The notes beneath the pieces were generated by a model. It searched no databases. It was not told the origin of the DNA and saw only the letters and a program-made list of their open reading frames with translations. A DNA stretch of 64,000 bases from Lactobacillus sp. (GTDB lineage: Bacteria; Bacillota; Bacilli; Lactobacillales; Lactobacillaceae): positions 310,001-374,000 of the forward strand of contig JAKVKU010000001.1 of the NCBI GenBank assembly GCA_022484695.1, written 5' to 3'. Made by a program: the position numbers and the translations under genes. Of this stretch, positions 1 through 64,000 are shown piece by piece (the first letter of the stretch is position 1; the number at the start of each line of letters is the position of its first letter).

Positions 1-843
1 TAAGTGATGGCTACGGCGAAAGGCAATGGCATCTTGGCGGTAACCAAATTGGTCATTGGCCTGTTTCAAAGCGGCTTCATCGTGGTTATAAGTTTGGCCG
101 GTACGGCGCAATTGTTCGTACAAGGCGTAATAGGGTAAGTTAGCAGCCTTAGCGGTGGCTAGTTCCTGCTCCACATCATAGGGTATTCGCCGCAGGTCCA
201 CTTGGTTGACCCCGTTATCAGCCACGTCCAACAAAGCATACTCAGCCCGGTGGTCTTTAGATAAAGGCGTCCAAGGGTCATAGGCCTGACCTACAGCCCC
301 GGGGTTGATGATCAATTGACCTTGGGAGCTATAGCGCATTAATTGTTGGTGGATATGGCCAAAAACCGCGATATCTAGGTGCTGGTCGGCAAAGAGATTG
401 TCGTAGTTAGCTTGGGGTTGTTCGGGGTAAAGGTCGCGGCCATAGGATTTATGGGGCAAGTTGTGGGACAGGCCAATGGTCAAAGGCCCCACGTGTTGCA
501 CGGTGGCAATGGGATGCTGGCGCATGGCTTGAATCAAAGTTGGAGTCAGGCGTTGTTCAATGTAACTACAAATTTTCATAAAGTAAATGTCAAAGGTATT
601 GTCCACGACCCCGGCGCCTCCGAGAATCGAAAAGAAAGAATCTTCCCAGTTACCGTTTAGGATAACATCGGTGTGGACGCTGGCTAATAGGTCAAATAAG
701 TCGCTGGCACCGGGTCCGGGAAGGATTAAATCGCCTAAGAACCAGTAACGGGTGGCCTGGTGGGCTTTGGCGTCCGCTAAAACAGCTGCCAAAGCAGTGG
801 CATTGCCATGGACATCAGCCAGCAAAGCAATTCGTTCAGACAT
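1..843 (-). CDS. Metallophosphoesterase, YfcE/calcineurin-like (3' end outside window)
   Basis: The ATG at 843 opens a frame that runs without a stop through 281 codons to the first base of the window, so the C-terminus is missing. It follows an AAAGGAC ribosome binding site. The start reads MSERIALLADVHGNATAL, with the D-x-H metal motif at residues 10-12. The other metallophosphoesterase motifs follow in order: GDL near residue 38, GNWED in place of the usual GNHE/D, and GHIHQQ near residue 150. The family hydrolyses phosphoesters with two metal ions and is cytoplasmic; the substrate cannot be told. It is transcribed away from the ABC transporter operon. Confidence 0.85.
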   Translation of the reverse strand, partial: MSERIALLADVHGNATALAAVLADAKAHQATRYWFLGDLILPGPGASDLFDLLASVHTDVILNGNWEDSFFSILGGAGVVDNTFDIYFMKICSYIEQRLTPTLIQAMRQHPIATVQHVGPLTIGLSHNLPHKSYGRDLYPEQPQANYDNLFADQHLDIAVFGHIHQQLMRYSSQGQLIINPGAVGQAYDPWTPLSKDHRAEYALLDVADNGVNQVDLRRIPYDVEQELATAKAANLPYYALYEQLRRTGQTYNHDEAALKQANDQFGYRQDAIAFRRSHHL

Positions 844-875
844 GAAATCGGTCCTTTCTAACATCGCATAGTCAA

Positions 876-904
876 AGTATAGGCCAAAACAAAGGTGGGA
901 ACAA
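876..904 (-). promoter_or_regulatory. Sigma-70 promoter for the metallophosphoesterase
   Basis: On the minus strand TTGTTC (-35) is followed after 17 bp by TATACT (-10), about 33 bp upstream of the ATG. Confidence 0.5.
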
Positions 905-920
905 CTTCAAAACCCGGGTT

Positions 921-934
921 ATTTCCCGGGAAAT
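921..934. repeat. 14-bp palindrome ATTTCCCGGGAAAT in divergent intergenic region
   Basis: A perfect palindrome, with a second CCCGGG at 913-918 just before it. It lies between two divergently transcribed genes, upstream of the metallophosphoesterase -35. It could be an operator; no regulator is adjacent. Confidence 0.35.
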
Positions 935-1030
935 AATTGCCGACGTTTGTCTGAAACCCCTTACGTTGATTGATTATTTGAAAAGAGGTTGCTTTTATAT
1001 TAATTCGATGTTAAGCTATTTTGGAAATAG

Positions 1031-1045
1031 GGTACTTAAAGTACC
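1031..1045. promoter_or_regulatory. Candidate operator, GGTACTT-A-AAGTACC dyad
   Basis: A perfect 7-1-7 inverted repeat ends 10 bp before the GAGGTGA ribosome binding site of the ABC transporter operon. A repressor bound here would block transcription or translation of the operon. No regulator gene lies next to it. Confidence 0.45.
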
Positions 1046-1068
1046 TAAATAATTTGAGGTGACGTACC

Positions 1069-1998
1069 ATGACAATGATTGAAACCGAAAATTTGGCGAA
1101 GTCCTTTGGCCACAAGCAAGTTTTGACAGACATTAATTTAAACGTACAACTTGGTGATATTTACGGCTTTTTAGGTTTAAACGGGGCCGGGAAATCCACC
1201 ACCATGCGCCTATTATTAAAAATGATTCAGCCCACCAAAGGGACAATTTTTTTAGACGGGCAAAATACCGACACTTTACCAGCGGGATTTTGGAATCAAG
1301 TGGGCTATTTGATCGAAACTCCCCACGCTTATCCCAACTTTACGGTGCGGGAGAATTTGACCATGTATGCCCAACAGCGCTTGATCCCGGCTAAGGAAAT
1401 TGCCCCTCGGATCAAAGCCTTGGCCGCCCAATTGTTATTGACCCCTTATCTGGATGTGAAGGTCAAGGCCTTGTCTCTGGGTAATAATCAAAAGATTGGT
1501 TTGGCTAAAGCACTGATTCACCATCCCCGGATTTTATTGCTGGATGAACCCACCAACGGCCTGGACCCGGAAAGCTTGGTGGCCGTGCGCCGTTTATTAA
1601 AACAGCAGGCCAAACAAGGCACTACGATTCTGATTTCCAGCCACTTGTTGGGGGAGATGGAAGCCATGGTGAACCGCATCGGCATTTTGACCCAGGGCCA
1701 ATTGGTGCGGGAGTTGAGCTTTGACCAATTTCAACAGGAACGCCATACCCAATTGGCCATTGATGGGGTGGCTGAAGACAGTCAATTAGCGGCTTACTTA
1801 ACCGAAAAAGGCCTGCAAACCACTTATCAGCAACAAGAATTGGTGGTCAGCGGCGTACCTCAAAATGATTACGGCACCTTGCTGCATGCTATTGAGAGCC
1901 AGGGTTTTCGCCCAACCAGTTTTAAACCCCTGGCTGAGAATTTAGAAGCATTTTTCTTACGACAGATAGGAGATGATCAAGATGTGGCCCATGACTAA
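1069..1998 (+). CDS. ABC transporter ATP-binding protein, bacitracin/lantibiotic-export type
   Basis: A 309-residue ATPase. It has the Walker A motif GLNGAGKST at residues 36-44, a signature motif LSLGNNQK near 155 in place of canonical LSGGQ (a variation common in the BcrA/LanF-type subfamily), and Walker B ILLLDEPTNGLD near 170, followed by the switch histidine in ISSHLL. The C-terminal 90 residues are the variable extension of this subfamily. The next gene is a six-helix membrane subunit whose start overlaps this gene, so the two form a two-gene transporter. Export of, or immunity to, a membrane-active peptide is the usual role, but nothing here fixes the substrate. The ATG at 1069 follows GAGGTGA by about 7 nt. 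Confidence 0.85.
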   Translation: MTMIETENLAKSFGHKQVLTDINLNVQLGDIYGFLGLNGAGKSTTMRLLLKMIQPTKGTIFLDGQNTDTLPAGFWNQVGYLIETPHAYPNFTVRENLTMYAQQRLIPAKEIAPRIKALAAQLLLTPYLDVKVKALSLGNNQKIGLAKALIHHPRILLLDEPTNGLDPESLVAVRRLLKQQAKQGTTILISSHLLGEMEAMVNRIGILTQGQLVRELSFDQFQQERHTQLAIDGVAEDSQLAAYLTEKGLQTTYQQQELVVSGVPQNDYGTLLHAIESQGFRPTSFKPLAENLEAFFLRQIGDDQDVAHD

Positions 1999-2677
1999 AT
2001 TAGAACTGAAGAAGATTTGGCGGGGTAAATTACCCATTTATTTATTTTTAGGCTTTGTCCTGCTCTTATTTATCAATCACAGCGCCCATAGTTGGTCAGC
2101 TTATCTAGTGGGGAAATTAGGCTGGATCACGTTGATCATGGGGATGATGGGCTTTGGGGTCTTGAATAGTTGGGTCTTTGGCCGGGAATATCAAGATGAA
2201 ACCTTCAAAGACCTATTGGCCCTGCCAATTTCTAGAAACCAAATCGTCGGCGCCAAATTGATTGCTTTGATCAGTGCGGAAGTGGCGCTTACCCTAGCCT
2301 GCGCCGGCTGGACGGTATTGATGGGCAAGACCCTATTGCAGTTTGGGGATTTGCCTAAGAGCGGCCTGGCCAGTCTGTTTGGCCATTTTGCCCTGGCTAT
2401 GTTAGTGGATATGGCCTTGGCCTGCCTTTATCCGTTATTGGCCAGTTTATCCCGGGGCTTATTGACGCCAATCTGTGCCGCTTTTGCGGTTTTACTCATC
2501 GGCCGGCTCATGGCTGGTACCCCCAGCGGCCATTATTTCCCCTGGGCCGTGCCGCTTTTAGCTATGGGGCAGTTCAATAGCTTAAATGTGGTGAGTTGGT
2601 TGCTGGTCCTTATGGTGGGCGTTGTCAGTGTCCTGGGCACCATGTATTGGTGGACCTACCAAGACCACACGGATTAG
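1982..2677 (+). CDS. ABC-2 type membrane permease, partner of upstream ATPase
   Basis: A hydrophobic protein of about 231 residues with some six predicted membrane helices, typical of ABC-2 permeases paired with BcrA-like ATPases. An in-frame ATG at 1973 exists. The AGGAG at 1968-1972 abuts it but sits 9 nt from the ATG at 1982, so 1982 is preferred. The gene overlaps the end of the ATPase by 17 nt, which implies translational coupling. The motif WVFGREYQDETFKDLLALP near residues 55-75 is the cytoplasmic coupling-type segment seen in this family. The transported substrate is not known. Confidence 0.8.
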   Translation: MWPMTKLELKKIWRGKLPIYLFLGFVLLLFINHSAHSWSAYLVGKLGWITLIMGMMGFGVLNSWVFGREYQDETFKDLLALPISRNQIVGAKLIALISAEVALTLACAGWTVLMGKTLLQFGDLPKSGLASLFGHFALAMLVDMALACLYPLLASLSRGLLTPICAAFAVLLIGRLMAGTPSGHYFPWAVPLLAMGQFNSLNVVSWLLVLMVGVVSVLGTMYWWTYQDHTD

Positions 2678-2750
2678 TGTTAGTTTTTGTAACGCCAGTC
2701 AGCTCAGTCCAAGTCAGCTGAACCTATTAACGTAACGAGAGATGATTACC

Positions 2751-3740
2751 ATGGATCAATTGGATAAAAAAGTTAAAAATAACAAAAATGAACAAGATGC
2801 CACGCAAAAAGCGGCCATCCTTAACATCAAAATTGCCTCCCGCCATCTGTGGCTGAATGCCGCGGCGTACTTGACCATTTTTGGGTTAGAATATTGGCTA
2901 GCCAACTTGGGTCATTCTGCCGTATTGCGGGCCGATGCCTTTAACAATCTGTCTGGTATTATTTCCACACTGCTCTTGATGATTGGCTTGCGGGCCGCCA
3001 GCCAAAGCGAAGTGGTGGCCAAAACCCGCCGTTACCCGGACAAATTAGCCAAGAAACGCTTGCCCTTATCCTGGTTATCCCGCTTTAGATTCCAAACCGT
3101 CTTTACACTAGTCAGTAGTATTTTGATGGTGGTCGTCGCCTTTCAAATTATTTTCTCTGGCTTCAATCATTTACATGGGGCAACCGCAAGTGCAGCACCC
3201 CAACCTTTAGCCGCAGTCGGGGCCTTGATAGCCAGTCTGGTGATGTTAGTGGTTTGGTTCTTTAACAAAAAGATTGGCCGGCGGTTGCATAACGTGGCCC
3301 TGCTGGCTTCAGCCCAGGATAGTTTAGGGGATGCCTTGACCAGTATCGGGACCTTACTATCCATCGTCGGGACGGTTTTCCTAGGGGTGCAGTGGTTAGA
3401 TTCCTTAGCCAGCATCGTGGTGGGGGTCTTTATCCTCTACTCGGGATTTCTGATTTTCCGTACCAGTAGTTTGAATTTAGTGGACTACTTTGACCCTAAA
3501 GTTGAAGCCCAATTTACCCAAACCATCGCCACGTTGCCAGCCGTGCATCAAGTGGTACGGCTAAAAGCCCACTACAGCGGTGATTTAGTGGCCGTAGACG
3601 TATTGATTGCCGTGGACCCCGCCATGACCACTTTAAAAAGTTATGAACTGGGGGAAGACATCAAGGCGGTGATGCGCCAAAAGTATGGGGTCGCTGATGT
3701 GACCGTGGCCGTGATGCCAGACATCAAATTAGGCGGTTAA
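2751..3740 (+). CDS. Cation diffusion facilitator (CDF) family metal transporter, possibly Mn-type
   Basis: A protein of about 329 residues with a charged N-terminus, membrane helices, and a C-terminal cytoplasmic domain of about 80 residues. Helix 2 carries ADAFNNLSG and helix 5 carries DSLGDALTS, the positions of the metal site in CDF antiporters. The D-x-x-x-D in helix 5, instead of H-x-x-x-D, resembles the manganese branch (MntE-like) more than the zinc branch; this is inference. The start at 2751 is chosen because GAGAG at 2737-2741 lies 9 nt before it, although an ATG at 2742 is also in frame. A strong terminator follows. Confidence 0.8.
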   Translation: MDQLDKKVKNNKNEQDATQKAAILNIKIASRHLWLNAAAYLTIFGLEYWLANLGHSAVLRADAFNNLSGIISTLLLMIGLRAASQSEVVAKTRRYPDKLAKKRLPLSWLSRFRFQTVFTLVSSILMVVVAFQIIFSGFNHLHGATASAAPQPLAAVGALIASLVMLVVWFFNKKIGRRLHNVALLASAQDSLGDALTSIGTLLSIVGTVFLGVQWLDSLASIVVGVFILYSGFLIFRTSSLNLVDYFDPKVEAQFTQTIATLPAVHQVVRLKAHYSGDLVAVDVLIAVDPAMTTLKSYELGEDIKAVMRQKYGVADVTVAVMPDIKLGG

Positions 3741-3759
3741 AACACGATTGTTGGCCCAT

Positions 3760-3808
3760 GGGGCAGTTTAATTTCTGATTTCTCTCAGAGGTTAAACTGC
3801 CTATTTTT
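3760..3808 (+). terminator. Rho-independent terminator after CDF gene
   Basis: The stem GGGCAGTTTAA pairs with TTAAACTGCC, and the U-run TATTTTT follows. Confidence 0.8.
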
Positions 3809-3851
3809 ATCGGCTGATGAGGGCTTGGTCAAAAAAGTGGTCAGCTAACTA

Positions 3852-3882
3852 TTGACTTAGAGTGTACTGGAAGGTCTAAGGT
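3852..3882 (+). promoter_or_regulatory. MerR-type promoter (19-bp spacer) for the NmrA/cupin operon
   Basis: TTGACT is followed after exactly 19 bp by TAAGGT, the same -35, spacer length and -10 as classic MerR-activated promoters. The spacer is bounded by the dyad CTTAGA (3856-3861) and TCTAAG (3875-3880). A MerR-family activator that twists the long spacer is expected. No merR-like gene lies in the window, so the regulator would be encoded elsewhere. Confidence 0.65.
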
Positions 3883-3904
3883 GTAACCATAACAGGAGGC
3901 CAAC

Positions 3905-4537
3905 ATGACAAAAATAATTATTTTAGGCGCCCACGGGCAAATTGCCCAATTGGTTCGCCAACGTTTATTAAAAGAAACCGATGCCCAATTAACCCTTTAT
4001 CTCCGCCACGCCCAACGTTTAGGTCAGGTTGATGCTAAGCGGGAGACGGTGATTGATGGCGATGTCACTGATTTTGACAAATTGTCCGCGGCTATTGCCG
4101 GGCAGGATATCGTTTATGCCAATCTAGGTGGTCGATTTGAACCCCTGGCGCAAAATATTATCCAAGCAATGACCGCCAATCATGTGTCAAGATTGATTTA
4201 TGTCACGGGACTAGGACTGTATCACGAAGTGCCCGGGGAATTCGGCCGCTGGGTCGAAGCTAGCGTTGGCACCGACGTCATGGACGATACCCGCCGGGCT
4301 GCCAAAATCATTGAAGACGCAAGCGTCAATTACACCATCATTCGGGCCACGTATATGAATAATGAAGATGACATCAATTACGAAACCACGCAAAAGGGCG
4401 AACCCTTTAAGGGGACTATTATTTCCCGCAAGAGTATCGCGGATTATATTATCAAGCTGATCCAAGATCCGCAATTAGACAACTATGCCAGTGTGGGGAT
4501 TGATCAACCTGGCAGTGATGGCGACCGACTTTATTAA
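3905..4537 (+). CDS. NAD(P)-binding NmrA/SDR-like protein
   Basis: A 210-residue Rossmann protein. The nucleotide motif GAHGQIAQ at residues 8-15 is the G-x-x-G-x-x-x form of atypical short-chain dehydrogenases, and YVTGLGLY sits where the active-site strand lies. The family includes NAD(P)-dependent reductases and redox-sensing NmrA-like proteins; the substrate is unknown. It is read from a MerR-type promoter and is followed after 28 bp by a cupin gene, a pairing common in lactobacilli for stress or quinone-response operons. The ATG follows AGGAGG. Confidence 0.75.
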   Translation: MTKIIILGAHGQIAQLVRQRLLKETDAQLTLYLRHAQRLGQVDAKRETVIDGDVTDFDKLSAAIAGQDIVYANLGGRFEPLAQNIIQAMTANHVSRLIYVTGLGLYHEVPGEFGRWVEASVGTDVMDDTRRAAKIIEDASVNYTIIRATYMNNEDDINYETTQKGEPFKGTIISRKSIADYIIKLIQDPQLDNYASVGIDQPGSDGDRLY

Positions 4538-4565
4538 ATCGATTTTATCAAAGGAGAATATTCAA

Positions 4566-4985
4566 ATGACAGAAAACAATAATGAATCAGCCGTTAAAAA
4601 TGGTATTTTTGAAATGGGTGCTAAAAATGACGCGTTTGCCAAGTACTTTGTAGGCCAGAGCTACTTGGCCAACCTGGTGGCAGATCCCGCCGTTAACGTG
4701 GGTGTGGGCAATGTGACTTTTGAGCCCGGCTGCCGGAACAACTGGCATATCCATCACGATGGTTATCAGATTTTATTGGTGACTGGCGGGGCGGGTTGGT
4801 ACCAAGAAGCCGGTAAACCCGCGCAAAAACTCCACCCCGGGGATGTGGTGGTCACCCATGATGGCGTTAAACACTGGCATGGCGCCACGAAGGATAGCTG
4901 GTTCTCCCACATTGCCATCACCGCCGGGACCCCGGAATGGCTAGAACCAGTTTCGGATGAAGATTACGACAAATTGGGTGATTAA
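4566..4985 (+). CDS. Cupin domain protein
   Basis: A 139-residue single-domain cupin. Motif 1 contains NNWHIHHDGYQILLVTGG, with the metal-binding histidines, and motif 2 contains PGDVVVTHDGVKHWHG. The family resembles the carboxymuconolactone-decarboxylase-associated cupins. The ATG at 4566 is chosen because AAAGGAG lies 8-9 nt upstream; the longer in-frame extension back to 4485 overlaps the previous gene and lacks a ribosome binding site. It is co-transcribed with the NmrA-like gene and ends before a bidirectional terminator. The function is unknown. Confidence 0.8.
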   Translation: MTENNNESAVKNGIFEMGAKNDAFAKYFVGQSYLANLVADPAVNVGVGNVTFEPGCRNNWHIHHDGYQILLVTGGAGWYQEAGKPAQKLHPGDVVVTHDGVKHWHGATKDSWFSHIAITAGTPEWLEPVSDEDYDKLGD

Positions 4986-5049
4986 TAGCAGCGCCACTGC
5001 CGCGTATTTTGATGGGGATCTACAACCAAAAAGCCCGCAGTAATTTTGA

Positions 5050-5123
5050 AGTAAAAAGCAACATTAAAAACGCCATAACGGCCTACACTTTTAAAGTGTG
5101 ACGTTATGGCGTTTTGCTTTTTA
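5050..5123. terminator. Strong bidirectional terminator between cupin and lyase genes
   Basis: A long hairpin, AACGCCATAACG pairing with CGTTATGGCGTT, with an inner CACTTTTAAAGTG stem, is flanked by A-rich and T-rich tracts. It can end both convergent operons. Confidence 0.85.
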
Positions 5124-5176
5124 GGAGGTAAAATTTTTAGTAGTAATGATGCGTCATGTACTGCTTGAGACTGGAG

Positions 5177-8101
5177 TTATTGGGCGCTTGTAGCGGCGTT
5201 GGCTTCCACCCGATCCCCAAAGATATGGAATTCACCCCGGGTATTTACCCCAGGATAAGCGGGATCCGTGTCGGCACCAAATTTATCCACTTGTAGTTTT
5301 AGATAACGGAAAGGTTTGTTCTGTTGGTCAGATTTCACCATGATGGTCTGCGGGCCGTTTTCAGTGGCGGTCATTTGATCACTTAACAAGGTCCAAGTCT
5401 TGCCATCATTAGAGCCATAGACATTTGTCCCAGAAACCCGGTTGGGGAAACCGATGCGGGCTTGAATGACAAACTTGGTCATCTTCAGGCGATAACTTGC
5501 CCCAAAGTCAAAGGTCTCACTAGGTTGGCTGAAGTTACCGTCATAAGTTAACAAATCATTATCCACGAGATTTTGGGCCGCGGCAGCGACTGGTTTGCCA
5601 TCCGGCGTAGTGACCGCGACAAAGTTTGGATCCGTGGCATAATCCAGGCTGCCATCGCTGAGTTTGCCATTGAGCAGCACACCCTTTTGAATGGCGGTGG
5701 TATAAGCACTCAAGGCTTGGTTAAAGGCTGCATCACTGCCGCTATCAAGTAGTGCTTTGACCGCTTTATCCGTCTGGCTAATTTTGGCCTGGTCGGCCGT
5801 AATATACGTGTCTTTAGACTTCAAAGCCGTAACGGCGTTATAGGCCGCGGCGCGACTGTTGGCCACATTTAAGGTCAACGCTTGCGTTGCCGTTAAGCCA
5901 CTACTGGTCTTTAACAGCAATAATGATGCTGTACCGGCCTTATTGGGTGTAATGGTCAAATTATTACCATTAAGCGTTGCGGAACCAGCAATGGTCCCAT
6001 CAAGGCTCAAGGCGTTGTTGGCAGCATTGGCAATTGGGGTAGTATAGGTTTGGTCTTTGACGAGATTCAGGGTTTGGCTAGTCCCATCGGTAAAGCTTGG
6101 GGCAGCTGTCTCATCAGACACATATTGATATTCTTGGAAGTCCACTTGCACATTGGAGCCACCAATCACACTGTAGAAGTCTAAATATGGTGATACGGTG
6201 GTTTCAGGGGCAGCTTGGGTTGGATATAACAAGCTGATCCACTGGCCATGGGTATTAGGGATGGCAATGGTGGCATAAGCTTTGTCTGGTAGATTTTGAC
6301 TGCTGAGTTTCAACGTGGCTTCACCATTAGAGCGAATCTTAATGGCTGACTGTTTATTTTTCACTAAGCCGGTCATGGCAATTTGACTGCCACCAGGATT
6401 GCTGGTTTTATCTTGGGGATAACGTTTGGCATAATCGGTTTCGTGGATGTCACCTTGATGAGCAGCCGCGGTGACCCGCACGTAATCATCTTGGACTTTG
6501 GCTAAATTATCATCCAAAATGGTCCCGGTTTTCACAAAATTGCGATTTGGGGTCGTCGGCAAGGCATTTGACACGTGACCATAGTCGGCGTCGGCCCGTT
6601 GTTTTGGCATGGACAACCAGTACTCCGCGCCAATTTCAGTGATTTTATTGTCGCTATAAGCTCCCCAGTAATTCATGGTCTTGGTCCCTTCGTAAAAGAC
6701 TGGATTGCTTAGATGTTGGGCAATATAAGTCATAGCTGGGGCTTTTTGGGCTAGTTCTGCTTCAGAATAGCCTTCTTGATAGCGATAATAGTCGTATAAT
6801 TCACTGTTACTCATGTACTTGTTGATCCGGCCCCGGGATTGCTGGGCGATGGGACCACCAAAGTCGATCAACTTGGAAGAGCCATTGCCGTCCCAAGCGG
6901 GGAAGTCGCTGCCGCCATTGTCTTGTAATTGGGTCCAGGCAATAGAGTTCCCAAAGTTGTATTGATAGAATGAATCTACCCCAGTAAGGAGGCTACCGCC
7001 CTTAAAGGCGTAAGGATCCACGGCGTTAGCTGCAGAAGATACCTGACCGGTGGTGGGGTCTACTTTGGTATTTTGTTGATTGATGATCCGGGCCAACCCA
7101 ATCAATACCAGGGTATCATCTTTGGCATGATCTTGGTCCCGACCCATTTCTAACAGTTGGGTGTAATCTTGTTTAGTGGGATTACGGGGATCATCTTTAG
7201 AGATGCCATAAAGCAAGTGGGCAAAGGCCCCATTACTGTATGGTTTATCAGTATCTTTGTTGACCATGACCACTTCCACCAGGTCATCGTAGGCCTGTTT
7301 GTCAGATTTGAAGAGGACACCGGCCATTTTCCCAGTGTTTAAATAATTTTGCTGATTCAAATAATAGTCATTTTTGTTCATGATATTTTTCATCAACGGA
7401 TTAATGAAATTATTGACTAATTTTTCATCATCACTTTGGGACCAAGCTAAATCCACCGTGTTGCCAGTGGCCTGATCCACATAGGTGGGTTGGGTCAGTG
7501 AGGTGTATTTCAATAACTCCGCCGCGCTGACCAGGTAATAAAATGGCACCACGGCATGGATTTGCGCATCGGGATAATAGGCCACTTGATTAGGGTCTAT
7601 TTGTTCCCAGAGACGAATCTGCCGCAGGGCATTGGCCCGATATTGGGGATTACCGGTCATATAATACATAACCGCTTGGGTGTAGGCCCGAAAGCCATCT
7701 TCCCCTAAGGCCATTTCTTGACCGGCGTTGTTGAAGGTGTTGTTTTTAACGGTGTCAAAAGTCCCCGCTTGGATGTTTGCAGCGGCAAAGGTCGTGCTGG
7801 CAAAACGGGTTTGACACATGGCCGCATAATAAGCCTGCCAAGGTTGGGCTTGGTTAACCAGCTCGTTACGGGTATTTTCCAAAGCATCTGGACTGGCGGA
7901 AATCGCCGGGTGCAAGATGCCATTGGTAGTGGTTTTTTGTAATTGAACTTTGGTGGAAATAACAGGTACGGGTTGGTTGGTGGTTTTACCCGGATCTGCG
8001 TAATCCGCTTGAACAACTTGTGCTTGTCCCAACAACAAAAACAACAAGCCCAAGCCTAAACTGATTAAGGGCAGTTTAAACTGTTTAAACCTTAAAGACA
8101 T
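5177..8101 (-). CDS. Secreted polysaccharide lyase, alginate-lyase fold with C-terminal F5/8 type C domain (lyase 1)
   Basis: A 974-residue exported protein. The signal peptide, residues 1-32, has a hydrophobic core and a VQA cleavage site. Residues about 60-480 match the alginate-lyase (alpha/alpha) family in character, including GEDGFRAYTQAVMYYMTG and E318-M-G-R-D-Q-D-H325. The middle region (about 520-830) is beta-rich. The last 145 residues form a discoidin-like carbohydrate-binding domain (VYGSNDGKTW, FRYLKLQVD, GEFHIFG). There is no LPXTG anchor, so it is probably released. It is the last gene of PTS operon 1, 21 bp after an esterase, and is a close paralogue of the lyase at 22106-24991. 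It presumably makes unsaturated uronides from an extracellular polymer; the polymer is not known. GGGAGGG precedes the ATG by 7 nt. Confidence 0.75.
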   Translation of the reverse strand: MSLRFKQFKLPLISLGLGLLFLLLGQAQVVQADYADPGKTTNQPVPVISTKVQLQKTTTNGILHPAISASPDALENTRNELVNQAQPWQAYYAAMCQTRFASTTFAAANIQAGTFDTVKNNTFNNAGQEMALGEDGFRAYTQAVMYYMTGNPQYRANALRQIRLWEQIDPNQVAYYPDAQIHAVVPFYYLVSAAELLKYTSLTQPTYVDQATGNTVDLAWSQSDDEKLVNNFINPLMKNIMNKNDYYLNQQNYLNTGKMAGVLFKSDKQAYDDLVEVVMVNKDTDKPYSNGAFAHLLYGISKDDPRNPTKQDYTQLLEMGRDQDHAKDDTLVLIGLARIINQQNTKVDPTTGQVSSAANAVDPYAFKGGSLLTGVDSFYQYNFGNSIAWTQLQDNGGSDFPAWDGNGSSKLIDFGGPIAQQSRGRINKYMSNSELYDYYRYQEGYSEAELAQKAPAMTYIAQHLSNPVFYEGTKTMNYWGAYSDNKITEIGAEYWLSMPKQRADADYGHVSNALPTTPNRNFVKTGTILDDNLAKVQDDYVRVTAAAHQGDIHETDYAKRYPQDKTSNPGGSQIAMTGLVKNKQSAIKIRSNGEATLKLSSQNLPDKAYATIAIPNTHGQWISLLYPTQAAPETTVSPYLDFYSVIGGSNVQVDFQEYQYVSDETAAPSFTDGTSQTLNLVKDQTYTTPIANAANNALSLDGTIAGSATLNGNNLTITPNKAGTASLLLLKTSSGLTATQALTLNVANSRAAAYNAVTALKSKDTYITADQAKISQTDKAVKALLDSGSDAAFNQALSAYTTAIQKGVLLNGKLSDGSLDYATDPNFVAVTTPDGKPVAAAAQNLVDNDLLTYDGNFSQPSETFDFGASYRLKMTKFVIQARIGFPNRVSGTNVYGSNDGKTWTLLSDQMTATENGPQTIMVKSDQQNKPFRYLKLQVDKFGADTDPAYPGVNTRGEFHIFGDRVEANAATSAQ

Positions 8102-8122
8102 TGATATTCCCTCCCATTGGTA

Positions 8123-8845
8123 TTAATTGGTTAACCAGACCTCCAAGAAATTTTGTAATGCCGGGTGCCATAAAGTAAAATCATGAAATCCGGACTGTTG
8201 GTGATAGCTGGCACTGTCAGGCTTAACGGCATTGACTGCATCGCCAAAGGCCTGGGTGTACTTGTTTAACGGATCTTGATCACCGCAATATAAAGCGATG
8301 CGGGGCAATTTTTGCTTTAACTTGAAGCGCTGCTGAAACAAAAAGGCGGTATCGTTTTCACTATTTTCTAATCCCCCCGCAAAAACCTGGTTAAAGACTG
8401 GGTCATTGCGATCGCGTTTATAGAAGATAAACGCCGGGGAGAAAGCCCCGATGGCACTGTAATAGGGGAACTTTAAGCCCAAAAGTGCGGCCCCATAGCC
8501 GCCCATGGAGTAGCCAGCAATGGCGGTATTTAAGTAACTAAAGTTCAAACTAAAGGTTTGTTTCATGACCTGATAGAATTCCACCCCGATAGCTTGACCA
8601 TAATCTTCGCCGTTTTTGTGATCCGTGTAAAAACTATTTTCACCAGCGGGACAAAAGAAGGCCGTGTCGTACTCGTCAGCCCAGGCCAGTAGGGGTGTAT
8701 TTAGCAACCAAGCCTTTTCATCCGCCTGGACACCGTGCAAGAGAAATAAGACATGGGTTTTGGCAGACATAGCTTTGGGTAAAACAGCTACATATTGTTT
8801 GTAACGATCTAGGACCGTGGAAAAATAAGAACCATTGATTATCAA
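8123..8845 (-). CDS. Intracellular alpha/beta-hydrolase esterase (EstA/tributyrin esterase-like)
   Basis: A 240-residue serine esterase without a signal peptide. The oxyanion segment is FLLHGVQ near residue 37. The nucleophile elbow is GYSMGG, with Ser113, and the acid lies in YCGDQDP near 195. The histidine is in SGFHDFTLWHP near 225. The family removes acetyl or feruloyl groups from sugars. Its place between EIID and the lyase suggests it deacylates imported oligosaccharides; this is inference. The start is TTG at 8845, with GGAAG 7 nt upstream. Confidence 0.8.
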   Translation of the reverse strand: MIINGSYFSTVLDRYKQYVAVLPKAMSAKTHVLFLLHGVQADEKAWLLNTPLLAWADEYDTAFFCPAGENSFYTDHKNGEDYGQAIGVEFYQVMKQTFSLNFSYLNTAIAGYSMGGYGAALLGLKFPYYSAIGAFSPAFIFYKRDRNDPVFNQVFAGGLENSENDTAFLFQQRFKLKQKLPRIALYCGDQDPLNKYTQAFGDAVNAVKPDSASYHQQSGFHDFTLWHPALQNFLEVWLTN

Positions 8846-8858
8846 CTGATTACTTCCT

Positions 8859-9689
8859 TTACTTGATGATGCCTAGGCCACCAAGAACAGCGGAGATAAC
8901 GATGACCCCAATTAAGATCCAAGTTGTGGAGATTTTCTTTTTCCGCAACAACCAAATCAATAGCCAAACCACGCCTAAGGGCAGTAAACCTTTTAGAATG
9001 CCATCTAGGGTTGTTTGTAAATTGAAGGGCACGCCACCTAGTTTGGTGACCACGCTAAATTTCAAAGGTACGTTGAGATAGGTCATGGCCCCAATCATGG
9101 TCAGCCCCAGGAGGGAACAGCCCTTGGTGATGGAGCTTAATAACCCACTTTCTTGGGCTTCACTGATATAATTGGCCCCGACTTTATACCCCAGTACCCC
9201 GCCGTAATATCTGACGAAGTAATAAGGCACGTGGAATAAAATCAAGAACAATAGCGGTCCGAGGATATTACCCTGGGTGGCCAGGCCTAAGCCGATCCCA
9301 GTGGTGATGACTCGCCAAGTTCCGGTGAAGAAGGAATCCCCTAAACCGGCTAAAGGACCCATCAGCCCAACTTTTAGACCTTGGACACTTTCTTCAATAT
9401 CCGGCATCGGTTTTTCAGCATTTTGTTTTTCCATGGAATAGACGATGCCCTGGAGAAATGGTAAGAAGACTGGGTTGGTATTGAAATACTGCATGTGTCT
9501 GGCCACAGCAGCGTAGTAATCATCATCGTTCTTATACAATTTCCGCAACAATGGCATCAGAGTCCAACCAAAACCTGGGCCTTGCATCCGCACGTAAGTC
9601 ATTTCACCCATGATGGTAAAACCGCGCCAGAAGATACTATGAATATTCTTTTTATCTGTTTTCGTTAAATTATTGGTCGTTGTACTCAT
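8859..9689 (-). CDS. PTS mannose-family EIID component (operon 1)
   Basis: A 276-residue membrane protein. It has the EIID hallmarks FWRGFTIMGEMTYVRMQGPGF near the start, MEKQNA, and GLKVGLMGPLAGLGDSFF around residues 105-125, followed by C-terminal helices. With EIIC it forms the sugar channel that couples transport to phosphorylation. Its ATG overlaps the stop of EIIC in ATGA. The operon reads EIIB, EIIC, EIID, esterase, lyase. It lacks an EIIA gene. Confidence 0.92.
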   Translation of the reverse strand: MSTTTNNLTKTDKKNIHSIFWRGFTIMGEMTYVRMQGPGFGWTLMPLLRKLYKNDDDYYAAVARHMQYFNTNPVFLPFLQGIVYSMEKQNAEKPMPDIEESVQGLKVGLMGPLAGLGDSFFTGTWRVITTGIGLGLATQGNILGPLLFLILFHVPYYFVRYYGGVLGYKVGANYISEAQESGLLSSITKGCSLLGLTMIGAMTYLNVPLKFSVVTKLGGVPFNLQTTLDGILKGLLPLGVVWLLIWLLRKKKISTTWILIGVIVISAVLGGLGIIK

Positions 9690-10501
9690 GATAAGAAGTC
9701 CTCCATTTCATTTGATCCGGTGCCACCAGCCGTGCCGGCAGCTGGGCCACTTGGCCGGTTTTTATTTTCTTGGCGTTTCTTGTAATCCGTCAAAATGAAG
9801 AAGACAGCTGCGGCGCCACCAAGGACGGCGATTGGCATGGTCCCTAGTTTTAGATAAGCAGCCATAATGAAACCAATAAAGAAGAAGGCCATCAGTTGGT
9901 TATCCCACATGGAGTTCACTAGGATAGCCATCCCAAGGGCAGGCAAGGCAGCTGACATAGCTGTTAGCGCGCCATTAACAAACGGTGGCATGGAAGCCAT
10001 CATATGTCTGACCGGTTCAACCCCGATCATCATGATGACAAAGGCCATGATGGCAAAGACCGTGGGATAAAAGATAATGGCAAAGTAATGGGTCGCCGTG
10101 AATAGCTTATCGTTATGATTAGCCACAGCCCGGTCTTCAAAATCAACGACGAAGTTAAAGAATACCCCAGCAATTAAGTTGAACAGCAAAACGGCTAATA
10201 GGCCGATGGGAATAGATAAGGCCACGGCCGCAGAGGTCCCTTTACCTAACAAAATTCCAAAGGCGGTACCGAATACCCCGGCCGAAGCCACATCAGATGG
10301 CACGGAACCACCCACGGAGAAGGTCCCTAAGAACACGGCTTCAATAGCCGCCCCCATTAAAATACCTTGGCGCAAGTCACCTAACGCCAAGCCAACCAAT
10401 GGGCCGATCCAGATGGGGCGAATTTGAATATTGAAGAAACCCCAATCTAAGAACTTTGTTAAAAACATAATGACTGCAATCAGTAAGGCTTGAATAACCA
10501 T
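9686..10501 (-). CDS. PTS mannose-family EIIC component (operon 1)
   Basis: A 271-residue integral membrane protein of the sorbose/mannose EIIC type. It starts IQALLIAVIMFLTKFLDW, has GILMGAAIEAVFLGTFSVGG near residue 50 and PSDVASAGVFGTAFGI near 75, and ends in a hydrophilic tail. It forms the substrate channel with EIID. It starts 4 bp after EIIB and overlaps EIID by 4 nt, so the three are translationally coupled. GGAGG precedes the ATG. Confidence 0.92.
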   Translation of the reverse strand: MVIQALLIAVIMFLTKFLDWGFFNIQIRPIWIGPLVGLALGDLRQGILMGAAIEAVFLGTFSVGGSVPSDVASAGVFGTAFGILLGKGTSAAVALSIPIGLLAVLLFNLIAGVFFNFVVDFEDRAVANHNDKLFTATHYFAIIFYPTVFAIMAFVIMMIGVEPVRHMMASMPPFVNGALTAMSAALPALGMAILVNSMWDNQLMAFFFIGFIMAAYLKLGTMPIAVLGGAAAVFFILTDYKKRQENKNRPSGPAAGTAGGTGSNEMEDFLS

Positions 10502-10505
10502 CAGT

Positions 10506-11003
10506 TTATGCCTCCTTTTGAATGAGCTTGTCTAACGGAATTTTTTGTTGATCCGGTACAATTTGATAGGCTACCGGTGTGCCACTGTCACTAATGGCTT
10601 GTAAATCAGCAACATCCTGGTCACTTAAACGCAAATTTTCGGTATATTTCTTTTTATTGGCAGCAGCTTCTTTAGAGGCCCGGCCAAAATTACCAATATT
10701 CACCAAGGGAATTTTGACCCCAGTTTCCACCACAAAGCGGGCGTCTTGGGGATTGTTTACCACAATAAATGAATTTAAGGCGTTGAATCTTGGATCGGCA
10801 AAAAGTGTTTTGGCCTTGTCTCGGCTTAGTACAATAGCTTTCATCGTTGGCGGCGTCGCCATTTTTAAAGAAGCACTTTGAATTGGATCATTAGCCGCTT
10901 TGTCGTTGACCACTACAATGTGATCAACTTGTAACTGGTGGCTCCAAATCAAAGCCACTTGCCCGTGAACCAGGCGCTCATCAATACGTAACATTTTAAT
11001 CAA
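10506..11003 (-). CDS. PTS mannose-family EIIB component (operon 1)
   Basis: A protein of about 165 residues with the EIIB motif RIDERLVHGQV; the histidine at about residue 13 is the phosphorylated residue. It takes phosphate from an EIIA and passes it to the incoming sugar. A GTG at 11012 is in frame, but the TTG at 11003 is better placed after GGGGTGA and aligns with the starts of the other two EIIB proteins. It is the first gene of operon 1, downstream of a sigma-54 promoter. Confidence 0.88.
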   Translation of the reverse strand: MIKMLRIDERLVHGQVALIWSHQLQVDHIVVVNDKAANDPIQSASLKMATPPTMKAIVLSRDKAKTLFADPRFNALNSFIVVNNPQDARFVVETGVKIPLVNIGNFGRASKEAAANKKKYTENLRLSDQDVADLQAISDSGTPVAYQIVPDQQKIPLDKLIQKEA

Positions 11004-11100
11004 ATTAGTCACCCCATCTTTTCTCGTTATGCGTCATAAACACCTACAGTTGTTAAATGCTTAAAGCTAATTTGTATCTCCTCCCGGATAGAATCTAGTT

Positions 11101-11114
11101 AAAAAGCGCTTTCA
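11101..11114 (-). promoter_or_regulatory. cre-like CcpA site, PTS operon 1
   Basis: On the minus strand TGAAAGCGCTTTTT lies just downstream of the sigma-54 -12 element, where bound CcpA would block transcription. Confidence 0.7.
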
Positions 11115-11125
11115 TATTCGTATAA

Positions 11126-11141
11126 GCAAATTTGATGCCAA
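11126..11141 (-). promoter_or_regulatory. Sigma-54 promoter of PTS operon 1
   Basis: On the minus strand TTGGCATCAAATTTGC matches the -24/-12 consensus (TGGCAY, N5, TTGC) with correct spacing. It lies about 125 bp upstream of EIIB. Confidence 0.88.
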
Positions 11142-11222
11142 CATTTGGCGGCGGTGCTAAGATATGCGGGATAAGTGCCGTTAAATCAATAGTTGAAGCG
11201 TGAAATATATTTTTTTAAAAAG

Positions 11223-11271
11223 CGACAGAGCATTGTTTCCGACAGATGAGAAACATATTTTTAATGTGTCG
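11223..11271 (-). promoter_or_regulatory. Upstream activator element of PTS operon 1, CGACAGA-N18-TGTGTCG
   Basis: CGACAGA at 11240-11246 and TGTGTCG at 11265-11271 are 18 bp apart, with a further CGACAGA copy at 11223-11229. The element lies about 100 bp upstream of the sigma-54 promoter. The same pair with the same spacing occurs upstream of two other sigma-54 promoters in the window. The rest of this 400-bp intergenic region holds only the cre site, the promoters and the nudix gene leader. Confidence 0.7.
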
Positions 11272-11343
11272 GTTGAACGATGTGGCTTAAATAGAGACCA
11301 TGAATAAGTTAATATTGCTAGTTTGAATTTTTTATAAATAGGC

Positions 11344-11349
11344 TATAAT
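11344..11349 (+). promoter_or_regulatory. -10 element (TATAAT) of the nudix gene
   Basis: A perfect TATAAT about 68 bp upstream of the ATG. The -35 is poor (TTTGAA at 16 bp). Confidence 0.5.
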
Positions 11350-11416
11350 GTATGCTTACAGATGTGATATAGCCTAGTCGTGTCATTTCAAACATCAATT
11401 ACGAGGAGATAAGCCC

Positions 11417-11923
11417 ATGGTATACACTTACTGCCCCACTTGTGGGACAAAATTGATCGACAAAGCCGCAGGCGATGATGGAACAACGCCTTATTGTCCG
11501 GTCTGTCAGCGTTTTTGGTTCCCAACTTTTGCCGATTGTGTCATTGTACTGGTGGCCAATGAATTTAACGAAATTGTCCTGGCCAAAATGCCCTATCTAT
11601 CTGAACAATATGCGTCATTGATTTCTGGTTATATGCAGCCAGGCGAAACGGCAGAGGCCAGTGCTAAACGGGAAGTTCAAGAAGAATTAGGTCTGGTTTT
11701 ACCGGCAGTCCAATATACCGGTACTTATTGGTTTGGCAAAACCGATGCCTTGATGCATGGCTTTATTGGCCAAACCACCAAACAAGCTTTTAAAGTGTCC
11801 GACGAATTGTCGACGGTGCAATGGGTCCCAGCACCAGAAGCACCGAAATATATGTTTCCAGAAAGTCCGGACAATGCGGCCTTGGCGGTATATCGGACAT
11901 TTATGCAACAACGTAAGATTTAA
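11417..11923 (+). CDS. Nudix hydrolase with N-terminal zinc ribbon (NADH pyrophosphatase-like)
   Basis: A 168-residue protein. The zinc ribbon has Cys6-x2-Cys9 and Cys27-x2-Cys30. A complete Nudix box follows at residues 71-93 (G-x5-E-x7-REV-x-EE-x-G-L). This layout resembles the C-terminal part of NudC-type NAD(H) pyrophosphatases, but the protein is shorter than NudC (about 257 residues) and lacks its N-terminal domain, so its substrate is open. It stands alone between two polysaccharide operons and ends at a bidirectional terminator. An AGGAG precedes the ATG. Confidence 0.85.
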   Translation: MVYTYCPTCGTKLIDKAAGDDGTTPYCPVCQRFWFPTFADCVIVLVANEFNEIVLAKMPYLSEQYASLISGYMQPGETAEASAKREVQEELGLVLPAVQYTGTYWFGKTDALMHGFIGQTTKQAFKVSDELSTVQWVPAPEAPKYMFPESPDNAALAVYRTFMQQRKI

Positions 11924-11966
11924 AAAAGTTTCAAGTCTTTTAGAATTGGACCACCTAAAGATACTC

Positions 11967-12030
11967 AAAAAGCCCGTTGGAACTATGGGAGAAACCAAAA
12001 TGTTTCTCAGATGATTCCAGCAGGCTTTTT
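11967..12030. terminator. Bidirectional terminator between nudix and lyase 3 genes
   Basis: AAAAAGCC and GGCTTTTT form the outer stem, with an inner GAGAAAC/GTTTCTC hairpin. It serves two convergent genes. Confidence 0.75.
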
Positions 12031-12071
12031 GTATAGCGCCAGATAAAGTTTTAGTGTTAAGGGGCGATCGA

Positions 12072-13940
12072 TTAATCAGTGGTATACAAAGCGGCTTGCA
12101 ACCAGTTAATATGTTGGCCGCCTTCATTGGTGACAATTGGTGCCCGGGACAAGGTATTGGCGGCTTGTTGCACGCTTTGCACGGCGTCTGTTGTCATTGG
12201 CCGTTGGGTCAAATAGTGATTAGCCACAATTTCATAGGCTGGGGTACCGTCGTTAGCTTTGCCGCGAGAGAGGTCAGAGGCAAAGGTCTCCGATGGCACA
12301 TCTTCGCCTAGATTATACTTTGCCGTATAAGCCACGCCGGCCAGTAGGCGGCTATTGTAGGCTGAGAATAAATCAATACCTTGATTCCAAGAAATAGCTG
12401 CTTGCAGGGCTAGGCCGTTGATGCCTAATTGGACGTGGGCTTGATCCCGGGAAGTTTCCTGAAGTTCGCCTGTGGGATAGATGTAATTTAACAATGAACC
12501 CTCTGAGGTCCCATTGGGATTTTGGGCATTGCCTAAATAGAATTGTTTTAAGGCGGTATTGTACAAATCAACATCATTTAAGTAAACGGCTGCTGACATA
12601 TTAAAGGCCCCAATTAAGGCATCCCAGGCGCCATTGGCTTGGGGGTAGTAATCTACAGCTGGGCTGTAGGCCCCGCCTCTGGCAATCATCATGCTTTTAA
12701 CAAAGGCATCAAAGCGTGCAATGTCAGCTGGTTGCCACTTGTCGGCGTCAGGGGTGGTTGGAGCGGTATTATAAACATTTTTCAAGAGTTCAGCGGCGTT
12801 GAGCATTTCTGGGAAATCCAGGGCAAAACGCAACTTGGCATCATTGCCATGACCAACTGTTGTTAAGGTGTTGGTCCAGGCATTAAGGATGTTGATGGCC
12901 GTTTTGGCGTGGGCATTATCCCGATCAAAATACCACATCAAGGCATTGGAACTGGCGGCAAAACTATCTTTGGTGAGATGGTCGCCACCAATATTGGGAT
13001 TATTATACGGGCCAATATCAATCAAGGCTTGGGGATCAGGTTGATAGTCAGCAGCGGCTAATGGGGAAGCCTTCAATTGGGCATAGGCTTTACCGTCAAT
13101 GGTGCTGGTGTTGTCTTTGTTGGCACGGATGCGGTCTAGAGTTTTGGCGGTATAAGAGATACCAGGGTGGGCAAATTTAAAATCTTTGGCCACATAGGGG
13201 ATTTCAGAGTTAGTGGCGTATTGGTCACTCACATCGGTGACGTCAAAGAAATCCAAGTTAGGCCCATCAAAAACTGCTTGGCCAGGGGGTGCCTGTAAGG
13301 CCAAGGTAATGGTGTTAGTCCCAGCATTTAGATGGACGGTCATATAATTGTTAGTCCATTTCGTATTGCCCCGCACCGCCGCGTAATTATCAGCACTTTG
13401 CACTGTGGTTTGTGGGGTATTGGCATCTTTATAGCCCGAGATGTTAAAAATCATCCAACCGGCCCAGCCCGAATCACTTAAGGGGTCAGTACTATTATTA
13501 ATCATTACCCGGAAATTACGTTCATCCCGATCGTTACGGTTGCCCTTGGTTTTGGTGGCTGGATTGTTGTAGTTAAAACGCAGTTGATAAAAGCCGGCCT
13601 TCGGGACTTGTATCTGCCAAGTGGCGGTATCGTGGCCTGCTGGAATCGTATTTAAGTACGATGTGGTATCAGCTACTGGGTCACTAAAATCCACAAATTG
13701 ATGACCAGAGGCATTGTTCAAGGTGATACTGTTGCCCTTGGCGTCAATGGGGATTTTATCACCATCATGACGGATATAAACATTGCCAGTGTGTTGGGTC
13801 AAGGTCTCAGCTTCAATACGTTGAGAAAATGCAGCGGAAACCGGCTGGGCATTGCTTGAAACGGCTAAGCCAAGACCACCCATGGCCAGGGCCAAACATG
13901 TTTTGGCAAACAAGTGCTGTGGGCTTTTCAGTTTTTTCAT
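12072..13940 (-). CDS. Secreted polysaccharide lyase, N-terminal carbohydrate-binding module plus alginate-lyase domain (lyase 3)
   Basis: A 622-residue exported protein with a signal peptide at residues 1-36 (LALAMGGLGLAV core, VSA-A site). Residues about 40-237 form a beta-sandwich module like CBM6/CBM35 (IEAETLTQ, GFYQLRFNY, LNAGTNTITL). Residues about 255-560 are the alginate-lyase-like domain, with DFPEMLNAAELL and the catalytic-looking E495-T-S-R-D-Q-A-H502. It is more distant from lyases 1 and 2 and has a different binding module, so it may attack another part of the polymer. It is monocistronic and directly under its own sigma-54 promoter, upstream element and cre site. Confidence 0.75.
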   Translation of the reverse strand: MKKLKSPQHLFAKTCLALAMGGLGLAVSSNAQPVSAAFSQRIEAETLTQHTGNVYIRHDGDKIPIDAKGNSITLNNASGHQFVDFSDPVADTTSYLNTIPAGHDTATWQIQVPKAGFYQLRFNYNNPATKTKGNRNDRDERNFRVMINNSTDPLSDSGWAGWMIFNISGYKDANTPQTTVQSADNYAAVRGNTKWTNNYMTVHLNAGTNTITLALQAPPGQAVFDGPNLDFFDVTDVSDQYATNSEIPYVAKDFKFAHPGISYTAKTLDRIRANKDNTSTIDGKAYAQLKASPLAAADYQPDPQALIDIGPYNNPNIGGDHLTKDSFAASSNALMWYFDRDNAHAKTAINILNAWTNTLTTVGHGNDAKLRFALDFPEMLNAAELLKNVYNTAPTTPDADKWQPADIARFDAFVKSMMIARGGAYSPAVDYYPQANGAWDALIGAFNMSAAVYLNDVDLYNTALKQFYLGNAQNPNGTSEGSLLNYIYPTGELQETSRDQAHVQLGINGLALQAAISWNQGIDLFSAYNSRLLAGVAYTAKYNLGEDVPSETFASDLSRGKANDGTPAYEIVANHYLTQRPMTTDAVQSVQQAANTLSRAPIVTNEGGQHINWLQAALYTTD

Positions 13941-13971
13941 AACATACTTTTCCTCCCAGATATAATTTGTT

Positions 13972-13985
13972 AAAAAGCGCTTTCA
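13972..13985 (-). promoter_or_regulatory. cre-like CcpA site, lyase 3 gene
   Basis: On the minus strand TGAAAGCGCTTTTT, identical to the site of PTS operon 1, between the sigma-54 promoter and the ribosome binding site. Confidence 0.7.
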
Positions 13986-13997
13986 TATGTTATGCAA

Positions 13998-14013
13998 GCA
14001 ACAAGGATGCCAA
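13998..14013 (-). promoter_or_regulatory. Sigma-54 promoter of the lyase 3 gene
   Basis: On the minus strand TTGGCATCCTTGTTGC, a full -24/-12 match with correct spacing, 58 bp upstream of the start codon. Confidence 0.88.
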
Positions 14014-14098
14014 TAATTGGCGACTATTTGGGGAAGCAGAACGAATACCGTCACACCAAGAATTGTGATGGGATATAAAATTTTTTGAAGCCAATTGA

Positions 14099-14140
14099 CG
14101 ACAGATACCGACAGACACAAAGTAGGCTTAAGATGTGTCG
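14099..14140 (-). promoter_or_regulatory. Upstream activator element of lyase 3, CGACAGA-N18-TGTGTCG
   Basis: CGACAGA at 14109-14115 and TGTGTCG at 14134-14140, again 18 bp apart, with an extra CGACAGA at 14099-14105. It lies 96 bp upstream of the sigma-54 promoter, in the same orientation as in PTS operon 1. The remainder of this 315-bp intergenic stretch is the rpoN terminator. Confidence 0.7.
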
Positions 14141-14197
14141 ACAGTCCAGAATGACTAGGCTAGGCAACCAACCAAATAGATCCAGCCAGCGCACTAA

Positions 14198-14247
14198 AAA
14201 AAGAATCATCGTCAATCGCCACAAGGGCGTTATTCAGATGATTCTTT
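14198..14247 (-). terminator. Terminator downstream of rpoN
   Basis: On the minus strand AAAGAATCATC pairs with GATGATTCTTT and a T-run follows. Confidence 0.8.
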
Positions 14248-14255
14248 GGCTTAAT

Positions 14256-15554
14256 TTATTTGGACACCCGCCGTTTACTGGACGCCGGAATTTCTAATTG
14301 CTTGCGATATTTCGCCACGGTCCGCCGGGCGATGTCAAAACCTTGGTCAGACAATTGCTGGGCTAAGGTGTCGTCGCTCAGGGGATGGGCTTTGTCTTCC
14401 TTGGCCACTAGGGCTTTGATCTGGGCCAAGAGCTGGTCCACTGAAACCGCGTTATCCCCGTCAGTACTTTGACTACGCCGGGAGAAGAAAGCCTTCAAAG
14501 GAAAAGTCCCGAAGTCGGTCACCATATATTTGCTGTTGATGGTGCGGCTCACCGTGGATTCACTGATTTGCAGGGTCTGGGCGATGTCTCTCAGCAACAA
14601 AGGGGCCAGTGTGGTAGATTTCTGGGACAAAAAATCATATTGCTGGGTCATGATTTGTTTGCCGATCAATAACAAAGTTTCCCGGCGTCGTTGTAAATTA
14701 TAAGTCAGGGCTTGATACTGCCGGTATTTATCCTGGACATATTGCTGGACTTCCGCATCCGTGGACTGGCGTAGATGGTCATAGGATTCAGCTTCAAAGA
14801 TGATTTCCGGTTGATTGCGGTGAAAGAAAGCCAAACGCAACTTACCTTGATCTTGGGTGACCTTAAGTTCTGGCAAAATGTATTGGGTAGGGGTCTGTTG
14901 GTCCATCAACTGGCCCGGATAAGGGTAGAGGGTATGGATGTAATCTAAGCAAGCCTGCAGGTCAGGTTCAGTTAAATCCAGCTCAGATTTCAGTTGGGCC
15001 CAATTTTGAGCCACCAACGTGTCGAAGTGCTCCTGTAAGATTGGTAACACGCCGGCTGGTACGGGATTAGTATCGTATTCCGCCTGTAAAATCAGACATT
15101 CCTGCAAATTGCTGGCGCCAATGCCCGGGGGGTCTAGTTGCTGTAGCAAAGTTTTAGCATCCAGCAACATGGTTTTGGAGATTTTTAACTCGGCCATAAT
15201 GGTGGCATCATCCACCAATAAATAACCGGAAGGGTCCAATTGTTTGATCAAATAGACTAACAAATCCCGCAAAGGCGTCTTGCGATAGGCTAGATGAACC
15301 TGCTCCAAGAGGTAGTCAAATAAAGATTGGTGGGTGTCGGCTATGGGATAACCGGATAAAGCTGCCGCGGCCACGTCCCGTTCTAAGTGGGGCTTCACTT
15401 CAATCAAAGGATTTTCTAAGCTGGCGTTCTTCAGGTAATTGGTTAGGTCAATGACATCTAGTTGCAGCATTAAAATCGACTGTTGCATATCTTGGCTCAA
15501 AGCCAGTTTTTGCACTTGTTTTTGGTTCAATTGGAAATTTTGGGCGAGGGACAA
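14256..15554 (-). CDS. rpoN: RNA polymerase sigma-54 factor RpoN
   Basis: A 432-residue sigma factor. The glutamine-rich region I is at residues 1-50 (QNFQLNQKQVQKLALSQDMQQ and the SILMLQLD segment). A core-binding middle domain follows, then the helix-turn-helix (ISESTVSRTI near 330). The RpoN box ARRTVAKYR lies near the C-terminus. It recognises the -24/-12 promoters described here. The start codon is TTG, with AAGGAGG 6 nt upstream. It begins 15 bp after the stop of the LevR-type activator gene, so activator and sigma factor are very probably one operon. Confidence 0.95.
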   Translation of the reverse strand: MSLAQNFQLNQKQVQKLALSQDMQQSILMLQLDVIDLTNYLKNASLENPLIEVKPHLERDVAAAALSGYPIADTHQSLFDYLLEQVHLAYRKTPLRDLLVYLIKQLDPSGYLLVDDATIMAELKISKTMLLDAKTLLQQLDPPGIGASNLQECLILQAEYDTNPVPAGVLPILQEHFDTLVAQNWAQLKSELDLTEPDLQACLDYIHTLYPYPGQLMDQQTPTQYILPELKVTQDQGKLRLAFFHRNQPEIIFEAESYDHLRQSTDAEVQQYVQDKYRQYQALTYNLQRRRETLLLIGKQIMTQQYDFLSQKSTTLAPLLLRDIAQTLQISESTVSRTINSKYMVTDFGTFPLKAFFSRRSQSTDGDNAVSVDQLLAQIKALVAKEDKAHPLSDDTLAQQLSDQGFDIARRTVAKYRKQLEIPASSKRRVSK

Positions 15555-15569
15555 GATTTGACCTCCTTT

Positions 15570-18308
15570 CTAGGACTGAAAAATAATATCGTACAAATAA
15601 TTCAATTCCCCAGCGCCTACTTGGACCCCATAAGCTGATTCGATATCAGCCAAGGCCCGTTTGATTTGATTCAAACCTTGGGTGCGATCGATGCTGTCAT
15701 CTGGGGTATAAGTCAGGGGTGGGTCGTTACGGATCAGACGTTCAATCAAAGCACTAATGTGCACATATAAAGTGGCCCGCTGACTGTTGGCCAGTTTAAC
15801 TTGGGCACTTTCTTCTAAATGTTCAATCATTTCCCCCACGGAGTGAATCACTTTTTTCACATCCAAGATAGTCACCGCCGACAATAACCGCTCAATGGAG
15901 AAGTTTTGGATCAAATGGTCATTGATGTAGGTGATCATGTCCGGATCTTGAATCGTTGGGAAAATTTGCTGAATGATTTTAGTCCCATCATTGGACACTA
16001 AATTCTCCAAAGAGATGAACGGAAAACCAGCTAGTTTGGGATCATTCGTCCCCACGATGGCTTTGACATCATATTGATTGAAAATGGGGCTGTCGGTACC
16101 GTACTTCTTTAAATACGCGAAATCTACGGATTCGAATTGATAACCCAGTTTTTTGGGGATGCTTTTTGTCAACAAAGTTTGAATTTGTTTGGCCGCCCCA
16201 ATACCCGTATGACAGGTGGTGATGATCATGGGTCTTTTTTCTAAAATTGGATAGGTCAATTGGTATTTGGGTAGTAGTTTGGGTTGCACCTTACGGCCAA
16301 TTTCATCAATGGCCATATCTTGTTGGATCATTTCCCCCACATAAAGGGCCGCTTGGGTGGAGACATTATTGACAATCAAAATCGGCCCAGGGATCAAGTC
16401 CTTTAAAATGTCCGGCAAGACCATCAATGAACCCATATCCACCAAGATAATCAAGCCTTTGCTACAATCGTATTTCTTCAGATAGCGTAACATAAATTCC
16501 TTCACTTGGCTGGTGGAAACTGATAAAGGCATGTCAAAGGCATCAAAGATTTTACCATTTAAAAATTGGTTGGCCACATCGGCGATACTGCTGGCTGTGG
16601 AAAAGCCGTGGGCTAAAATGATGGCCTGCTTGCCACTGCGCTGATAGTCCACACCTAGACTGAGTAAATAGCTAAGCAATAGCAGTTTATCTAAGTCGTC
16701 CATCTTGAAGTCCAACTTGGTTTTAATTAAGTCCAGAAATGATTTTAATAATTGATACTCAAGCACGGTGTTTTCTTTTAACAATTCCAACAGATGGCTG
16801 ATTTTATTTTGATTACTGATGGTGAGGCTGAGGTTGAAATCTTGCTTGCGATACATAAAGTTGGCGATGGCCACGATGGCATTGCCTTTGATGTTCACGA
16901 AAAACGAGGTATCTAAGTAATCGAATAATTGTTGGATGACGCTGATCATGTATTTGAGGGCTTCGTTTTCAAAACGGCCGTCTTGGTGGACCAGTTGATC
17001 CATCAAAGCCCCAACCTCCCGGGCAATGTGTTGTTTTAAAGTAAGAATGGTAATTGTTTTATTTTGGTAACTGGTTTCCAATTGAATCAAACGGGCCACC
17101 AGTTCATTGATCAGCCGATTGTCATCGTGGAGTTGCAGCTCATAGTCGGCTAAGGTACTGGTGGGAGTGAAGGTCACGGTGTCTTGGGTGATGGCTTCTT
17201 GTTCGTTAACGGCCAATAGCTCCGGCAAAAAGCCATTGCCAATGGTTTCAGAAGTGATGTGAATCGTAGCCTTTTGGCGAGCTTTACTGAAGACCCGGGC
17301 ACAAAGGATGCGGACAGTGGTCTTTAATTCCCCCACGTTATTTTTGTAATTGAAATTATAGAGGCGATTGATCACCCAAGGACTGACTTCTAACGTCTTA
17401 TTTAAACGCTGACTTTCCACAATGAAGGCTTTATAGATGTGCTGTTTTAATTCGGACTTGGAGCGGTTGTTTAAATCCGGCACGGTGATGGCAATGGGAA
17501 TCCGACGCATGAAGGTTTGCAAGAAAGTTTCTTCCAAATTTTCCGTGGTGGCAAAAATCAAACGGACGTTGGAGTGGCGCAAGACATTGCCTTCGCCCAT
17601 GCGCTGAAAGGTGCCGGTATCCATAAAGGAAAACAGCTTTTCTTGGCTTTCCGGGTCCAAACGATGGCATTCATCTAAGAATAAAATCCCGCCGTCGGCT
17701 GATTCCAACATCCCCTTGAAGTCCGTCGTCGCCCCGGTAAAACTGCCCTTGGCATAGCCAAATAAATTGCTGGAAAGCAGTTCCGGGTTGTGATAATACT
17801 GGGCGCAGTTCAACACGATAAAGGGGGCTTTGGCATCTAATATCCCGGACTCGATACAATATTGATAGGTCAACTTGGCTAAATAACTCTTACCCACGCC
17901 GGTATTGCCCGACAAAACAAAAGGCAGGCCATTAGGTGGATAACTGACAGCGGTGATGATGCGGTCAATACCCTCTTTCATGCTTTGCTGGCTACCAATG
18001 AAAGTTTCAAAGGCGTTGGTTTTACTATGTTGTTCATGAATTAATTCCGGTAAGGACGCATAGACGTTTTGTTTGGGCGTGAAAAAGTGCTCACAAAAAG
18101 TGGCCCGGTCGGCAAAGTTTGTGGGGCGGGATTTAATCTGAATGACTTTTTCTTGCTTTAACAACTCATTGAGGTATTGACTCACGGTATTGCGGCTAAG
18201 CTTGACCCGCTGGGCTAAAAAGTCAGTGGTCAGCCGTTGCAGGTCAGCGAGTTCATTAATTTTCTGGGTTTCAGCGATTAAAGTCTTTTCAACACTATGA
18301 ATGCCCAT
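15570..18308 (-). CDS. LevR-type sigma-54 enhancer-binding activator with PTS regulation domains (activator 1)
   Basis: A 912-residue regulator. An N-terminal helix-turn-helix (LAQRVKLSRNTVSQYL, residues 31-46) leads to an AAA+ domain with Walker A SGNTGVGKS at 133-141, the sigma-54 contact loop GSFTGA at 188-193 and Walker B near 205-215. PRD and EIIA-mannose-type domains follow, with AIILAHGFST as the EIIA histidine segment. It should open sigma-54 promoters when its PRD/EIIA sites signal sugar availability. Its neighbour rpoN and the divergent PTS operon 2 fit this role. Its HTH probably binds CGACAGA-N18-TGTGTCG. Confidence 0.9.
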   Translation of the reverse strand: MGIHSVEKTLIAETQKINELADLQRLTTDFLAQRVKLSRNTVSQYLNELLKQEKVIQIKSRPTNFADRATFCEHFFTPKQNVYASLPELIHEQHSKTNAFETFIGSQQSMKEGIDRIITAVSYPPNGLPFVLSGNTGVGKSYLAKLTYQYCIESGILDAKAPFIVLNCAQYYHNPELLSSNLFGYAKGSFTGATTDFKGMLESADGGILFLDECHRLDPESQEKLFSFMDTGTFQRMGEGNVLRHSNVRLIFATTENLEETFLQTFMRRIPIAITVPDLNNRSKSELKQHIYKAFIVESQRLNKTLEVSPWVINRLYNFNYKNNVGELKTTVRILCARVFSKARQKATIHITSETIGNGFLPELLAVNEQEAITQDTVTFTPTSTLADYELQLHDDNRLINELVARLIQLETSYQNKTITILTLKQHIAREVGALMDQLVHQDGRFENEALKYMISVIQQLFDYLDTSFFVNIKGNAIVAIANFMYRKQDFNLSLTISNQNKISHLLELLKENTVLEYQLLKSFLDLIKTKLDFKMDDLDKLLLLSYLLSLGVDYQRSGKQAIILAHGFSTASSIADVANQFLNGKIFDAFDMPLSVSTSQVKEFMLRYLKKYDCSKGLIILVDMGSLMVLPDILKDLIPGPILIVNNVSTQAALYVGEMIQQDMAIDEIGRKVQPKLLPKYQLTYPILEKRPMIITTCHTGIGAAKQIQTLLTKSIPKKLGYQFESVDFAYLKKYGTDSPIFNQYDVKAIVGTNDPKLAGFPFISLENLVSNDGTKIIQQIFPTIQDPDMITYINDHLIQNFSIERLLSAVTILDVKKVIHSVGEMIEHLEESAQVKLANSQRATLYVHISALIERLIRNDPPLTYTPDDSIDRTQGLNQIKRALADIESAYGVQVGAGELNYLYDIIFQS

Positions 18309-18322
18309 TTGTCAGTCTCCTT

Positions 18323-18354
18323 CGACACATTTAAAATTTAGCGGATTTCTGTCG
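18323..18354 (+). promoter_or_regulatory. Upstream activator element of PTS operon 2 (CGACAGA-N18-TGTGTCG, read on minus strand)
   Basis: CGACACA at 18323-18329 and TCTGTCG at 18348-18354 are the reverse complement of the shared element with the same 18-bp gap. It lies 73 bp before the sigma-54 promoter and also just upstream of the activator gene, so autoregulation is possible. Confidence 0.7.
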
Positions 18355-18383
18355 TAACTAACTATAACATTCACATATTTTTT

Positions 18384-18397
18384 TGCAAGCGCTTATA
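18384..18397. promoter_or_regulatory. cre-like CcpA site in the activator 1 / PTS operon 2 intergenic region
   Basis: TGCAAGCGCTTATA contains the AAGCGCTT cre core. It lies between the upstream element and the sigma-54 promoter, so it could act on either divergent unit. Confidence 0.55.
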
Positions 18398-18426
18398 TGG
18401 CAAGGCTTTCAGCCCCTCGCCAAAAG

Positions 18427-18442
18427 TTGGCACGGTTCTTGC
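18427..18442 (+). promoter_or_regulatory. Sigma-54 promoter of PTS operon 2
   Basis: TTGGCACGGTTCTTGC is an exact match to the -24/-12 consensus, 72 bp upstream of the EIIA start. Confidence 0.92.
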
Positions 18443-18513
18443 TTATAGATTAGTGTCCAATACTAAACCAGATATTATTCTAATTTACGATTTTAAGAAA
18501 AGAGGAAACACTG

Positions 18514-18915
18514 TTGAGTAGAAAAATTTATTTCATTTCCCATAACAACTTTGCCCAAGGTTTAAAGCAAGCTGTGGAAATGATTGCCGGCAAACAAGAT
18601 AACGTCACCGCCCTAGGTCTAATGCCTGGCGGCGATCCTAATGCAATCATCAAAACTATTGAAGCCGATATTACGGATGCTGACGAGGTGTTGATTTTAG
18701 GTGATTTGGAGGGTGGTAGTGTTTGCAATGCGGCTATGCGTTTAACCATTAAAGACAATGTCACCTTGGTCACCGGTTCTAATTTAACTTTAGCCTTACA
18801 GGTGGTGTTAGATAGCGATCCAACCCATTTGGATCATCAAATCGAACAGGCCCGCACCGGGTTGAAGCGTTTAAAACTCAAGGTTTCATCTAATCAAGAT
18901 GACAACTTCTTTTAA
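18514..18915 (+). CDS. PTS mannose-family EIIA component (operon 2)
   Basis: A 133-residue EIIA. His10 in FISHNNFAQGL is the phosphorylation site, taking phosphate from HPr. GLMPGGDP near residue 41 and LGDLEGGSVCNAA near residue 72 are typical of EIIA-Man. It starts with TTG after AGAGGA. It could also feed the EIIB of operon 1, which has no EIIA of its own. Confidence 0.92.
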   Translation: MSRKIYFISHNNFAQGLKQAVEMIAGKQDNVTALGLMPGGDPNAIIKTIEADITDADEVLILGDLEGGSVCNAAMRLTIKDNVTLVTGSNLTLALQVVLDSDPTHLDHQIEQARTGLKRLKLKVSSNQDDNFF

Positions 18916-18962
18916 ACACTCATATCGGTAATTCATTTGGCTATTAGAAAGGATTGATCCAA

Positions 18963-19451
18963 TTGATTAAAATGTTAAGAATTGACGACCGTCTTATTCA
19001 CGGTCAAGTGGCCGTGACTTGGTCCAAACAACTAGAGGTAACGCGCATCGTGGTGGTCAGTGATACCATCAGCCAAGATGAAATTCAAGTTAGTGCGTTA
19101 AAGATGGCTGCTCCGGCTGGTATTAAGGCTTTTGTCTTATCCGTAGATAAGGCCGCTAAAATGTTAAATGACCCTCGAGCTGATAAGTTAAAAGTTTTAT
19201 TGGTTTTAAACGACCCCAAACAAGTGGCCGCATTGTTAGCAGAACTCACGACTAAACCAGCAATTTTAGACATTGCTAACTACGGCCGGGTTGCCGGACT
19301 TGACGGTCGCCATAAGATCACGGATACCGTTTATTTGTCCGATGAAGAAGTTCAGATTTTCAAAGAACTGTCGCAAAAAGGGGATAAATTTATTTATCAA
19401 CCGTTACCTGGCGACGCTGTTGAACCATTAGATAAACTATTGGAGGGATGA
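18963..19451 (+). CDS. PTS mannose-family EIIB component (operon 2)
   Basis: A protein of about 162 residues with RIDDRLIHGQV and the phosphorylated histidine at about 13. The start at TTG 18963 is chosen because AAAGGA at 18948-18953 lies 9 nt before it; the TTG at 18954 would abut the ribosome binding site. The C-terminus FIYQPLPGD is typical of the family. It lies between EIIA and EIIC in the same operon. Confidence 0.9.
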   Translation: MIKMLRIDDRLIHGQVAVTWSKQLEVTRIVVVSDTISQDEIQVSALKMAAPAGIKAFVLSVDKAAKMLNDPRADKLKVLLVLNDPKQVAALLAELTTKPAILDIANYGRVAGLDGRHKITDTVYLSDEEVQIFKELSQKGDKFIYQPLPGDAVEPLDKLLEG

Positions 19452-19455
19452 GATT

Positions 19456-20259
19456 ATGTTAATGCAAGCACTCGCTGTGGGATTGGCATGTGTATTAGTT
19501 AAGTTTGGGGCCTGGTGGGGTGCCATGGGCTGGGATCGACCAATGATCGCCAGCACCATCACCGGGATTTTGTTAGGCAAACCTGTTGAAGGGATTACTG
19601 TCGGGGCCGCCTTGGAATTAGTTTACATGGGGACCCAATCTATGGGTGGGGTTATTCCCCAAGATTACGGCCTAGGTGGTATTTTTGGTTGCGCCTTTGC
19701 GATTTTAGTCAGCGCTAAACCATCCGTGGCCGTGGCTTTATCCATTCCTTTCAGTATGTTAGGGACGTTGATCTATGACTTATTCAAATTCTGGGCCACT
19801 TCGTTGGTCATTCGCTTCCAAACCCATTTGGAGAACCATCAAATTAAAGCCTTTAAACGGTTATGGAATATTCAAGCTTTTGTTTACTTATTAATGTGGT
19901 TCTTATTAGGATTTGTCAGTATCTTGGCTGGGACTTCGGCTATTAAGGCCCTTGTCAACATGATTCCAACGGTGATCATGAATTCATTGACCGTCGCTGC
20001 GGGGATGTTACCTGCTTTAGGGATGGCGTTATTGATGATTTCCTTATGGAGCAAAAAATTAGCACCATATTTCTTCATCGGTTTTGGCCTGGTTGCTTTC
20101 TTCAAGGGGACCTTAATTGAAGTGGCTTTCTTAGGGGCAGCCGTGGCCTTCTTAGCCGTTATTGGCCAAATTGGCAAACACACCAATGGCAATAATGCCC
20201 AACCTAAGACCGCTGAAGGTGCTGAAGAAAGTGAAGAGGAGGATTTTTACAATGACTGA
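19456..20259 (+). CDS. PTS mannose-family EIIC component (operon 2)
   Basis: A 267-residue membrane protein of the EIIC-sorbose/mannose type, with GITVGAALELVYMGTQSMGG near residue 50, PQDYGLGGIFGCAF near 72, and an acidic tail (EGAEESEEEDFYND). It forms the channel with EIID. It begins 4 bp after EIIB and overlaps the EIID start by 8 nt, the same overlap as in operon 3. Confidence 0.92.
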   Translation: MLMQALAVGLACVLVKFGAWWGAMGWDRPMIASTITGILLGKPVEGITVGAALELVYMGTQSMGGVIPQDYGLGGIFGCAFAILVSAKPSVAVALSIPFSMLGTLIYDLFKFWATSLVIRFQTHLENHQIKAFKRLWNIQAFVYLLMWFLLGFVSILAGTSAIKALVNMIPTVIMNSLTVAAGMLPALGMALLMISLWSKKLAPYFFIGFGLVAFFKGTLIEVAFLGAAVAFLAVIGQIGKHTNGNNAQPKTAEGAEESEEEDFYND

Positions 20260-21109
20260 GACAACAAATACTGCTAATGTACCAACTTTTTTACCAGATC
20301 AAAAATCAGAAAAACATTTTTATAACAGCCTGTTCTGGCGCAGTCAGTGGCTGATGTTTTGTACCTCTTATACCAAACAACAAGCCGTGACTTTTTCCTG
20401 GGTCATGATGCCTTATCTGGAGAAGATTTACGGTAAGGATACCGATGAATTCTATGCGGCCATGTTACGGCACCAAGATTTCTTCAACACTAACGTGGCC
20501 GTGGCCCCATTTGTCTTTGGGGTCGTCACCTCCATGGAAAAGGAAAACAAAGAAAACGGTGTGGAAGCTAAGAGTATCAATGCCCTGAAGTCCAGTTTGA
20601 TGGGACCACTAGCTGGCATTGGGGATTCTTTACTGGCCAATGGGGTTCGGTTGATTGCCACCGGGATTGCCATTGGATTCTTTCAACAAGGTAGCTGGCT
20701 AGGGCCAATCTTATTCATGCTACTGTTGAATGTCCCTAACTGGGGGATCAAGTGGTTTTCTGGGAAGTATGGGTACAAATTAGGGAATACGTTTATCACT
20801 GATGCTATGAAATCTGGCACCTTGAATCTTATCACCAAAGCCGCTTCTATTGTGGGGTTGATGATGGTGGGCGCCATGTCCGCTCAATATGTCACCTTTA
20901 AGACCGTGCTTAAAATCAAATCGGCATCGCAAGTGGTGGATATTCAAAAAATCTTCGACATGATCTTACCAGGCCTCTTGCCATTGCTGTTAGTCCTAGG
21001 CTGCTTCTTCTACTTACGTAAGAAGAACAAACCGGTCCGGGTCCTGTTAGCCGTCGTTGTGTTGGCCTTTGTCCTAACCTTGATTGGCGTCACCGGGGCA
21101 GCGAAGTAA
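20252..21109 (+). CDS. PTS mannose-family EIID component (operon 2)
   Basis: A 285-residue membrane protein with FWRSQWLMFCTSYTKQQAV, MEKENKENG and ALKSSLMGPLAGIGDSL, followed by C-terminal helices. The ATG at 20252 follows GAGGAGG and lies inside the end of EIIC; longer in-frame extensions upstream lack a ribosome binding site. It is the same length as the operon 3 EIID (42728-43585) and shares the TRQQG/TKQQAV segment, so these two permeases resemble each other more than that of operon 1. Confidence 0.92.
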   Translation: MTETTNTANVPTFLPDQKSEKHFYNSLFWRSQWLMFCTSYTKQQAVTFSWVMMPYLEKIYGKDTDEFYAAMLRHQDFFNTNVAVAPFVFGVVTSMEKENKENGVEAKSINALKSSLMGPLAGIGDSLLANGVRLIATGIAIGFFQQGSWLGPILFMLLLNVPNWGIKWFSGKYGYKLGNTFITDAMKSGTLNLITKAASIVGLMMVGAMSAQYVTFKTVLKIKSASQVVDIQKIFDMILPGLLPLLLVLGCFFYLRKKNKPVRVLLAVVVLAFVLTLIGVTGAAK

Positions 21110-21124
21110 AGGCGGTTTTTTAAG

Positions 21125-22048
21125 ATGATGCAAAATGGTCAACCTTGGCTGGATACCACCGGCCAACCTATCCACGCCCATGGCGGCTGCATCCTCAAGT
21201 ACCAGGATTGGTATTACTGGTATGGCGAAGATCGCCGGGCCAATTATTACGTGAGCTGCTATCGTTCCCAAGATTTAATGCACTGGGAATTTCGCAACCA
21301 CATTTTAACCACCACCTCGCCATTTCAGGCCCAGCGCTTCAAAGCTGAAGGTGGGCTGGTGAACGCCGATGGCACCAAAGTGAATATTGAGCGGCCAAAA
21401 GTTGTGTATAACCCCAAGACCCAACAGTTTGTCCTATGGGCCCATTATGAAAACGGCCAAGACTACACTGCGGCCGCAGCCATCGTTGCTTCTGCAACTA
21501 CACCGGATGGGGATTTTACCGAGCACGGTCACTTTCGACCCTTTGGCTTTATGTCCCGAGACTGCACGGTGTTTGTGGATGCTGAGCAAGCCTACTTTAT
21601 TTCTGCGGCCCGGGATAACGCGGATATTCATATTTACCAATTGAGTGGTGATTATCTGAACGTCACCCGCTTGGTGAATCGGCTATGGTCCAACGAATTT
21701 CGGGAAGCTCCGGCTCTTTTTAAACACAAGGGCTTGTATTATATGCTGACTTCTGGCACCAGCGGCTGGCGGCCGAACCAGGGCAAATATGCCGTGGCCT
21801 CGGCGATTGAAGGCAACTGGTCGGATTTACAGGACTTTGGGGATGCCACCACCTTTGCTAGCCAACCGGCTTTTGTGTTAAAAAATGGCAACCAAGTCAT
21901 TTATGTGGGGGACCGTTGGGGTAGCGCTGAACATTATCAAGATTCAAGCTATGTATTTTTACCTTTAGAGATTACCAGCCAACGGGCACTGTTGAAAAAC
22001 AAGGCCCGCTGGTTTATGGCTAAACAACAATTTGTGTTTAAAGATTAA
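21125..22048 (+). CDS. Intracellular GH43 glycosidase, exo-beta-1,3-galactanase-like (GH43_24/34 type)
   Basis: A 307-residue five-bladed beta-propeller glycosidase without a signal peptide. The start (NGQPWLDTTG, AHGGCILKYQDWYYWYGED) and the acid-residue segment EFREAPALFKHKGLYYMLTSG near residues 195-215 match the GH43 branch that contains exo-beta-1,3-galactanases. It therefore may release galactose from short oligosaccharides; the assignment is from motif memory, not alignment. A similar protein ends PTS operon 3 (41748-42665). It lies 15 bp after EIID and is part of operon 2. Confidence 0.7.
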   Translation: MMQNGQPWLDTTGQPIHAHGGCILKYQDWYYWYGEDRRANYYVSCYRSQDLMHWEFRNHILTTTSPFQAQRFKAEGGLVNADGTKVNIERPKVVYNPKTQQFVLWAHYENGQDYTAAAAIVASATTPDGDFTEHGHFRPFGFMSRDCTVFVDAEQAYFISAARDNADIHIYQLSGDYLNVTRLVNRLWSNEFREAPALFKHKGLYYMLTSGTSGWRPNQGKYAVASAIEGNWSDLQDFGDATTFASQPAFVLKNGNQVIYVGDRWGSAEHYQDSSYVFLPLEITSQRALLKNKARWFMAKQQFVFKD

Positions 22049-22069
22049 TAACAGTTGTAGATTGAAATT

Positions 22070-22083
22070 TGCAAGCGATTACC
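22070..22083 (+). promoter_or_regulatory. Weak cre-like site before lyase 2
   Basis: TGCAAGCGATTACC lies 23 bp before the lyase 2 start, inside the operon. It could give internal catabolite control. Confidence 0.35.
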
Positions 22084-22105
22084 GAGAACTTGGGAGGTAG
22101 TGACA

Positions 22106-24991
22106 ATGAGACGACCAACGTTGAAATGGCTCCGTATTATGGGGATCAGCCTTAGTTTGATCGTGAGTTTAGCTTGGCTAAGTGGCCAAACCAAGGCGGT
22201 GCAAGCCGCACCGAAAATTGACCAAAGCGTGACGTTAAATGTTGCCCGAGAAAATGGTTTGTTGCATCCTGCTATTAGTGTGGATCCAACTCAACTGCAA
22301 GATACCAGACAGCAATTGGCCACGGGTGCGCAACCTTGGACGGCTTATTATGAAGCCATGGCCGCCAGTGACTATGCCAGTACTACGTTTACAGCCGCTA
22401 ATTTAAAGGCTGGGACAACAGATACGCCTAAGGATACAACTTTTACCAGTAACAAGCAGGAACCGAATTTGAGTCAAGACGGCTTTCGGGCCTATACCCA
22501 GGCGGTGATGTATTACTTGACCGGGCAGCCAGTTTATCGGGCGAATGCTTTGCGGCTACTGCGGATTTGGGAGAACATGGATCCTAATGGGTACAAGTAT
22601 TATGCTGACGCCCATATCCATGCGCCAATTCCCTTTTATTACATGGTTAGTGCCGCTGAACTGGTGAAGTACACCACTTTGAACGAGGCGGCTAAACAGT
22701 ATTCAACACTAGATCTGAATTGGACAGCAACAGATAATCAAAAATTAACCACGAATTTGATTAATCCAGTTATGAAACAATTTCTAAACGCCAACGATCA
22801 TTATTTCAATCAACATTTGTATGATGTGACTGGTAATATGGCTGGGGCAATTTTTAAAAATGACTCCGCAGCCTATGATAAATATGTGGAAGAAACTTTT
22901 GTGAATCGTAATACGGATAAGCCTTATATCAACGGCGCTTTGAGCCATTTGTATTATGATGTGGCTGCCGATGACCCTAGAAATCCAACACAACAAGCTT
23001 ACAGCCAACATTTGGAAATGGGACGGGACCAAAACCATGCCAAAGATGATGTGTTGTGTTTGACCGGGTTGGCTAGAATTGTCAATCAGCAAGGAACCAA
23101 ACTAGATCCCAGTGCTGGGACGGTTTCCACCGCAGCCGACGCCAAAACGCCCTATAGCTTTTTAGATGACCGGCTACTTAAAGGCAGTAATCAATTTTAT
23201 GCCTATAACTTTGGCAGTTCCGTGCCTTGGACCCAGTTTGCCCAACAAGGCAATGCGCAATATCCGGCTTGGGATGGCAATGGGACAGATAAAATCATCG
23301 ATTTCGGTGGAGCAATCAGTCAAGATGGCCGGGGTCGGATGAATAAATTCTTATCTACCAGTGAATTGTATAATTTTTATCGCTATCAAGAGGGGTATTC
23401 CAAGGCCCAATTGACCAAATTAGCCCCTGGCATCGTGGCCCAAGCCATGCATTTAACGGGACCTTACTTTGAGAATGGCCAAGCCCTCATGAATTTCTGG
23501 GGCAGTTACAGTGATAATAAGGTCACGGAAATCGGCAATGAGTATTGGTTATCCATCCCCGCAGCTGCCAAAAATGACCCAGATGCGGCCAAAGTACCTA
23601 GCCAAAAGCCTACAAATTCCAATGTGGCCTTTACCCAAGGGCAGATCCTAGACGCCAAAAAGGTAGTGGCAACACCTGACTACCTCACAGTAACGGCCGC
23701 ACCTAGTCAAGGAGATATTTTAGAGACCCAATACAATCAACAATATCCTAAAGATAACAAGACGATACGCGTTGGCAGTCAAATTGCGTTAGCCAGTCTG
23801 GCCAAAGATTTGACCAAGACCACTTATCAAGCTATTCAGGTCCGTAGTAATGGGCCGGCAACAATTTTAGTCAGCAGTTCAAACACACCCAACACGGCCT
23901 ATAAACAACTAGCTGTGCCAGATACCAAGGGGCAGTGGCTGAACTTGGTGTACAGCACGGCTAAAGCCAAGGGAACTACTGAGTCGGCGTACATTGATTT
24001 TTACAGTGTCTTGGGTAATGCGAAAACCAAGGTGGACTTTAAAGACTTCGCTTATGTGAACCAGCCTGGCGGTATTCAGACCACCGTACCAACTTTTGCG
24101 GATCCAAATGATGATGACATTTATCTGGTGAAAGATAATGCTTATGAAACCAAGATTGAGGGAACGAATCTTTATACTTTAGCTTTAGATAATGCGCCTA
24201 GTGGGATGGCTTTAAAGCAGCAGCAAAACACAGTGACCTGGACACCGACTAGTTCGGGAGGACAGCAAGTATTATTATCGGCCAGTAACGGTCAGGTCAT
24301 GGTGACCAAACAATTGAAGTTTCATGTTTATGATTCTAGGGCAGACGTGATTATGGCTGTCAGCAAACTGGCACCAACGCAGACATTAACCAAGGCCGCA
24401 CAAACAGCCTTGGATTCTGCCAAAACAACCGTGGACAAGTTAGCTAAAACTGGAACAATTCAAGCCTTTTACCAAGGAATTCAAGCTTATCAACAGGCTA
24501 TTCAACAGGCCGAAGAACTGGCGCCAAAATTAAGTGATGGTAGCTTGGATTATGCCGCTTATCCGGATATGGCCACAGCTACCGTCACCGGTTTCAAGAA
24601 TTCTATTGATTTGGGCACCTTGGTGGATAATAATCCGAACACATTTGACGGCAATTTTACCAAGCCAGAAGTGATTGATTTTGGTGCCAACTATCAAGTC
24701 AATGCCACCGCATTTGAATTCTTGGCCCGGACTGGGTTTCCGAATCGCTTGCAAGGCGCCAATGTGTACGGCTCTAATGACGGTCAAAGTTGGACGTTAT
24801 TGACGGAAAAAATGACCAGCCAAACCAACGACTGGGAAAAGATTGCCGTTAAAGCTGATCAATTGGATAAAAATTATCGTTATTTGAAGATTCAAGTGGA
24901 CCAACCAGGACCAGATACGGATCCAGCTTATCCAGGAATCATTACCCGGGGCGAATTTCATATTTTTGGCACCAGGATTGAAAATAACTAA
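22106..24991 (+). CDS. Secreted polysaccharide lyase, alginate-lyase fold with C-terminal F5/8 type C domain (lyase 2)
   Basis: A 961-residue exported protein, paralogous to lyase 1 along its whole length. The signal peptide spans residues 1-34 (ISLSLIVSLAWL core, VQA-A site). The alginate-lyase-like domain covers about 50-470 with E304-M-G-R-D-Q-N-H311. A beta-rich middle follows, and a discoidin domain closes the last 140 residues (VYGSNDGQSW, YRYLKIQVD, GEFHIFG). The ATG at 22106 is 8 nt after GGGAGG; the GTG at 22100 is too close. It is the only exported member of operon 2 and presumably feeds unsaturated oligosaccharides to the PTS and to the GH88 enzyme encoded just after it. Confidence 0.77.
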   Translation: MRRPTLKWLRIMGISLSLIVSLAWLSGQTKAVQAAPKIDQSVTLNVARENGLLHPAISVDPTQLQDTRQQLATGAQPWTAYYEAMAASDYASTTFTAANLKAGTTDTPKDTTFTSNKQEPNLSQDGFRAYTQAVMYYLTGQPVYRANALRLLRIWENMDPNGYKYYADAHIHAPIPFYYMVSAAELVKYTTLNEAAKQYSTLDLNWTATDNQKLTTNLINPVMKQFLNANDHYFNQHLYDVTGNMAGAIFKNDSAAYDKYVEETFVNRNTDKPYINGALSHLYYDVAADDPRNPTQQAYSQHLEMGRDQNHAKDDVLCLTGLARIVNQQGTKLDPSAGTVSTAADAKTPYSFLDDRLLKGSNQFYAYNFGSSVPWTQFAQQGNAQYPAWDGNGTDKIIDFGGAISQDGRGRMNKFLSTSELYNFYRYQEGYSKAQLTKLAPGIVAQAMHLTGPYFENGQALMNFWGSYSDNKVTEIGNEYWLSIPAAAKNDPDAAKVPSQKPTNSNVAFTQGQILDAKKVVATPDYLTVTAAPSQGDILETQYNQQYPKDNKTIRVGSQIALASLAKDLTKTTYQAIQVRSNGPATILVSSSNTPNTAYKQLAVPDTKGQWLNLVYSTAKAKGTTESAYIDFYSVLGNAKTKVDFKDFAYVNQPGGIQTTVPTFADPNDDDIYLVKDNAYETKIEGTNLYTLALDNAPSGMALKQQQNTVTWTPTSSGGQQVLLSASNGQVMVTKQLKFHVYDSRADVIMAVSKLAPTQTLTKAAQTALDSAKTTVDKLAKTGTIQAFYQGIQAYQQAIQQAEELAPKLSDGSLDYAAYPDMATATVTGFKNSIDLGTLVDNNPNTFDGNFTKPEVIDFGANYQVNATAFEFLARTGFPNRLQGANVYGSNDGQSWTLLTEKMTSQTNDWEKIAVKADQLDKNYRYLKIQVDQPGPDTDPAYPGIITRGEFHIFGTRIENN

Positions 24992-25024
24992 CACTTAACT
25001 TATTTAAGAAATGAGGGCAATAGG

Positions 25025-26140
25025 ATGCAAGATTGGGCACAGACAACCTTAGATCAGATTTATGCCAAAACCAAAGCTACCGTCAAACGCATTGGACCAA
25101 GTGCGATTCCTTATATTGCTGAAGACGGTCATTATCAAGTGGACATGGCTAAAAAAGATATTATTTGGTGGACCAATGGCTTTTGGGGCGGGACGTTATG
25201 GCAGTTAAACCACTACCGGCCAGACGCTGCTTTAGCAGCCGCCGCCATCGCCAATGAAGTGGATTTAGACCAGGCTTTCTTGAAATATCAAGGTTTGCAC
25301 CACGATGTGGGCTTTATGTGGCTGCCTACCGCCGTGGCCCATTATCGCTTAGACGGTGATGACCGGGCTTATTGGCGGGGCCGGCATGCGGCCGATTTAT
25401 TAGCGGGCCGTTACAATCCCGTGGGTAAGTATTTACGGTCTTGGAACCGGGACCGGGCCGGTTGGGTGATTATTGATTCCATGATCAACATTCAACTGTT
25501 GTATTGGGCCAGTGCCGTTACCAAAGACCCCCGGTTTAAAGAAATTGCCAATAACCACGCGGATACGGTGATGCAAAATCACGTTCGGGCCGATGGGTCA
25601 GTGGCTCATATCGTCATTTTTGACCCCAATACTGGGGAAGCTTTACGCACCGATGGGGGGCAGGGCTATGAAGTGGGTAGCAGTTGGTCCCGGGGACAAG
25701 CCTGGGCTTTATATGGCTTTGCCTTGGCTTATCATCATACCCACGAAGTCCGCTACTTAGAGACCGCCAAACGGGTAGCTCATTACTTCCTGGCCAATAT
25801 TGAAAACACTGATTTTGTACCTTTAGTGGACTTTAGAGCCCCGCAAGACCCACAGACCTTTGATACCTCTGCCGGCACCACGGCGGCTTGTGGGCTATTG
25901 GAAATTGCCAAGAGTGTTTCTGAAAATGAGCGGCCCCTGTACCAAAACGCCGCTGAAAAAATGTTACACAGCATTAGTGCCAAGTATGGCAATTTCGATA
26001 CGGCTACCGACAGCATTTTAAGTGGCGCCACCACGGCTTATCATGATGAAAACGGCCAAAATACCAATTTGATTTATGGGGATTATTACTTTATCGAAGG
26101 ACTCTTGCGACTATGCGGAAAGGACTTCTTACTTTGGTAG
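25025..26140 (+). CDS. Unsaturated glucuronyl hydrolase, GH88 family
   Basis: A 371-residue cytoplasmic (alpha/alpha)6 enzyme. WWTNGFWGGTLW at about residues 48-59, HHDVGFMW with Asp94, and IIDSMINI with Asp151 match the two aspartates essential in GH88 UGL enzymes. These hydrate the 4,5-double bond of unsaturated uronic acid at the end of lyase products, releasing the sugar and a 5-keto-4-deoxyuronate. Coding of this enzyme directly after a lyase gene is the best sign that the lyases make unsaturated uronides. GH105 is the alternative family. No genes for 5-keto-4-deoxyuronate breakdown are in the window. Confidence 0.85.
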   Translation: MQDWAQTTLDQIYAKTKATVKRIGPSAIPYIAEDGHYQVDMAKKDIIWWTNGFWGGTLWQLNHYRPDAALAAAAIANEVDLDQAFLKYQGLHHDVGFMWLPTAVAHYRLDGDDRAYWRGRHAADLLAGRYNPVGKYLRSWNRDRAGWVIIDSMINIQLLYWASAVTKDPRFKEIANNHADTVMQNHVRADGSVAHIVIFDPNTGEALRTDGGQGYEVGSSWSRGQAWALYGFALAYHHTHEVRYLETAKRVAHYFLANIENTDFVPLVDFRAPQDPQTFDTSAGTTAACGLLEIAKSVSENERPLYQNAAEKMLHSISAKYGNFDTATDSILSGATTAYHDENGQNTNLIYGDYYFIEGLLRLCGKDFLLW

Positions 26141-28206
26141 AAAAAATGATTTTGTCCACCTTCAAGCTGGGGCCAATCACGGCACGGTATTTAAAAGACA
26201 ATCAAGGGCAAGTCAGCTGGGTGATCTACCCCACACAACGGGCCAAGGACTTTGTTTTGCGGGCGGATACAAAAGTCCATAGTTTGATTCAAACCAAGTT
26301 ACAACAAGATGCTTATGACAAAAATTTTAGCAATGGGGTCAGCATGTATCGCAGTGCCACTACCCAGAGCTTGACTTACAACAAACAACAGGTCAAAGAA
26401 GATAGCGACACCATCAGTGTGGCAACTTATCTCAAAGACCATTGGGGCAATACTTATATCCATACCTTGTGTTATCACAAAGATACAGCATATTTAGGGG
26501 TGCGGACGACTTTTACCAATGAAACCGACGCTGTTCAACATTTGGAATTACTCAGCAGTTTTTGTTTGAGTGGCTTAAGTCCTTTCACCGATAAGAATCC
26601 CGTGGGGCAATTGGAATTGGTGCGGTTTCGTTCGAAGTGGGCCATGGAAGGCCGCATTGAGCGCCGACCAATTGAAGATTATGACTTGGAAGAAAGCTGG
26701 AAGGCTTCCGGCTTGGCTGTGGAAAAATTCGGTCAATTGGGTTCCATGCCTGTCCGGCGTTTTTTCCCCATTGTGGGTTTGACCGATGCCAGTCAAGATG
26801 TGACTTGGTTGGTTAAATTAGCGGGGGCGGCCAGCTGGCAGTTAGAAGCGCTACGCTTAGATGATGAATTAGTGCTCACCGGGGGCTTGCCTGATCAAGA
26901 CTATGGTCAATGGCAAAAAACCGTTGAACCTAAGGCCAGTTTCACCACACCTTGGGCCTATATCACGGTGGGTAGCGGCCGTTTAGAAGCCGTGGCCCAT
27001 AACTTTGCGCCAACCACCAAGGCTGATAAATTACCCGTGGTTTTCAATGAATGGGCCACTAGCTGGGGCAAACCCAGTGAAAGTTCGGTTGAAACCACGG
27101 TGGCCGCCCTCAAAGCCCATGACGTTGACTATTATGTGATCGATGCGGGCTGGTTCGCGGATAAAAATGGCGACTGGCAGACCAATCATGGGGATTGGCA
27201 CGTCTATCAACAGGCTTTCCCCAATGGCTTAAAAGCCGCCGTCAAGACCATTCATGACGCGGGTTTAAAAGCCGGTTTATGGTTTGAAATGGAAACCGTG
27301 GGGGAAGCTGCAGCGCAATTTCAAAATGTGGCTCATTTGGCTAAAAAGCGCGATATTCCAATTACAGCCGGGACCCGGCGTTTTTGGGATATGCGGGACC
27401 CTTGGGTGCAAAATTATCTGAAGGAAAAAGTCATTGCGACACTGAAAGACAATAACTTTGATTATTTAAAAATTGATTATAACGATAGTTTAGGGGGCGG
27501 GGTAGATAGTCCTGAAGGTTTGGGCGCTGGTTTAGAAGACTTGATTGACCACAGTTTAAAGTTTATCCATCAAATCAAGGCCGACTGTCCTGACCTGGCC
27601 ATTGAAAATTGTTCTTCAGGGGGCCATCGCCTGACCCCAGCCTTCATGGACATAACGGATTTCTCCTCATTTTCAGATGCCCATGAATCCAGCTGTATCC
27701 CTTTAATTGCGGCCAATGAACAAAACATTGTGCCGGCTACGAAAAATCTCATTTGGGTGGTACTCCATCCTGAAGCTGAACCAGATGAATTCATTTATCG
27801 CTTAGTTAGTGGCTTCCTGGGGCGGATTTGCTTGTCCGGGAATGTGACCGGCTTAACTAGCGACCAGTGGCAAACTGTCGACGCCGCCTTAGCTTTATAC
27901 CAGCGCTGTGCCCCGTTGATCAGCGGTGGTGTGCCCTTGCGCTTTGGCCCGGCTGTGTTAAGTTATCATGACCCTAAAGGTTGGCAAGTGGCTGGATTCA
28001 GTGATACGGCGGATTTAAAAACCGCCCAGCAAGTTTTGCTGGTGGCCCATACCTTTGACCAACCTGGCCTTGATCGGGCGGTTCTACCAGAATTAGGCCA
28101 AGGCTGGCAGGTCCAAGCTGACTTTGGTTGTGCTGACCTAGCCTTGGATTTAAACACGAATGTGACTTTAAATTTGAACAACCACAGTTTTGGGGCTCAT
28201 GTTTGA
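26113..28206 (+). CDS. GH36-type alpha-galactosidase family protein
   Basis: A 697-residue intracellular enzyme with a beta-sandwich N-terminal domain (about 15-300), a TIM barrel and a C-terminal beta-domain. The barrel carries VDYYVIDAGWF, the nucleophile-like segment DYLKIDYN and the acid-base region FSSFSDAHESS. These differ from the classical KWDMNR and SDNTDA motifs, so it belongs to a divergent GH36 branch; alpha-galactosidase or alpha-N-acetylgalactosaminidase activity is possible. It overlaps the GH88 gene by 28 nt. An ATG at 26146 is an alternative start, but GAAGGA is placed for 26113. Confidence 0.72.
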   Translation: MRKGLLTLVEKMILSTFKLGPITARYLKDNQGQVSWVIYPTQRAKDFVLRADTKVHSLIQTKLQQDAYDKNFSNGVSMYRSATTQSLTYNKQQVKEDSDTISVATYLKDHWGNTYIHTLCYHKDTAYLGVRTTFTNETDAVQHLELLSSFCLSGLSPFTDKNPVGQLELVRFRSKWAMEGRIERRPIEDYDLEESWKASGLAVEKFGQLGSMPVRRFFPIVGLTDASQDVTWLVKLAGAASWQLEALRLDDELVLTGGLPDQDYGQWQKTVEPKASFTTPWAYITVGSGRLEAVAHNFAPTTKADKLPVVFNEWATSWGKPSESSVETTVAALKAHDVDYYVIDAGWFADKNGDWQTNHGDWHVYQQAFPNGLKAAVKTIHDAGLKAGLWFEMETVGEAAAQFQNVAHLAKKRDIPITAGTRRFWDMRDPWVQNYLKEKVIATLKDNNFDYLKIDYNDSLGGGVDSPEGLGAGLEDLIDHSLKFIHQIKADCPDLAIENCSSGGHRLTPAFMDITDFSSFSDAHESSCIPLIAANEQNIVPATKNLIWVVLHPEAEPDEFIYRLVSGFLGRICLSGNVTGLTSDQWQTVDAALALYQRCAPLISGGVPLRFGPAVLSYHDPKGWQVAGFSDTADLKTAQQVLLVAHTFDQPGLDRAVLPELGQGWQVQADFGCADLALDLNTNVTLNLNNHSFGAHV

Positions 28207-28223
28207 TTATTGGAGCGGCGCGC

Positions 28224-29018
28224 ATGATAAAAAAGACTAAGTATCAAGTGATTTGTTCCGACTTAGATGGGACCTTGTTGAATTCTAATAAGGTCATTGA
28301 CCCCAAAGACCAGGCCACCATTCAAGCCTGGCAAGCGGCTGGCAATTTCTTTGGCATTACCTCCGGGCGCACGCTTTGGGGCGTCAATAAAGCCTTGGGG
28401 TCTGGTATAACACCGGATTTCATTGTGTATTTGAATGGTGCTTATGTGCAAACAGTCCAGGGGCGCCTGGTGAAACGCCTGTTAGCTAATCAGTTAAGTT
28501 TAGCAGTGCTTACAAAAGTTGAGCCAATTACCACTGCCAAGTTGATGGTGGTGTTAGGCGACCAGACTCGGCGGATTGTAGATACGCCCAAACAAGCCGA
28601 TGAAATCACCAAAAATCAATTGGTGGGCATGTTGCAACAGGCAACACCGCCGTTGCTATCTAAGATTTCCCTGGTGACGCCCAGTGATGCGGTGGACCAC
28701 CAAGTCTACCAATTGGTTGCTGATATGCCGGTGACGGTCACCACTTCTGATGTCCACTATGTGGAAATCGCCGCCCAAGGGGTTTCTAAGTTGAGCGGCT
28801 TAGAAATTGCCTTGGCGAACACGGTGCCTTTAGCCAAAGTCATTGCCGTGGGGGATTATGCCAATGATTTAGAAATCATCAGCGGCGTGGGTTGCGGTTA
28901 TGCCGTGGCTAACGCGGTGCCCATTATCAAACAGGCGGCGCAAAAGGTGACTGTAGATCACGACCATCAGCCCATGACCCATATTGTGGCTGAGATCACC
29001 GGTCAGCTAGACCAATAG
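28224..29018 (+). CDS. HAD-superfamily phosphatase, Cof type
   Basis: A 264-residue protein. Motif I is CSDLDGTLL near residue 11, motif II is ITSGR near 47, and motif IV is AVGDYANDLEII near 210, the full set for Cof-type HAD IIB phosphatases. It probably dephosphorylates a sugar phosphate, which would suit sugars that enter through the PTS. The ATG at 28224 follows GGAG by 8 nt; the TTG at 28203 overlaps the GH36 stop and lacks a ribosome binding site. It is the last gene of operon 2. Confidence 0.82.
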   Translation: MIKKTKYQVICSDLDGTLLNSNKVIDPKDQATIQAWQAAGNFFGITSGRTLWGVNKALGSGITPDFIVYLNGAYVQTVQGRLVKRLLANQLSLAVLTKVEPITTAKLMVVLGDQTRRIVDTPKQADEITKNQLVGMLQQATPPLLSKISLVTPSDAVDHQVYQLVADMPVTVTTSDVHYVEIAAQGVSKLSGLEIALANTVPLAKVIAVGDYANDLEIISGVGCGYAVANAVPIIKQAAQKVTVDHDHQPMTHIVAEITGQLDQ

Positions 29019-29125
29019 GTTGCTTTGACCAGTGGCACCACCAGCCAAACTGGTCTTTGCCCGCCTAACAACTGGGTCATACATGTAACGAATCGGCTTT
29101 CATAATAATTAATCAAAAAATGCAG

Positions 29126-29168
29126 AACTATCGCTGGTGGCCAAGTAGGTTGACGGTGATAGTTTTTT
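29126..29168 (+). terminator. Terminator-like hairpin just before the GH43/GBD/beta-helix genes
   Basis: AACTATC pairs with GATAGTT and is followed by TTTTTT. It ends 22 bp before the GH43 start, next to its ribosome binding site. It may end operon 2 or act as an attenuator for the next three genes, since no clear promoter lies between it and the GH43 gene. Confidence 0.6.
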
Positions 29169-29189
29169 GCGATTTTAGGAGCGAGCAGC

Positions 29190-30791
29190 ATGACAAAAAT
29201 TAAAAATCCAATTATTCCCGGCTTTAGTCCCGACGCTAGTGTGTTACAAGTGGGCCAAGATTATTACCTGACCACCTCCACCTTCGAATGGTGGCCTGGG
29301 GTGGAAATTTATCATTCTCAAGATTTGGTAAACTGGACGGTTGTGGCCAATCCCTTGACCCGTTTAAGCCAAGTTGATCTGCGGGGAAATTACAATTCCG
29401 GCAGTATTTGGGCACCTCATTTGAGTTACGCCCAGGGGAAGTTCTGGCTGATTTATACCGATGTCAAGACCCGGGGCGCCTATAAAGATACGCTAAATTA
29501 CCTGATTTCTGCGGACAACATTGAAGGCCCGTGGAGCGAACCCAGCTTTATCAGTGCCAGCGGCTTTGACCCCTGTGTTTTCCACGATGAGGATGGCAAG
29601 AGTTATGTGATCAATATGTTGTACGATCAGCGTTTGGATAAACCGGGCTTTGCCGGCTTGGTGATTCAAGAACTGGATTTGAAGAACCGGCAATTGGTGG
29701 GAGAGCGCCAGCACTTCTTCACCGGCACGGACCTGGGCGTGTGTGAAGGCCCGCAAATGCTGAAAAAAGACGGCTGGTATTACCTGCTATGCGCCGCCGG
29801 GGGCACTGGCTACAGCCACGCCGCTACCGTCTGCCGCAGTCGTAATGTCTATGGCCCCTATGAGGTTTCCCCTTATCAGCCCCTGTTGACCACCAAAACC
29901 GATCCCGACAATCCCCTACAAAAATCCGGCCACGCCAGCTTTGTGGAAGTAAACCCTGATGAATGGTACATCGTCCACATATCCGCCCGCCCGCTGCGGG
30001 AAAAGGGCGTCCAACGGGGGAACTGTCCCCTGGGCCGGGAGACCTCTTTACAGCCCCTAGACTGGATCCAGGACTGGCCAAGATTGGCCAATGGCACCAC
30101 CTCACCGGATTTATGGGTGACTGCTCCTAGTATCGGGGAAAATGTCCGCCAACGTCAGGATTATTCGGAAAATGTGGATTTTGGGACCATTTCAAAGCTG
30201 CCAATAGCTTTCAAATCGCTGCGGGCACCATTAGGGACCCGGGCATCCTTAACCGCCCGTCCCGGCTACTTACGGCTATTTGGCACCCAGAGTATCACCA
30301 GTGTGCATGAACAAACCCTGGTGGCCCGGCGCTGGCAAGCCTTTGATTTTCGGGTGGAAACGGAATTGGCCTTTGAACCCAAGAGCTTCCAACAATTAGC
30401 CGGCCTCGTGTTATTTTATGACACCGATAATTATCAATATTTACAATGGTCCTATGATGAAGACACCCAAAAAGCCTACTTGCAGATCGAAGTGGCCGAG
30501 TTAGGAGAACATCGCTATGAATCTGAGCGTCATGTACTTTCAGAAAACACCGTAAAATTGGCGGTTACCGTTCACAAAACTGCCAGTCAGTTTTACCTTT
30601 ATGAAGGCGGGCAATGGGTCACGTTAGGCCCAGTTCTACCAGCGGACCACATCTCCGATGACTACATCAAAGACCATGGCAAACTAGCCTTCACCGGGGC
30701 CATGGTGGGGATCTGTGCCCAGGATTTAGACCAACATAGCAGCCATGCCGACTTTAAATATTTCAACTATCAAGAAACGCATGCTGAATAA
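29190..30791 (+). CDS. GH43 beta-xylosidase/arabinofuranosidase-like (GH43_11, XynB type)
   Basis: A 533-residue cytoplasmic enzyme. Its start (NPIIPGFSPDASV with Asp15, TTSTFEWWPGVEIYHS, GSIWAPHLSYAQGKFWLIYTD) matches XynB-type beta-xylosidases such as that of Selenomonas. The second acidic residue is in GFDPCVFHDEDG and the general acid in CEGPQM. The C-terminal 200 residues are the jelly-roll domain of this subfamily (FYDTDNYQYLQW). The family removes terminal xylose or arabinofuranose. It starts an apparent three-gene unit with a sugar-binding protein and a beta-helix protein. AGGAG precedes the ATG. Confidence 0.8.
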   Translation: MTKIKNPIIPGFSPDASVLQVGQDYYLTTSTFEWWPGVEIYHSQDLVNWTVVANPLTRLSQVDLRGNYNSGSIWAPHLSYAQGKFWLIYTDVKTRGAYKDTLNYLISADNIEGPWSEPSFISASGFDPCVFHDEDGKSYVINMLYDQRLDKPGFAGLVIQELDLKNRQLVGERQHFFTGTDLGVCEGPQMLKKDGWYYLLCAAGGTGYSHAATVCRSRNVYGPYEVSPYQPLLTTKTDPDNPLQKSGHASFVEVNPDEWYIVHISARPLREKGVQRGNCPLGRETSLQPLDWIQDWPRLANGTTSPDLWVTAPSIGENVRQRQDYSENVDFGTISKLPIAFKSLRAPLGTRASLTARPGYLRLFGTQSITSVHEQTLVARRWQAFDFRVETELAFEPKSFQQLAGLVLFYDTDNYQYLQWSYDEDTQKAYLQIEVAELGEHRYESERHVLSENTVKLAVTVHKTASQFYLYEGGQWVTLGPVLPADHISDDYIKDHGKLAFTGAMVGICAQDLDQHSSHADFKYFNYQETHAE

Positions 30792-30812
30792 GCTTAAAGG
30801 AGACCACAAATC

Positions 30813-31643
30813 ATGAAAATTACCATTGAATTATTAGATGCCCAGGGTCAAGTAAAATCCGGGGCGATTTCTTCAGACCAAGACCCCATCGATTACCGCC
30901 AAAGCGGCGAGAACTTAGTGGCCTTTGGTACCAAGGCCATGACTTGGGAAGCCGGGGACCAAATCAAAGTGACCACCGAAAAACCCCAGCAATATCTGTG
31001 GGTGCAATTAGACGAAACCCTGGCCCCCAGTTTGGTATACCTCGCCGGCACCCAGTGGACTTATCAAATGCCCTTTGCCGAAAAGCTGATCCCCAGTCAA
31101 TTGGACACTAGCTTTCACTCAACCCGCCATTACCTGGCGGTGCGCTTGGCCCAACCCTTTGAAGTCAACCGCTATCAAAATCTAGCCTTAAACACCCACG
31201 ATCAGTATCACGAGACCGGCCTGTATCCCCATGCCAAAGCCAATGTGGAAACCCGGGGGGAATCGGTATTCTTCGCCAAAAATGCCATTGATGGCAAACT
31301 GGCCAATTTGGCCCATGGCTCTTATCCCTTCCAGTCCTGGGGCATCAATCAGCAGGCAGACGCGGCCTTGACGGTGGAATTTGGGCGTACCGTGGCGGTG
31401 GATCGAGTAGATTTGTTATTCCGGGGGGATTATCCCCACGACAGCTATTGGACCCAGGTCACCTTGGCCTTTTCCGATGGCAGTACCCTGAAGTTAGACA
31501 CGGCGAAGGATTTGAATTTACAAACTTTCAAGTTCGCTAGCCGCCAAGTCCAATGGGTGCAATTAAAAGATTTACAAAAAGCCGGGGATGACTCCCCATT
31601 TCCAGCCCTGACCCAAATTGAAGTCTATGGCTACAACCTTTAA
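30813..31643 (+). CDS. Galactose-binding-fold (discoidin-like) protein, function unknown
   Basis: A 276-residue protein with no signal peptide. The N-terminal 110 residues are a beta-rich domain. The C-terminal half has features of a galactose-binding-like fold: LALNTHDQ, AKNAIDGKLANLAHG, SWGINQQADAALTVEFGR and FRGDYPHDSYW. I recognise the type as conserved next to glycoside hydrolases in Firmicutes but know no activity. It lies 21 bp after the GH43 gene, with AAAGGAG before the ATG, and overlaps no enzyme. It may bind the same oligosaccharide or be an uncharacterised enzyme. Confidence 0.6.
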   Translation: MKITIELLDAQGQVKSGAISSDQDPIDYRQSGENLVAFGTKAMTWEAGDQIKVTTEKPQQYLWVQLDETLAPSLVYLAGTQWTYQMPFAEKLIPSQLDTSFHSTRHYLAVRLAQPFEVNRYQNLALNTHDQYHETGLYPHAKANVETRGESVFFAKNAIDGKLANLAHGSYPFQSWGINQQADAALTVEFGRTVAVDRVDLLFRGDYPHDSYWTQVTLAFSDGSTLKLDTAKDLNLQTFKFASRQVQWVQLKDLQKAGDDSPFPALTQIEVYGYNL

Positions 31644-31656
31644 GAAAGCAGGTTTT

Positions 31657-32820
31657 ATGATGTCAACCTATACAGTTACCGATTATGGGGTCCAACCCAA
31701 CTATCAAACCAGCCAAACCGCGGCCATTCAAGCGGTGATCGACCAGTGTCACGCAGCGGGGGGCGGTCAAATTACCTTCCCCAAAGGCTATTACCACACC
31801 GGCGGCCTACGCCTATACAGCGACATGACCCTATATTTACAAAGTGGCGCTTGGCTCATCGGCAGTACGGATTTAGCTGACTACCAAGATTTTCATATCC
31901 CCAGCTCCATTCAATACTTACAAGATCCCGAATACATCCAAGCCTGGCACTTACCACCCTATTATTTCTACGCGCTCATTCAAGCTTTTCATGAAAAAAA
32001 TATCACCATTGTGGGAGAAGCTAATTCTGGCTTTGACGGCCGGGATTTGTGGGATGCCCGGGGTGAAGAGGGCTTCCGGGGCCCCATGGGTGTTATTTTA
32101 TCCGGCTGCCAAAATGTGACCTTAAAGGGTTATCAGTTCAAAAACAGTGCCAACTGGTCCCACTGTTTAGACGCCTGCCAGGATTTGACCATTCAACAGG
32201 TGGCGATATACGCCGGCCATGATGGCTTTAATTTGCATCACTCCCAAAATATCTTGATTGAAGACTGTTTACTGGAAACCGGCGATGATGCCTTTGCCGG
32301 CTATGATGTCAGCGACCTGGTGGCCCGCAATTGTGAAGTGCGTACGGCTTGTAACGGGGCCCGCATTGGCGGCCACAACCTGGTCTTTGACGGGGTCAAT
32401 TTCAAAGGCCCCGGCACATATCCCCATATTTCCGAAGGCACTTATTACACCCATGCTATTTTGAAATATTACGCCGTGATCCCGGAACAATACCGCTACG
32501 ACACCGGGTCCATCACCTTTAAAAATTGTCAGGTGGACCAAGCCTATCGCCTGGTGATCTACGACTACGGCAACCACGCCCTAATGCATGAAGCCCAACC
32601 CCTAAGTGACTTGACCTTTGAGAATGTGACCATCAATGGCCTGAGCCACAGCTCTACCGTCTACGGCCATCACCACCCCCTGACTTTAACCTTCAAAGAC
32701 TGTCAAATTACCAACGTCAGTATGCCATTCTTGCAGTATGATGACGCTGTAAATTTGCAGCTCGACGAAAAATTAACTGCTACCGACGATGCCCTTTTTC
32801 AGAAAACAAAGCCGGTCTAA
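31657..32820 (+). CDS. GH28-like right-handed beta-helix protein (polygalacturonase family)
   Basis: A protein of about 387 residues without a signal peptide. The start TDYGVQPNYQTSQTAAIQAVIDQC and GGGQITFPKGYYHTGGL is typical of GH28/pectin-lyase-like helices. ETGDDAFAGYD carries an adjacent aspartate pair like the GH28 active site, but the NTD and GHG motifs of true polygalacturonases are not seen; CNGARIGGHN stands in their place. The substrate is therefore uncertain. Starts at 31657 and 31660 are both possible; the longer frame to 31618 overlaps the previous gene. It is the last of three co-directional genes. Confidence 0.65.
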   Translation: MMSTYTVTDYGVQPNYQTSQTAAIQAVIDQCHAAGGGQITFPKGYYHTGGLRLYSDMTLYLQSGAWLIGSTDLADYQDFHIPSSIQYLQDPEYIQAWHLPPYYFYALIQAFHEKNITIVGEANSGFDGRDLWDARGEEGFRGPMGVILSGCQNVTLKGYQFKNSANWSHCLDACQDLTIQQVAIYAGHDGFNLHHSQNILIEDCLLETGDDAFAGYDVSDLVARNCEVRTACNGARIGGHNLVFDGVNFKGPGTYPHISEGTYYTHAILKYYAVIPEQYRYDTGSITFKNCQVDQAYRLVIYDYGNHALMHEAQPLSDLTFENVTINGLSHSSTVYGHHHPLTLTFKDCQITNVSMPFLQYDDAVNLQLDEKLTATDDALFQKTKPV

Positions 32821-32874
32821 AAAACTTGGCTTGAAAAAGCTCTCTTAGCTGACCAGCCCGCCTCAATAGTGATA

Positions 32875-32883
32875 TGCTATACT
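32875..32883 (+). promoter_or_regulatory. Extended -10 promoter of the GntR gene
   Basis: TGCTATACT, an extended -10 motif without a good -35, lies 28 bp before the GTG start. Confidence 0.55.
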
Positions 32884-32910
32884 CAAATCCAAGAGAGCGA
32901 GGAGGTCATC

Positions 32911-33633
32911 GTGGCAGATTTAGTTTATCAAAGGGTAATTAGCGCGTTACAGCAACAAATCAATCAAGGTAAATTCGCAGACTTAAAATTACCAAACGAG
33001 CGTGTGCTGGCTGAAGAATTTAACGTCAGCCGCAGCAGTGTCAAAAAGGCACTTAACAGTTTGATCCAACGGGGGATGATTTTTCAAAAACAGGGGGCTG
33101 GGACGTTTATCAACCCGCTTTATTTGAAGAATCGCCCCATGTACAACATTTCCGGGGATAACGTTGGGGTCACGGATATGTATCAAAAAGACGGCCAACA
33201 TCCAGACATTCAAGTGCTGGGGTTTAAAGTCTTGCCCGCTAAGCCAGAAATTCAAGAAGCTTTGTTTCTGGAGCCTGGGGAATTTGTTTACGAGATCCAG
33301 CGACTGCGGGCCTTTGACGACCAGCCATTTATGATTGAAGATGGCTTTGTCCCCGTCAAATTAGTCCCCGACCTCACGGAGAAAATGATTGCCGGCTCCT
33401 TGTATAATTATTTGCAAGAATCCCGCAATATTTTTGTGACCCGGTCATTTTTGACCATCTCCGCAGACGTGTCCAACAAGCAAGACCAAAAATTGTTGAA
33501 ATTAAAACCAGTTGAACCCGTTGGTGTGATGGAAGGTATCTTCTTTACCGATCGGGGCACACCGATTGAATTTTCCCACATGCGTTTGCACTATAAATTC
33601 ATGCGTTACAACACGTTTACCGCTTTAAATTAA
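32911..33633 (+). CDS. GntR-family regulator, HutC/UTRA type
   Basis: A 240-residue regulator. The winged helix at about residues 5-65 contains LPNERVLAEEFNVSRSSVKKAL and a wing QKQGAGTFI. The UTRA effector domain (about 85-235) senses a sugar or sugar phosphate in this family. The GTG at 32911, 5 nt after AGGAGG, is preferred to upstream in-frame codons. It lies between the GH43/beta-helix unit and the phosphoketolase gene, so it may control either, with a sugar phosphate as ligand. Confidence 0.85.
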   Translation: MADLVYQRVISALQQQINQGKFADLKLPNERVLAEEFNVSRSSVKKALNSLIQRGMIFQKQGAGTFINPLYLKNRPMYNISGDNVGVTDMYQKDGQHPDIQVLGFKVLPAKPEIQEALFLEPGEFVYEIQRLRAFDDQPFMIEDGFVPVKLVPDLTEKMIAGSLYNYLQESRNIFVTRSFLTISADVSNKQDQKLLKLKPVEPVGVMEGIFFTDRGTPIEFSHMRLHYKFMRYNTFTALN

Positions 33634-33661
33634 AATTGGTACGTTCCTTTTTTAAAATTGG

Positions 33662-33690
33662 TTGACATTTTGGATTTATTCGATTATGAT
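33662..33690 (+). promoter_or_regulatory. Strong sigma-70 promoter of the phosphoketolase gene
   Basis: A consensus TTGACA, then 17 bp, then TATGAT. The untranslated leader is about 90 nt, ending in AGGAGGGT. Confidence 0.8.
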
Positions 33691-33788
33691 GTGGGGGAAG
33701 TTGATATTAAAAGTGTGCGCCGATAAATTTGTTCGATTTTGGCCATACGATTTCTTTACCGCTAGACAATTTAGGAGGGTGTATTTGC

Positions 33789-36173
33789 ATGGTAGATACA
33801 AAAGCACAAACAGATTATTCTTCCAAAGAGTACTTTGACTTATTAGACAAATATTGGCGCGCTGCCAACTACATTTCTGTTGGTCAATTATACTTAAAAG
33901 ATAATCCGTTATTGAAACGGCCCCTAAAGGCCACTGATCTCAAGGTTCATCCAATTGGACACTGGGGTACAATTTCTGGTCAAAACTTTATTTATGCCCA
34001 TTTAGATCGTGTTATCAATAAATACAACTTAAATATGTTCTACATCGAAGGTCCCGGTCATGGTGGCCAAGTCATGGTTTCAAACGCCTACTTGGACGGC
34101 AGTTACACTGAGATTTATCCACGTATCACTGAAGATGCAACTGGCTTACAACGCCTATTCAAACAATTCTCATTCCCTGGTGGGGTAGCCAGCCATGCGG
34201 CAGCTGAAACACCAGGTTCTATCCATGAAGGTGGGGAATTAGGTTACTCCATTTCCCATGGTGTAGGTGCAATTTTTGATAACCCTGATGTTATCGCAGC
34301 AACGGTTGTTGGTGATGGTGAAGCTGAAACTGGTCCTTTGGCTGGTTCTTGGTTCTCTAACGTCTTCATCAACCCAGTAAATGATGGGGCAATTTTGCCA
34401 ATCTTGAACTTAAATGGTTTCAAGATTGCTAACCCTACTATCTTAGCCCGTAAATCAGACGAAGAATTACAAAAATACTTTGAAGGCTTAGGTTGGGAAC
34501 CAATCTTTGTTGAAGGCGACGATCCTCAAAAACTTCATCCAGAACTTGCCAAAGCTATGGATCAAGCCGTTGAAGGCATCAAAGCTATTCAAGACAAAGC
34601 CCGTAAAGCACCTGCCGACGAAGCAACTCGCCCAGTATGGCCAATGATCATCTTCCGCGCCCCTAAAGGCTGGACTGGTCCTAAGACTTGGAACGGCGAA
34701 CCTATCGAAGATTCTTACCGTGCCCATCAGATTCCAATTCCTGTTGACCAATTAGATACCCAACATTCTGATGCTTTGGTTGACTGGTTGAAATCTTACA
34801 AGCCAGAAGAATTATTTGATGATAATGGCACATTATTACCTGAAATCAAAGCCATCGCCCCAACTGGGGACCAACGGATGGCTAAAAACCCAATCACTAA
34901 CGGTGGGATCGATCCTAAACCTTTGAACTTACCAGATTGGCGTGACTACGCTTTAGATAACACCAAACATGGTGAAAACGAAGCCCAAGACATGGTTGAA
35001 TTAGGTAAATTCTATCGGGATGTTATCCGTAACAACCCTAAGAACTTCCGTATCTTTGGCCCAGATGAAACAGCTTCAAACCGTCTACAAGATGTCTTTG
35101 AAACAACTGGCCGTCAATGGATGGAACCAATCCGCCCTGGCAATGACTCTGACATGACTCCTGCTGGGCGGGTAATTGATTCGCAATTATCTGAACATCA
35201 AGACGAAGGTTGGCTTGAAGGTTATACTTTAACTGGTCGTCATGGTATCTTTGCTAGTTACGAAGCCTTCTTACGGGTCGTTGACTCTATGTTGACCCAA
35301 CACTTCAAGTGGATCCGTAAAGCTGACGAACTTGCTTGGCGTAACAAGTATCCTTCATTGAACGTCATCTCTGCTTCTACTTCTTTCCAACAAGACCATA
35401 ACGGTTATACCCACCAAGATCCTGGTGTATTGACGCACTTGTCTGAAAAGAAACCGAAGTACATCCGTGAATACTTGCCTGCTGATACCAACACTTTGTT
35501 GGCTGTTATGCATAAAGCACTCGGGATGCAACAAACCTTGAACTTAACCGTTGCTTCTAAGCATCCAAGACCACAATTCTACACGGTCCAAGAAGCAGAA
35601 CAATTAGTTGACCAAGGCTTGAAAGTTATCGACTGGGCTAGCACCACTAAAGCCGGTGAAGAACCTGATGTTGTTATCGCAGCAGCTGGGACTGAACCTA
35701 ACTTAGAAGCTCTAGCTTCAATCACGATTTTGCACAAACAATTCCCTGATTTGAAGATTCGTTTCATCAACGTTGTTGACTTGTTGAAGTTACGTCATCC
35801 GTCTGAAGACCCTCGTGGTTTGAGTGATGAAGAATTTGACAACTACTTTACAGCTGACAAACCAGTCATCTTTGCTTTCCACGGCTACGAAGACTTGATC
35901 CAAAGCATCTTCTTCAAACGCCATAACCATAACTTATATGTTCATGGTTACCGTGAAGATGGGGATATCACCACACCATTTGATATCCGGGTTATGAACG
36001 AATTGGATCGTTATCATTTAGCTAAAGATGCTGCAACTTCTGTTTACGGCACCAAAGCTGCTGAGTTCAACTCTACCATGGATGATAAACTCCAAAAACA
36101 CCACGACTACATTCGCGCTGAGGGTACTGACTTAGACGAAGTGAACGACTGGAAATGGGAACCATTAAACTAA
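33789..36173 (+). CDS. xpkA: Xylulose-5-phosphate/fructose-6-phosphate phosphoketolase
   Basis: A 794-residue thiamine-diphosphate enzyme of normal family length. It splits xylulose 5-phosphate into acetyl phosphate and glyceraldehyde 3-phosphate and is the key step for pentose use in lactobacilli. Signature segments are [50 protein letters not shown] and [13 protein letters not shown] (the cofactor site), and [12 protein letters not shown]. The ATG at 33789 is 8 nt after AGGAGGG. Codon use is biased to a few T-ending and A-ending codons, unlike the G/C-richer neighbours, as expected for a highly expressed gene. Confidence 0.97.
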
Positions 36174-36338
36174 TTTAACCTGTGTTTCAAAGCGTGTTTT
36201 GCACAGACGCGTTTCTCCAAATAAATAGATCATAGCTTCAAAGGGTCCGTCCAACCCTTTGGGACAAGCGCCAAAACCATGTACTAAATTGAAGTCATAC
36301 TTCAAAGTAATAACCTCAAATCAAATATTACAAAAAAT

Positions 36339-36380
36339 CGCCATCATTTCAGAAGCGCAGCTGAAATGGTGGCGGTTTTT
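36339..36380. terminator. Terminator between phosphoketolase and XRE regulator genes
   Basis: CGCCATCATTTCAG pairs with CTGAAATGGTGGCG (one wobble), with a T-run on the plus side and an A-run on the other, so it can work in both directions. Confidence 0.85.
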
Positions 36381-36388
36381 GTTTTGGT

Positions 36389-37195
36389 TTAAGCATTATC
36401 AGTTCGCAGATTTTGCAACAAGGCCAAACTAGCTTCATCCCCGGGCAACTGAATGCCCACATAAAGACTTTGCCCAGGGACTTCGAGGGTATGTTCCAGC
36501 AAATAGAGCTCTTCATGATGGGGCAAGGACAACAGCAGGGGCTGAACTTGGAAGTTGGCCACGGTCAACTGCTGCCAAGTTTGTTGGAAAGTGGCATTTT
36601 GTTCAATAGCTTTAAAAACTTGAAAGAGTACCGGCGAGGCCGCATCCCGGCTATATTGTTGGCGAAATAAGGCGGTCATGTAGGCGGCATAGGTGGGCCA
36701 GTCGGTCAGCCGGTCTTTTAAAATAGCACTATGAAATACCCGCCAAATCAAGTTGCGCTGCAGCTGGGATTGGCTTAAGAAATCGCCATATAACTGCTTA
36801 TAAGTGGCATTTGCCCCAAGAACAGTCAGGTTTTGGTCCATGATAAAGGCCGGGGCGGGTAATTGCTGGTCCAGTAACTGGGCCAATTCAAGATTACCTG
36901 GATCAGTAACTTTTGCCGGGGGAATTTGACTAGCTAAGTTAAAGACGTAGGTCTGTTCGGCTGTATTCAAAGCCAGGGCCTGACAAAGGCTTTGTAACAC
37001 TTCTGGGGAGGCATTGGCTCCTGTTCTGCCCTGCTCAATGCGGGTGTACCAATCGGTGCTCACGTGGGCCAAGGTGGCCACTTCTTCGCGGGTCAACCCC
37101 GGCGTGCGGCGCTTGATAGTCGGAACTTCAAATTTGGTCCGGTCGGCATGGGTGCGTTTATATCTGAAGAAATGCCCCATCACTTGTTCGTTCAT
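36389..37195 (-). CDS. XRE-family regulator with MmyB-type ligand domain
   Basis: A 268-residue protein. The helix-turn-helix at about residues 28-75 (TPGLTREEVATLAHVSTDWYTRIEQGR) is the MmyB type, and the C-terminal 170 residues are the PAS-like ligand-binding domain of that family (PAFIMDQNLTVLGAN). The ATG at 37195 is 5 nt after GAGGTG; the ATG at 37198 is closer. It is divergent from the GAPDH gene, with a tandem dyad between the two, so it may control that gene and itself. The ligand is unknown. Confidence 0.82.
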   Translation of the reverse strand: MNEQVMGHFFRYKRTHADRTKFEVPTIKRRTPGLTREEVATLAHVSTDWYTRIEQGRTGANASPEVLQSLCQALALNTAEQTYVFNLASQIPPAKVTDPGNLELAQLLDQQLPAPAFIMDQNLTVLGANATYKQLYGDFLSQSQLQRNLIWRVFHSAILKDRLTDWPTYAAYMTALFRQQYSRDAASPVLFQVFKAIEQNATFQQTWQQLTVANFQVQPLLLSLPHHEELYLLEHTLEVPGQSLYVGIQLPGDEASLALLQNLRTDNA

Positions 37196-37210
37196 CATAT
37201 CACCTCAAAG

Positions 37211-37232
37211 TAGGATGACTTATCCTAGGATA
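37211..37232. promoter_or_regulatory. Candidate operator of the XRE regulator, overlapping TAGGAT/ATCCTA dyads
   Basis: TAGGAT-N5-ATCCTA overlaps the perfect palindrome TATCCTAGGATA. It is just upstream of the regulator ribosome binding site and about 80 bp before the GAPDH start. Confidence 0.6.
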
Positions 37233-37314
37233 ACTGCGGTCTGTTTGCCCCCGACAACACGAGGCATACTAAGACTGTATTCTAATACTAAGCATACTAC
37301 GAGGAGATAATGAT

Positions 37315-38340
37315 ATGACAGTAAAAATTGGTATTAATGGTTTTGGTAGAATTGGCCGCTTAGCTTTCCGGCGTATTTTAGAAATCGGCCCGGCTTCAGG
37401 CATTGAGGTCGTGGCCATTAATGATTTGACAGCCCCCGCCATGTTGGCCCAGCTGTTGAAATATGATTCCACCCACGGGGCCTTAAAGGCGGAGGTAGCG
37501 GCAACGGCAGATAGCATCCTGGTGGCTGGTAAAAATTATCCGGTTTATGCCAACCCCAATGCCGCTGACTTGCCCTGGGTTCAAAAGGATGGTGTCGACT
37601 TTGTCCTGGAATGTACTGGCTTTTACACCAGTCAAACCAAAGCCCAGGCCCATTTAAATGCTGGTGTCAAGCGGGTCTTGATTTCAGCCCCAGCTGGCGC
37701 TGATGTGCCCACGATTGTTTACAATGTGAATGATGGTATCTTGACAGCTACCGATCAAATTGTCTCAGCAGGGTCTTGTACCACCAATTGCTTAGCGCCC
37801 ATGGCGGCCGCTTTGGACCAGGAATTCGGCATTGAAGTAGGCACCATGACCACCGTGCATGCCTATACGTCCACCCAGATGTTGCTGGATGGCCCGGTTC
37901 GCGGGGGTAACTTACGTGCAGCTCGCTCAGCGGCAGTGAACACCATCCCCCATTCTTCCGGCGCGGCCAAAGCCATCGGGCTGGTTTTGCCCAAACTCAA
38001 CGGCAAACTACAAGGTCATGCCCAACGGGTCCCAGTGACAGATGGTTCTTTAACAGAGCTGGTCACGCTTTTGCAGACCAAAGGCTTAACCGCTGAACAA
38101 GTCAACGCCCACATCAAGCCTTATACTGAGGGAAATGACAGTTTTGGCTGGACGGCTGATCAAATCGTTTCCAGCGATATTATCGATACCACCTTTGGCT
38201 CGGTGTTTGACCCCAGTCAAACCGAAGTGGTGTCTGCCGGGGATGTTCAGTTGGTCAAAACCGTGGCCTGGTACGACAACGAATACGGCTTTACCTGTCA
38301 AATGGTGCGGACGTTGCTTAAAATGGCCCAACTTGGGTAG
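37315..38340 (+). CDS. gap: Glyceraldehyde-3-phosphate dehydrogenase, type I (solitary copy)
   Basis: A 341-residue enzyme. The NAD-binding start is [14 protein letters not shown], followed by AINDLT, whose aspartate favours NAD over NADP. The catalytic Cys155 lies in [14 protein letters not shown], and the conserved [14 protein letters not shown] and [15 protein letters not shown] follow. It oxidises glyceraldehyde 3-phosphate to 1,3-bisphosphoglycerate. It is not in the usual gap-pgk-tpi operon but alone beside an XRE regulator, so it may be a second, conditionally used copy, perhaps serving flux from the phosphoketolase nearby. Confidence 0.95.
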
Positions 38341-38391
38341 GATTTGAAGTGGCTTTAGGCTAGATGACGTTAATTTCAATATGCTTGTTGT

Positions 38392-38436
38392 AAAACAGCC
38401 CCTATTTCAAACTTATTTTGAATGGGGGCTATTTTG
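38392..38436. terminator. Bidirectional terminator between GAPDH and EIIA genes
   Basis: AGCCCC...TTTCAAA pairs with TTTGAA...GGGGCT, with T- and A-rich flanks; the genes are convergent. Confidence 0.7.
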
Positions 38437-38459
38437 CTGGCAACAATACCAGCTAGGGA

Positions 38460-38867
38460 TTAGAAAAAACCATCCCCGTCATTATTAGCGACTTTTTTTA
38501 ATACCACGTGCTGTAAATTAGTTTTGGCCTGGTCTAAGACATGTTCAATCTCTTTATCGCTTTGGGGCGGCGTTAATACCACTTGCAGGGCCAGGGCCAA
38601 ATTCATCCCCCCCAGCAAGGTCACATTGGGCAAATCTAACAGTGCCATGGCGGCATTACACATGCTGCCGCCTACCAGATCTGCTAAAATTAAGACCTGT
38701 TGCTCGGGCTGGATCGTTTGGCGAATCTGTTGAATAATGTCATCTGGTTTTTCCCCAGGCATGAGGCCATGGGCTTCCAGTTGTTTTTGTGGACCAGCAA
38801 TCATTTCAACGGCTGCCTTTAATCCGACGGCTAATTGATTGTGGGAAATAAAGATAATTCTTGTCAT
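38460..38867 (-). CDS. PTS mannose-family EIIA component, monocistronic
   Basis: A 135-residue EIIA with the phosphorylated histidine at about residue 9 in FISHNQLAVGL, GLMPGEKPDD and LADLVGGSMCNAA. It resembles the operon 2 EIIA but is encoded alone, with its own sigma-54 promoter, downstream of the second activator. It probably supplies phosphate to the EIIB of operon 3, which lacks an EIIA. Confidence 0.92.
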   Translation of the reverse strand: MTRIIFISHNQLAVGLKAAVEMIAGPQKQLEAHGLMPGEKPDDIIQQIRQTIQPEQQVLILADLVGGSMCNAAMALLDLPNVTLLGGMNLALALQVVLTPPQSDKEIEHVLDQAKTNLQHVVLKKVANNDGDGFF

Positions 38868-38910
38868 GCGTGACGTCTCCTAACTGTTATGGGGTTCCAT
38901 CCTCTATCAA

Positions 38911-38926
38911 GCAAGTAACGTGCCAA
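38911..38926 (-). promoter_or_regulatory. Sigma-54 promoter of the monocistronic EIIA gene
   Basis: On the minus strand TTGGCACGTTACTTGC, an exact -24/-12 match, 44 bp upstream of the start codon. Confidence 0.92.
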
Positions 38927-38949
38927 ACTTCCTGTTTAATCTTAAAAAA

Positions 38950-38983
38950 CAAAAACGGTTCTACCAAAATAGGTCAGAACCGT
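38950..38983 (-). terminator. Terminator downstream of activator 2
   Basis: On the minus strand ACGGTTCT pairs with AGAACCGT and TTTTTG follows. It separates the activator gene from the EIIA promoter. Confidence 0.8.
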
Positions 38984-38989
38984 CGGGGG

Positions 38990-41614
38990 TTATGAATCAA
39001 TTCTAGGGGTGTCACCATCACTGACAATCGCTTGAAACAGCTGATATAACAAGGATAGCTCGTAGCCGTTAATGTCGATATGGTACTTCAATTCCAGCGG
39101 TTTACAAATGCCTTTGGCCACGTCAAAAAATTCTTGTTCCTGGGTATTTTCCGGGGTTAGATCATTGGCCTGGGTGGCGCCGGCGCCGGTCATTAAACGT
39201 TCAACCATCAGGGAAATGTGCATGTAAAGATTGAGTTTAATTTTACCGTCTAGTTTCACGCGGTAATAGTGCTCGAATTTATAAATAACCGTCTCGACTT
39301 CTTGGATGATCACCGACGGGTTCAAGAAGGACAGGCGCTCCGTGACCCCTTCGATAGATAAGAAGCGGACGATGCGATTGTACAAGTCATCAAAGGTGCG
39401 CTGGTCCACATATTGTTTCAACACATCGTGCAAGAAGACTTGACCGTCGGGGGTTAGTAGGTCGTAGATATTGATATTGGGGATGGTGAAGGATTTGGGC
39501 AGATTGGTGGTGGTGATCACCAACAAGGTGGATTCAAATTCACTGCGGTCATTGGCCCGAACACTTTGCTGCAGGTGACTGAAGTCCATGGTCACCAGGC
39601 TGATTTGTTGCCCTAGCACTTCATGGAAGATATCCCGCAATTTCTCAGAAATACCTAAACCAGACATACAGGAAATCACAATATTTTGGCCCTTGGCAAA
39701 GCCTTCAAAGTATTGGGCTGAAATGGCGTAATCATTGCGGGCGTGTTCAGCGATTTGGTCGAAGGGCAGACGACTTTGGATTTTCAAGGCCACGTCTAAA
39801 GCTGTGGCGGTGGTCAAGTTATTGATCACCAGCACGTCGCCGCTCAGGGCATTTTTGATCTGACGGTACAATTGGCTCAATGACCCCATATCGATCAGTA
39901 AAATGAAGCCATTGGAGGTGTCAAAGGCGTCCACCACGTTCTTGGCTTCCACAATGAGTTGGTCAATGGTGGTGTCAATGGGCATATCGATGGCGTCCAC
40001 TAAATAAGTCCCACACAGCTGGTTGACCACTGATTGAATACTGGTGGCGGTGCGGCTGCCGTGGGCCACCATTAAACAGCGCAAAGGGATTTTTTCATCT
40101 ACTAATTCACTGATACAACAAGCTAGTAACGCCGCCAGCAGTTGGTGACTACGGCGGTCTAAAATCGGCAAACTGGCATAAAAACGGGCCGCCACGTGTA
40201 AGGACCGAGGATAGTTGTTGGCCACTTCTTGTTGTAAGTGTTGCAGTTGGTCATCTGAGACCACCACCCGCTGGGCATACAGCCGGAAGAAGATGGCTTC
40301 ATACTCGGCGGTACTTTTAAGGCCAAACCGATGGCGAACTACTTCGTTGTAAAAGCGCTGGTGTAGGGTGTGTAAAATTGGTCGTTGAATTGGCTCCCGG
40401 GCATGTTGGGCCGCTAAGTTTTGAATCATCAAGCGACTGTCAGCGGCCGTGGGATGGGGATGGGTCGTTAAGAAGTGTTGAATCGTATTGGCGTCGACTT
40501 GCTGTTGGTCACTAGCCAGGTGCAGGGGCATATTTTGGACAATTGTCATGGGCGCTGAAAACAGCTGGCCAGCATCATGAAAAGCAATGTCTTCGCCCTC
40601 AAAATCTTCTAAGGTAATGACCATGAGCTTGGCAGCAGCATTAGTTTCGCGGGTATTGGCCCGGGCACAGGCGACCTTGATCAAGTTTTTCAAATGCCCC
40701 ACATTGCCCACGGGTTTGAGTTGGCTCAGCATTTGCACCACATTGGGTTTGATTTGTAAATCACTTTCAAAACGTTGAGCTTCATCATGAAATAAAGTAC
40801 GAATAAAAGCTAAGCGCTCATCTAAGGGCCGATCTTCATAAGGACTGATATGCACATTCACTGGGACCCGGCGGCGGAAGGTGTCCAACAAAACCGCCTG
40901 GGGATCTTCGGTGGTGGCTAAAATCAAGCGGACTGAAGCGCTACTATCCCGTTGGTTTTCACCAATAGGCCGGAAATGGCCAGTGTCCATGAAAGTAAAC
41001 AGTTTTTCCTGATTTTCACCAGACAGGCGGTGGATTTCATCCAACAGTAAATAACCCCCGTCTGCGGCTTGAATTAAGCCGGTTTTGTTGTGGAGCGCTC
41101 CCGTAAAAGCGCCTTTAATGTAGCCAAATAAAATGGAGGACAACAACTCGGGATTATTGGCATAGTCCGCACAGTTCAACACTTTAAGGGGGGCATCAGC
41201 GGCGATGACCTGAGTTTCTTTGGCGTAGTTATAGATACGATGGGCCAAGTAGGTCTTGCCCACGCCACTTTTACCGGTGAGTAAAATATTCAACCCGCCG
41301 TTGGGATATTTCACCGCGGCGATACACTTGCGAATATTATCTAGTTGACTGCCGTTAGCCCCAATGATTTTTTGAAAAGCGTGAAGTTTCAAAGGGGTAT
41401 TTGTAACGGCCGGCGTCGTTTGAATCAGTTGCCAGCGGACGGGGCGACCTGGGATTTTTTTCACCTTTTGTTCGCCTAAAAGTTGAGATAAATAGTGACT
41501 GGTCACTGAGCGACTTAGGGCCAGGGCTTCGGCAATGGCCATGGTGGTCACCGCAGCATTTTGTTGGGTTAATTGGGTTAAGGTGTCTAAGACACGTTTT
41601 TTGGCGGATACCAT
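38990..41614 (-). CDS. LevR-type sigma-54 enhancer-binding activator with PTS regulation domains (activator 2)
   Basis: An 874-residue regulator. An N-terminal helix-turn-helix (MAIAEALALSRSVTSHYL) precedes the AAA+ domain, with Walker A TGKSGVGKT at 113-121, the sigma-54 loop GAFTGA at 168-173 and Walker B GGYLLLDEIHRL. PRD and EIIA-like domains follow (MVAHGSRTATS as the EIIA histidine segment). The ATG at 41614, 8 nt after AAGGAG, is preferred; an extension to 41686 lacks a ribosome binding site. It lies between PTS operon 3 and the solitary EIIA, both with sigma-54 promoters, and is the likely activator of both. Confidence 0.9.
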   Translation of the reverse strand: MVSAKKRVLDTLTQLTQQNAAVTTMAIAEALALSRSVTSHYLSQLLGEQKVKKIPGRPVRWQLIQTTPAVTNTPLKLHAFQKIIGANGSQLDNIRKCIAAVKYPNGGLNILLTGKSGVGKTYLAHRIYNYAKETQVIAADAPLKVLNCADYANNPELLSSILFGYIKGAFTGALHNKTGLIQAADGGYLLLDEIHRLSGENQEKLFTFMDTGHFRPIGENQRDSSASVRLILATTEDPQAVLLDTFRRRVPVNVHISPYEDRPLDERLAFIRTLFHDEAQRFESDLQIKPNVVQMLSQLKPVGNVGHLKNLIKVACARANTRETNAAAKLMVITLEDFEGEDIAFHDAGQLFSAPMTIVQNMPLHLASDQQQVDANTIQHFLTTHPHPTAADSRLMIQNLAAQHAREPIQRPILHTLHQRFYNEVVRHRFGLKSTAEYEAIFFRLYAQRVVVSDDQLQHLQQEVANNYPRSLHVAARFYASLPILDRRSHQLLAALLACCISELVDEKIPLRCLMVAHGSRTATSIQSVVNQLCGTYLVDAIDMPIDTTIDQLIVEAKNVVDAFDTSNGFILLIDMGSLSQLYRQIKNALSGDVLVINNLTTATALDVALKIQSRLPFDQIAEHARNDYAISAQYFEGFAKGQNIVISCMSGLGISEKLRDIFHEVLGQQISLVTMDFSHLQQSVRANDRSEFESTLLVITTTNLPKSFTIPNINIYDLLTPDGQVFLHDVLKQYVDQRTFDDLYNRIVRFLSIEGVTERLSFLNPSVIIQEVETVIYKFEHYYRVKLDGKIKLNLYMHISLMVERLMTGAGATQANDLTPENTQEQEFFDVAKGICKPLELKYHIDINGYELSLLYQLFQAIVSDGDTPRIDS

Positions 41615-41695
41615 CGCACATTCTCCTTGTTCTGGATTGAAAGCCTTTTTACGATTTAATGTAGCATTTTCAGGGATTGAAAACAAGCAGTGTTC

Positions 41696-41738
41696 AAAAA
41701 GCCTAGTGTTTAATAATGCGGTTTAGTTTAAACACTAG
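41696..41738 (-). terminator. Terminator downstream of the operon 3 GH43 gene (perfect 11-bp dyad)
   Basis: CTAGTGTTTAA at 41703-41713 and its exact reverse complement at 41728-41738 are followed on the minus strand by CTTTTTG. An operator role for the activator 2 gene is an alternative. Confidence 0.65.
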
Positions 41739-41747
41739 CCCCCGGTT

Positions 41748-42665
41748 TTAAAGCTGCCCGCCAAAGGGCTGTTCTACCCAAGGAACGGCTAAATCCCGAC
41801 CCTGGATGTTAATAGGTAAAATACTATAGCCGGAGTGCTTTAGGTCAAAACGTTGCCAGTGGTCGAGCATTAAATAGTAGTGGCCGTCAACTTGAAGGAC
41901 AAACGTGGGCTGGCCGTCATAGGTGGTGCTGGCTTTAGGGCCGGTGCAGGGATTATCGATCAACTTTTGATTAGAAAACAAAAAGTGACTGCGAGAAAAC
42001 AAGGCAGGATTGGGGCGCCAGCCGGTACAGCCAGACGTGATGGTGAAATACCAATCGCCGTCATGAAAGACGGTGGGGGCTTCCCGTTCTTGATCCACAA
42101 AGGCTTTGGCATTAAAGCCAGTGAAATCGGTGAAGTCAGCGGTCAGTTCACTGAAGTATAAGGTTTTATTCATATCAGAGCTGTGGATCAAATAAGTCTG
42201 GTTCCCATCTTGGAACAGGGTCATATCTCGACTTTCTTTGCCGTTGGGCCGTAGAACTTTTTGGACTTGGAAAGGTCCAGTGGGGGCTGCGGCCACCGCC
42301 ACTAAGTTGCCGGCGAATTTATAATCGGGAGTGTCATAATGGCACCACATAACAAAGCGCTGGTTGGTGGCATCATATAGCACCTTTGGCCGTTCGCAGA
42401 TACTGGCTTGGGTCAAGGTATCAGTGGGGTCGGTGGCTTGGCTCAAGACGATACCCGCATTATGCCAAGTTTTTAAATCTTGGGAACTATAACAAGAAAT
42501 ACCCACAAAGGGTACCATGTTGACCCCCGCCGTATTTAGATAGTTAGCCACCCCTTTATTTTCGCCATACCAATAATAAGTGCCATCGTGTTGTAAAATC
42601 ATGCCGCCATGGGCTTGAATTAAGTCCCCGGCGTCATCTAGCCAAGGTTGACCATTTTTATTCAT
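41748..42665 (-). CDS. Intracellular GH43 glycosidase, exo-beta-1,3-galactanase-like (operon 3)
   Basis: A 305-residue protein without a signal peptide, similar in length and motifs to the operon 2 GH43 (21125-22048): NGQPWLDDAGDLIQAHGG, YYWYGEN, ICERPKVLYD, ESRDMTLFQDG and REAPTVFHDGDWYFTITSGCTGWRPN. The same GH43 branch contains exo-beta-1,3-galactanases. It follows EIID after 62 bp and is probably the last gene of PTS operon 3, so each of these two permeases is paired with its own copy. Confidence 0.7.
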   Translation of the reverse strand: MNKNGQPWLDDAGDLIQAHGGMILQHDGTYYWYGENKGVANYLNTAGVNMVPFVGISCYSSQDLKTWHNAGIVLSQATDPTDTLTQASICERPKVLYDATNQRFVMWCHYDTPDYKFAGNLVAVAAAPTGPFQVQKVLRPNGKESRDMTLFQDGNQTYLIHSSDMNKTLYFSELTADFTDFTGFNAKAFVDQEREAPTVFHDGDWYFTITSGCTGWRPNPALFSRSHFLFSNQKLIDNPCTGPKASTTYDGQPTFVLQVDGHYYLMLDHWQRFDLKHSGYSILPINIQGRDLAVPWVEQPFGGQL

Positions 42666-42727
42666 TATTGATTACGTCCTTTCCACACGAAAACGCAGCC
42701 CATCGATTGATGACTGCGTCCAAAAAT

Positions 42728-43585
42728 TTATGCCCCGGTAATCCCCAGGAAGGTTAAGATAAAGCCTAATAAAACAACACCTACTAAGACTAGCACAGGA
42801 TTTTTGCCCTTGCGCAACAGTACGAAGCAAATGACGGATAGGGCCAGTGGTAACAGGCTGGGCATGATTTGGTCAAAAACTTTTTGTAGGGCAAAGACAT
42901 TGCCGTTGATCTTGGTTTTGAACACCAGTGGGAACTTCACCAACGTGGCAATCATACCGCCCACAACGGTGACCCCCACAATGGAGGTCGCTTTGGTGAA
43001 CATGGTCATTAGGCCATCTTGAACCGCCTTGGCGATATATTTACTCCCTAATTTATAACTGTACTTTTGCCCGTACCAACGCACAGCAATGTTAGGAATC
43101 AACCCGATAACAGAGACTAATAAGACCGCCATATTCCCGGCTTTGGCAAAACTGATGCCGATGCCGGCTAAAATCAAGCCCCAAACGCCGGCGAAGAAGG
43201 TATCCCCAATGCCGGCCATAGGACCCATAAGCCCGATCTTCATCCCACTAATACCAGCTGTATCAAAGGTACCAGCGGGGGCTTTAGCATTTTCTTGTTC
43301 CATGGAGACCGCCAAGCCAGACACGATACCGTTCATATTGGGGGTGGTGTTATAAAATTCCATGTTCCGCTTCATAGCTTCCCAGAATTTATCCGGGTCA
43401 TCTTTGTAAATTTCTTTGTAAACGGGAGCGTGGATCCAATCCCAAGCCACCCCTTGTTGGCGGGTATAACTCATGTCAAAGCCCAGCCACATGTTCCGCC
43501 AAAAGAGACGTTTGGTCAGTTTCTTTTCGTCAGCATTAAGTTGCAAGTCATTATTTTTTTGTGGTGTTGCCTGTGCATCAGTCAT
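42728..43585 (-). CDS. PTS mannose-family EIID component (operon 3)
   Basis: A 285-residue membrane protein with FWRNMWLGFDMSYTRQQGVAWDW, MEQENAKAP and GMKIGLMGPMAGIGDTFF, then C-terminal helices. The ATG at 43585 follows AGGGGG and overlaps EIIC by 8 nt; a longer frame to 43606 is less likely. The same overlap and length occur in operon 2. Confidence 0.92.
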   Translation of the reverse strand: MTDAQATPQKNNDLQLNADEKKLTKRLFWRNMWLGFDMSYTRQQGVAWDWIHAPVYKEIYKDDPDKFWEAMKRNMEFYNTTPNMNGIVSGLAVSMEQENAKAPAGTFDTAGISGMKIGLMGPMAGIGDTFFAGVWGLILAGIGISFAKAGNMAVLLVSVIGLIPNIAVRWYGQKYSYKLGSKYIAKAVQDGLMTMFTKATSIVGVTVVGGMIATLVKFPLVFKTKINGNVFALQKVFDQIMPSLLPLALSVICFVLLRKGKNPVLVLVGVVLLGFILTFLGITGA

Positions 43586-44387
43586 TGAAGAAATCCCCCT
43601 CATCATCGCTATTCACGTTATTGGCAGTACTGAGATTATTGCTCTTTTTAACTTCATTGATGTGCCGGTCGATAAAGAACATCACTAGCCCAAAGACGAC
43701 CCCAAACAAACTGATGGCCATAATTGGTAACTTGAGATAAGCGGCTAACACAAAGCCGGCAATGAAGAATGGCAAAAATTCAATGTTCCAAACGAATTTC
43801 AACAACATCCCCATCCCAACGGCTGGCAACATCCCCGCCGCCACGGTCAAACCACTTAAAAGCGGCTTAGGAATGCTGGTGACAAAGGCTTTGATACCAT
43901 GCGTGCCTAATAAGACGGCTAAAAAGGCTAAAATGAAGTATGTAAAGATATACACGCCCATTTGGATCCACCATAAACGATTGAATTTGCGTAAGTTACG
44001 TTGATCAATATATTTGTCGAAGATTTCCACGTTGGTGGTGAACCAGAATTTTAGCAAGTTCCAAACCACCACGGCCAACATGGAAATTGGCACGGCTAAG
44101 GCAACACCAATGGCTGGTTTTTGGTTCAAAATCAAAGCAAACCCTAAGCCTAACGCGCCACCAAACCCGGTATCTTGGGGTAAAACGGCGCCAATTTGCA
44201 TGACCCCATAAAAGGCTAAGGCAATGGCGGCATCGATCATTAGGGCATTGACGGGGTCTTTACCCAATAACAAGGCCAAAACCGGCGTGAAGAAGAAGGG
44301 CATGACTTGGCCAAAGGAACCGTAAACGCCGATCCATTTGCCCCAAGCAACAAACAACGCAATAATAAAGGCTTGATACAGTAACAT
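43578..44387 (-). CDS. PTS mannose-family EIIC component (operon 3)
   Basis: A 269-residue membrane protein of the EIIC-mannose/sorbose type, with ALMIDAAIALAFYGVMQIGA near residue 47, PQDTGFGGALGLGFALI near 70 and the acidic tail NSDDEGDFFND. It begins 3 bp after EIIB. Confidence 0.92.
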   Translation of the reverse strand: MLLYQAFIIALFVAWGKWIGVYGSFGQVMPFFFTPVLALLLGKDPVNALMIDAAIALAFYGVMQIGAVLPQDTGFGGALGLGFALILNQKPAIGVALAVPISMLAVVVWNLLKFWFTTNVEIFDKYIDQRNLRKFNRLWWIQMGVYIFTYFILAFLAVLLGTHGIKAFVTSIPKPLLSGLTVAAGMLPAVGMGMLLKFVWNIEFLPFFIAGFVLAAYLKLPIMAISLFGVVFGLVMFFIDRHINEVKKSNNLSTANNVNSDDEGDFFND

Positions 44388-44390
44388 AAA

Positions 44391-44885
44391 CTATTCCCCC
44401 TTGAGTAAACTTGCAAATGGTTTGGGACTATCAGTTGGGAGTGGCTGGTACACGAAGTTCTGCGCTAAGGCATTGATCTCTTTGACCTGGGCCAGTTCTT
44501 CATCGTTGAGGTAAACTGTTTCGTTGATCTTGTGCTTATTTTCAATATCACCGCTGACCCGACCCACGTTGGCAATATCCACCTTCGTGTCGCCAGGGTC
44601 AACTTGTTGGATGATTTGATATAAATCATTGACGTTATTCACTAACAACAACATCTTAAACCGGGCACCTCTGGGGTCATTGGCCATGGCAATGGCTTTT
44701 TTTACTGGGACGATGGCCACTTTCACCTTGGCTGGGGCCGCTAACAGCAACGCATTTTTTTGAATATCACTGGCAGCTGCTTTATCGTTGGCCACGATGA
44801 TGCGATCAAGGCCCAGTTGTTTGGTCCAAAGTAGGGCCACTTGACCGTGAATCAAGCGATCATCAACTCTCATCATTTCAATCAT
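44391..44885 (-). CDS. PTS mannose-family EIIB component (operon 3)
   Basis: A 164-residue EIIB with RVDDRLIHGQV and the phosphorylated His13, ending FVYQPLPTD. The ATG at 44885 is 7 nt after GGAGGT; the upstream in-frame ATG at 44900 lies before that site. First gene of operon 3. Confidence 0.9.
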   Translation of the reverse strand: MIEMMRVDDRLIHGQVALLWTKQLGLDRIIVANDKAAASDIQKNALLLAAPAKVKVAIVPVKKAIAMANDPRGARFKMLLLVNNVNDLYQIIQQVDPGDTKVDIANVGRVSGDIENKHKINETVYLNDEELAQVKEINALAQNFVYQPLPTDSPKPFASLLKGE

Positions 44886-44933
44886 TCCGAACACCTCCAA
44901 AATATTTGGTTCAGCTAAGCCAGATTCGGCCTA

Positions 44934-44947
44934 GTTAAACGCTTCCA
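44934..44947 (-). promoter_or_regulatory. cre-like site, PTS operon 3
   Basis: On the minus strand TGGAAGCGTTTAAC, a moderate cre match just downstream of the sigma-54 -12 element. Confidence 0.5.
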
Positions 44948-44958
44948 TATATCTATAA

Positions 44959-44974
44959 GCAAATAGCGTGCCAA
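44959..44974 (-). promoter_or_regulatory. Sigma-54 promoter of PTS operon 3
   Basis: On the minus strand TTGGCACGCTATTTGC, an exact -24/-12 match, 73 bp upstream of EIIB. The CGACAGA-N18-TGTGTCG element is absent upstream. Confidence 0.92.
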
Positions 44975-45045
44975 TCTTGGTATAACACGCTTTGTCACTT
45001 TCTGTTTAGTTTTTGGTTGATTGTTTATCGCAACTGTCACCACCT

Positions 45046-45081
45046 AAAAACCCCCACAGCAAGTAGGGCGCTGCAGGGGGT
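45046..45081 (-). terminator. Terminator downstream of the GH51 gene
   Basis: On the minus strand CCCCCTGCAGC pairs with GCTGTGGGGG and TTTTTA follows. Confidence 0.85.
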
Positions 45082-45086
45082 CATTG

Positions 45087-46538
45087 TTAGTTAGCCAGGC
45101 TGATGGTAATAATACTTTTAGCGGGCAACGTGAGCTGCAAGGTCCCATTAGCCAAAGTCGCACTGGTAAACTTGGCTTCTTGAATAGCCTCAGGGTCTGC
45201 AAAGCTATTGTGGGCATCCATGGTCGGGGCCGTTAAAATGGTGGCGGCGGTGATTTGCTTAAAGTCAGCCCCCACGTTGAAGGTCAGGGGGGCATCGGCA
45301 GTTAAGTCGTAGTTGGTCAAGGACAGGGTCAATTCGCCGTCTTTTTGCGAGGCCGTATAGTCGGTGTGTTCAGGTAAATCGCCGATACCAGTGACCAGTT
45401 TGGCCCCCATATGGCGCTGATACATGTCAAAGACATAATAAGTTGGCGTCTTGACCATATGCGGGCCATCGGTTAACAACATGGCCTGCAGGACGTTGAC
45501 GGTTTGGGCAATGTTAGCCATGCGTACCCGGTCAGCATGTTTGTGGAAAATATTCAAAGTGATGGCGGCCACCATGGCATCCCGCAGCGTATTTTGTTGC
45601 TGCAAGAAGCCAGGATTTGTACCCGGGGTCACATCGTACCAAGTGCCCCATTCATCCACGATCAAACTGGCTCTTTTTTCTGGGTCATATTGATCCATAA
45701 TGGTGGCATGGCGGGTGATCAACTCCTCCATGTGTTGGGCGTGTTTGATGGTGGCATACCACTGATCTTCTGGGAAATTAACGGCACTGCCTTTGTGGGC
45801 CCAATCATCGGTGGGGATGGTGTAGTAATGCAGGCTCAAGGCGTCTAAGTACTTTCCGGCAATTTTCATCACGGTGTCGGTCCAATTATAATCCCCGGCA
45901 TTGGGGCCGCAAGCCACTTTATATAAAGGTTTGTCGGCATCATAGTGATGGACAAAGGTGCGGTATTGGCGGTAAACATCGGCGTAATATTCCGGGCGCA
46001 TGTTACCACCGCCGCCCCAGGATTCATTGCCAATGCCAAAAAACTTCACCCGCCAAGGGGCTTGGCGGCCGTTTTGTTGCCGCAATTTAGACATGGGCGA
46101 CTCCCCAGGCATAGTCATGTATTCGATCCATTCGGCCATTTCCTGCACGGTCCCGCTGCCCACGTTGCCGTTGATATAGGCATCTGCTCCCAGCTGGTGT
46201 AACAATTCAAAATACTCATGGGTGCCAAAGGCATTGTCTTCGGTGACTTGGCCCCAGTTCATGTTGACGATTTTCTTCCGGTCAGCCTTGGGACCAATAC
46301 CGTCCTGCCAGTGATAGGTATCAGCGAACAAACCGCCGGGCCAGCGTAAAACGGGGATATGAATGGCTTTTAAAGCCGTGACCACATCGCTGCGCATGCC
46401 GTGGACATTGGGGATATCTGAGTCCTCCCCCACATAGATGCCTCCGTAGATCCCAGTACCGAGGTGTTCGGAAAATTGACCATAAAGGTATTTGCTAATT
46501 ATGGGGCTATTTTTTTCAGGTATTAGCGTGATTGACAT
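45087..46538 (-). CDS. abfA: Alpha-L-arabinofuranosidase, GH51
   Basis: A 483-residue cytoplasmic glycosidase. The acid/base Glu172 is in GIGNESWGGGG and the nucleophile Glu296 in LIVDEWGTWYD, with RWPGGLFADTYHW near residue 65, all standard for GH51. It frees L-arabinofuranose from arabino-oligosaccharides; the arabinose would enter the phosphoketolase pathway. It is divergent from an ArsR-type regulator, with a 25-bp dyad 39 bp before its start, and is monocistronic. Confidence 0.93.
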   Translation of the reverse strand: MSITLIPEKNSPIISKYLYGQFSEHLGTGIYGGIYVGEDSDIPNVHGMRSDVVTALKAIHIPVLRWPGGLFADTYHWQDGIGPKADRKKIVNMNWGQVTEDNAFGTHEYFELLHQLGADAYINGNVGSGTVQEMAEWIEYMTMPGESPMSKLRQQNGRQAPWRVKFFGIGNESWGGGGNMRPEYYADVYRQYRTFVHHYDADKPLYKVACGPNAGDYNWTDTVMKIAGKYLDALSLHYYTIPTDDWAHKGSAVNFPEDQWYATIKHAQHMEELITRHATIMDQYDPEKRASLIVDEWGTWYDVTPGTNPGFLQQQNTLRDAMVAAITLNIFHKHADRVRMANIAQTVNVLQAMLLTDGPHMVKTPTYYVFDMYQRHMGAKLVTGIGDLPEHTDYTASQKDGELTLSLTNYDLTADAPLTFNVGADFKQITAATILTAPTMDAHNSFADPEAIQEAKFTSATLANGTLQLTLPAKSIITISLAN

Positions 46539-46576
46539 ATTATCCAGACCTTTCTAAAATACAAAAATGTTGTAAC

Positions 46577-46601
46577 ATTAGCATTAACGTTTAATACTAA
46601 T
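46577..46601. promoter_or_regulatory. Candidate ArsR operator before abfA, 25-bp near-perfect palindrome
   Basis: The arms ATTAG-C-ATTAA and TTAAT-A-CTAAT meet around a 3-base centre; only one arm position does not pair. It lies 39 bp before the abfA start, where a bound repressor would cover the promoter. Its size suits a winged-helix dimer of the ArsR type. Confidence 0.7.
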
Positions 46602-46652
46602 TGGTGTAGAGGTATCGTTTCGGTTAATAATATAATGGTTTATAAAACACAT

Positions 46653-46666
46653 GTAAAGCGCTTTTT
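46653..46666. promoter_or_regulatory. cre-like core in the abfA/arsR intergenic region
   Basis: An AAAGCGCTTT core (TGTAAAGCGCTTTT). The remaining 310 bp between the genes is very AT-rich and holds this site, the dyad and unassigned promoters. Confidence 0.5.
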
Positions 46667-46850
46667 TATTAAAATAACGAAAAAGATATACATTAATATT
46701 TATAATAATATGCCATAAAAATAAGCTAAATTGACTGTTTAAACGTAATATAAATTGAAGGATAGCCTAAACACTATTTATGGTTGGACAAGCCCCGCTT
46801 TTGGCGCTAATATATTAATTAAAACATTAATACGAAAGTTGGCAGATGCT

Positions 46851-47756
46851 ATGGATCTTGATATTTCAGACAAGTCGCTGCCTGTATTTGCGGCCTTGGA
46901 CAGTAAGGTGCGGGTACAGATCATTCAATTGCTCTCTAAACAAAAAATGAACGTTTCCGAAATCGCCCAAGCTATCGGCTTAAGCAGTCCCATTACCATC
47001 ATGCATTTAAATAAGTTGCGGGATGCGAACCTTATTCGCACGGAAAAGCAGGGCAATCAACGGATTTCCAGTTTACAGGTGGATAAGATCAATATTACCT
47101 TTCCGAAACAGTTATATATTCCTTATGAAAATTGGCAGGTTGAACTGCCCATTGGCCAGTTCACGGATTTTGATGTGCAGCCTTCTTGTGGCTTAGCCGG
47201 TCAAACCGGGTTCATTGGCAAGGTGGATAATCCCAGCTATTTCATGGACCCGGAACGCTCAGAAGCGGGGATGCTGTGGTTTGCCAAGGGCTTTGTGGAA
47301 TATAAGGTGCCCAATTATTTAGCCAGCAATCAACAGCTGGAAATGATTGAATTATCCGCGGAATTAAGTTCAGAGTTCCCATTTTCCAATAACAACTGGC
47401 CCTCAGACATTTCCGTGAGTTTAGATGGCCACAATATTGGCGTTTGGACCAGCCCCGGGGACTTCTCCGATGTTCGGGGCCGCTATACCCCTAAATGGGT
47501 CTACAACGATATGAATCAATATGGGATGTTAAAATCCTTTAGAATTTCAAAACACGGCTCCTTTATCGACGGCCAGTACGCCGCTGAGACCACGATTGCT
47601 GACATCGACACCACCAAAGCTTCTTGGACCTTGCGTTTTGAGGTCAAAGACTCCGCTAAAAATGTGGGCGGCTGCACGATTTTTGGTAACAAGTTTGGCA
47701 ACCATGATCAGGGGATTAAAGGACTGTTTTACTTTAGTGATACGACCCTGGGCTAG
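46851..47756 (+). CDS. ArsR-type regulator with large C-terminal domain, probable regulator of abfA
   Basis: A protein of about 301 residues. The N-terminal winged helix (about 10-85) has LPVFAALDSKVRVQIIQLLS, ISEIAQAIGLSSPITIMHLNKL-type recognition helices and a wing. Residues about 95-301 are a beta-rich domain unlike ordinary ArsR proteins (about 100 residues); it may bind a sugar. The ATG at 46851 is chosen because the winged helix starts just after it; the longer frame to 46755 starts with TTG and lacks a ribosome binding site. Divergence from abfA and the dyad between them suggest it senses an arabinose-containing ligand. Confidence 0.75.
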   Translation: MDLDISDKSLPVFAALDSKVRVQIIQLLSKQKMNVSEIAQAIGLSSPITIMHLNKLRDANLIRTEKQGNQRISSLQVDKINITFPKQLYIPYENWQVELPIGQFTDFDVQPSCGLAGQTGFIGKVDNPSYFMDPERSEAGMLWFAKGFVEYKVPNYLASNQQLEMIELSAELSSEFPFSNNNWPSDISVSLDGHNIGVWTSPGDFSDVRGRYTPKWVYNDMNQYGMLKSFRISKHGSFIDGQYAAETTIADIDTTKASWTLRFEVKDSAKNVGGCTIFGNKFGNHDQGIKGLFYFSDTTLG

Positions 47757-47773
47757 GCAATAGCCGGCTACGC

Positions 47774-47826
47774 AAAAACGCCTTTTGCAAGACTGTCCTT
47801 AATGGCAGCTTGGCAAAAGGCGTTTT
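47774..47826. terminator. Bidirectional terminator
   Basis: AAAACGCCTTTTGC pairs with GCAAAAGGCGTTTT. It lies between the ArsR-like gene and a convergent gene. Confidence 0.85.
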
Positions 47827-47850
47827 ATTGTTAGTGTTTGATAAAATTTG

Positions 47851-48216
47851 TTAATCCACAAAAATCAATTGAAATTCATGCTTAGCCCCATCGATATTCA
47901 CGGATAAATGGCGACTCAAGTCATCCACGACTTTTTGACTAAAGGCAACTTTATCTTCAAAGGCGGTGAACTGCGCGGTGAAGGGATTGGCATTAAAGTC
48001 ATAATTACTACTGATGAAAGACGGATCACTGACAAAGCGTAGGTTGTTTTCTTCGTGGAAAGAACCTGGGGCTAACACCGAGTCGATATAGCTGTAAAGT
48101 TCTTCAGGGCTATAATTCAGCGGGCTTTTGGCCTGGACGGTGACAGTGTATTCTGTGTAGGCATCAATTAAGTGGTTATCCAAAGTAATTTGGGTCAATG
48201 CTTGATAAAGTTTCAT
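47851..48216 (-). CDS. Conserved hypothetical protein, 121 residues
   Basis: Not recognised. It is a soluble, acidic protein without cysteine or a signal peptide. The start at ATG 48216 is 8 nt after GGGAGAT; a longer frame to 48246 exists. It begins 38 bp after the tyrosine phosphatase gene, in the same direction, so the two probably form an operon. A phosphatase-linked role is only a guess. Confidence 0.65.
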   Translation of the reverse strand: MKLYQALTQITLDNHLIDAYTEYTVTVQAKSPLNYSPEELYSYIDSVLAPGSFHEENNLRFVSDPSFISSNYDFNANPFTAQFTAFEDKVAFSQKVVDDLSRHLSVNIDGAKHEFQLIFVD

Positions 48217-48254
48217 AATAAAAGATCTCCCTAAGTTTCTAAGCAAAAATTAAG

Positions 48255-49052
48255 CTAGTCCGTTAGATATATTTGTTTTAAATCCTGTAAGTCTTGTTTG
48301 GATAGGTCTAAAACGTCCTTGAGATATTGGTCAGTGGTCCCGGCAGTCTTAGCGATTTCAGCTTCGGCTTCCCGGATAAAGGCAATATCCACTGAGGATA
48401 AATAACGAATACTGCGTAGCATGCTGTCGGTGGCCCCACCCGCCTTGGCGTCTGCTAGAATAGCGTCGATTTTTGCTTTGTATGTTTGATTGGTCAACAT
48501 ATAGTCGGCTTCAATGGTGGCCTCAGGGACACCTAGGGCACTTAATAAGAAGAAAGCCCCCATCCCCGTGCGGTCCTTGCCGGCGGTACAGTGGAACAGT
48601 AATACTTGATTATCATCTGAATTTGCCAATAAATTGGCGAAAAATTCCCGATAGGCCCGTTGGGATGTCTTTTGGGTCACCATATTGCGATAGACCCGCA
48701 ACATTTCGGTATAGCCCATATCAGGATTTTCCCGTAACTCGTCATCTAGTTGTTGCGGCGTTTTGGAACTCTTGGTTTCATCGTAATCAAAGACGGGTAA
48801 GTGGCGATATTGGGTCCCTTCAGGCAGCTTGTCGGGCTCCTTGGCCAGCTCATCATCGGAGCGGAAATCCACATCAATGAGTACCCCGTAATTTTGCAAA
48901 TACGCCAGGTCCAAATGATCTAACGTGCTGAGCTTGGCGGAACGCACCGCTTTACGGTACTTGACGCGCCGGTTGTCTTTGGTTTGGTAGCCACCAAGTT
49001 CCCGGAAATTAATGCCGGTTTGTAAGTCTAAAACACGCTGCTCTTCCAACAT
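48255..49052 (-). CDS. Tyrosine-protein phosphatase, Y_phosphatase3 family
   Basis: A 265-residue protein. The catalytic P-loop is HCTAGKDRTG, with Cys155 and Arg161, and the N-terminus has NFRELGGYQT, typical of the bacterial IphP/LipA-like family. These phosphatases act on phosphotyrosine or phosphoinositides. It has no signal peptide, so it acts in the cytoplasm. It is the first gene of a two-gene unit divergent from glycerate kinase. Confidence 0.88.
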   Translation of the reverse strand: MLEEQRVLDLQTGINFRELGGYQTKDNRRVKYRKAVRSAKLSTLDHLDLAYLQNYGVLIDVDFRSDDELAKEPDKLPEGTQYRHLPVFDYDETKSSKTPQQLDDELRENPDMGYTEMLRVYRNMVTQKTSQRAYREFFANLLANSDDNQVLLFHCTAGKDRTGMGAFFLLSALGVPEATIEADYMLTNQTYKAKIDAILADAKAGGATDSMLRSIRYLSSVDIAFIREAEAEIAKTAGTTDQYLKDVLDLSKQDLQDLKQIYLTD

Positions 49053-49113
49053 GTCATCAAATCCTCTCGTAGTTTCCTATGGTATTCATGTTAACACATT
49101 TTTGTAAAATTGT

Positions 49114-49122
49114 TGGTATAAT
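49114..49122 (+). promoter_or_regulatory. Extended -10 promoter of the glycerate kinase gene
   Basis: TGGTATAAT, an extended -10 motif with a consensus TATAAT, 41 bp before the ATG. Confidence 0.6.
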
Positions 49123-49163
49123 AAATGAGATAAGTTGCTGACTAGCCACAAAGGAGTTTTTCA

Positions 49164-50312
49164 ATGAAAGTAGTAATTGCCATGGATAGTTTCAAGGGGA
49201 GTGCGGACACCCAAAGCATTGGGGCAGCAGTGGCCGCTGGGGTGCAGCAAGTAGACCCCAACGCCCAGACCCAAGTCTATCCCATCGCTGACGGCGGGGA
49301 GGGCACATTAGCCGCCATGCGGGAATTTATCGGTGGCACTGTGAAAAAAGTCGCCATCGTGGATGACTTCAATCAAAACCGCTTAGCGCAATATTTGCTG
49401 ACGGACTTAGCGGGGCAACGCCTGGCGATCATTGAAGCAGCGCAGGCGGTAAGTTTGAGTTTTTCAGACACCAAAACAGCTGACGAGCGCTACCAGGCTT
49501 CAAGTTTTGGCCTGGGGCAATTGATACTAGATGCCTTGACCAGCGGGGCCAGCCAACTCATCGTGACCCTGGGGGGTTCCGGGACCACTGACGGGGGCTT
49601 GGGGCTGTTACAGGCCCTGGGTGCCACGGTTTATGATGACCAGGATAACGTGATTCCCCACGGGGTGAATCCCTTGATCGATTTTGCCAAGCTAGAACTC
49701 AACAACGCCCGGCAATTATTGGCCAAGGCGGATTTGATTGTGGCCCCCGATGTCAGTGCGCCTTTAAGCGGCAAGCAGGGGGCAGCCTTATTCTTCGGGG
49801 CCCAAAAGGGGTTAGACCCCAAGCAAATGAAACATTTAAACCAAAAACTGATTTTACTAGGCGCCCAGGCCCAACAGGATTTTGACCAGGATATGGCCAA
49901 TTTACCCGGGGCCGGGGCGGCTGGGGGCCTGGGCTTTGGCTTGTACCTATTGGGCGGGCGGTATGAACAAAATGGCTTTCATACCCTGGCGGATTTAGCG
50001 GGAATCACTGCGGCCGTGCAAGAAGCGGATTTAGTGATCACCGGCGAAGGCCGCATGGATACCCAAACTAGTTTGGGCAAGGTCCCCCAGGGCATGGCCG
50101 ATATCGCCAACCACTACCACAAACCTATTATTGCCCTGGTCGGCCAGCGGGCAGCGGATCTAGGGGCCTTGGGCGACCAATTTGCCGGGGTGTTTGCCAT
50201 TCAATTGGCCCCGGGCACCTTACTGGCAGCCATGAACAAAGCCAATACCCTCACCGGGGTGCAAGTTTTGGCCCAAGAAGTGGTTAAATTCTATCAAAGT
50301 ATTTATAAATAA
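49164..50312 (+). CDS. glxK: Glycerate kinase (GlxK/GarK family)
   Basis: A 382-residue enzyme. The start IAMDSFKGSADTQSIG, PIADGGEGTLAAM near residue 45, and VTLGGSGTTDGGLGLL near 140 are the family signatures; VITGEGRMDTQTSLGKVP is near 295. It phosphorylates D-glycerate to 2-phosphoglycerate (or 3-phosphoglycerate) with ATP, feeding glycolysis. Nothing in the neighbourhood supplies glycerate. AAGGAG precedes the ATG. Confidence 0.93.
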   Translation: MKVVIAMDSFKGSADTQSIGAAVAAGVQQVDPNAQTQVYPIADGGEGTLAAMREFIGGTVKKVAIVDDFNQNRLAQYLLTDLAGQRLAIIEAAQAVSLSFSDTKTADERYQASSFGLGQLILDALTSGASQLIVTLGGSGTTDGGLGLLQALGATVYDDQDNVIPHGVNPLIDFAKLELNNARQLLAKADLIVAPDVSAPLSGKQGAALFFGAQKGLDPKQMKHLNQKLILLGAQAQQDFDQDMANLPGAGAAGGLGFGLYLLGGRYEQNGFHTLADLAGITAAVQEADLVITGEGRMDTQTSLGKVPQGMADIANHYHKPIIALVGQRAADLGALGDQFAGVFAIQLAPGTLLAAMNKANTLTGVQVLAQEVVKFYQSIYK

Positions 50313-50384
50313 ATCATTAATTCTTGAATTGCCGGGGGCAGTAGATTATTCTTAATATGTAAAGCAGAAAGCGAGATGATCAGT

Positions 50385-50864
50385 ATGCTACAAGAATATA
50401 CAAACATTTTAGTACCAGTTGATGGTTCCAAAGAAGCTGAACTGGCTTTGAACAAGGCGGTACAAGTTGCCAAATTAAATAAGGCCCATTTAGATATTTT
50501 AAATGTGCTAGATACCAAACAATTTATTGGTGGCTATGGTGGCATGTTGTCCGGGGATGCTATTTACCAAATTTCCGAAGATGCCCAAGACTATCTGAAG
50601 AATTTGGCTGAATCTATTCAAAGCAAATATGATATTAAAGATGAAGATTTAGCAGTCCACGTGCGTTTTGGCAATCCCAAGACGGTTATTTCCCACGACT
50701 TCCCTAAAGACCACAAGAATGATTTGATCATGATCGGGGCCACCGGGTTAAATGCCGTGGAACGGGTCTTAGTGGGTTCTGTTACGGAATATGTCAACCA
50801 GCACGCTTTGTGCGATGTTTTGATTGTCAAGACTGACGAAGATAACAAACCTGTCAAAAAATAA
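50385..50864 (+). CDS. Universal stress protein A family protein
   Basis: A 159-residue protein with NILVPVDGSKEAELAL at the start and the ATP-binding motif G-A-T-G-x9-G-S near residue 125 (GATGLNAVERVLVGS). ATP-binding Usp proteins act in stress responses; no specific role can be set. The ATG at 50385 is 9 nt after GCGAG; an ATG at 50376 is in frame. It is followed by its own terminator. Confidence 0.88.
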   Translation: MLQEYTNILVPVDGSKEAELALNKAVQVAKLNKAHLDILNVLDTKQFIGGYGGMLSGDAIYQISEDAQDYLKNLAESIQSKYDIKDEDLAVHVRFGNPKTVISHDFPKDHKNDLIMIGATGLNAVERVLVGSVTEYVNQHALCDVLIVKTDEDNKPVKK

Positions 50865-50894
50865 ATGTGCCAGCGGTAACCTAAAAACAACTTA

Positions 50895-50919
50895 GGGGGA
50901 CTTTGCAGTCTCCCTTTTT
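50895..50919 (+). terminator. Terminator after the universal stress gene
   Basis: GGGGGAC pairs with GTCTCCC around TTTGCA and TTTTT follows. Confidence 0.8.
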
Positions 50920-50939
50920 GGTACCAGGAGGTTTTTTGC

Positions 50940-51488
50940 ATGTCCTTTGACCCCAAAACCATCCCCTGGCCCCTAGACACCCCCGAAATAATCGCTTATT
51001 CTAGGGATGAGTGGGGCCAACCCTTACATGGGGATCAGGCGTTATTTGAATTGTTGAGTTTAGAGATTTTTCAAGCGGGGTTGAGCTGGCAGCTGATTTT
51101 AAAGCGCCGGGCCCATATGAAACAAGTCTTTTTAGACTTTGATATTGCTAAAGTGGCCCAAATGACCCCAGTCCAAGCGGCTGAAATTTTACAAGATCCC
51201 CAAATGATCCGCAATAAGCTCAAAGTCAACGCCACCATCCATAATGCCCAGGTGATTGCGGCCCTGCAGGCCCAGGGGCAAAGTTTCGATGCCTTTGTTT
51301 GGGGCTTTGTGGGCGGCCAGCCTGTGTTAGCCCGGCCCAAGTCCGCTGCTGAAATTCCCACCGTGTCCCATTTGTCGGAACTGATGACCAAAGCCTTTAA
51401 AAAACAAGGCTTCAAATTCATTGGCCCCACCATCATGTATTCTTATATTCAAGGGGCGGGCTTGGTGGATAACCACTTGGTATTGTAA
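50940..51488 (+). CDS. tag: DNA-3-methyladenine glycosylase I (Tag), zinc site altered
   Basis: A 182-residue protein. The core AYSRDEWGQPLHGDQALFELLSLEIFQAGLSW at residues about 19-50 and the ending FIGPTIMYSYIQGAGLVDNH are Tag signatures, so it should excise 3-methyladenine from DNA. The N-terminal zinc cysteine (Cys4 in E. coli) is absent and the His of AYHD is serine here; the C-terminal cysteine is also missing. It may fold without zinc or have a changed role. AGGAGG precedes the ATG. Confidence 0.85.
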   Translation: MSFDPKTIPWPLDTPEIIAYSRDEWGQPLHGDQALFELLSLEIFQAGLSWQLILKRRAHMKQVFLDFDIAKVAQMTPVQAAEILQDPQMIRNKLKVNATIHNAQVIAALQAQGQSFDAFVWGFVGGQPVLARPKSAAEIPTVSHLSELMTKAFKKQGFKFIGPTIMYSYIQGAGLVDNHLVL

Positions 51489-51497
51489 ACTGGGTAC

Positions 51498-51528
51498 AAA
51501 AAAAGCAGCTACCTTCATGGGTAGCTGC
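51498..51528 (-). terminator. Terminator for the small gene at 51546-51728
   Basis: On the minus strand GCAGCTACCC pairs with GGTAGCTGC and a run of seven T follows. The tag gene ends just before it on the other strand. Confidence 0.85.
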
Positions 51529-51545
51529 CTGATCTATGATTGGTA

Positions 51546-51728
51546 TCACGCCCGTTTTTGCTTAGGCTGGGTCGCTAGTAAATTGGGGATCCTCAAGAGG
51601 TGTTCCCCCGGTTTCAAGGCTAGAATGTAGCCATTCTTCAGTCGCATGGTGTAGGTCACGTGATACGCTAACTTGGTTGGTTTGCCCCGATAATCGATAA
51701 TGGGTAATTCGGTATATTTCGATTGCAT
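51546..51728 (-). CDS. Small hypothetical protein, 60 residues
   Basis: Not recognised. A basic, soluble-looking protein starting MQSKYTELPI and ending in a lysine/arginine tail. The ATG at 51728 has GGAAGGA 10 nt upstream; a longer frame to 51764 exists. It has its own terminator and a promoter with three TTTAAG-type repeats, so a regulated, real gene is likely. Confidence 0.6.
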   Translation of the reverse strand: MQSKYTELPIIDYRGKPTKLAYHVTYTMRLKNGYILALKPGEHLLRIPNLLATQPKQKRA

Positions 51729-51779
51729 AGGTAACACGTCCTTCCGATAATTGCCGTGAATCAACGACTACCTACTAAT

Positions 51780-51819
51780 AGTATAACTTTTCTTAAAGCT
51801 TTCTTAAACTTTCTTTAAA
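51780..51819 (-). promoter_or_regulatory. Promoter with three TTTAAG-type direct repeats (11-bp period)
   Basis: On the minus strand TTTAAA, TTTAAG and TTTAAG stand exactly 11 bp apart (51814, 51803, 51792). TATACT (51780-51785) follows. The middle repeat falls exactly 17 bp before it, at the -35 position. TTTAAG-N5-TTTAAG resembles the CiaR response-regulator box of streptococci. It could also act on the divergent gene at 51859. Confidence 0.6.
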
Positions 51820-51858
51820 CGATTTAACACAATTGAAATGTAATTTTGGAGGTAACGT

Positions 51859-52353
51859 ATGGCACAAACAGAAATTTCCAAGCTGGCTGACTGGCTAGAA
51901 GCCCATAAAGCCGGCATTGCTGACCGCAGTCAGCGTCTGGACAAGAATCGGGTTTTCCAAGTCATTGATAATCTGAAAGTTTTGAACCAACCCATCAACA
52001 CTTACTTAGAGATGTCCGAGGAACATTACTACGAGACTGAATCTGATCATTTGTTCACTTTAGACGCTGGAGCCACGAAGTTAAGTGCGTTAAAAGACCG
52101 CATCATGATCAACCACGTGGACGGGTCCCCAGATGAAAACGAGTTGACCTTCCATTACAATCACGAAAATGCCTTTGAAGGCGGCTATGCGGTCAAAGTG
52201 GATCTAAACATTTTGACCTATGGCTTTGAAGTGGTGGGGGCCGCTGCCGAATTGGTCAGCGATGCGATTTTAAAGGATAAATTATCTAAAGATGCCGTGG
52301 TCAGCCTAGGTTTGGCGGCTGCTTGCATCGACGATTGGCAAAATCATAAGTAA
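51859..52353 (+). CDS. Hypothetical protein, 164 residues
   Basis: Not recognised. A soluble acidic protein of mixed helix and strand with a hydrophobic C-terminal segment (GAAAELVSDAI, AVVSLGLAAACIDDW). GGAGGT precedes the ATG. It is divergent from the small gene at 51546-51728 and shares its repeat-containing promoter region. It is followed by a bidirectional terminator. Confidence 0.65.
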   Translation: MAQTEISKLADWLEAHKAGIADRSQRLDKNRVFQVIDNLKVLNQPINTYLEMSEEHYYETESDHLFTLDAGATKLSALKDRIMINHVDGSPDENELTFHYNHENAFEGGYAVKVDLNILTYGFEVVGAAAELVSDAILKDKLSKDAVVSLGLAAACIDDWQNHK

Positions 52354-52363
52354 GCAAACTTGC

Positions 52364-52402
52364 AAAAATGGCCCCAGCAACACGTTGCCGGCGCCATTTT
52401 TA
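52364..52402. terminator. Bidirectional terminator
   Basis: AAAAATGGC pairs with GCCATTTTTA; it lies between convergent genes. Confidence 0.75.
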
Positions 52403-52439
52403 TCTATTTATAAAAGTGGCGATATTCCGCCACTAGTTT

Positions 52440-52673
52440 TTATTCCACTGCTAGCCAGTCATTATCTAATAACTGGTGTTGTTTTTTCAATAATGGGACC
52501 CAAATTTTAGCTTGTCTGATTTTATCTAGGATACGCCAAAAGATGGGGTCCTTTTTTTGTTGGTCGGTCACGTTCACTTGGATGATATGCCCGCTTTCGG
52601 TCAAGGCATAAATATTTGGATATTGAACATCGAATAACATTGTTGAGATAACATCATTTTGATCTGGTGTCAT
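52440..52673 (-). CDS. Small hypothetical protein, 77 residues
   Basis: Not recognised. A small soluble protein starting MTPDQNDV; it contains no cysteine and has a mixed charge. The ATG at 52673 is 9 nt after AAGGAG, which supports a real gene. It is monocistronic and divergent from the TMEM175 gene. Confidence 0.55.
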   Translation of the reverse strand: MTPDQNDVISTMLFDVQYPNIYALTESGHIIQVNVTDQQKKDPIFWRILDKIRQAKIWVPLLKKQHQLLDNDWLAVE

Positions 52674-52863
52674 AATTATCAACTCCTTATGTCTATATAC
52701 TATAATGGATAGTTGTGATAGTCATCAGACTAAATGATGACTATTTATCAGGTCTTTGTTCCCAATTTGTGAACATTTTGTTAGCGCTGCATTTATGGGC
52801 GAGCAAATTTGGATTTTCGGCGTATAATATGGCCCAGATAACTTGTCCTGGGAGGATTTTTGG

Positions 52864-53820
52864 ATGGAAAAACTCAAAACACGTTTAGACGCCTTTAGCG
52901 ACGCCATTATTGCCATTATCATCACCATCATGGTCTTGAATATCCCACCGGTACTGCGGGATTCCTGGCCGAATTATTTGAAGCTCTCAAAATCCATTGG
53001 GATCTTTTTGATCAGTTTTATATTTGTGGCCAATATGTGGTATCAACACGGCACCGCCTTTGAAGAAATCGACACCATGACTTATCGCATCTTGATTTTA
53101 GATATCTTCTTTTTGGCGATGTTGTCCCTGATCCCTTTATTCACCAACATGATGGCCGCCAATACCACCCGGATCACGGTGATGTTGTACGGTATCTTAC
53201 AAGCTTTAGTGAATATTATTTTCCGCGCCCTGGCCAAGGCCATTATCCACCTGCAGTACACGGATAAAGCCGCCATGCAAAAGGTCTACGTGAAGATTTA
53301 TGGCAGTGTCTCCAACTACATGAATCCCATCAGCTTATTGGCCATTGTGGTGGCCTTCTTCTTTCCAGAAGTGGCCTTGTTCTTGTATCTGGCCTATCCC
53401 ATCATCATGTTCTTAATGAACAGTGAGGCCCGCCAGCAGATGTATGATGTGGCCCAATTGCCCGAGGCCCAGCAACAGGACTTTACCAAATTTGATGCCG
53501 ATGACCAGCGAGCCTTTCGTAAAGCCCAGCGCCAGATCCGCAAGAATGCCTATAAAGTCGCCGAACAAGCGGCGGCCAGCAGCCTTAAAAAGCCGACCAC
53601 CTCTAAAACACCGGACCAACCGATGGCTAAGTCGGATTTCAGTGGTCGCATGCTGCCAGAGGACTTATCCAAATGGCTGGATCAAAACGTTAACCCTGCC
53701 CAACAGCGGCGGATGACAGAACGCTATCAGAAGTCCTCTGAGGCCCAGCGGCAACAACTGGCCCAATGGGTCGAGCAGCGCCAAAAAAAGCAGCAGGGCC
53801 GTCCTAAACGGCCGCAATGA
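52864..53820 (+). CDS. TMEM175-family potassium channel-like protein with long cytoplasmic tail
   Basis: A 318-residue membrane protein. The N-terminal helix has RLDAFSDAIIAIIITIMVLNI, the F-S-D motif (residues 11-13) that defines TMEM175 channels; a further five helices end near residue 195. Bacterial TMEM175 proteins conduct potassium. The last 120 residues form a charged, glutamine-rich tail that is longer than usual in the family (about 200 residues) and likely cytoplasmic. The ATG at 52864 follows GGGAGGA by 8 nt; a longer frame to 52843 is unlikely. Confidence 0.82.
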   Translation: MEKLKTRLDAFSDAIIAIIITIMVLNIPPVLRDSWPNYLKLSKSIGIFLISFIFVANMWYQHGTAFEEIDTMTYRILILDIFFLAMLSLIPLFTNMMAANTTRITVMLYGILQALVNIIFRALAKAIIHLQYTDKAAMQKVYVKIYGSVSNYMNPISLLAIVVAFFFPEVALFLYLAYPIIMFLMNSEARQQMYDVAQLPEAQQQDFTKFDADDQRAFRKAQRQIRKNAYKVAEQAAASSLKKPTTSKTPDQPMAKSDFSGRMLPEDLSKWLDQNVNPAQQRRMTERYQKSSEAQRQQLAQWVEQRQKKQQGRPKRPQ

Positions 53821-53888
53821 CCCACGCCGCCGCCAAAGGACCCGGATAATAAAGCATAAGGTGTTAAGGGTTGCTTTTTAAGCAGATT

Positions 53889-53945
53889 AAAACGGGTCTC
53901 TTCAAGTTTTTGGATAACTTGGGGAGACCCGTTTTGTGTATTGCA
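53889..53945. terminator. Bidirectional terminator between the TMEM175 and MFS genes
   Basis: AAAACGGGTCTC pairs with GAGACCCGTTTT; it separates convergent genes. Confidence 0.85.
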
Positions 53946-53954
53946 ATTCAAATT

Positions 53955-55145
53955 TTAAAGGGCGTTTTTGTTGCGGCGTAAAGTCCGCTGCAATAGTTCG
54001 GTGACGGTCAGCAGGATGATTCCGAAGAGCAATAGGTAAATTGGGAAGAGGTTCATGGTGATGTTGCCGGCTAACCAGCCAAATAGTGGGGGCATGAAGG
54101 TGGTCCCCAGGTAAGCGGCGGCCATTTGTACGCCAATGATGGCTTGGGAGTATTGGGACCCAAAATTCATCGGGGTGGCGTGGATGATGGCCGGGAAAAT
54201 TGGGGCACAGCCTAGGCCGGTGATAATCAGGCCGGCTAAAGCGGCTTTGGTGGGCAGGGGCAGGAGAATCAAGGCGATGCCCACCAAAGCCAGGCTCGCG
54301 CCCCAGCGGATCAGGCGCCGATCCCCCAGGCGGTCCGCCACAAAGCCCGTGAGAAAACGGCCCCCGGTGATGCCTAAGTAAAAGAAGGACGCAAAACTAG
54401 CGGCGGTCTCAAGGGGCACGCCCCGAGCCTGGACCAAATAACTGCTGGCCCAAATTCCAGCGGTCTGTTCCACGGCACTGTAGGCAAAAAATGCGGCTAA
54501 GACAAAGGGGACGCCAGGTATTTTGAGAATTTGCGGCAGGCGCAGGGGTGCCACCGGCGCTTTGGGGGCAGTGGTTTTTGCAGCCTGTGCTTGCTGTTTA
54601 GATTGTCGCCACAGGGGCAGGGTGAGCAATAAAATGGCGGCCAAGCCAATTTGTAAGAGGCCCACGATGCGATAGCCCCCGGTCCAACCCCGGCCACTGC
54701 TCAAAGCAAAGCTCATGATATAAGGACTAATGGCCGCACCGACGCCCCAAAAACTATGGAGCCAGCTCATATGCCGGGCGGCGTAATGCAGGGCCACATA
54801 ATTGTTCAAAGCCGCATCCACGGCCCCGGCGCCCATGCCATAGGGGATGGCCCAAAGGCATAATTGCCAGAACTCGCCAGCTAAAGAAAAGCCCAACAAC
54901 GCAACGGCGGTGGTGCCAACACTCACAGCCGTCACCAGCCCGGCCCCAAAGCGCTGGGTCAGCCGATCGGATAAGATACTGGAGACAATGGTGCCTCCGG
55001 CAATCAACATGGTGATGAGCCCCGCAGCCGCCATGGGGACGCCCAAGGCCGTATGCATCACCGGCCAACCGGCCCCAATCAAGGAATCAGGGAGACCTAA
55101 ACTAATAAACGCGATATAAATAATCGCTAACAATAACGAATACAA
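53955..55145 (-). CDS. MFS transporter, FucP/sugar type
   Basis: A 396-residue protein with 12 predicted helices. The start SLLLAIIYIAFISLGLPDSLIGAGWP and MGAGAVDAALNNYVA (helix 4) are typical of the MFS group containing FucP-like sugar permeases and their relatives. The substrate is unknown. The start is TTG at 55145, with GAGGAG 10 nt upstream. The inverted repeat AAACG-CATT-CGTTT at 55170-55183 lies just upstream and may be a LacI-type operator; a -10 TATAAT (minus strand) is at 55184-55189. Confidence 0.82.
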   Translation of the reverse strand: MYSLLLAIIYIAFISLGLPDSLIGAGWPVMHTALGVPMAAAGLITMLIAGGTIVSSILSDRLTQRFGAGLVTAVSVGTTAVALLGFSLAGEFWQLCLWAIPYGMGAGAVDAALNNYVALHYAARHMSWLHSFWGVGAAISPYIMSFALSSGRGWTGGYRIVGLLQIGLAAILLLTLPLWRQSKQQAQAAKTTAPKAPVAPLRLPQILKIPGVPFVLAAFFAYSAVEQTAGIWASSYLVQARGVPLETAASFASFFYLGITGGRFLTGFVADRLGDRRLIRWGASLALVGIALILLPLPTKAALAGLIITGLGCAPIFPAIIHATPMNFGSQYSQAIIGVQMAAAYLGTTFMPPLFGWLAGNITMNLFPIYLLLFGIILLTVTELLQRTLRRNKNAL

Positions 55146-55258
55146 TTCAATTTCACTCCTCTGGCTTGAAAACGCATTCGTTTATTATAACAAATCAGCC
55201 GGCGGGAATTGGCAATAATCTTGAGATTTTAATTGGTCTGGCAGTATTGTTTTGATGG

Positions 55259-55277
55259 TGATAGTCTCAGACTATCA
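55259..55277. repeat. 19-bp perfect palindrome TGATAGTCT-C-AGACTATCA
   Basis: A perfect 9-1-9 inverted repeat in the AT-rich gap between two divergent units. No T-run follows, so an operator is more likely than a terminator. Confidence 0.6.
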
Positions 55278-55394
55278 GATAATCGAATTGGTTTAAAAAT
55301 AATGGTGATTTAACAGGCTTTAAAAAGGCCGCATGATAGATAATTTGTATCACAATTACGGTAATAATTACTATTAATATTACTGAGCAGGTAT

Positions 55395-55400
55395 TATAAT
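55395..55400 (+). promoter_or_regulatory. -10 element (TATAAT) of the small membrane protein operon
   Basis: A perfect TATAAT 20 bp upstream of the leader ORF start; the -35 region is not recognisable. Confidence 0.5.
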
Positions 55401-55419
55401 TTAGGTATCGAGGGGAGAT

Positions 55420-55473
55420 ATGTGCAGGCTGTACGTTGAAAGTATTTTGGTATTTTGGGGTGGTTTATTATGA
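55420..55473 (+). CDS. 17-residue leader peptide, translationally coupled to the membrane protein gene
   Basis: After GAGGGGAG, ATG opens a 17-codon frame (MCRLYVESILVFWGGLL) whose TGA overlaps the ATG of the next gene in ATGA. The downstream gene has only a weak ribosome binding site of its own, so coupling is likely. The leader contains aromatic and leucine codons but no obvious attenuator run. Confidence 0.45.
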   Translation: MCRLYVESILVFWGGLL

Positions 55474-55754
55474 AAAAAGAAAATAAGTATGACACCTTTC
55501 AAAAACGCTATTCAACTTTTTTGGGCTATGCTGGATTTTGGATTGCAATTTCTGTACTGTTAGATTCGAACTTTTTCCACATTACTTCACCAGTGGTAAA
55601 AGTGCTTTTTGAAGTAGTGGTCCCCGTTGGACTGATTGGTTATCTGATTTATGATTATTTTAAGTCAAACGTCAAAAAAAGCAGGTCACTTATCTTTTTA
55701 CTAGTTGGTGAAATAATATTGGTCCTTTTGGCGATTAAGATGCTGCTGGCTTGA
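55470..55754 (+). CDS. Small membrane protein, 94 residues (tandem paralogue 1)
   Basis: Not assigned to a known family. Three likely membrane helices: FWIAISVLLDS, VLFEVVVPVGLIGYLIYDYF and LIFLLVGEIILVLLAIKMLLA. It aligns over its whole length with the next gene (FWIA, VLL-S, FH-SPV, VP, GYLI-YF), and both are 94 residues. Base composition is much more AT-rich than its neighbours. A role in immunity to a bacteriocin or in stress is only a guess. Confidence 0.6.
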   Translation: MKKENKYDTFQKRYSTFLGYAGFWIAISVLLDSNFFHITSPVVKVLFEVVVPVGLIGYLIYDYFKSNVKKSRSLIFLLVGEIILVLLAIKMLLA

Positions 55755-55779
55755 ATCGTTATAACGGGAGACAAATATT

Positions 55780-56064
55780 ATGAATGACAACAAAATCTTC
55801 GACAAAAGATTTAAAATGTTACTTCGACCAATCCCTTTTTGGATTGCCGGATATGTTCTTCTGAATTCGCATGTGTTCCATTTTGATTCCCCGGTTTTAG
55901 ACGTTGTTATTGGTTTGGGCGTGCCCTTTGTGATCGTTGGCTATTTAATCTTTGCCTATTTTAACTTAAAAGTGACGAATCGAAAATTTCTCGGTAGCTT
56001 GATACTTTTGCTAGCATTGCTGATGCTTGCAACGCTAATTCTATTTATGTTTGAAATAGTTTAA
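55780..56064 (+). CDS. Small membrane protein, 94 residues (tandem paralogue 2)
   Basis: Paralogue of the preceding gene, with the same three-helix plan: FWIAGYVLLNS, VVIGLGVPFVIVGYLIFAYF and a C-terminal hydrophobic stretch. It lies 25 bp downstream, after GGGAG, and is followed by a terminator. Function unknown. Confidence 0.6.
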   Translation: MNDNKIFDKRFKMLLRPIPFWIAGYVLLNSHVFHFDSPVLDVVIGLGVPFVIVGYLIFAYFNLKVTNRKFLGSLILLLALLMLATLILFMFEIV

Positions 56065-56073
56065 ATTCATTGT

Positions 56074-56105
56074 GTGCTGTGCATTTGATTGTGCAGCACT
56101 TTTTA
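56074..56105 (+). terminator. Terminator after the tandem membrane protein genes
   Basis: GTGCTG pairs with CAGCAC and TTTTTATATA follows. Confidence 0.7.
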
Positions 56106-56140
56106 TATATGGCTTTAACTGAAAACCGGGAGGAATCAGG

Positions 56141-56197
56141 TTGGAAATGTATTCATTTGTTGCAGTGAATTGTTCAATGTCATTTGGTGTAGTCTAG
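56141..56197 (+). CDS. Possible 18-codon leader ORF in frame with the following CPBP-like gene
   Basis: GGGAGGA lies 6 nt before a TTG that opens an 18-codon frame, ending with TAG at 56195. It is in the same frame as the CPBP-like gene starting at 56228, which has no visible ribosome binding site. Either this is a translated leader, or the stop marks an extended N-terminus that has been interrupted. Confidence 0.3.
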   Translation: MEMYSFVAVNCSMSFGVV

Positions 56198-56227
56198 AAA
56201 TTTGCTAGTATTGTCACCTGTCGCAAA

Positions 56228-56869
56228 ATGAATGTTAAAATAAAGCAAAAGTTATCATACGAAAAGAGGCTAAAATTTATCAGTGCTAGAAAATATGTAA
56301 AATTGGGTGGCTATATCGTAATTTGGTTTGGTTTATGGCTATTGACGCCAGGCTTGCTATCTAAAAATGTGGGCATGCTGGTGACCAAATCAGAAAACGG
56401 GGCCTTATTAGTCAATTGTGGTTTGGTATTGCTTTTGGTGATATTGCTACTTTGCCTGAATATTTTGAACGCTCGGGCTTTACTTTTAGGTAGATATAAA
56501 TACTGGGCCATTGGTTTGATTGTTTTGTCAGCCTTGACCTTACCCTTTCATTACCATATGCCAAAACCAATCTTGATTTATTTCATTTGGATGGGATTTT
56601 CGGTTATTTGGCAAAATTTCATCACTTTTGGGCTATTTTATAATAGCCTGCAAACACTATTTCAAGAAAGAACAGCTTTGATAGGGTCAATTTTGATTTT
56701 CACCTTAGGCCATGTGGTGGTCTTACCCGATCGTTTTGGCATCACCCAACCTTTAAACATATTATTCATTCTGGTCGTTGCCACCATATTAGGCGTGCTT
56801 CGCTGGAAGGGTAAAAACTTGGATTTACCAATTGCGCTACATATAGCTTTCTATTATTTTTTCAGTTAG
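56228..56869 (+). CDS. CPBP (Abi)-like membrane protein lacking the glutamate pair
   Basis: A 213-residue protein with about six helices. Helices in the second half resemble the CPBP intramembrane protease family: IWQNFITFGLFYNSL at the position of EE-x3-R, LIFTLGHVV with the F-x3-H histidine, and LDLPIALHIAFYYF with the final histidine. The glutamates of motif 1 are Q-N here, so proteolysis is doubtful. Members of this family often serve as bacteriocin immunity or membrane-anchor proteins. It is AT-rich and the start is uncertain. Confidence 0.5.
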   Translation: MNVKIKQKLSYEKRLKFISARKYVKLGGYIVIWFGLWLLTPGLLSKNVGMLVTKSENGALLVNCGLVLLLVILLLCLNILNARALLLGRYKYWAIGLIVLSALTLPFHYHMPKPILIYFIWMGFSVIWQNFITFGLFYNSLQTLFQERTALIGSILIFTLGHVVVLPDRFGITQPLNILFILVVATILGVLRWKGKNLDLPIALHIAFYYFFS

Positions 56870-56883
56870 GTCGTTTTTGGCCA

Positions 56884-56930
56884 AATAAATACCGGACCTG
56901 CCCCAAAATGGGAACAGATCCGGTTATTTG
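56884..56930. terminator. Bidirectional terminator
   Basis: AATACCGGACCTG pairs imperfectly with CAGATCCGGTTATT; it lies between convergent genes. Confidence 0.7.
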
Positions 56931-57428
56931 TTAATCTAAAATTTCAGCCAATTTTGGCGCAATATCTTCAGGTTTATCTTTAGGTTCAAAACGTTCAATG
57001 ATTTCACCATCACGGCCAATCAAAAACTTGGTGAAATTCCACTTGATGGCTTTGCCGTTGGAGTTTTCAATCAAATAATCGTACAGTGGATTCTTTTCTT
57101 TACCCCGGACTTTGATTTTGGCAAACATTGGGAAGGAAACCCCGTAGTTCATTTGGCAAAATTCGTTGATTTCCGCGTTGCTGCCGGGATCTTGGTGTAG
57201 GAATTGGTTACTAGGAAAACCTAAGATTTCGAAATCCTTATCCTGGTAATCTTTGTAAAGTTGTTCTAAGCCGGCGAATTGGGGCGTGAAACCACATTTG
57301 CTGGCGGTATTGACGATGAGCAGGACTTTACCCTTATACTTGTCTAAACTTTCCTCAGTGCCGTTGATGCGGGCTTCGGTGAAGTCATAAATTGATTGCT
57401 TTGCGTTGGTGTCTTGAGCTGATGCCAT
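56931..57428 (-). CDS. Glutathione peroxidase family thiol peroxidase
   Basis: A 165-residue protein. The active cysteine is Cys45 in NTASKCGFTPQF, with the catalytic glutamine in GFPSNQF and tryptophan in IKWNFTKF. It reduces hydroperoxides; in bacteria without glutathione the reductant is usually thioredoxin. AGGAGG precedes the ATG. Confidence 0.93.
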   Translation of the reverse strand: MASAQDTNAKQSIYDFTEARINGTEESLDKYKGKVLLIVNTASKCGFTPQFAGLEQLYKDYQDKDFEILGFPSNQFLHQDPGSNAEINEFCQMNYGVSFPMFAKIKVRGKEKNPLYDYLIENSNGKAIKWNFTKFLIGRDGEIIERFEPKDKPEDIAPKLAEILD

Positions 57429-57478
57429 AGAAACAACCTCCTAAGAATGGGTGCTTAGAATCGATGATACACAATTTA

Positions 57479-57507
57479 ATTTTACAAACTCAATTGACTG
57501 GTGTCAA
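57479..57507 (-). promoter_or_regulatory. Sigma-70 promoter of the glutathione peroxidase gene
   Basis: On the minus strand consensus TTGACA, then 17 bp, then TAAAAT. The -35 is part of the dyad TTGAC-TGGT-GTCAA, which might bind a regulator. Confidence 0.7.
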
Positions 57508-57528
57508 CTTTCAACTTCTACCATAGCA

Positions 57529-59112
57529 TTAATTAGTGTCTGCTGGCCACGGGATCTGCGTAATTTGTTGTTGGGCGACGTGGAGTTCTTGGTCGCACAA
57601 TTGCCGCAGGAAGTAACGATCATGGGCGATGATCAGTAGGGTGCCACTGTAATCTGCCAGCAGGCGCTCAATTTCTTCTCGCGCGGCAATGTCCAGGTGA
57701 TTGGTGGGCTCATCTAAAATCAATAAGTTGCGTTTAGTTTGAAAAAGACGCAACAGGGTCAGCCGAATCCGTTCACCCCCAGAAAGGTCTTGCAAGCGCC
57801 TAGCCACATCTTCAGCGAAAAAGCCAAAGCGGGCCAGTGCCTGACGAGCAGCCTGTTCATTGGGCATAAAGGTCTGAACGAAAGCCAACAGGCGACTTTG
57901 GGGCTGTTCAAATTGGGGATTTTGCGGCAGGTAGCCCGTGTGTAAACTTGCGCCTAAGGTCACAGTCCCACTGGTGGGAGCTAGCTCCCCTAGAATCAAT
58001 TTTACCAAGGTACTCTTGCCAGACCCATTGGCCCCGGTAATGGCCACCCGATCTCCCCGGTGCAGCCGGAAATCAGCGTGTTGAAATAAGAGATGTTGGT
58101 TAAAGGTCATGCCCAAATCTTGCACAGTGATGACGTCATTACCGGAACGGCCGGCGACAGCGACATTTTGCAGGCGCTGTTTGGGAGACTTGGGCACTTG
58201 GATCACTTGGATTTTGGCCAAACGTTTTTCCAGTTCTTTGGCTTTGCGGAAGAACTTCTCATTTTGACTCTCGTTGCCCCATTGTCGGTATTGCCGAATT
58301 TGTAATTTCAATTTTTGAATGGCTTTGGCTTGTAATTCATGATCTTTTTGCAGTTGGGCCAAGCGCTGGGCTTTGAGTTGCACATAGCGGGTGTAATTCC
58401 CCGGATAGGTCAGCAGTTGACCATCTTCTATTTCCCAGGTTTGCTCGGTCACCCGGTCCAAGAATAAGCGATCATGGGAAATCACCAGATAGCCCGTTTT
58501 GCCCTTTTTTAAAAATTGCTCTAACCATTCAATGCCGGCGGTGTCTAAATGGTTGGTGGGCTCGTCTAAGAGGAAAAAGTCAGCCTCTGAAAGTAACAAT
58601 TGGGCTAAAGCAACTCGCATCCGTTCGCCACCCGAAAGGTCTTGGATAGCCGCTGACTTCAGGTGCCAAATCCCCAAACCCTTTAAGATGGTGTTGATCC
58701 GATCTTCAAAGGCATAGCCACCTTGGTCCTCAAAAGCTTGCTGCAAATCAGCATAGCGGTTTAATACTTTGTCTAAGGCCACATTTGGTTGGCTCATTTG
58801 GGCTTCATAATAATGCAATTCAGCTTGCAGGCGGGACAAGGCCGGTTGACTGGCCCCCAGAAAAGCAGTGACTGTCTCAGGGACAGCCAGCAGTTGCTGG
58901 TCTAAATGGGCGATGGTAGCAGTTTTGGCCCGGCTCACTAGGCCACTATCGGCGGTCTCACTGCCGAGTAAGATATTCATCAAAGTGGACTTGCCACTGC
59001 CGTTTTGACCCACCAAGGCGATGCGGTCAGTTGCCGTAAGGTGTAAGGAAATATTGGTCAAAATAGGTTCGTAGTCGTATTGTTTCGTAATTTTGTTGGC
59101 TTGTAGTAGCAT
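57529..59112 (-). CDS. ABC-F family ATPase (ribosome-associated, possible antibiotic-resistance factor)
   Basis: A 527-residue protein with two ABC domains and no membrane helices. Walker A motifs are VGQNGSGKST and ITGANGSGKST; both signatures read DLSGGER, with LLDEPTNHLD and ILDEPTNHLD. The charged linker (about 230-310) is the arm that reaches the ribosomal P-site. It either protects the ribosome from drugs or modulates translation. The long leader with a short ORF and a terminator upstream is typical of drug-induced ABC-F resistance genes, which favours that role. AAGGAGAAG precedes the ATG. Confidence 0.88.
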   Translation of the reverse strand: MLLQANKITKQYDYEPILTNISLHLTATDRIALVGQNGSGKSTLMNILLGSETADSGLVSRAKTATIAHLDQQLLAVPETVTAFLGASQPALSRLQAELHYYEAQMSQPNVALDKVLNRYADLQQAFEDQGGYAFEDRINTILKGLGIWHLKSAAIQDLSGGERMRVALAQLLLSEADFFLLDEPTNHLDTAGIEWLEQFLKKGKTGYLVISHDRLFLDRVTEQTWEIEDGQLLTYPGNYTRYVQLKAQRLAQLQKDHELQAKAIQKLKLQIRQYRQWGNESQNEKFFRKAKELEKRLAKIQVIQVPKSPKQRLQNVAVAGRSGNDVITVQDLGMTFNQHLLFQHADFRLHRGDRVAITGANGSGKSTLVKLILGELAPTSGTVTLGASLHTGYLPQNPQFEQPQSRLLAFVQTFMPNEQAARQALARFGFFAEDVARRLQDLSGGERIRLTLLRLFQTKRNLLILDEPTNHLDIAAREEIERLLADYSGTLLIIAHDRYFLRQLCDQELHVAQQQITQIPWPADTN

Positions 59113-59144
59113 GTTTTCTTCTCCTTAAAGTTGCCGGAGAACGC

Positions 59145-59174
59145 AAAAAGCCATGGCAATCACGCACCATGGCT
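59145..59174 (-). terminator. Attenuator terminator in the leader of the ABC-F gene
   Basis: On the minus strand AGCCATGG pairs with CCATGGCT and TTTTTG follows. It lies between the leader ORF and the ABC-F gene, 33 bp before the ABC-F start, so the gene is transcribed only on readthrough. Confidence 0.8.
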
Positions 59175-59203
59175 TCCCCTTAAATGGTTTGGCGTCTCGG
59201 CGG

Positions 59204-59341
59204 TCATTGGTTGTTGTACATTTGACTATTGTTGGACAGACTGGTCCCCTTAGTAGCCAAAATAAAACCAATGGTATGGTGAAAAGACACGCTTAAGCGC
59301 ATTTCATCGATTTGAATGTTCGTCTTTTCATAACCGCGCAT
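59204..59341 (-). CDS. 45-residue leader ORF upstream of the ABC-F gene
   Basis: Begins MRGYEKTNIQ after AGAAGG (10 nt) and ends with TGA 30 bp before the attenuator hairpin. Ribosome stalling in such a leader is known to open terminators before ABC-F resistance genes. The peptide has no recognisable domain. Confidence 0.55.
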   Translation of the reverse strand: MRGYEKTNIQIDEMRLSVSFHHTIGFILATKGTSLSNNSQMYNNQ

Positions 59342-59376
59342 GATTGCCAGACCTTCTTCCGTTAGTTGATGTATTC

Positions 59377-59405
59377 AGAATATCGAAAATCGATTAAAAT
59401 TGCAA
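59377..59405 (-). promoter_or_regulatory. Sigma-70 promoter of the ABC-F leader transcript
   Basis: On the minus strand TTGCAA, then 17 bp, then TATTCT. It lies about 36 bp before the leader ORF, right after the adenosine deaminase stop. Confidence 0.7.
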
Positions 59406-59408
59406 CTT

Positions 59409-60428
59409 TTAGGATAGAGCTTGATACGCAGCTTTGAATTGCCGGGTCAATTGTACCTTCAAAGCCGGGTCACAAAAGGCCGCGGCGATGCCGTCTAAAT
59501 TGAATTGCAGAAAAGTGGCTGCCGAAGTTTGAAAGTATTTTTGAAACAGGGCGTATTCTTTTGTTAAAGTGGTGTTAGAGACGGTGCGATTATCCGTGTT
59601 GATACAAGCCTGTAATTGGTTTTGCCGGATTAAATCATAGGGATAGTCCGCGATATTGGTGACCGCCTTGGTTTGTAAATTGCTGGTGAGACATAATTCC
59701 AGACAGGTGTGGTGCGCTTTGATATAAGCGGCCAGGTCGGGTTGCTCGTACAAGGCGGTGCCGTGGCCAATGCGGGTGGCCCCTAAATGAATGCTTTCAT
59801 AAATATTATGGGCACAATGGCATTCCCCGGCGTGCAGGGTCAAGGGCAAGCCTTGAGTCCGGGCGTAGGCGATGGCCGGTTTTAAGTCTGCCGGTGGAAA
59901 ATCCGCCTCATTACCGGCAAAATCCACCCCGCCTAGGCCCTGGTTTAAGTAAGGCACCGCCGCTTTAAAAGCCGCAATATTAGCAGCATTGTCCAATTGG
60001 CGCATGCCACAGACCAAGAGATTGCTATGGATGCCAAAGGCGGCTTCCCCTTGCTTGAGGCCGTCGATCACTGCAGCAATAGTTTCACTGAGGCTTAAGC
60101 CCTGGTCTAGAGAAAAAGCAGGGGCAAAGCGGATTTCTATGTATTGGACATTTTCCGCTGCCGCTTGCTCTAAGACGTCAAAGGCGGCCAGTTTTAACGC
60201 AGCCTTGGTCTGTAAGAGGGGCGCTACAAAGTCGAACTTTTCTAAATATTCCCCCAGATTGGCGATGGGTTCTTGGACCTGGGTCAATTGTGCCAAGGCT
60301 TGATCACTTTCGGGCACCGGGATCTGGGCCATTTTAGCCAATTGGCGAATGGCTTTTAAGGATAAGGAACCATCTAAGTGACAGTGTAATTCAACTTTAG
60401 GTAACGCCTGTAACGTTTTTAAATCCAT
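59409..60428 (-). CDS. add: Adenosine deaminase
   Basis: A 339-residue TIM-barrel enzyme. The metal site HCHLDGSL (His15, His17) is near the start, with TLHAGEC, GHGTALYEQPD and TDNRTVSNTTL further on. It converts adenosine to inosine in purine salvage. The ATG at 60428 is 5 nt after GGAGGT; a longer frame to 60491 would overlap the next gene. Its start is only 28 bp from that of the divergent nucleoside phosphorylase. Confidence 0.92.
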   Translation of the reverse strand: MDLKTLQALPKVELHCHLDGSLSLKAIRQLAKMAQIPVPESDQALAQLTQVQEPIANLGEYLEKFDFVAPLLQTKAALKLAAFDVLEQAAAENVQYIEIRFAPAFSLDQGLSLSETIAAVIDGLKQGEAAFGIHSNLLVCGMRQLDNAANIAAFKAAVPYLNQGLGGVDFAGNEADFPPADLKPAIAYARTQGLPLTLHAGECHCAHNIYESIHLGATRIGHGTALYEQPDLAAYIKAHHTCLELCLTSNLQTKAVTNIADYPYDLIRQNQLQACINTDNRTVSNTTLTKEYALFQKYFQTSAATFLQFNLDGIAAAFCDPALKVQLTRQFKAAYQALS

Positions 60429-60456
60429 AAAGCACCTCCGAGAAAGGATGAGATCA

Positions 60457-61761
60457 ATGGTTCTGTCAATGTTAGAAATTATTGCCCACAAGCGCGACGG
60501 CGCAGTCTTAACCCCTGAAGAAATTCAATTTGTGGTGACCAATTACACCCAGGGTAAGATCCCGGATTACCAGGTCAGTGCTTGGTTGATGAGTGTGTAT
60601 TTGCAGGGGATGAATTTTCAGGAAGCCAGTGAATTGGCCATGGCCATGCGGGATTCTGGAGAGCAGCTCCACTGGCCGGCCAAGTTCTTGCCCATTATCG
60701 ACAAGCACTCCACCGGGGGCGTGGGCGATAAGGTTAGTCTCATTCTAGCACCGATTTTGGCCGCGTGTAACCTATATGATCCCATGATTGCCGGCCGGGG
60801 CTTGGGGCACACCGGTGGGACGTTAGATAAGTTGGAAAGTATCCCCGGCTTTAACGTTGCGCTGGATGATGCGGCGTTACAAGCAGCGTTACAACAAGCC
60901 AAAGTTGTCATAACCGGCGCCACCACTGAATTAGCGCCGGCGGACCGTTTGCTTTATGCGCTGCGGGATACCACCGGTACCGTGGCGTCCATCCCGTTAA
61001 TTGCCAGCTCCATCATGAGTAAAAAATTGGCGGCGGGGATTTCCGGCTTAGTGATGGACGTGAAATGTGGCAGTGGCGCCTTCATGAAGACCCAAGCAGA
61101 AGCCGTCAAATTAGCTCAAACTTTAGTGGCTATTGGCAAAGCCGCGGGCATCAAAATGGCGGCGTTGATCACCAACATGGATCAACCCTTGGGACTGGCC
61201 ATTGGGAATAGTTTGGAAGTTCAAGAAGCCATTGCTTGTTTAACCCAGCAGGGACCGGCGGATATCACTGAACTGACCTTGACCCTGGCTGCCCAGATGT
61301 TGGTCATGGGGGACAAAGCTAGCGATTTAAACCAGGGTCACCAATTGGCCCAAGCCACTTTAACGGACGGCACGGCCTTGGTTTGTTTCAAACAGATGGT
61401 AGCCGCCCAAGGTGGGGACGTGGCTTATATCGACGACCCCAGTCGCTTGCCAAAAGCGGCCCAACAAATCACCATAACGGCCCCCAAAACGGGCGTTATA
61501 GGGGCGATTGCCACCGAGCAAATCGGTATGGCTGTAGTCCATCTAGGGGGTGGCCGCTTGGTGAAGGGGGCGGCCATCGACCCCGCGGTGGGGATCGCGT
61601 TACGGCATAAAATCGGTGACGCGGTGGTTGCCGGGGAACCCTTAGCCGTGGTCCACGCCAATGAAGTCAGTCCTGAATTGCTGCAAGACATCCAAGCATG
61701 TTTTAAGATTCAGAAAAACAGTGCTAATCTTGGACCGTTGGTGTTAGATACGATATTATAG
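60457..61761 (+). CDS. pdp: Pyrimidine-nucleoside phosphorylase
   Basis: A 434-residue enzyme. The start MLEIIAHKRDGAVLTPEEI, the signature KHSTGGVGDKVSLILAP near residue 80 and RGLGHTGGTLDKLESIPG near 110 are typical of thymidine/pyrimidine-nucleoside phosphorylases. It splits uridine or thymidine with phosphate, yielding pentose phosphate that the phosphoketolase route can use. The ATG at 60457 is 9 nt after AAAGG; an ATG at 60448 is in frame. It is divergent from adenosine deaminase. Confidence 0.93.
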   Translation: MVLSMLEIIAHKRDGAVLTPEEIQFVVTNYTQGKIPDYQVSAWLMSVYLQGMNFQEASELAMAMRDSGEQLHWPAKFLPIIDKHSTGGVGDKVSLILAPILAACNLYDPMIAGRGLGHTGGTLDKLESIPGFNVALDDAALQAALQQAKVVITGATTELAPADRLLYALRDTTGTVASIPLIASSIMSKKLAAGISGLVMDVKCGSGAFMKTQAEAVKLAQTLVAIGKAAGIKMAALITNMDQPLGLAIGNSLEVQEAIACLTQQGPADITELTLTLAAQMLVMGDKASDLNQGHQLAQATLTDGTALVCFKQMVAAQGGDVAYIDDPSRLPKAAQQITITAPKTGVIGAIATEQIGMAVVHLGGGRLVKGAAIDPAVGIALRHKIGDAVVAGEPLAVVHANEVSPELLQDIQACFKIQKNSANLGPLVLDTIL

Positions 61762-61859
61762 AGAGTAGATAGTATCATTTTATTTTTCATAAAATTTTCA
61801 ATGAAAATGGTTCTATGTTATTGTGGATATAAGGTCAAAATAATGGAGGATGGTTGAAC

Positions 61860-63011
61860 ATGGCATTAACAGACGATTTAAAGAAATTAGTTATGGACGT
61901 GACTCGTGAAAAAGAGAGTCCTTATATTTCAATTTTTATGGGCGTTAATCCAAATGATACCAATATTCAAAAAGACAAATCAGCTTATAAAAATCTGGTT
62001 GCCCAGGCACAAAAGGATTTTACATCACAATATCCAAAGCGGGAGTGGGATGTGTATCAAGAAGAATTTGACTTGATCGCCTCAGAACGCTCCTTGGGTC
62101 GGGACGGCTTTCAAGGCATGGCCGTCATCGCCAGTAAAACGCATATCTTTAGATATTATTTGAACATCCAACCAGAAGATCAAAGCTATGTGTCTGATAA
62201 CTTATATATTTTACCGATTATTAAAGATGCCCAATACAAATTTGATTATGACATGTTAAGCATTGATAAGGCTGGTTTCAAGTTGTATCGCGTCCGGGAC
62301 GGCGCTTTGAAACTAGCTGACTTACCAGCTGATGCCCCAAGTGATTTCCACAAGGCCATTACGGATCCATTATTGGATGCCCAATCTGAGGTTCATCCCG
62401 AACATGCCGGCAATGATGTTTACAGCACCCGGGATATTCAAGATGTGCCTAAGGATGAAGACTTGGTCCGCTATTACAAGGCTGTGGATTTATACGTGCG
62501 CCAGAAGTTCACTTTGGTGGAACACGTACCCGTTGTCTTATTAGGGGCTGAAGATGTCCAAGATACCTTTAGAAAAATTACTAAAAACGGGATGCTGGAA
62601 TCTAATATTAAGATTACCCGGGTTCCTTCGAAATTAGATCAACCAACTTTGAACCGGTTGAAAGACGATATCAACGCCCAATTTGCCGTGCAAAGTAAGG
62701 CGCAAATCTTACAAGAATTAGATAACGCCCGTTCCGGTGGTCGGGAGACTTCTGGGGTGGATAACGTGGTCCAAGCCGCGGTTGAAGGTCGGATTCGCCA
62801 AGTGCTGATCCGGGATAACACCGTGGAACACGGGGTTATCGATTTAGATATGAACGTGGATACCAAGAGCAAAACGGCCGCTAAGCATAATTTGTTAAAC
62901 GACATTGCCGTGGTTGTTTTAGCCTTTGGTGGTTCCGTGCACGTCTTAACGGATGATGAAATGCCGATTGGCCAAAGTGTCATTGGCCTATTGCGGGGCA
63001 GAGCGCAATAA
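61860..63011 (+). CDS. baeRF-family protein (bacterial eRF1/aeRF1-like), function unknown
   Basis: A 383-residue soluble protein. The segment ASGGRETSGVDNVVQAAVEGRIRQVLIRD-like region near residue 290 and the closing GGSVHVLTDDEMP resemble the bacterial release-factor-1-like (baeRF) proteins, related to pelota/eRF1; the match is from memory. Such proteins may act on stalled ribosomes. The ATG at 61860 is 9 nt after GGAGGA; the TTG at 61854 is less likely. The gene stands alone and ends at a bidirectional terminator. Confidence 0.6.
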   Translation: MALTDDLKKLVMDVTREKESPYISIFMGVNPNDTNIQKDKSAYKNLVAQAQKDFTSQYPKREWDVYQEEFDLIASERSLGRDGFQGMAVIASKTHIFRYYLNIQPEDQSYVSDNLYILPIIKDAQYKFDYDMLSIDKAGFKLYRVRDGALKLADLPADAPSDFHKAITDPLLDAQSEVHPEHAGNDVYSTRDIQDVPKDEDLVRYYKAVDLYVRQKFTLVEHVPVVLLGAEDVQDTFRKITKNGMLESNIKITRVPSKLDQPTLNRLKDDINAQFAVQSKAQILQELDNARSGGRETSGVDNVVQAAVEGRIRQVLIRDNTVEHGVIDLDMNVDTKSKTAAKHNLLNDIAVVVLAFGGSVHVLTDDEMPIGQSVIGLLRGRAQ

Positions 63012-63049
63012 GCGCTGTAACGCCGCTTTACAATTGATCATGACAACAT

Positions 63050-63101
63050 AAAAAATACTTACCTTAGCGCATTTATTGCGGCTGGGGTAAGTATTTTTTT
63101 T
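63050..63101. terminator. Bidirectional terminator
   Basis: AAAAATACTTACC pairs with GGTAAGTATTTTTT; it lies between the baeRF-like gene and the convergent arsR gene. Confidence 0.8.
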
Positions 63102-63103
63102 GA

Positions 63104-63394
63104 CTATAACGTTGCCAGAAATCCAGGCAGGACGGTTTCAAATAACGCTTCATTGAGACGGACATATTTGTTTTGACCAACTTTGCGGGTGGTGGTCAAA
63201 CCGGCTTCACGTAAGGCTTTAAAGTGATATGACACTGTTGATTTATTAATATCTAAGTTCTCTCCGATTTCGCCACAGTTCATTTCAGCTTGCTTGGCGT
63301 AAAGCATACGAATAATTTGCAGCCGAGCTGGGTCGGCAATGGCTTTTAGAATCTGAACCCGCGCTTCATCATCTGTTTGTTGTTTGATTATCAT
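63104..63394 (-). CDS. ArsR-family transcriptional regulator
   Basis: A 96-residue winged-helix protein: ILKAIADPARLQIIRML, MNCGEIGENLDINKSTVSYHFKALREAGL, and a wing TTRKVGQNKYVRL. There is no Cys-x-Cys-type ArsR metal site, apart from one cysteine in MNCGEIG. It is divergent from an MFS transporter and probably represses it. No ribosome binding site is visible and the -10 element ends only 6 bp before the ATG, so the mRNA may be leaderless. Confidence 0.85.
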   Translation of the reverse strand: MIIKQQTDDEARVQILKAIADPARLQIIRMLYAKQAEMNCGEIGENLDINKSTVSYHFKALREAGLTTTRKVGQNKYVRLNEALFETVLPGFLATL

Positions 63395-63400
63395 AAAACT

Positions 63401-63429
63401 ATAATACTATTGCAAAATGGTTTCGTCAA
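63401..63429 (-). promoter_or_regulatory. Sigma-70 promoter of arsR, near the start codon
   Basis: On the minus strand TTGACG, then 17 bp, then TATTAT. The transcript would start at or next to the A of the ATG. Confidence 0.65.
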
Positions 63430-63438
63430 TGCTATGCT
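63410..63438 (+). promoter_or_regulatory. Sigma-70 promoter of the MFS gene
   Basis: TTGCAA, then 17 bp, then TATGCT, overlapping the divergent arsR promoter. Confidence 0.55.
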
Positions 63439-63451
63439 TATTTCTGTTCGA

Positions 63452-63473
63452 TAGTTTGATGATTATCAAACTA
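63452..63473. promoter_or_regulatory. ArsR operator candidate, TAGTTTGAT-N4-ATCAAACTA
   Basis: A perfect 9-4-9 palindrome, just downstream of the MFS -10 and ahead of its ribosome binding site. A related partial site (GTTTGATTATCA) overlaps the arsR start at 63382-63393. Confidence 0.75.
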
Positions 63474-63495
63474 ATATTTCAAAGGAGTTGAAGCG

Positions 63496-64000
63496 TATGC
63501 GTCGTTATGCCACGATGTTTTTTCTAACCATGTTCCTCATTGGAACAGATACATTTTTAATTTCCCCGTTATTACCCACATTAAGTAATCTTTATGGGGT
63601 TTCAACCGGTATTTCTGGTTGGATGGTGAGTGCTTATGCCATTGGCTATGCCGTTTTTGCCTTGATATCCGGGCCGATTTCCGATGGTCGGGATCGGAAG
63701 AAAGTCATGTTATGGGGCTTATTGGCTTTTGCGGTGTCCACCTTCTTGTGTGCCTTTGCGGTGAATTTCACCTTGATGCTGCTCTTCCGCTTCTTGGCAG
63801 GGGTCAGTGCTTCTTTTGTCACCCCGCAAGTCTGGGCGTCGATCCCAGTGGTTGTGGCCCGCAAAGATATCGTCAAGGTCATGGGCTACGCCACGGCAGG
63901 CTTATCCGTATCACAACTGGTGGGGATTCCCATTGGCAGTTATCTCGCCGTTATCTCCTGGCATGCACCGTTTTTCGTGATTTCTGGGGCGGCCTTATTG
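63496..64000 (+). CDS. MFS transporter, drug-efflux type (3' end outside window)
   Basis: An open frame of 168 codons that continues past the window edge. It has the first five or so helices of an MFS permease: LTMFLIGTDTFLISPLLPTL, then the motif GPISDGRDRKK between helices 2 and 3 (motif A), and RFLAGVSASFVTPQVW in helix 4. It resembles the DHA1 drug/arabinose-efflux group. AAAGGAG precedes the ATG. It is probably repressed by the divergent ArsR protein; the substrate is unknown. Confidence 0.85.

Follow-up and report, generated by a model that had tools for sequence, protein, structure and literature searches.

Activators of sigma-54 promoters are held in the textbook view to act only from distant, spacing-tolerant enhancers. 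The UAS of B. subtilis LevR reportedly lies at −125, and CelR UAS sites are likewise said to exist in C. acetobutylicum and B. thuringiensis. According to a passage of PMC6615313 that cites Nie 2016, UAS motifs of PRD-type activators have been published for Clostridiales, and control by PTS phosphorylation through PRD and EIIA-like domains is established for LevR and CelR (PMC10864463). The UAS of LpoR, a related activator of E. faecalis, has been called as yet unidentified (PMC8262876), and a gene set similar to the one described here is given in the title of Yebra 2004 (cited in PMC3162934) on the Lactobacillus casei esu operon with EsuR and RpoN.

We analyzed a 64,000-nt stretch of DNA (the window) from a 3.34-Mb Agrilactobacillus genome, which contains the following genes:

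5177..11012, − strand: operon A, encoding mannose-family PTS IIB, IIC and IID, an esterase and a 974-aa secreted F5/8 type C protein
12072..13940, − strand: free-standing alginate-lyase-family protein (PF05426)
14256..15554, − strand: rpoN (sigma-54), sole copy in the genome
15570..18308, − strand: activator 1, a LevR-type PRD sigma-54 activator (N-terminal winged helix, AAA+, EIIA-man-like, PRD)
18514..32820, + strand: operon B region, encoding mannose-family PTS IIA, IIB, IIC and IID, GH43, a 963-aa F5/8-C protein, and GH88-like, melibiase-like, HAD, GH43 and GH28-like proteins
32869-33633: GntR/UTRA repressor gene, after operon B

Operon A resembles the esu operon, as far as that paper's title describes it, in that PTS genes are followed by an esterase, but the cluster here, unlike the esu operon, also carries polysaccharide-degrading enzymes. 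Loci of the Enterococcus MptR-like regulators (PMC8262876), named so by analogy, share a LevR-type activator, a mannose-family PTS and a sigma-54 promoter with ours, whereas their promoters have no CGACA sites and lie inside a hairpin beside the activator stop codon. A preliminary description of this DNA had spoken of two lyase-bearing PTS operons and a free-standing lyase; the free-standing protein does match the alginate lyase family, but domain searches matched the 974- and 963-aa operon proteins only to F5/8 type C and to no lyase family. For the 974-aa protein, sequence searches of the PDB returned nothing useful, and its structure model has a pLDDT of 40.

Activator 1 has the domains of the LevR-type (PRD) sigma-54 activator class. 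Its AAA+ sigma-54 interaction domain (PF00158, 1.8e-38), in which GSFTGA is readable, is accompanied on its C-terminal side by a PRD (PF00874, 4.4e-09, above cut-off) and an EIIA-man-like domain (PF03610, 5e-4, slightly below cut-off). The N-terminal 95 residues, which gave weak MarR-like matches, are modeled as a winged helix (pLDDT 94.8) with residues 39-51 as the recognition helix. DagR (NCBIfam NF047795) is the best curated family, matching nearly the full length of the protein at 474 bits; the curated cut-off, at 1400 bits, is so much higher that activator 1 is not the same regulator as DagR.

The element CGACAGA-N18-TGTGTCG is found at 11240-11271 and 14109-14140 and, inverted, at 18323-18354. 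On the promoter strand, all three sites have the form CGACACA-N18-TCTGTCG. The sites, the additional half-sites beside two of them and the associated promoters are:

11240..11271, − strand: dyad element (UAS) of operon A
14109..14140, − strand: dyad element (UAS) of the free-standing alginate-lyase-family gene
18323..18354, + strand: dyad element in the activator 1/operon B interval, predicted operon-B UAS and putative autoregulatory operator
11223..11229, + strand: extra half-site CGACAGA
14099..14105, + strand: extra half-site CGACAGA
11125..11140, − strand: sigma-54 promoter TGGCATCAAATTTGCT of operon A, box match
13997..14012, − strand: sigma-54 promoter TGGCATCCTTGTTGCT of the free-standing lyase, box match
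18428..18443, + strand: sigma-54 promoter TGGCACGGTTCTTGCT of operon B, box match

The coordinates, the 18-bp gap and the common orientation relative to the promoter agree at all three sites with the preliminary description, as does its placement of the element 73-99 bp upstream, the distance from the dyad end to the −24 box being 99, 96 and 73 bp for the operon A, free-standing lyase and operon B promoters, respectively. The extra CGACAGA copies it reported at two of the three sites are present, but neither is conserved in the sister genome. All three promoters share TGGCAY-N5-TTGCT boxes, and the element stands where a UAS would, upstream of −24/−12 promoters, at mannose-family PTS operons and near an activator gene.

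Pattern searches of the whole genome, proposed in the preliminary description, found the exact element at these three sites in the neighborhood of activator 1 and at no unrelated place. The degenerate 12-base dyad CGACAnA-N18-TnTGTCG, for which base counting gives a chance expectation of ~0.2, had no further exact match in the 3.34 Mb, and in the rest of the genome, matches with one mismatch were no commoner than the chance frequency obtained in the same way. The genome encodes a single sigma-54, has four clear activators of it and contains 22 exact matches to TGGCAY-N5-TTGCW. Judging from where they lie and what follows them, we regard 7 of these matches as real-looking promoters: five are in the window, and one each is on C4 and C9, near the two other clear sigma-54 activators. 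Only the three that adjoin activator 1 carry the dyad; the other real-looking promoters have neither the dyad nor the proximal half-site described below, including the activator-2 promoters at 38910 and 44958, where a search for a motif of their own gave no clear candidate.

The element is kept together with activator 1 across species and is absent at the promoters of other activators. When the exact element and the activator-1 protein were both searched in the same 398 Lactobacillaceae genomes, each was found in eight, the protein being counted as a close ortholog at ≥64% identity. Seven of the eight ortholog-bearing genomes have the exact element, located before the activator gene, compared with one of the 390 genomes without a close ortholog (Fisher p = 2e-13, or 5e-10 without Agrilactobacillus). 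That single match, in G190, lies inside a CRISPR array, and we rejected it as a real site, as it is composed of CRISPR repeat plus spacer. At each ortholog locus activator 1 is divergent from a PTS operon that has a sigma-54 promoter, and the element occupies the intervening region; the eighth ortholog, from Lacticaseibacillus porcinae, has CGACGGA-N18-TGTGTCG in the same place. Further away, orthologs in Enterococcus, Vagococcus and Tetragenococcus are 44-46% identical, and CGACA-N22-TGTCG is retained upstream of the activator gene in Enterococcus and Tetragenococcus, with N21 in Vagococcus. Conservation upstream of orthologous operons, which the preliminary description had named as a check, is thus seen as the exact element in seven of the eight close orthologs and as the dyad in Enterococcaceae.

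Across 16 compared sites the halves are near-invariant, and the 18 interior bases vary. In the sister genome A. composti DSM 18527, whose activator is 99% identical to activator 1, the operon-A site reads CGCCACA-N18-TCTGGCG, a symmetrical change in both halves, and the lyase site reads CGACACA-N18-TCTGGCG. Because of these CGCCACA/TCTGGCG halves, the half-site is best written as a predicted CG[AC]CAnA; the earlier reading of CGACANA and TNTGTCG as the two halves of a dyad holds, except that A at the third base is not required, CGCCA also being tolerated. Within the modeled recognition helix, R39, N40, T41, S43, Q44, Y45, L46, N47 and E48 are invariant in 12 orthologs, and the first six of these are invariant among activators that own the element.

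Relatives in Clostridium and Listeria have RSTVSSYLNK or a similar recognition helix, and the five LevR-type loci we examined there carry NNACA-N22-TGTNN 53-65 bp before the −24 box with ≤1 mismatch, their half-sites being CAACA, TAACA or AAACA and their spacer the same 22 bp as in the activator-1 dyad. Because helices and half-sites differ while the spacer is the same, the dyad geometry is common to distant LevR-type activators, with the half-site changing with the recognition helix. Other LevR clades in Lactobacillales showed no N22 dyad within 300 bp, and a class-level search for further LevR loci added almost nothing. The shared geometry at the Clostridium and Listeria loci, together with the UAS motifs already published for PRD-type activators, undercuts the earlier statement that no site of this form had been described. 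We assign the element to an established class, that of UAS sites for sigma-54 activators of the PRD type: like the LevR and CelR sites, it lies tens to ~125 bp upstream of a −24/−12 PTS-operon promoter and adjoins the gene of a PRD-type activator with an N-terminal DNA-binding domain. It differs from them in the CG[AC]CAnA half-site, in a dyad lying over the activator's predicted promoter and in a promoter-proximal half-site, although the published motif sequences may match. As far as we have checked, neither the half-site sequence nor the regulon nor the proximal half-site has been described before.

This proximal half-site, which, like the overlap between dyad and activator promoter, did not appear in the preliminary description, has its core 5 bp upstream of the −24 box at each of the three promoters:

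11144..11150, − strand: proximal half-site CGCCAAA, operon A
14016..14022, − strand: proximal half-site CGCCAAT, free-standing lyase
18418..18424, + strand: proximal half-site CGCCAAA, operon B

In activator-1-type clusters of other genomes, 32 of 42 distinct sigma-54 promoters have CG[AC]CA exactly 5 or 6 bp before TGGCA, and in several of the other ten a half-site with one mismatch stands at the same offset, compared with none of 59 controls (0/40 promoters of other LevR-type clusters and 0/19 other matches in our own genome). Most Enterococcaceae promoters of the activator-1-type cluster have the proximal half-site only, with no distal dyad nearby, and therefore the distal dyad is not the sole enhancer there; secondary promoters in Lacticaseibacillus likewise have no distal dyad. 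Promoters of this kind usually carry the perfect CGACA proximal form, and dyad-bearing promoters mostly carry CGCCA or CGACT. A composite search for the combination of elements in 395 Lactobacillales genomes recovered it in each of the five genomes whose activator-1 ortholog reaches about 43% or more. It also turned up in four genomes of Enterococcaceae, each with a more distant LevR-type activator adjoining, and in five scattered other genomes.

The fixed spacing of 5-6 bp to the −24 box would also fit an extended promoter contact of sigma-54 itself or the site of a separate factor. We regard this as unlikely, given that proximal CG[AC]CA is missing from all 59 control sigma-54-type sites, including promoters of this genome served by the same sigma-54, and that the proximal sequence equals the dyad half-site down to the alternation of CGACA and CGCCA. 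In Listeria, moreover, where the dyad half is TAACA, TAACA is also what stands 6 bp before the −24 box. The single half-site thus probably belongs to the same recognition system as the dyad. What it does there is a more tentative matter: it may represent a way of activating sigma-54 from close to the promoter, at fixed spacing, which would confer promoter specificity as well, a proposal to which we lend slightly less than even weight. Classical enhancer-binding proteins act by distance-tolerant looping, in contrast to the fixed spacing of the proposed mode. Such a half-site is unexpected for a sigma-54 activator and calls into question the distant-enhancer-only view. We found no prior description of one in the limited literature accessible.

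Since the motif is kept in related bacteria only beside the activator-1 gene, we infer that it is very probably the docking site of activator 1, acting as UAS of the three sigma-54 promoters and as autoregulatory operator, with the proximal half-site in the same system. The N-terminal winged-helix domain would recognize CG[AC]CAnA half-sites, two of which, inverted and with 22 bp between the CGACA cores, would constitute a UAS 73-110 bp before the −24 box, and the AAA+ oligomer assembled on it would contact the sigma-54 polymerase. Most likely activator 1 is under the control of the PTS phosphorylation state by way of its PRD and EIIA-like domains. Active oligomers on the dyad and the proximal half-site would bring about promoter opening at operon A, operon B and the lyase, each of which has a sigma-54 promoter, and so couple the three as one regulon. 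This co-regulation of both PTS operons and the free-standing lyase had been predicted in the preliminary description and is strongly supported at the level of sequence by co-occurrence, phylogenetic footprinting, the matched half-site change, the invariant recognition helix and the lack of the element at other sigma-54 promoters. The element would provide a concrete predicted binding motif for one LevR-type activator clade in Lactobacillales and define a predicted regulon for the use of polysaccharides by lactic acid bacteria of food and the environment.

The third dyad also adjoins a promoter that would serve activator 1 itself:

18361..18388, − strand: predicted sigma-70 promoter of activator 1 (TTGCAA / extended −10 TATAGT), consensus match only

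The predicted −10 starts 12 bp before the dyad in the window, and by consensus match every one of the eight Lactobacillaceae orthologs has an extended −10 that starts 11-12 bp ahead of the dyad, so that the activator transcript would begin at the dyad. The predicted activator promoter of Tetragenococcus lies within the dyad, and in Enterococcaceae the dyad overlaps or precedes it. The different registers in which dyad and core promoter overlap suggest that activator 1 represses its own gene; as the operon-B copy covers the start of the predicted sigma-70 transcript, occupancy of 18323-18354 would probably limit activator 1 synthesis, which predicts feedback control.

A dyad over a transcript start is also in the usual position of a repressor operator, and a GntR gene follows operon B, so the element could instead be the operator of another regulator, either this GntR/UTRA protein or a repressor of the activator gene, shared by the sigma-54 promoters through common ancestry. 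We consider this improbable. Of the three sites in the window, two belong to promoters that are distant from the activator gene, the fixed-distance half-site at the −24 box occurs only in activator-1-type clusters, and the recognition helix of activator 1 co-varies with the element; ortholog loci that retain the element contain no match to the GntR protein, and we rejected it as the binder because it is not conserved together with the element. A role as RNA, in which CGACA would pair with TGTCG as a hairpin in the activator 5′ leader, accords with the location of the element inside that predicted leader in all Lactobacillaceae orthologs, yet it is very improbable: the sequences fold no better than shuffled ones (z −1.3 to +0.5), on which ground we rejected the hairpin, two copies in the window are outside any leader, being located upstream of sigma-54 promoters, and the Enterococcaceae dyad overlaps or precedes the predicted promoter. 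That three sites within 7 kb of one genome reflect chance or the shared ancestry of copied promoter regions without function is a negligible prospect, given that the element is conserved in both Lactobacillaceae and Enterococcaceae while its interior and flanks vary.

Compared by eye, the dyad does not fit the CcpA cre consensus pseudopalindrome WTGNNARCGNWWWCAW (quoted in PMC8262876). Cre-like sequences are present elsewhere in these regions.

LevR-type loci of Clostridium and Listeria (L015, L017, L018, L020 and L021) carry dyads of the form NNACA-N22-TGTNN, with 53-65 bp separating the dyad from the -24 box downstream of it, and the Clostridium loci have an additional direct half-site farther out than the dyad. 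In the Listeria locus L021, near 4211-4243, TAACA stands 6 bp before the -24 box and is the same as the half-site of that locus's own dyad. This proximal copy is a feature that L021 shares with the clade of activator 1, the LevR-type PRD sigma-54 activator of the window. The window encodes a second LevR-type activator, both of whose sigma-54 promoters were found to lack the dyad as well as the proximal half-site.

38460-44973, region of the second LevR-type activator and its two sigma-54 promoters

A different arrangement was observed in a large LevR clade with the recognition helix KRNT[VI]SHYLNQLN and its relatives, where a strong hairpin has the sigma-54 promoter as its 3′ arm, as in AAAAGCAAGTTGCGTGCCA-loop-TGGCACGCAACTTGCTTTT.

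L117-L134 and L044-L054, hairpin-promoter loci (example: L124, 4248, promoter strand)

Because this hairpin follows the activator stop codon by ~25 bp at the loci measured, the terminator of the activator and the sigma-54 promoter of the next operon appear to be a single sequence.

Elsewhere in the window, two secreted paralogs are 51% identical, and domain and sequence searches gave F5/8 type C as their sole match, with no catalytic family recognized.

5177-8101, secreted protein of 974 aa
22100-24991, secreted protein of 963 aa

We also observed cre-like sequences (AAAGCGCTTTCATAT and similar) near all three sigma-54 promoters considered here, those of operon A, the free-standing lyase and operon B, which suggests additional control by CcpA.

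11100-11118, cre-like sequence
13970-13990, cre-like sequence
18384-18402, cre-like sequence
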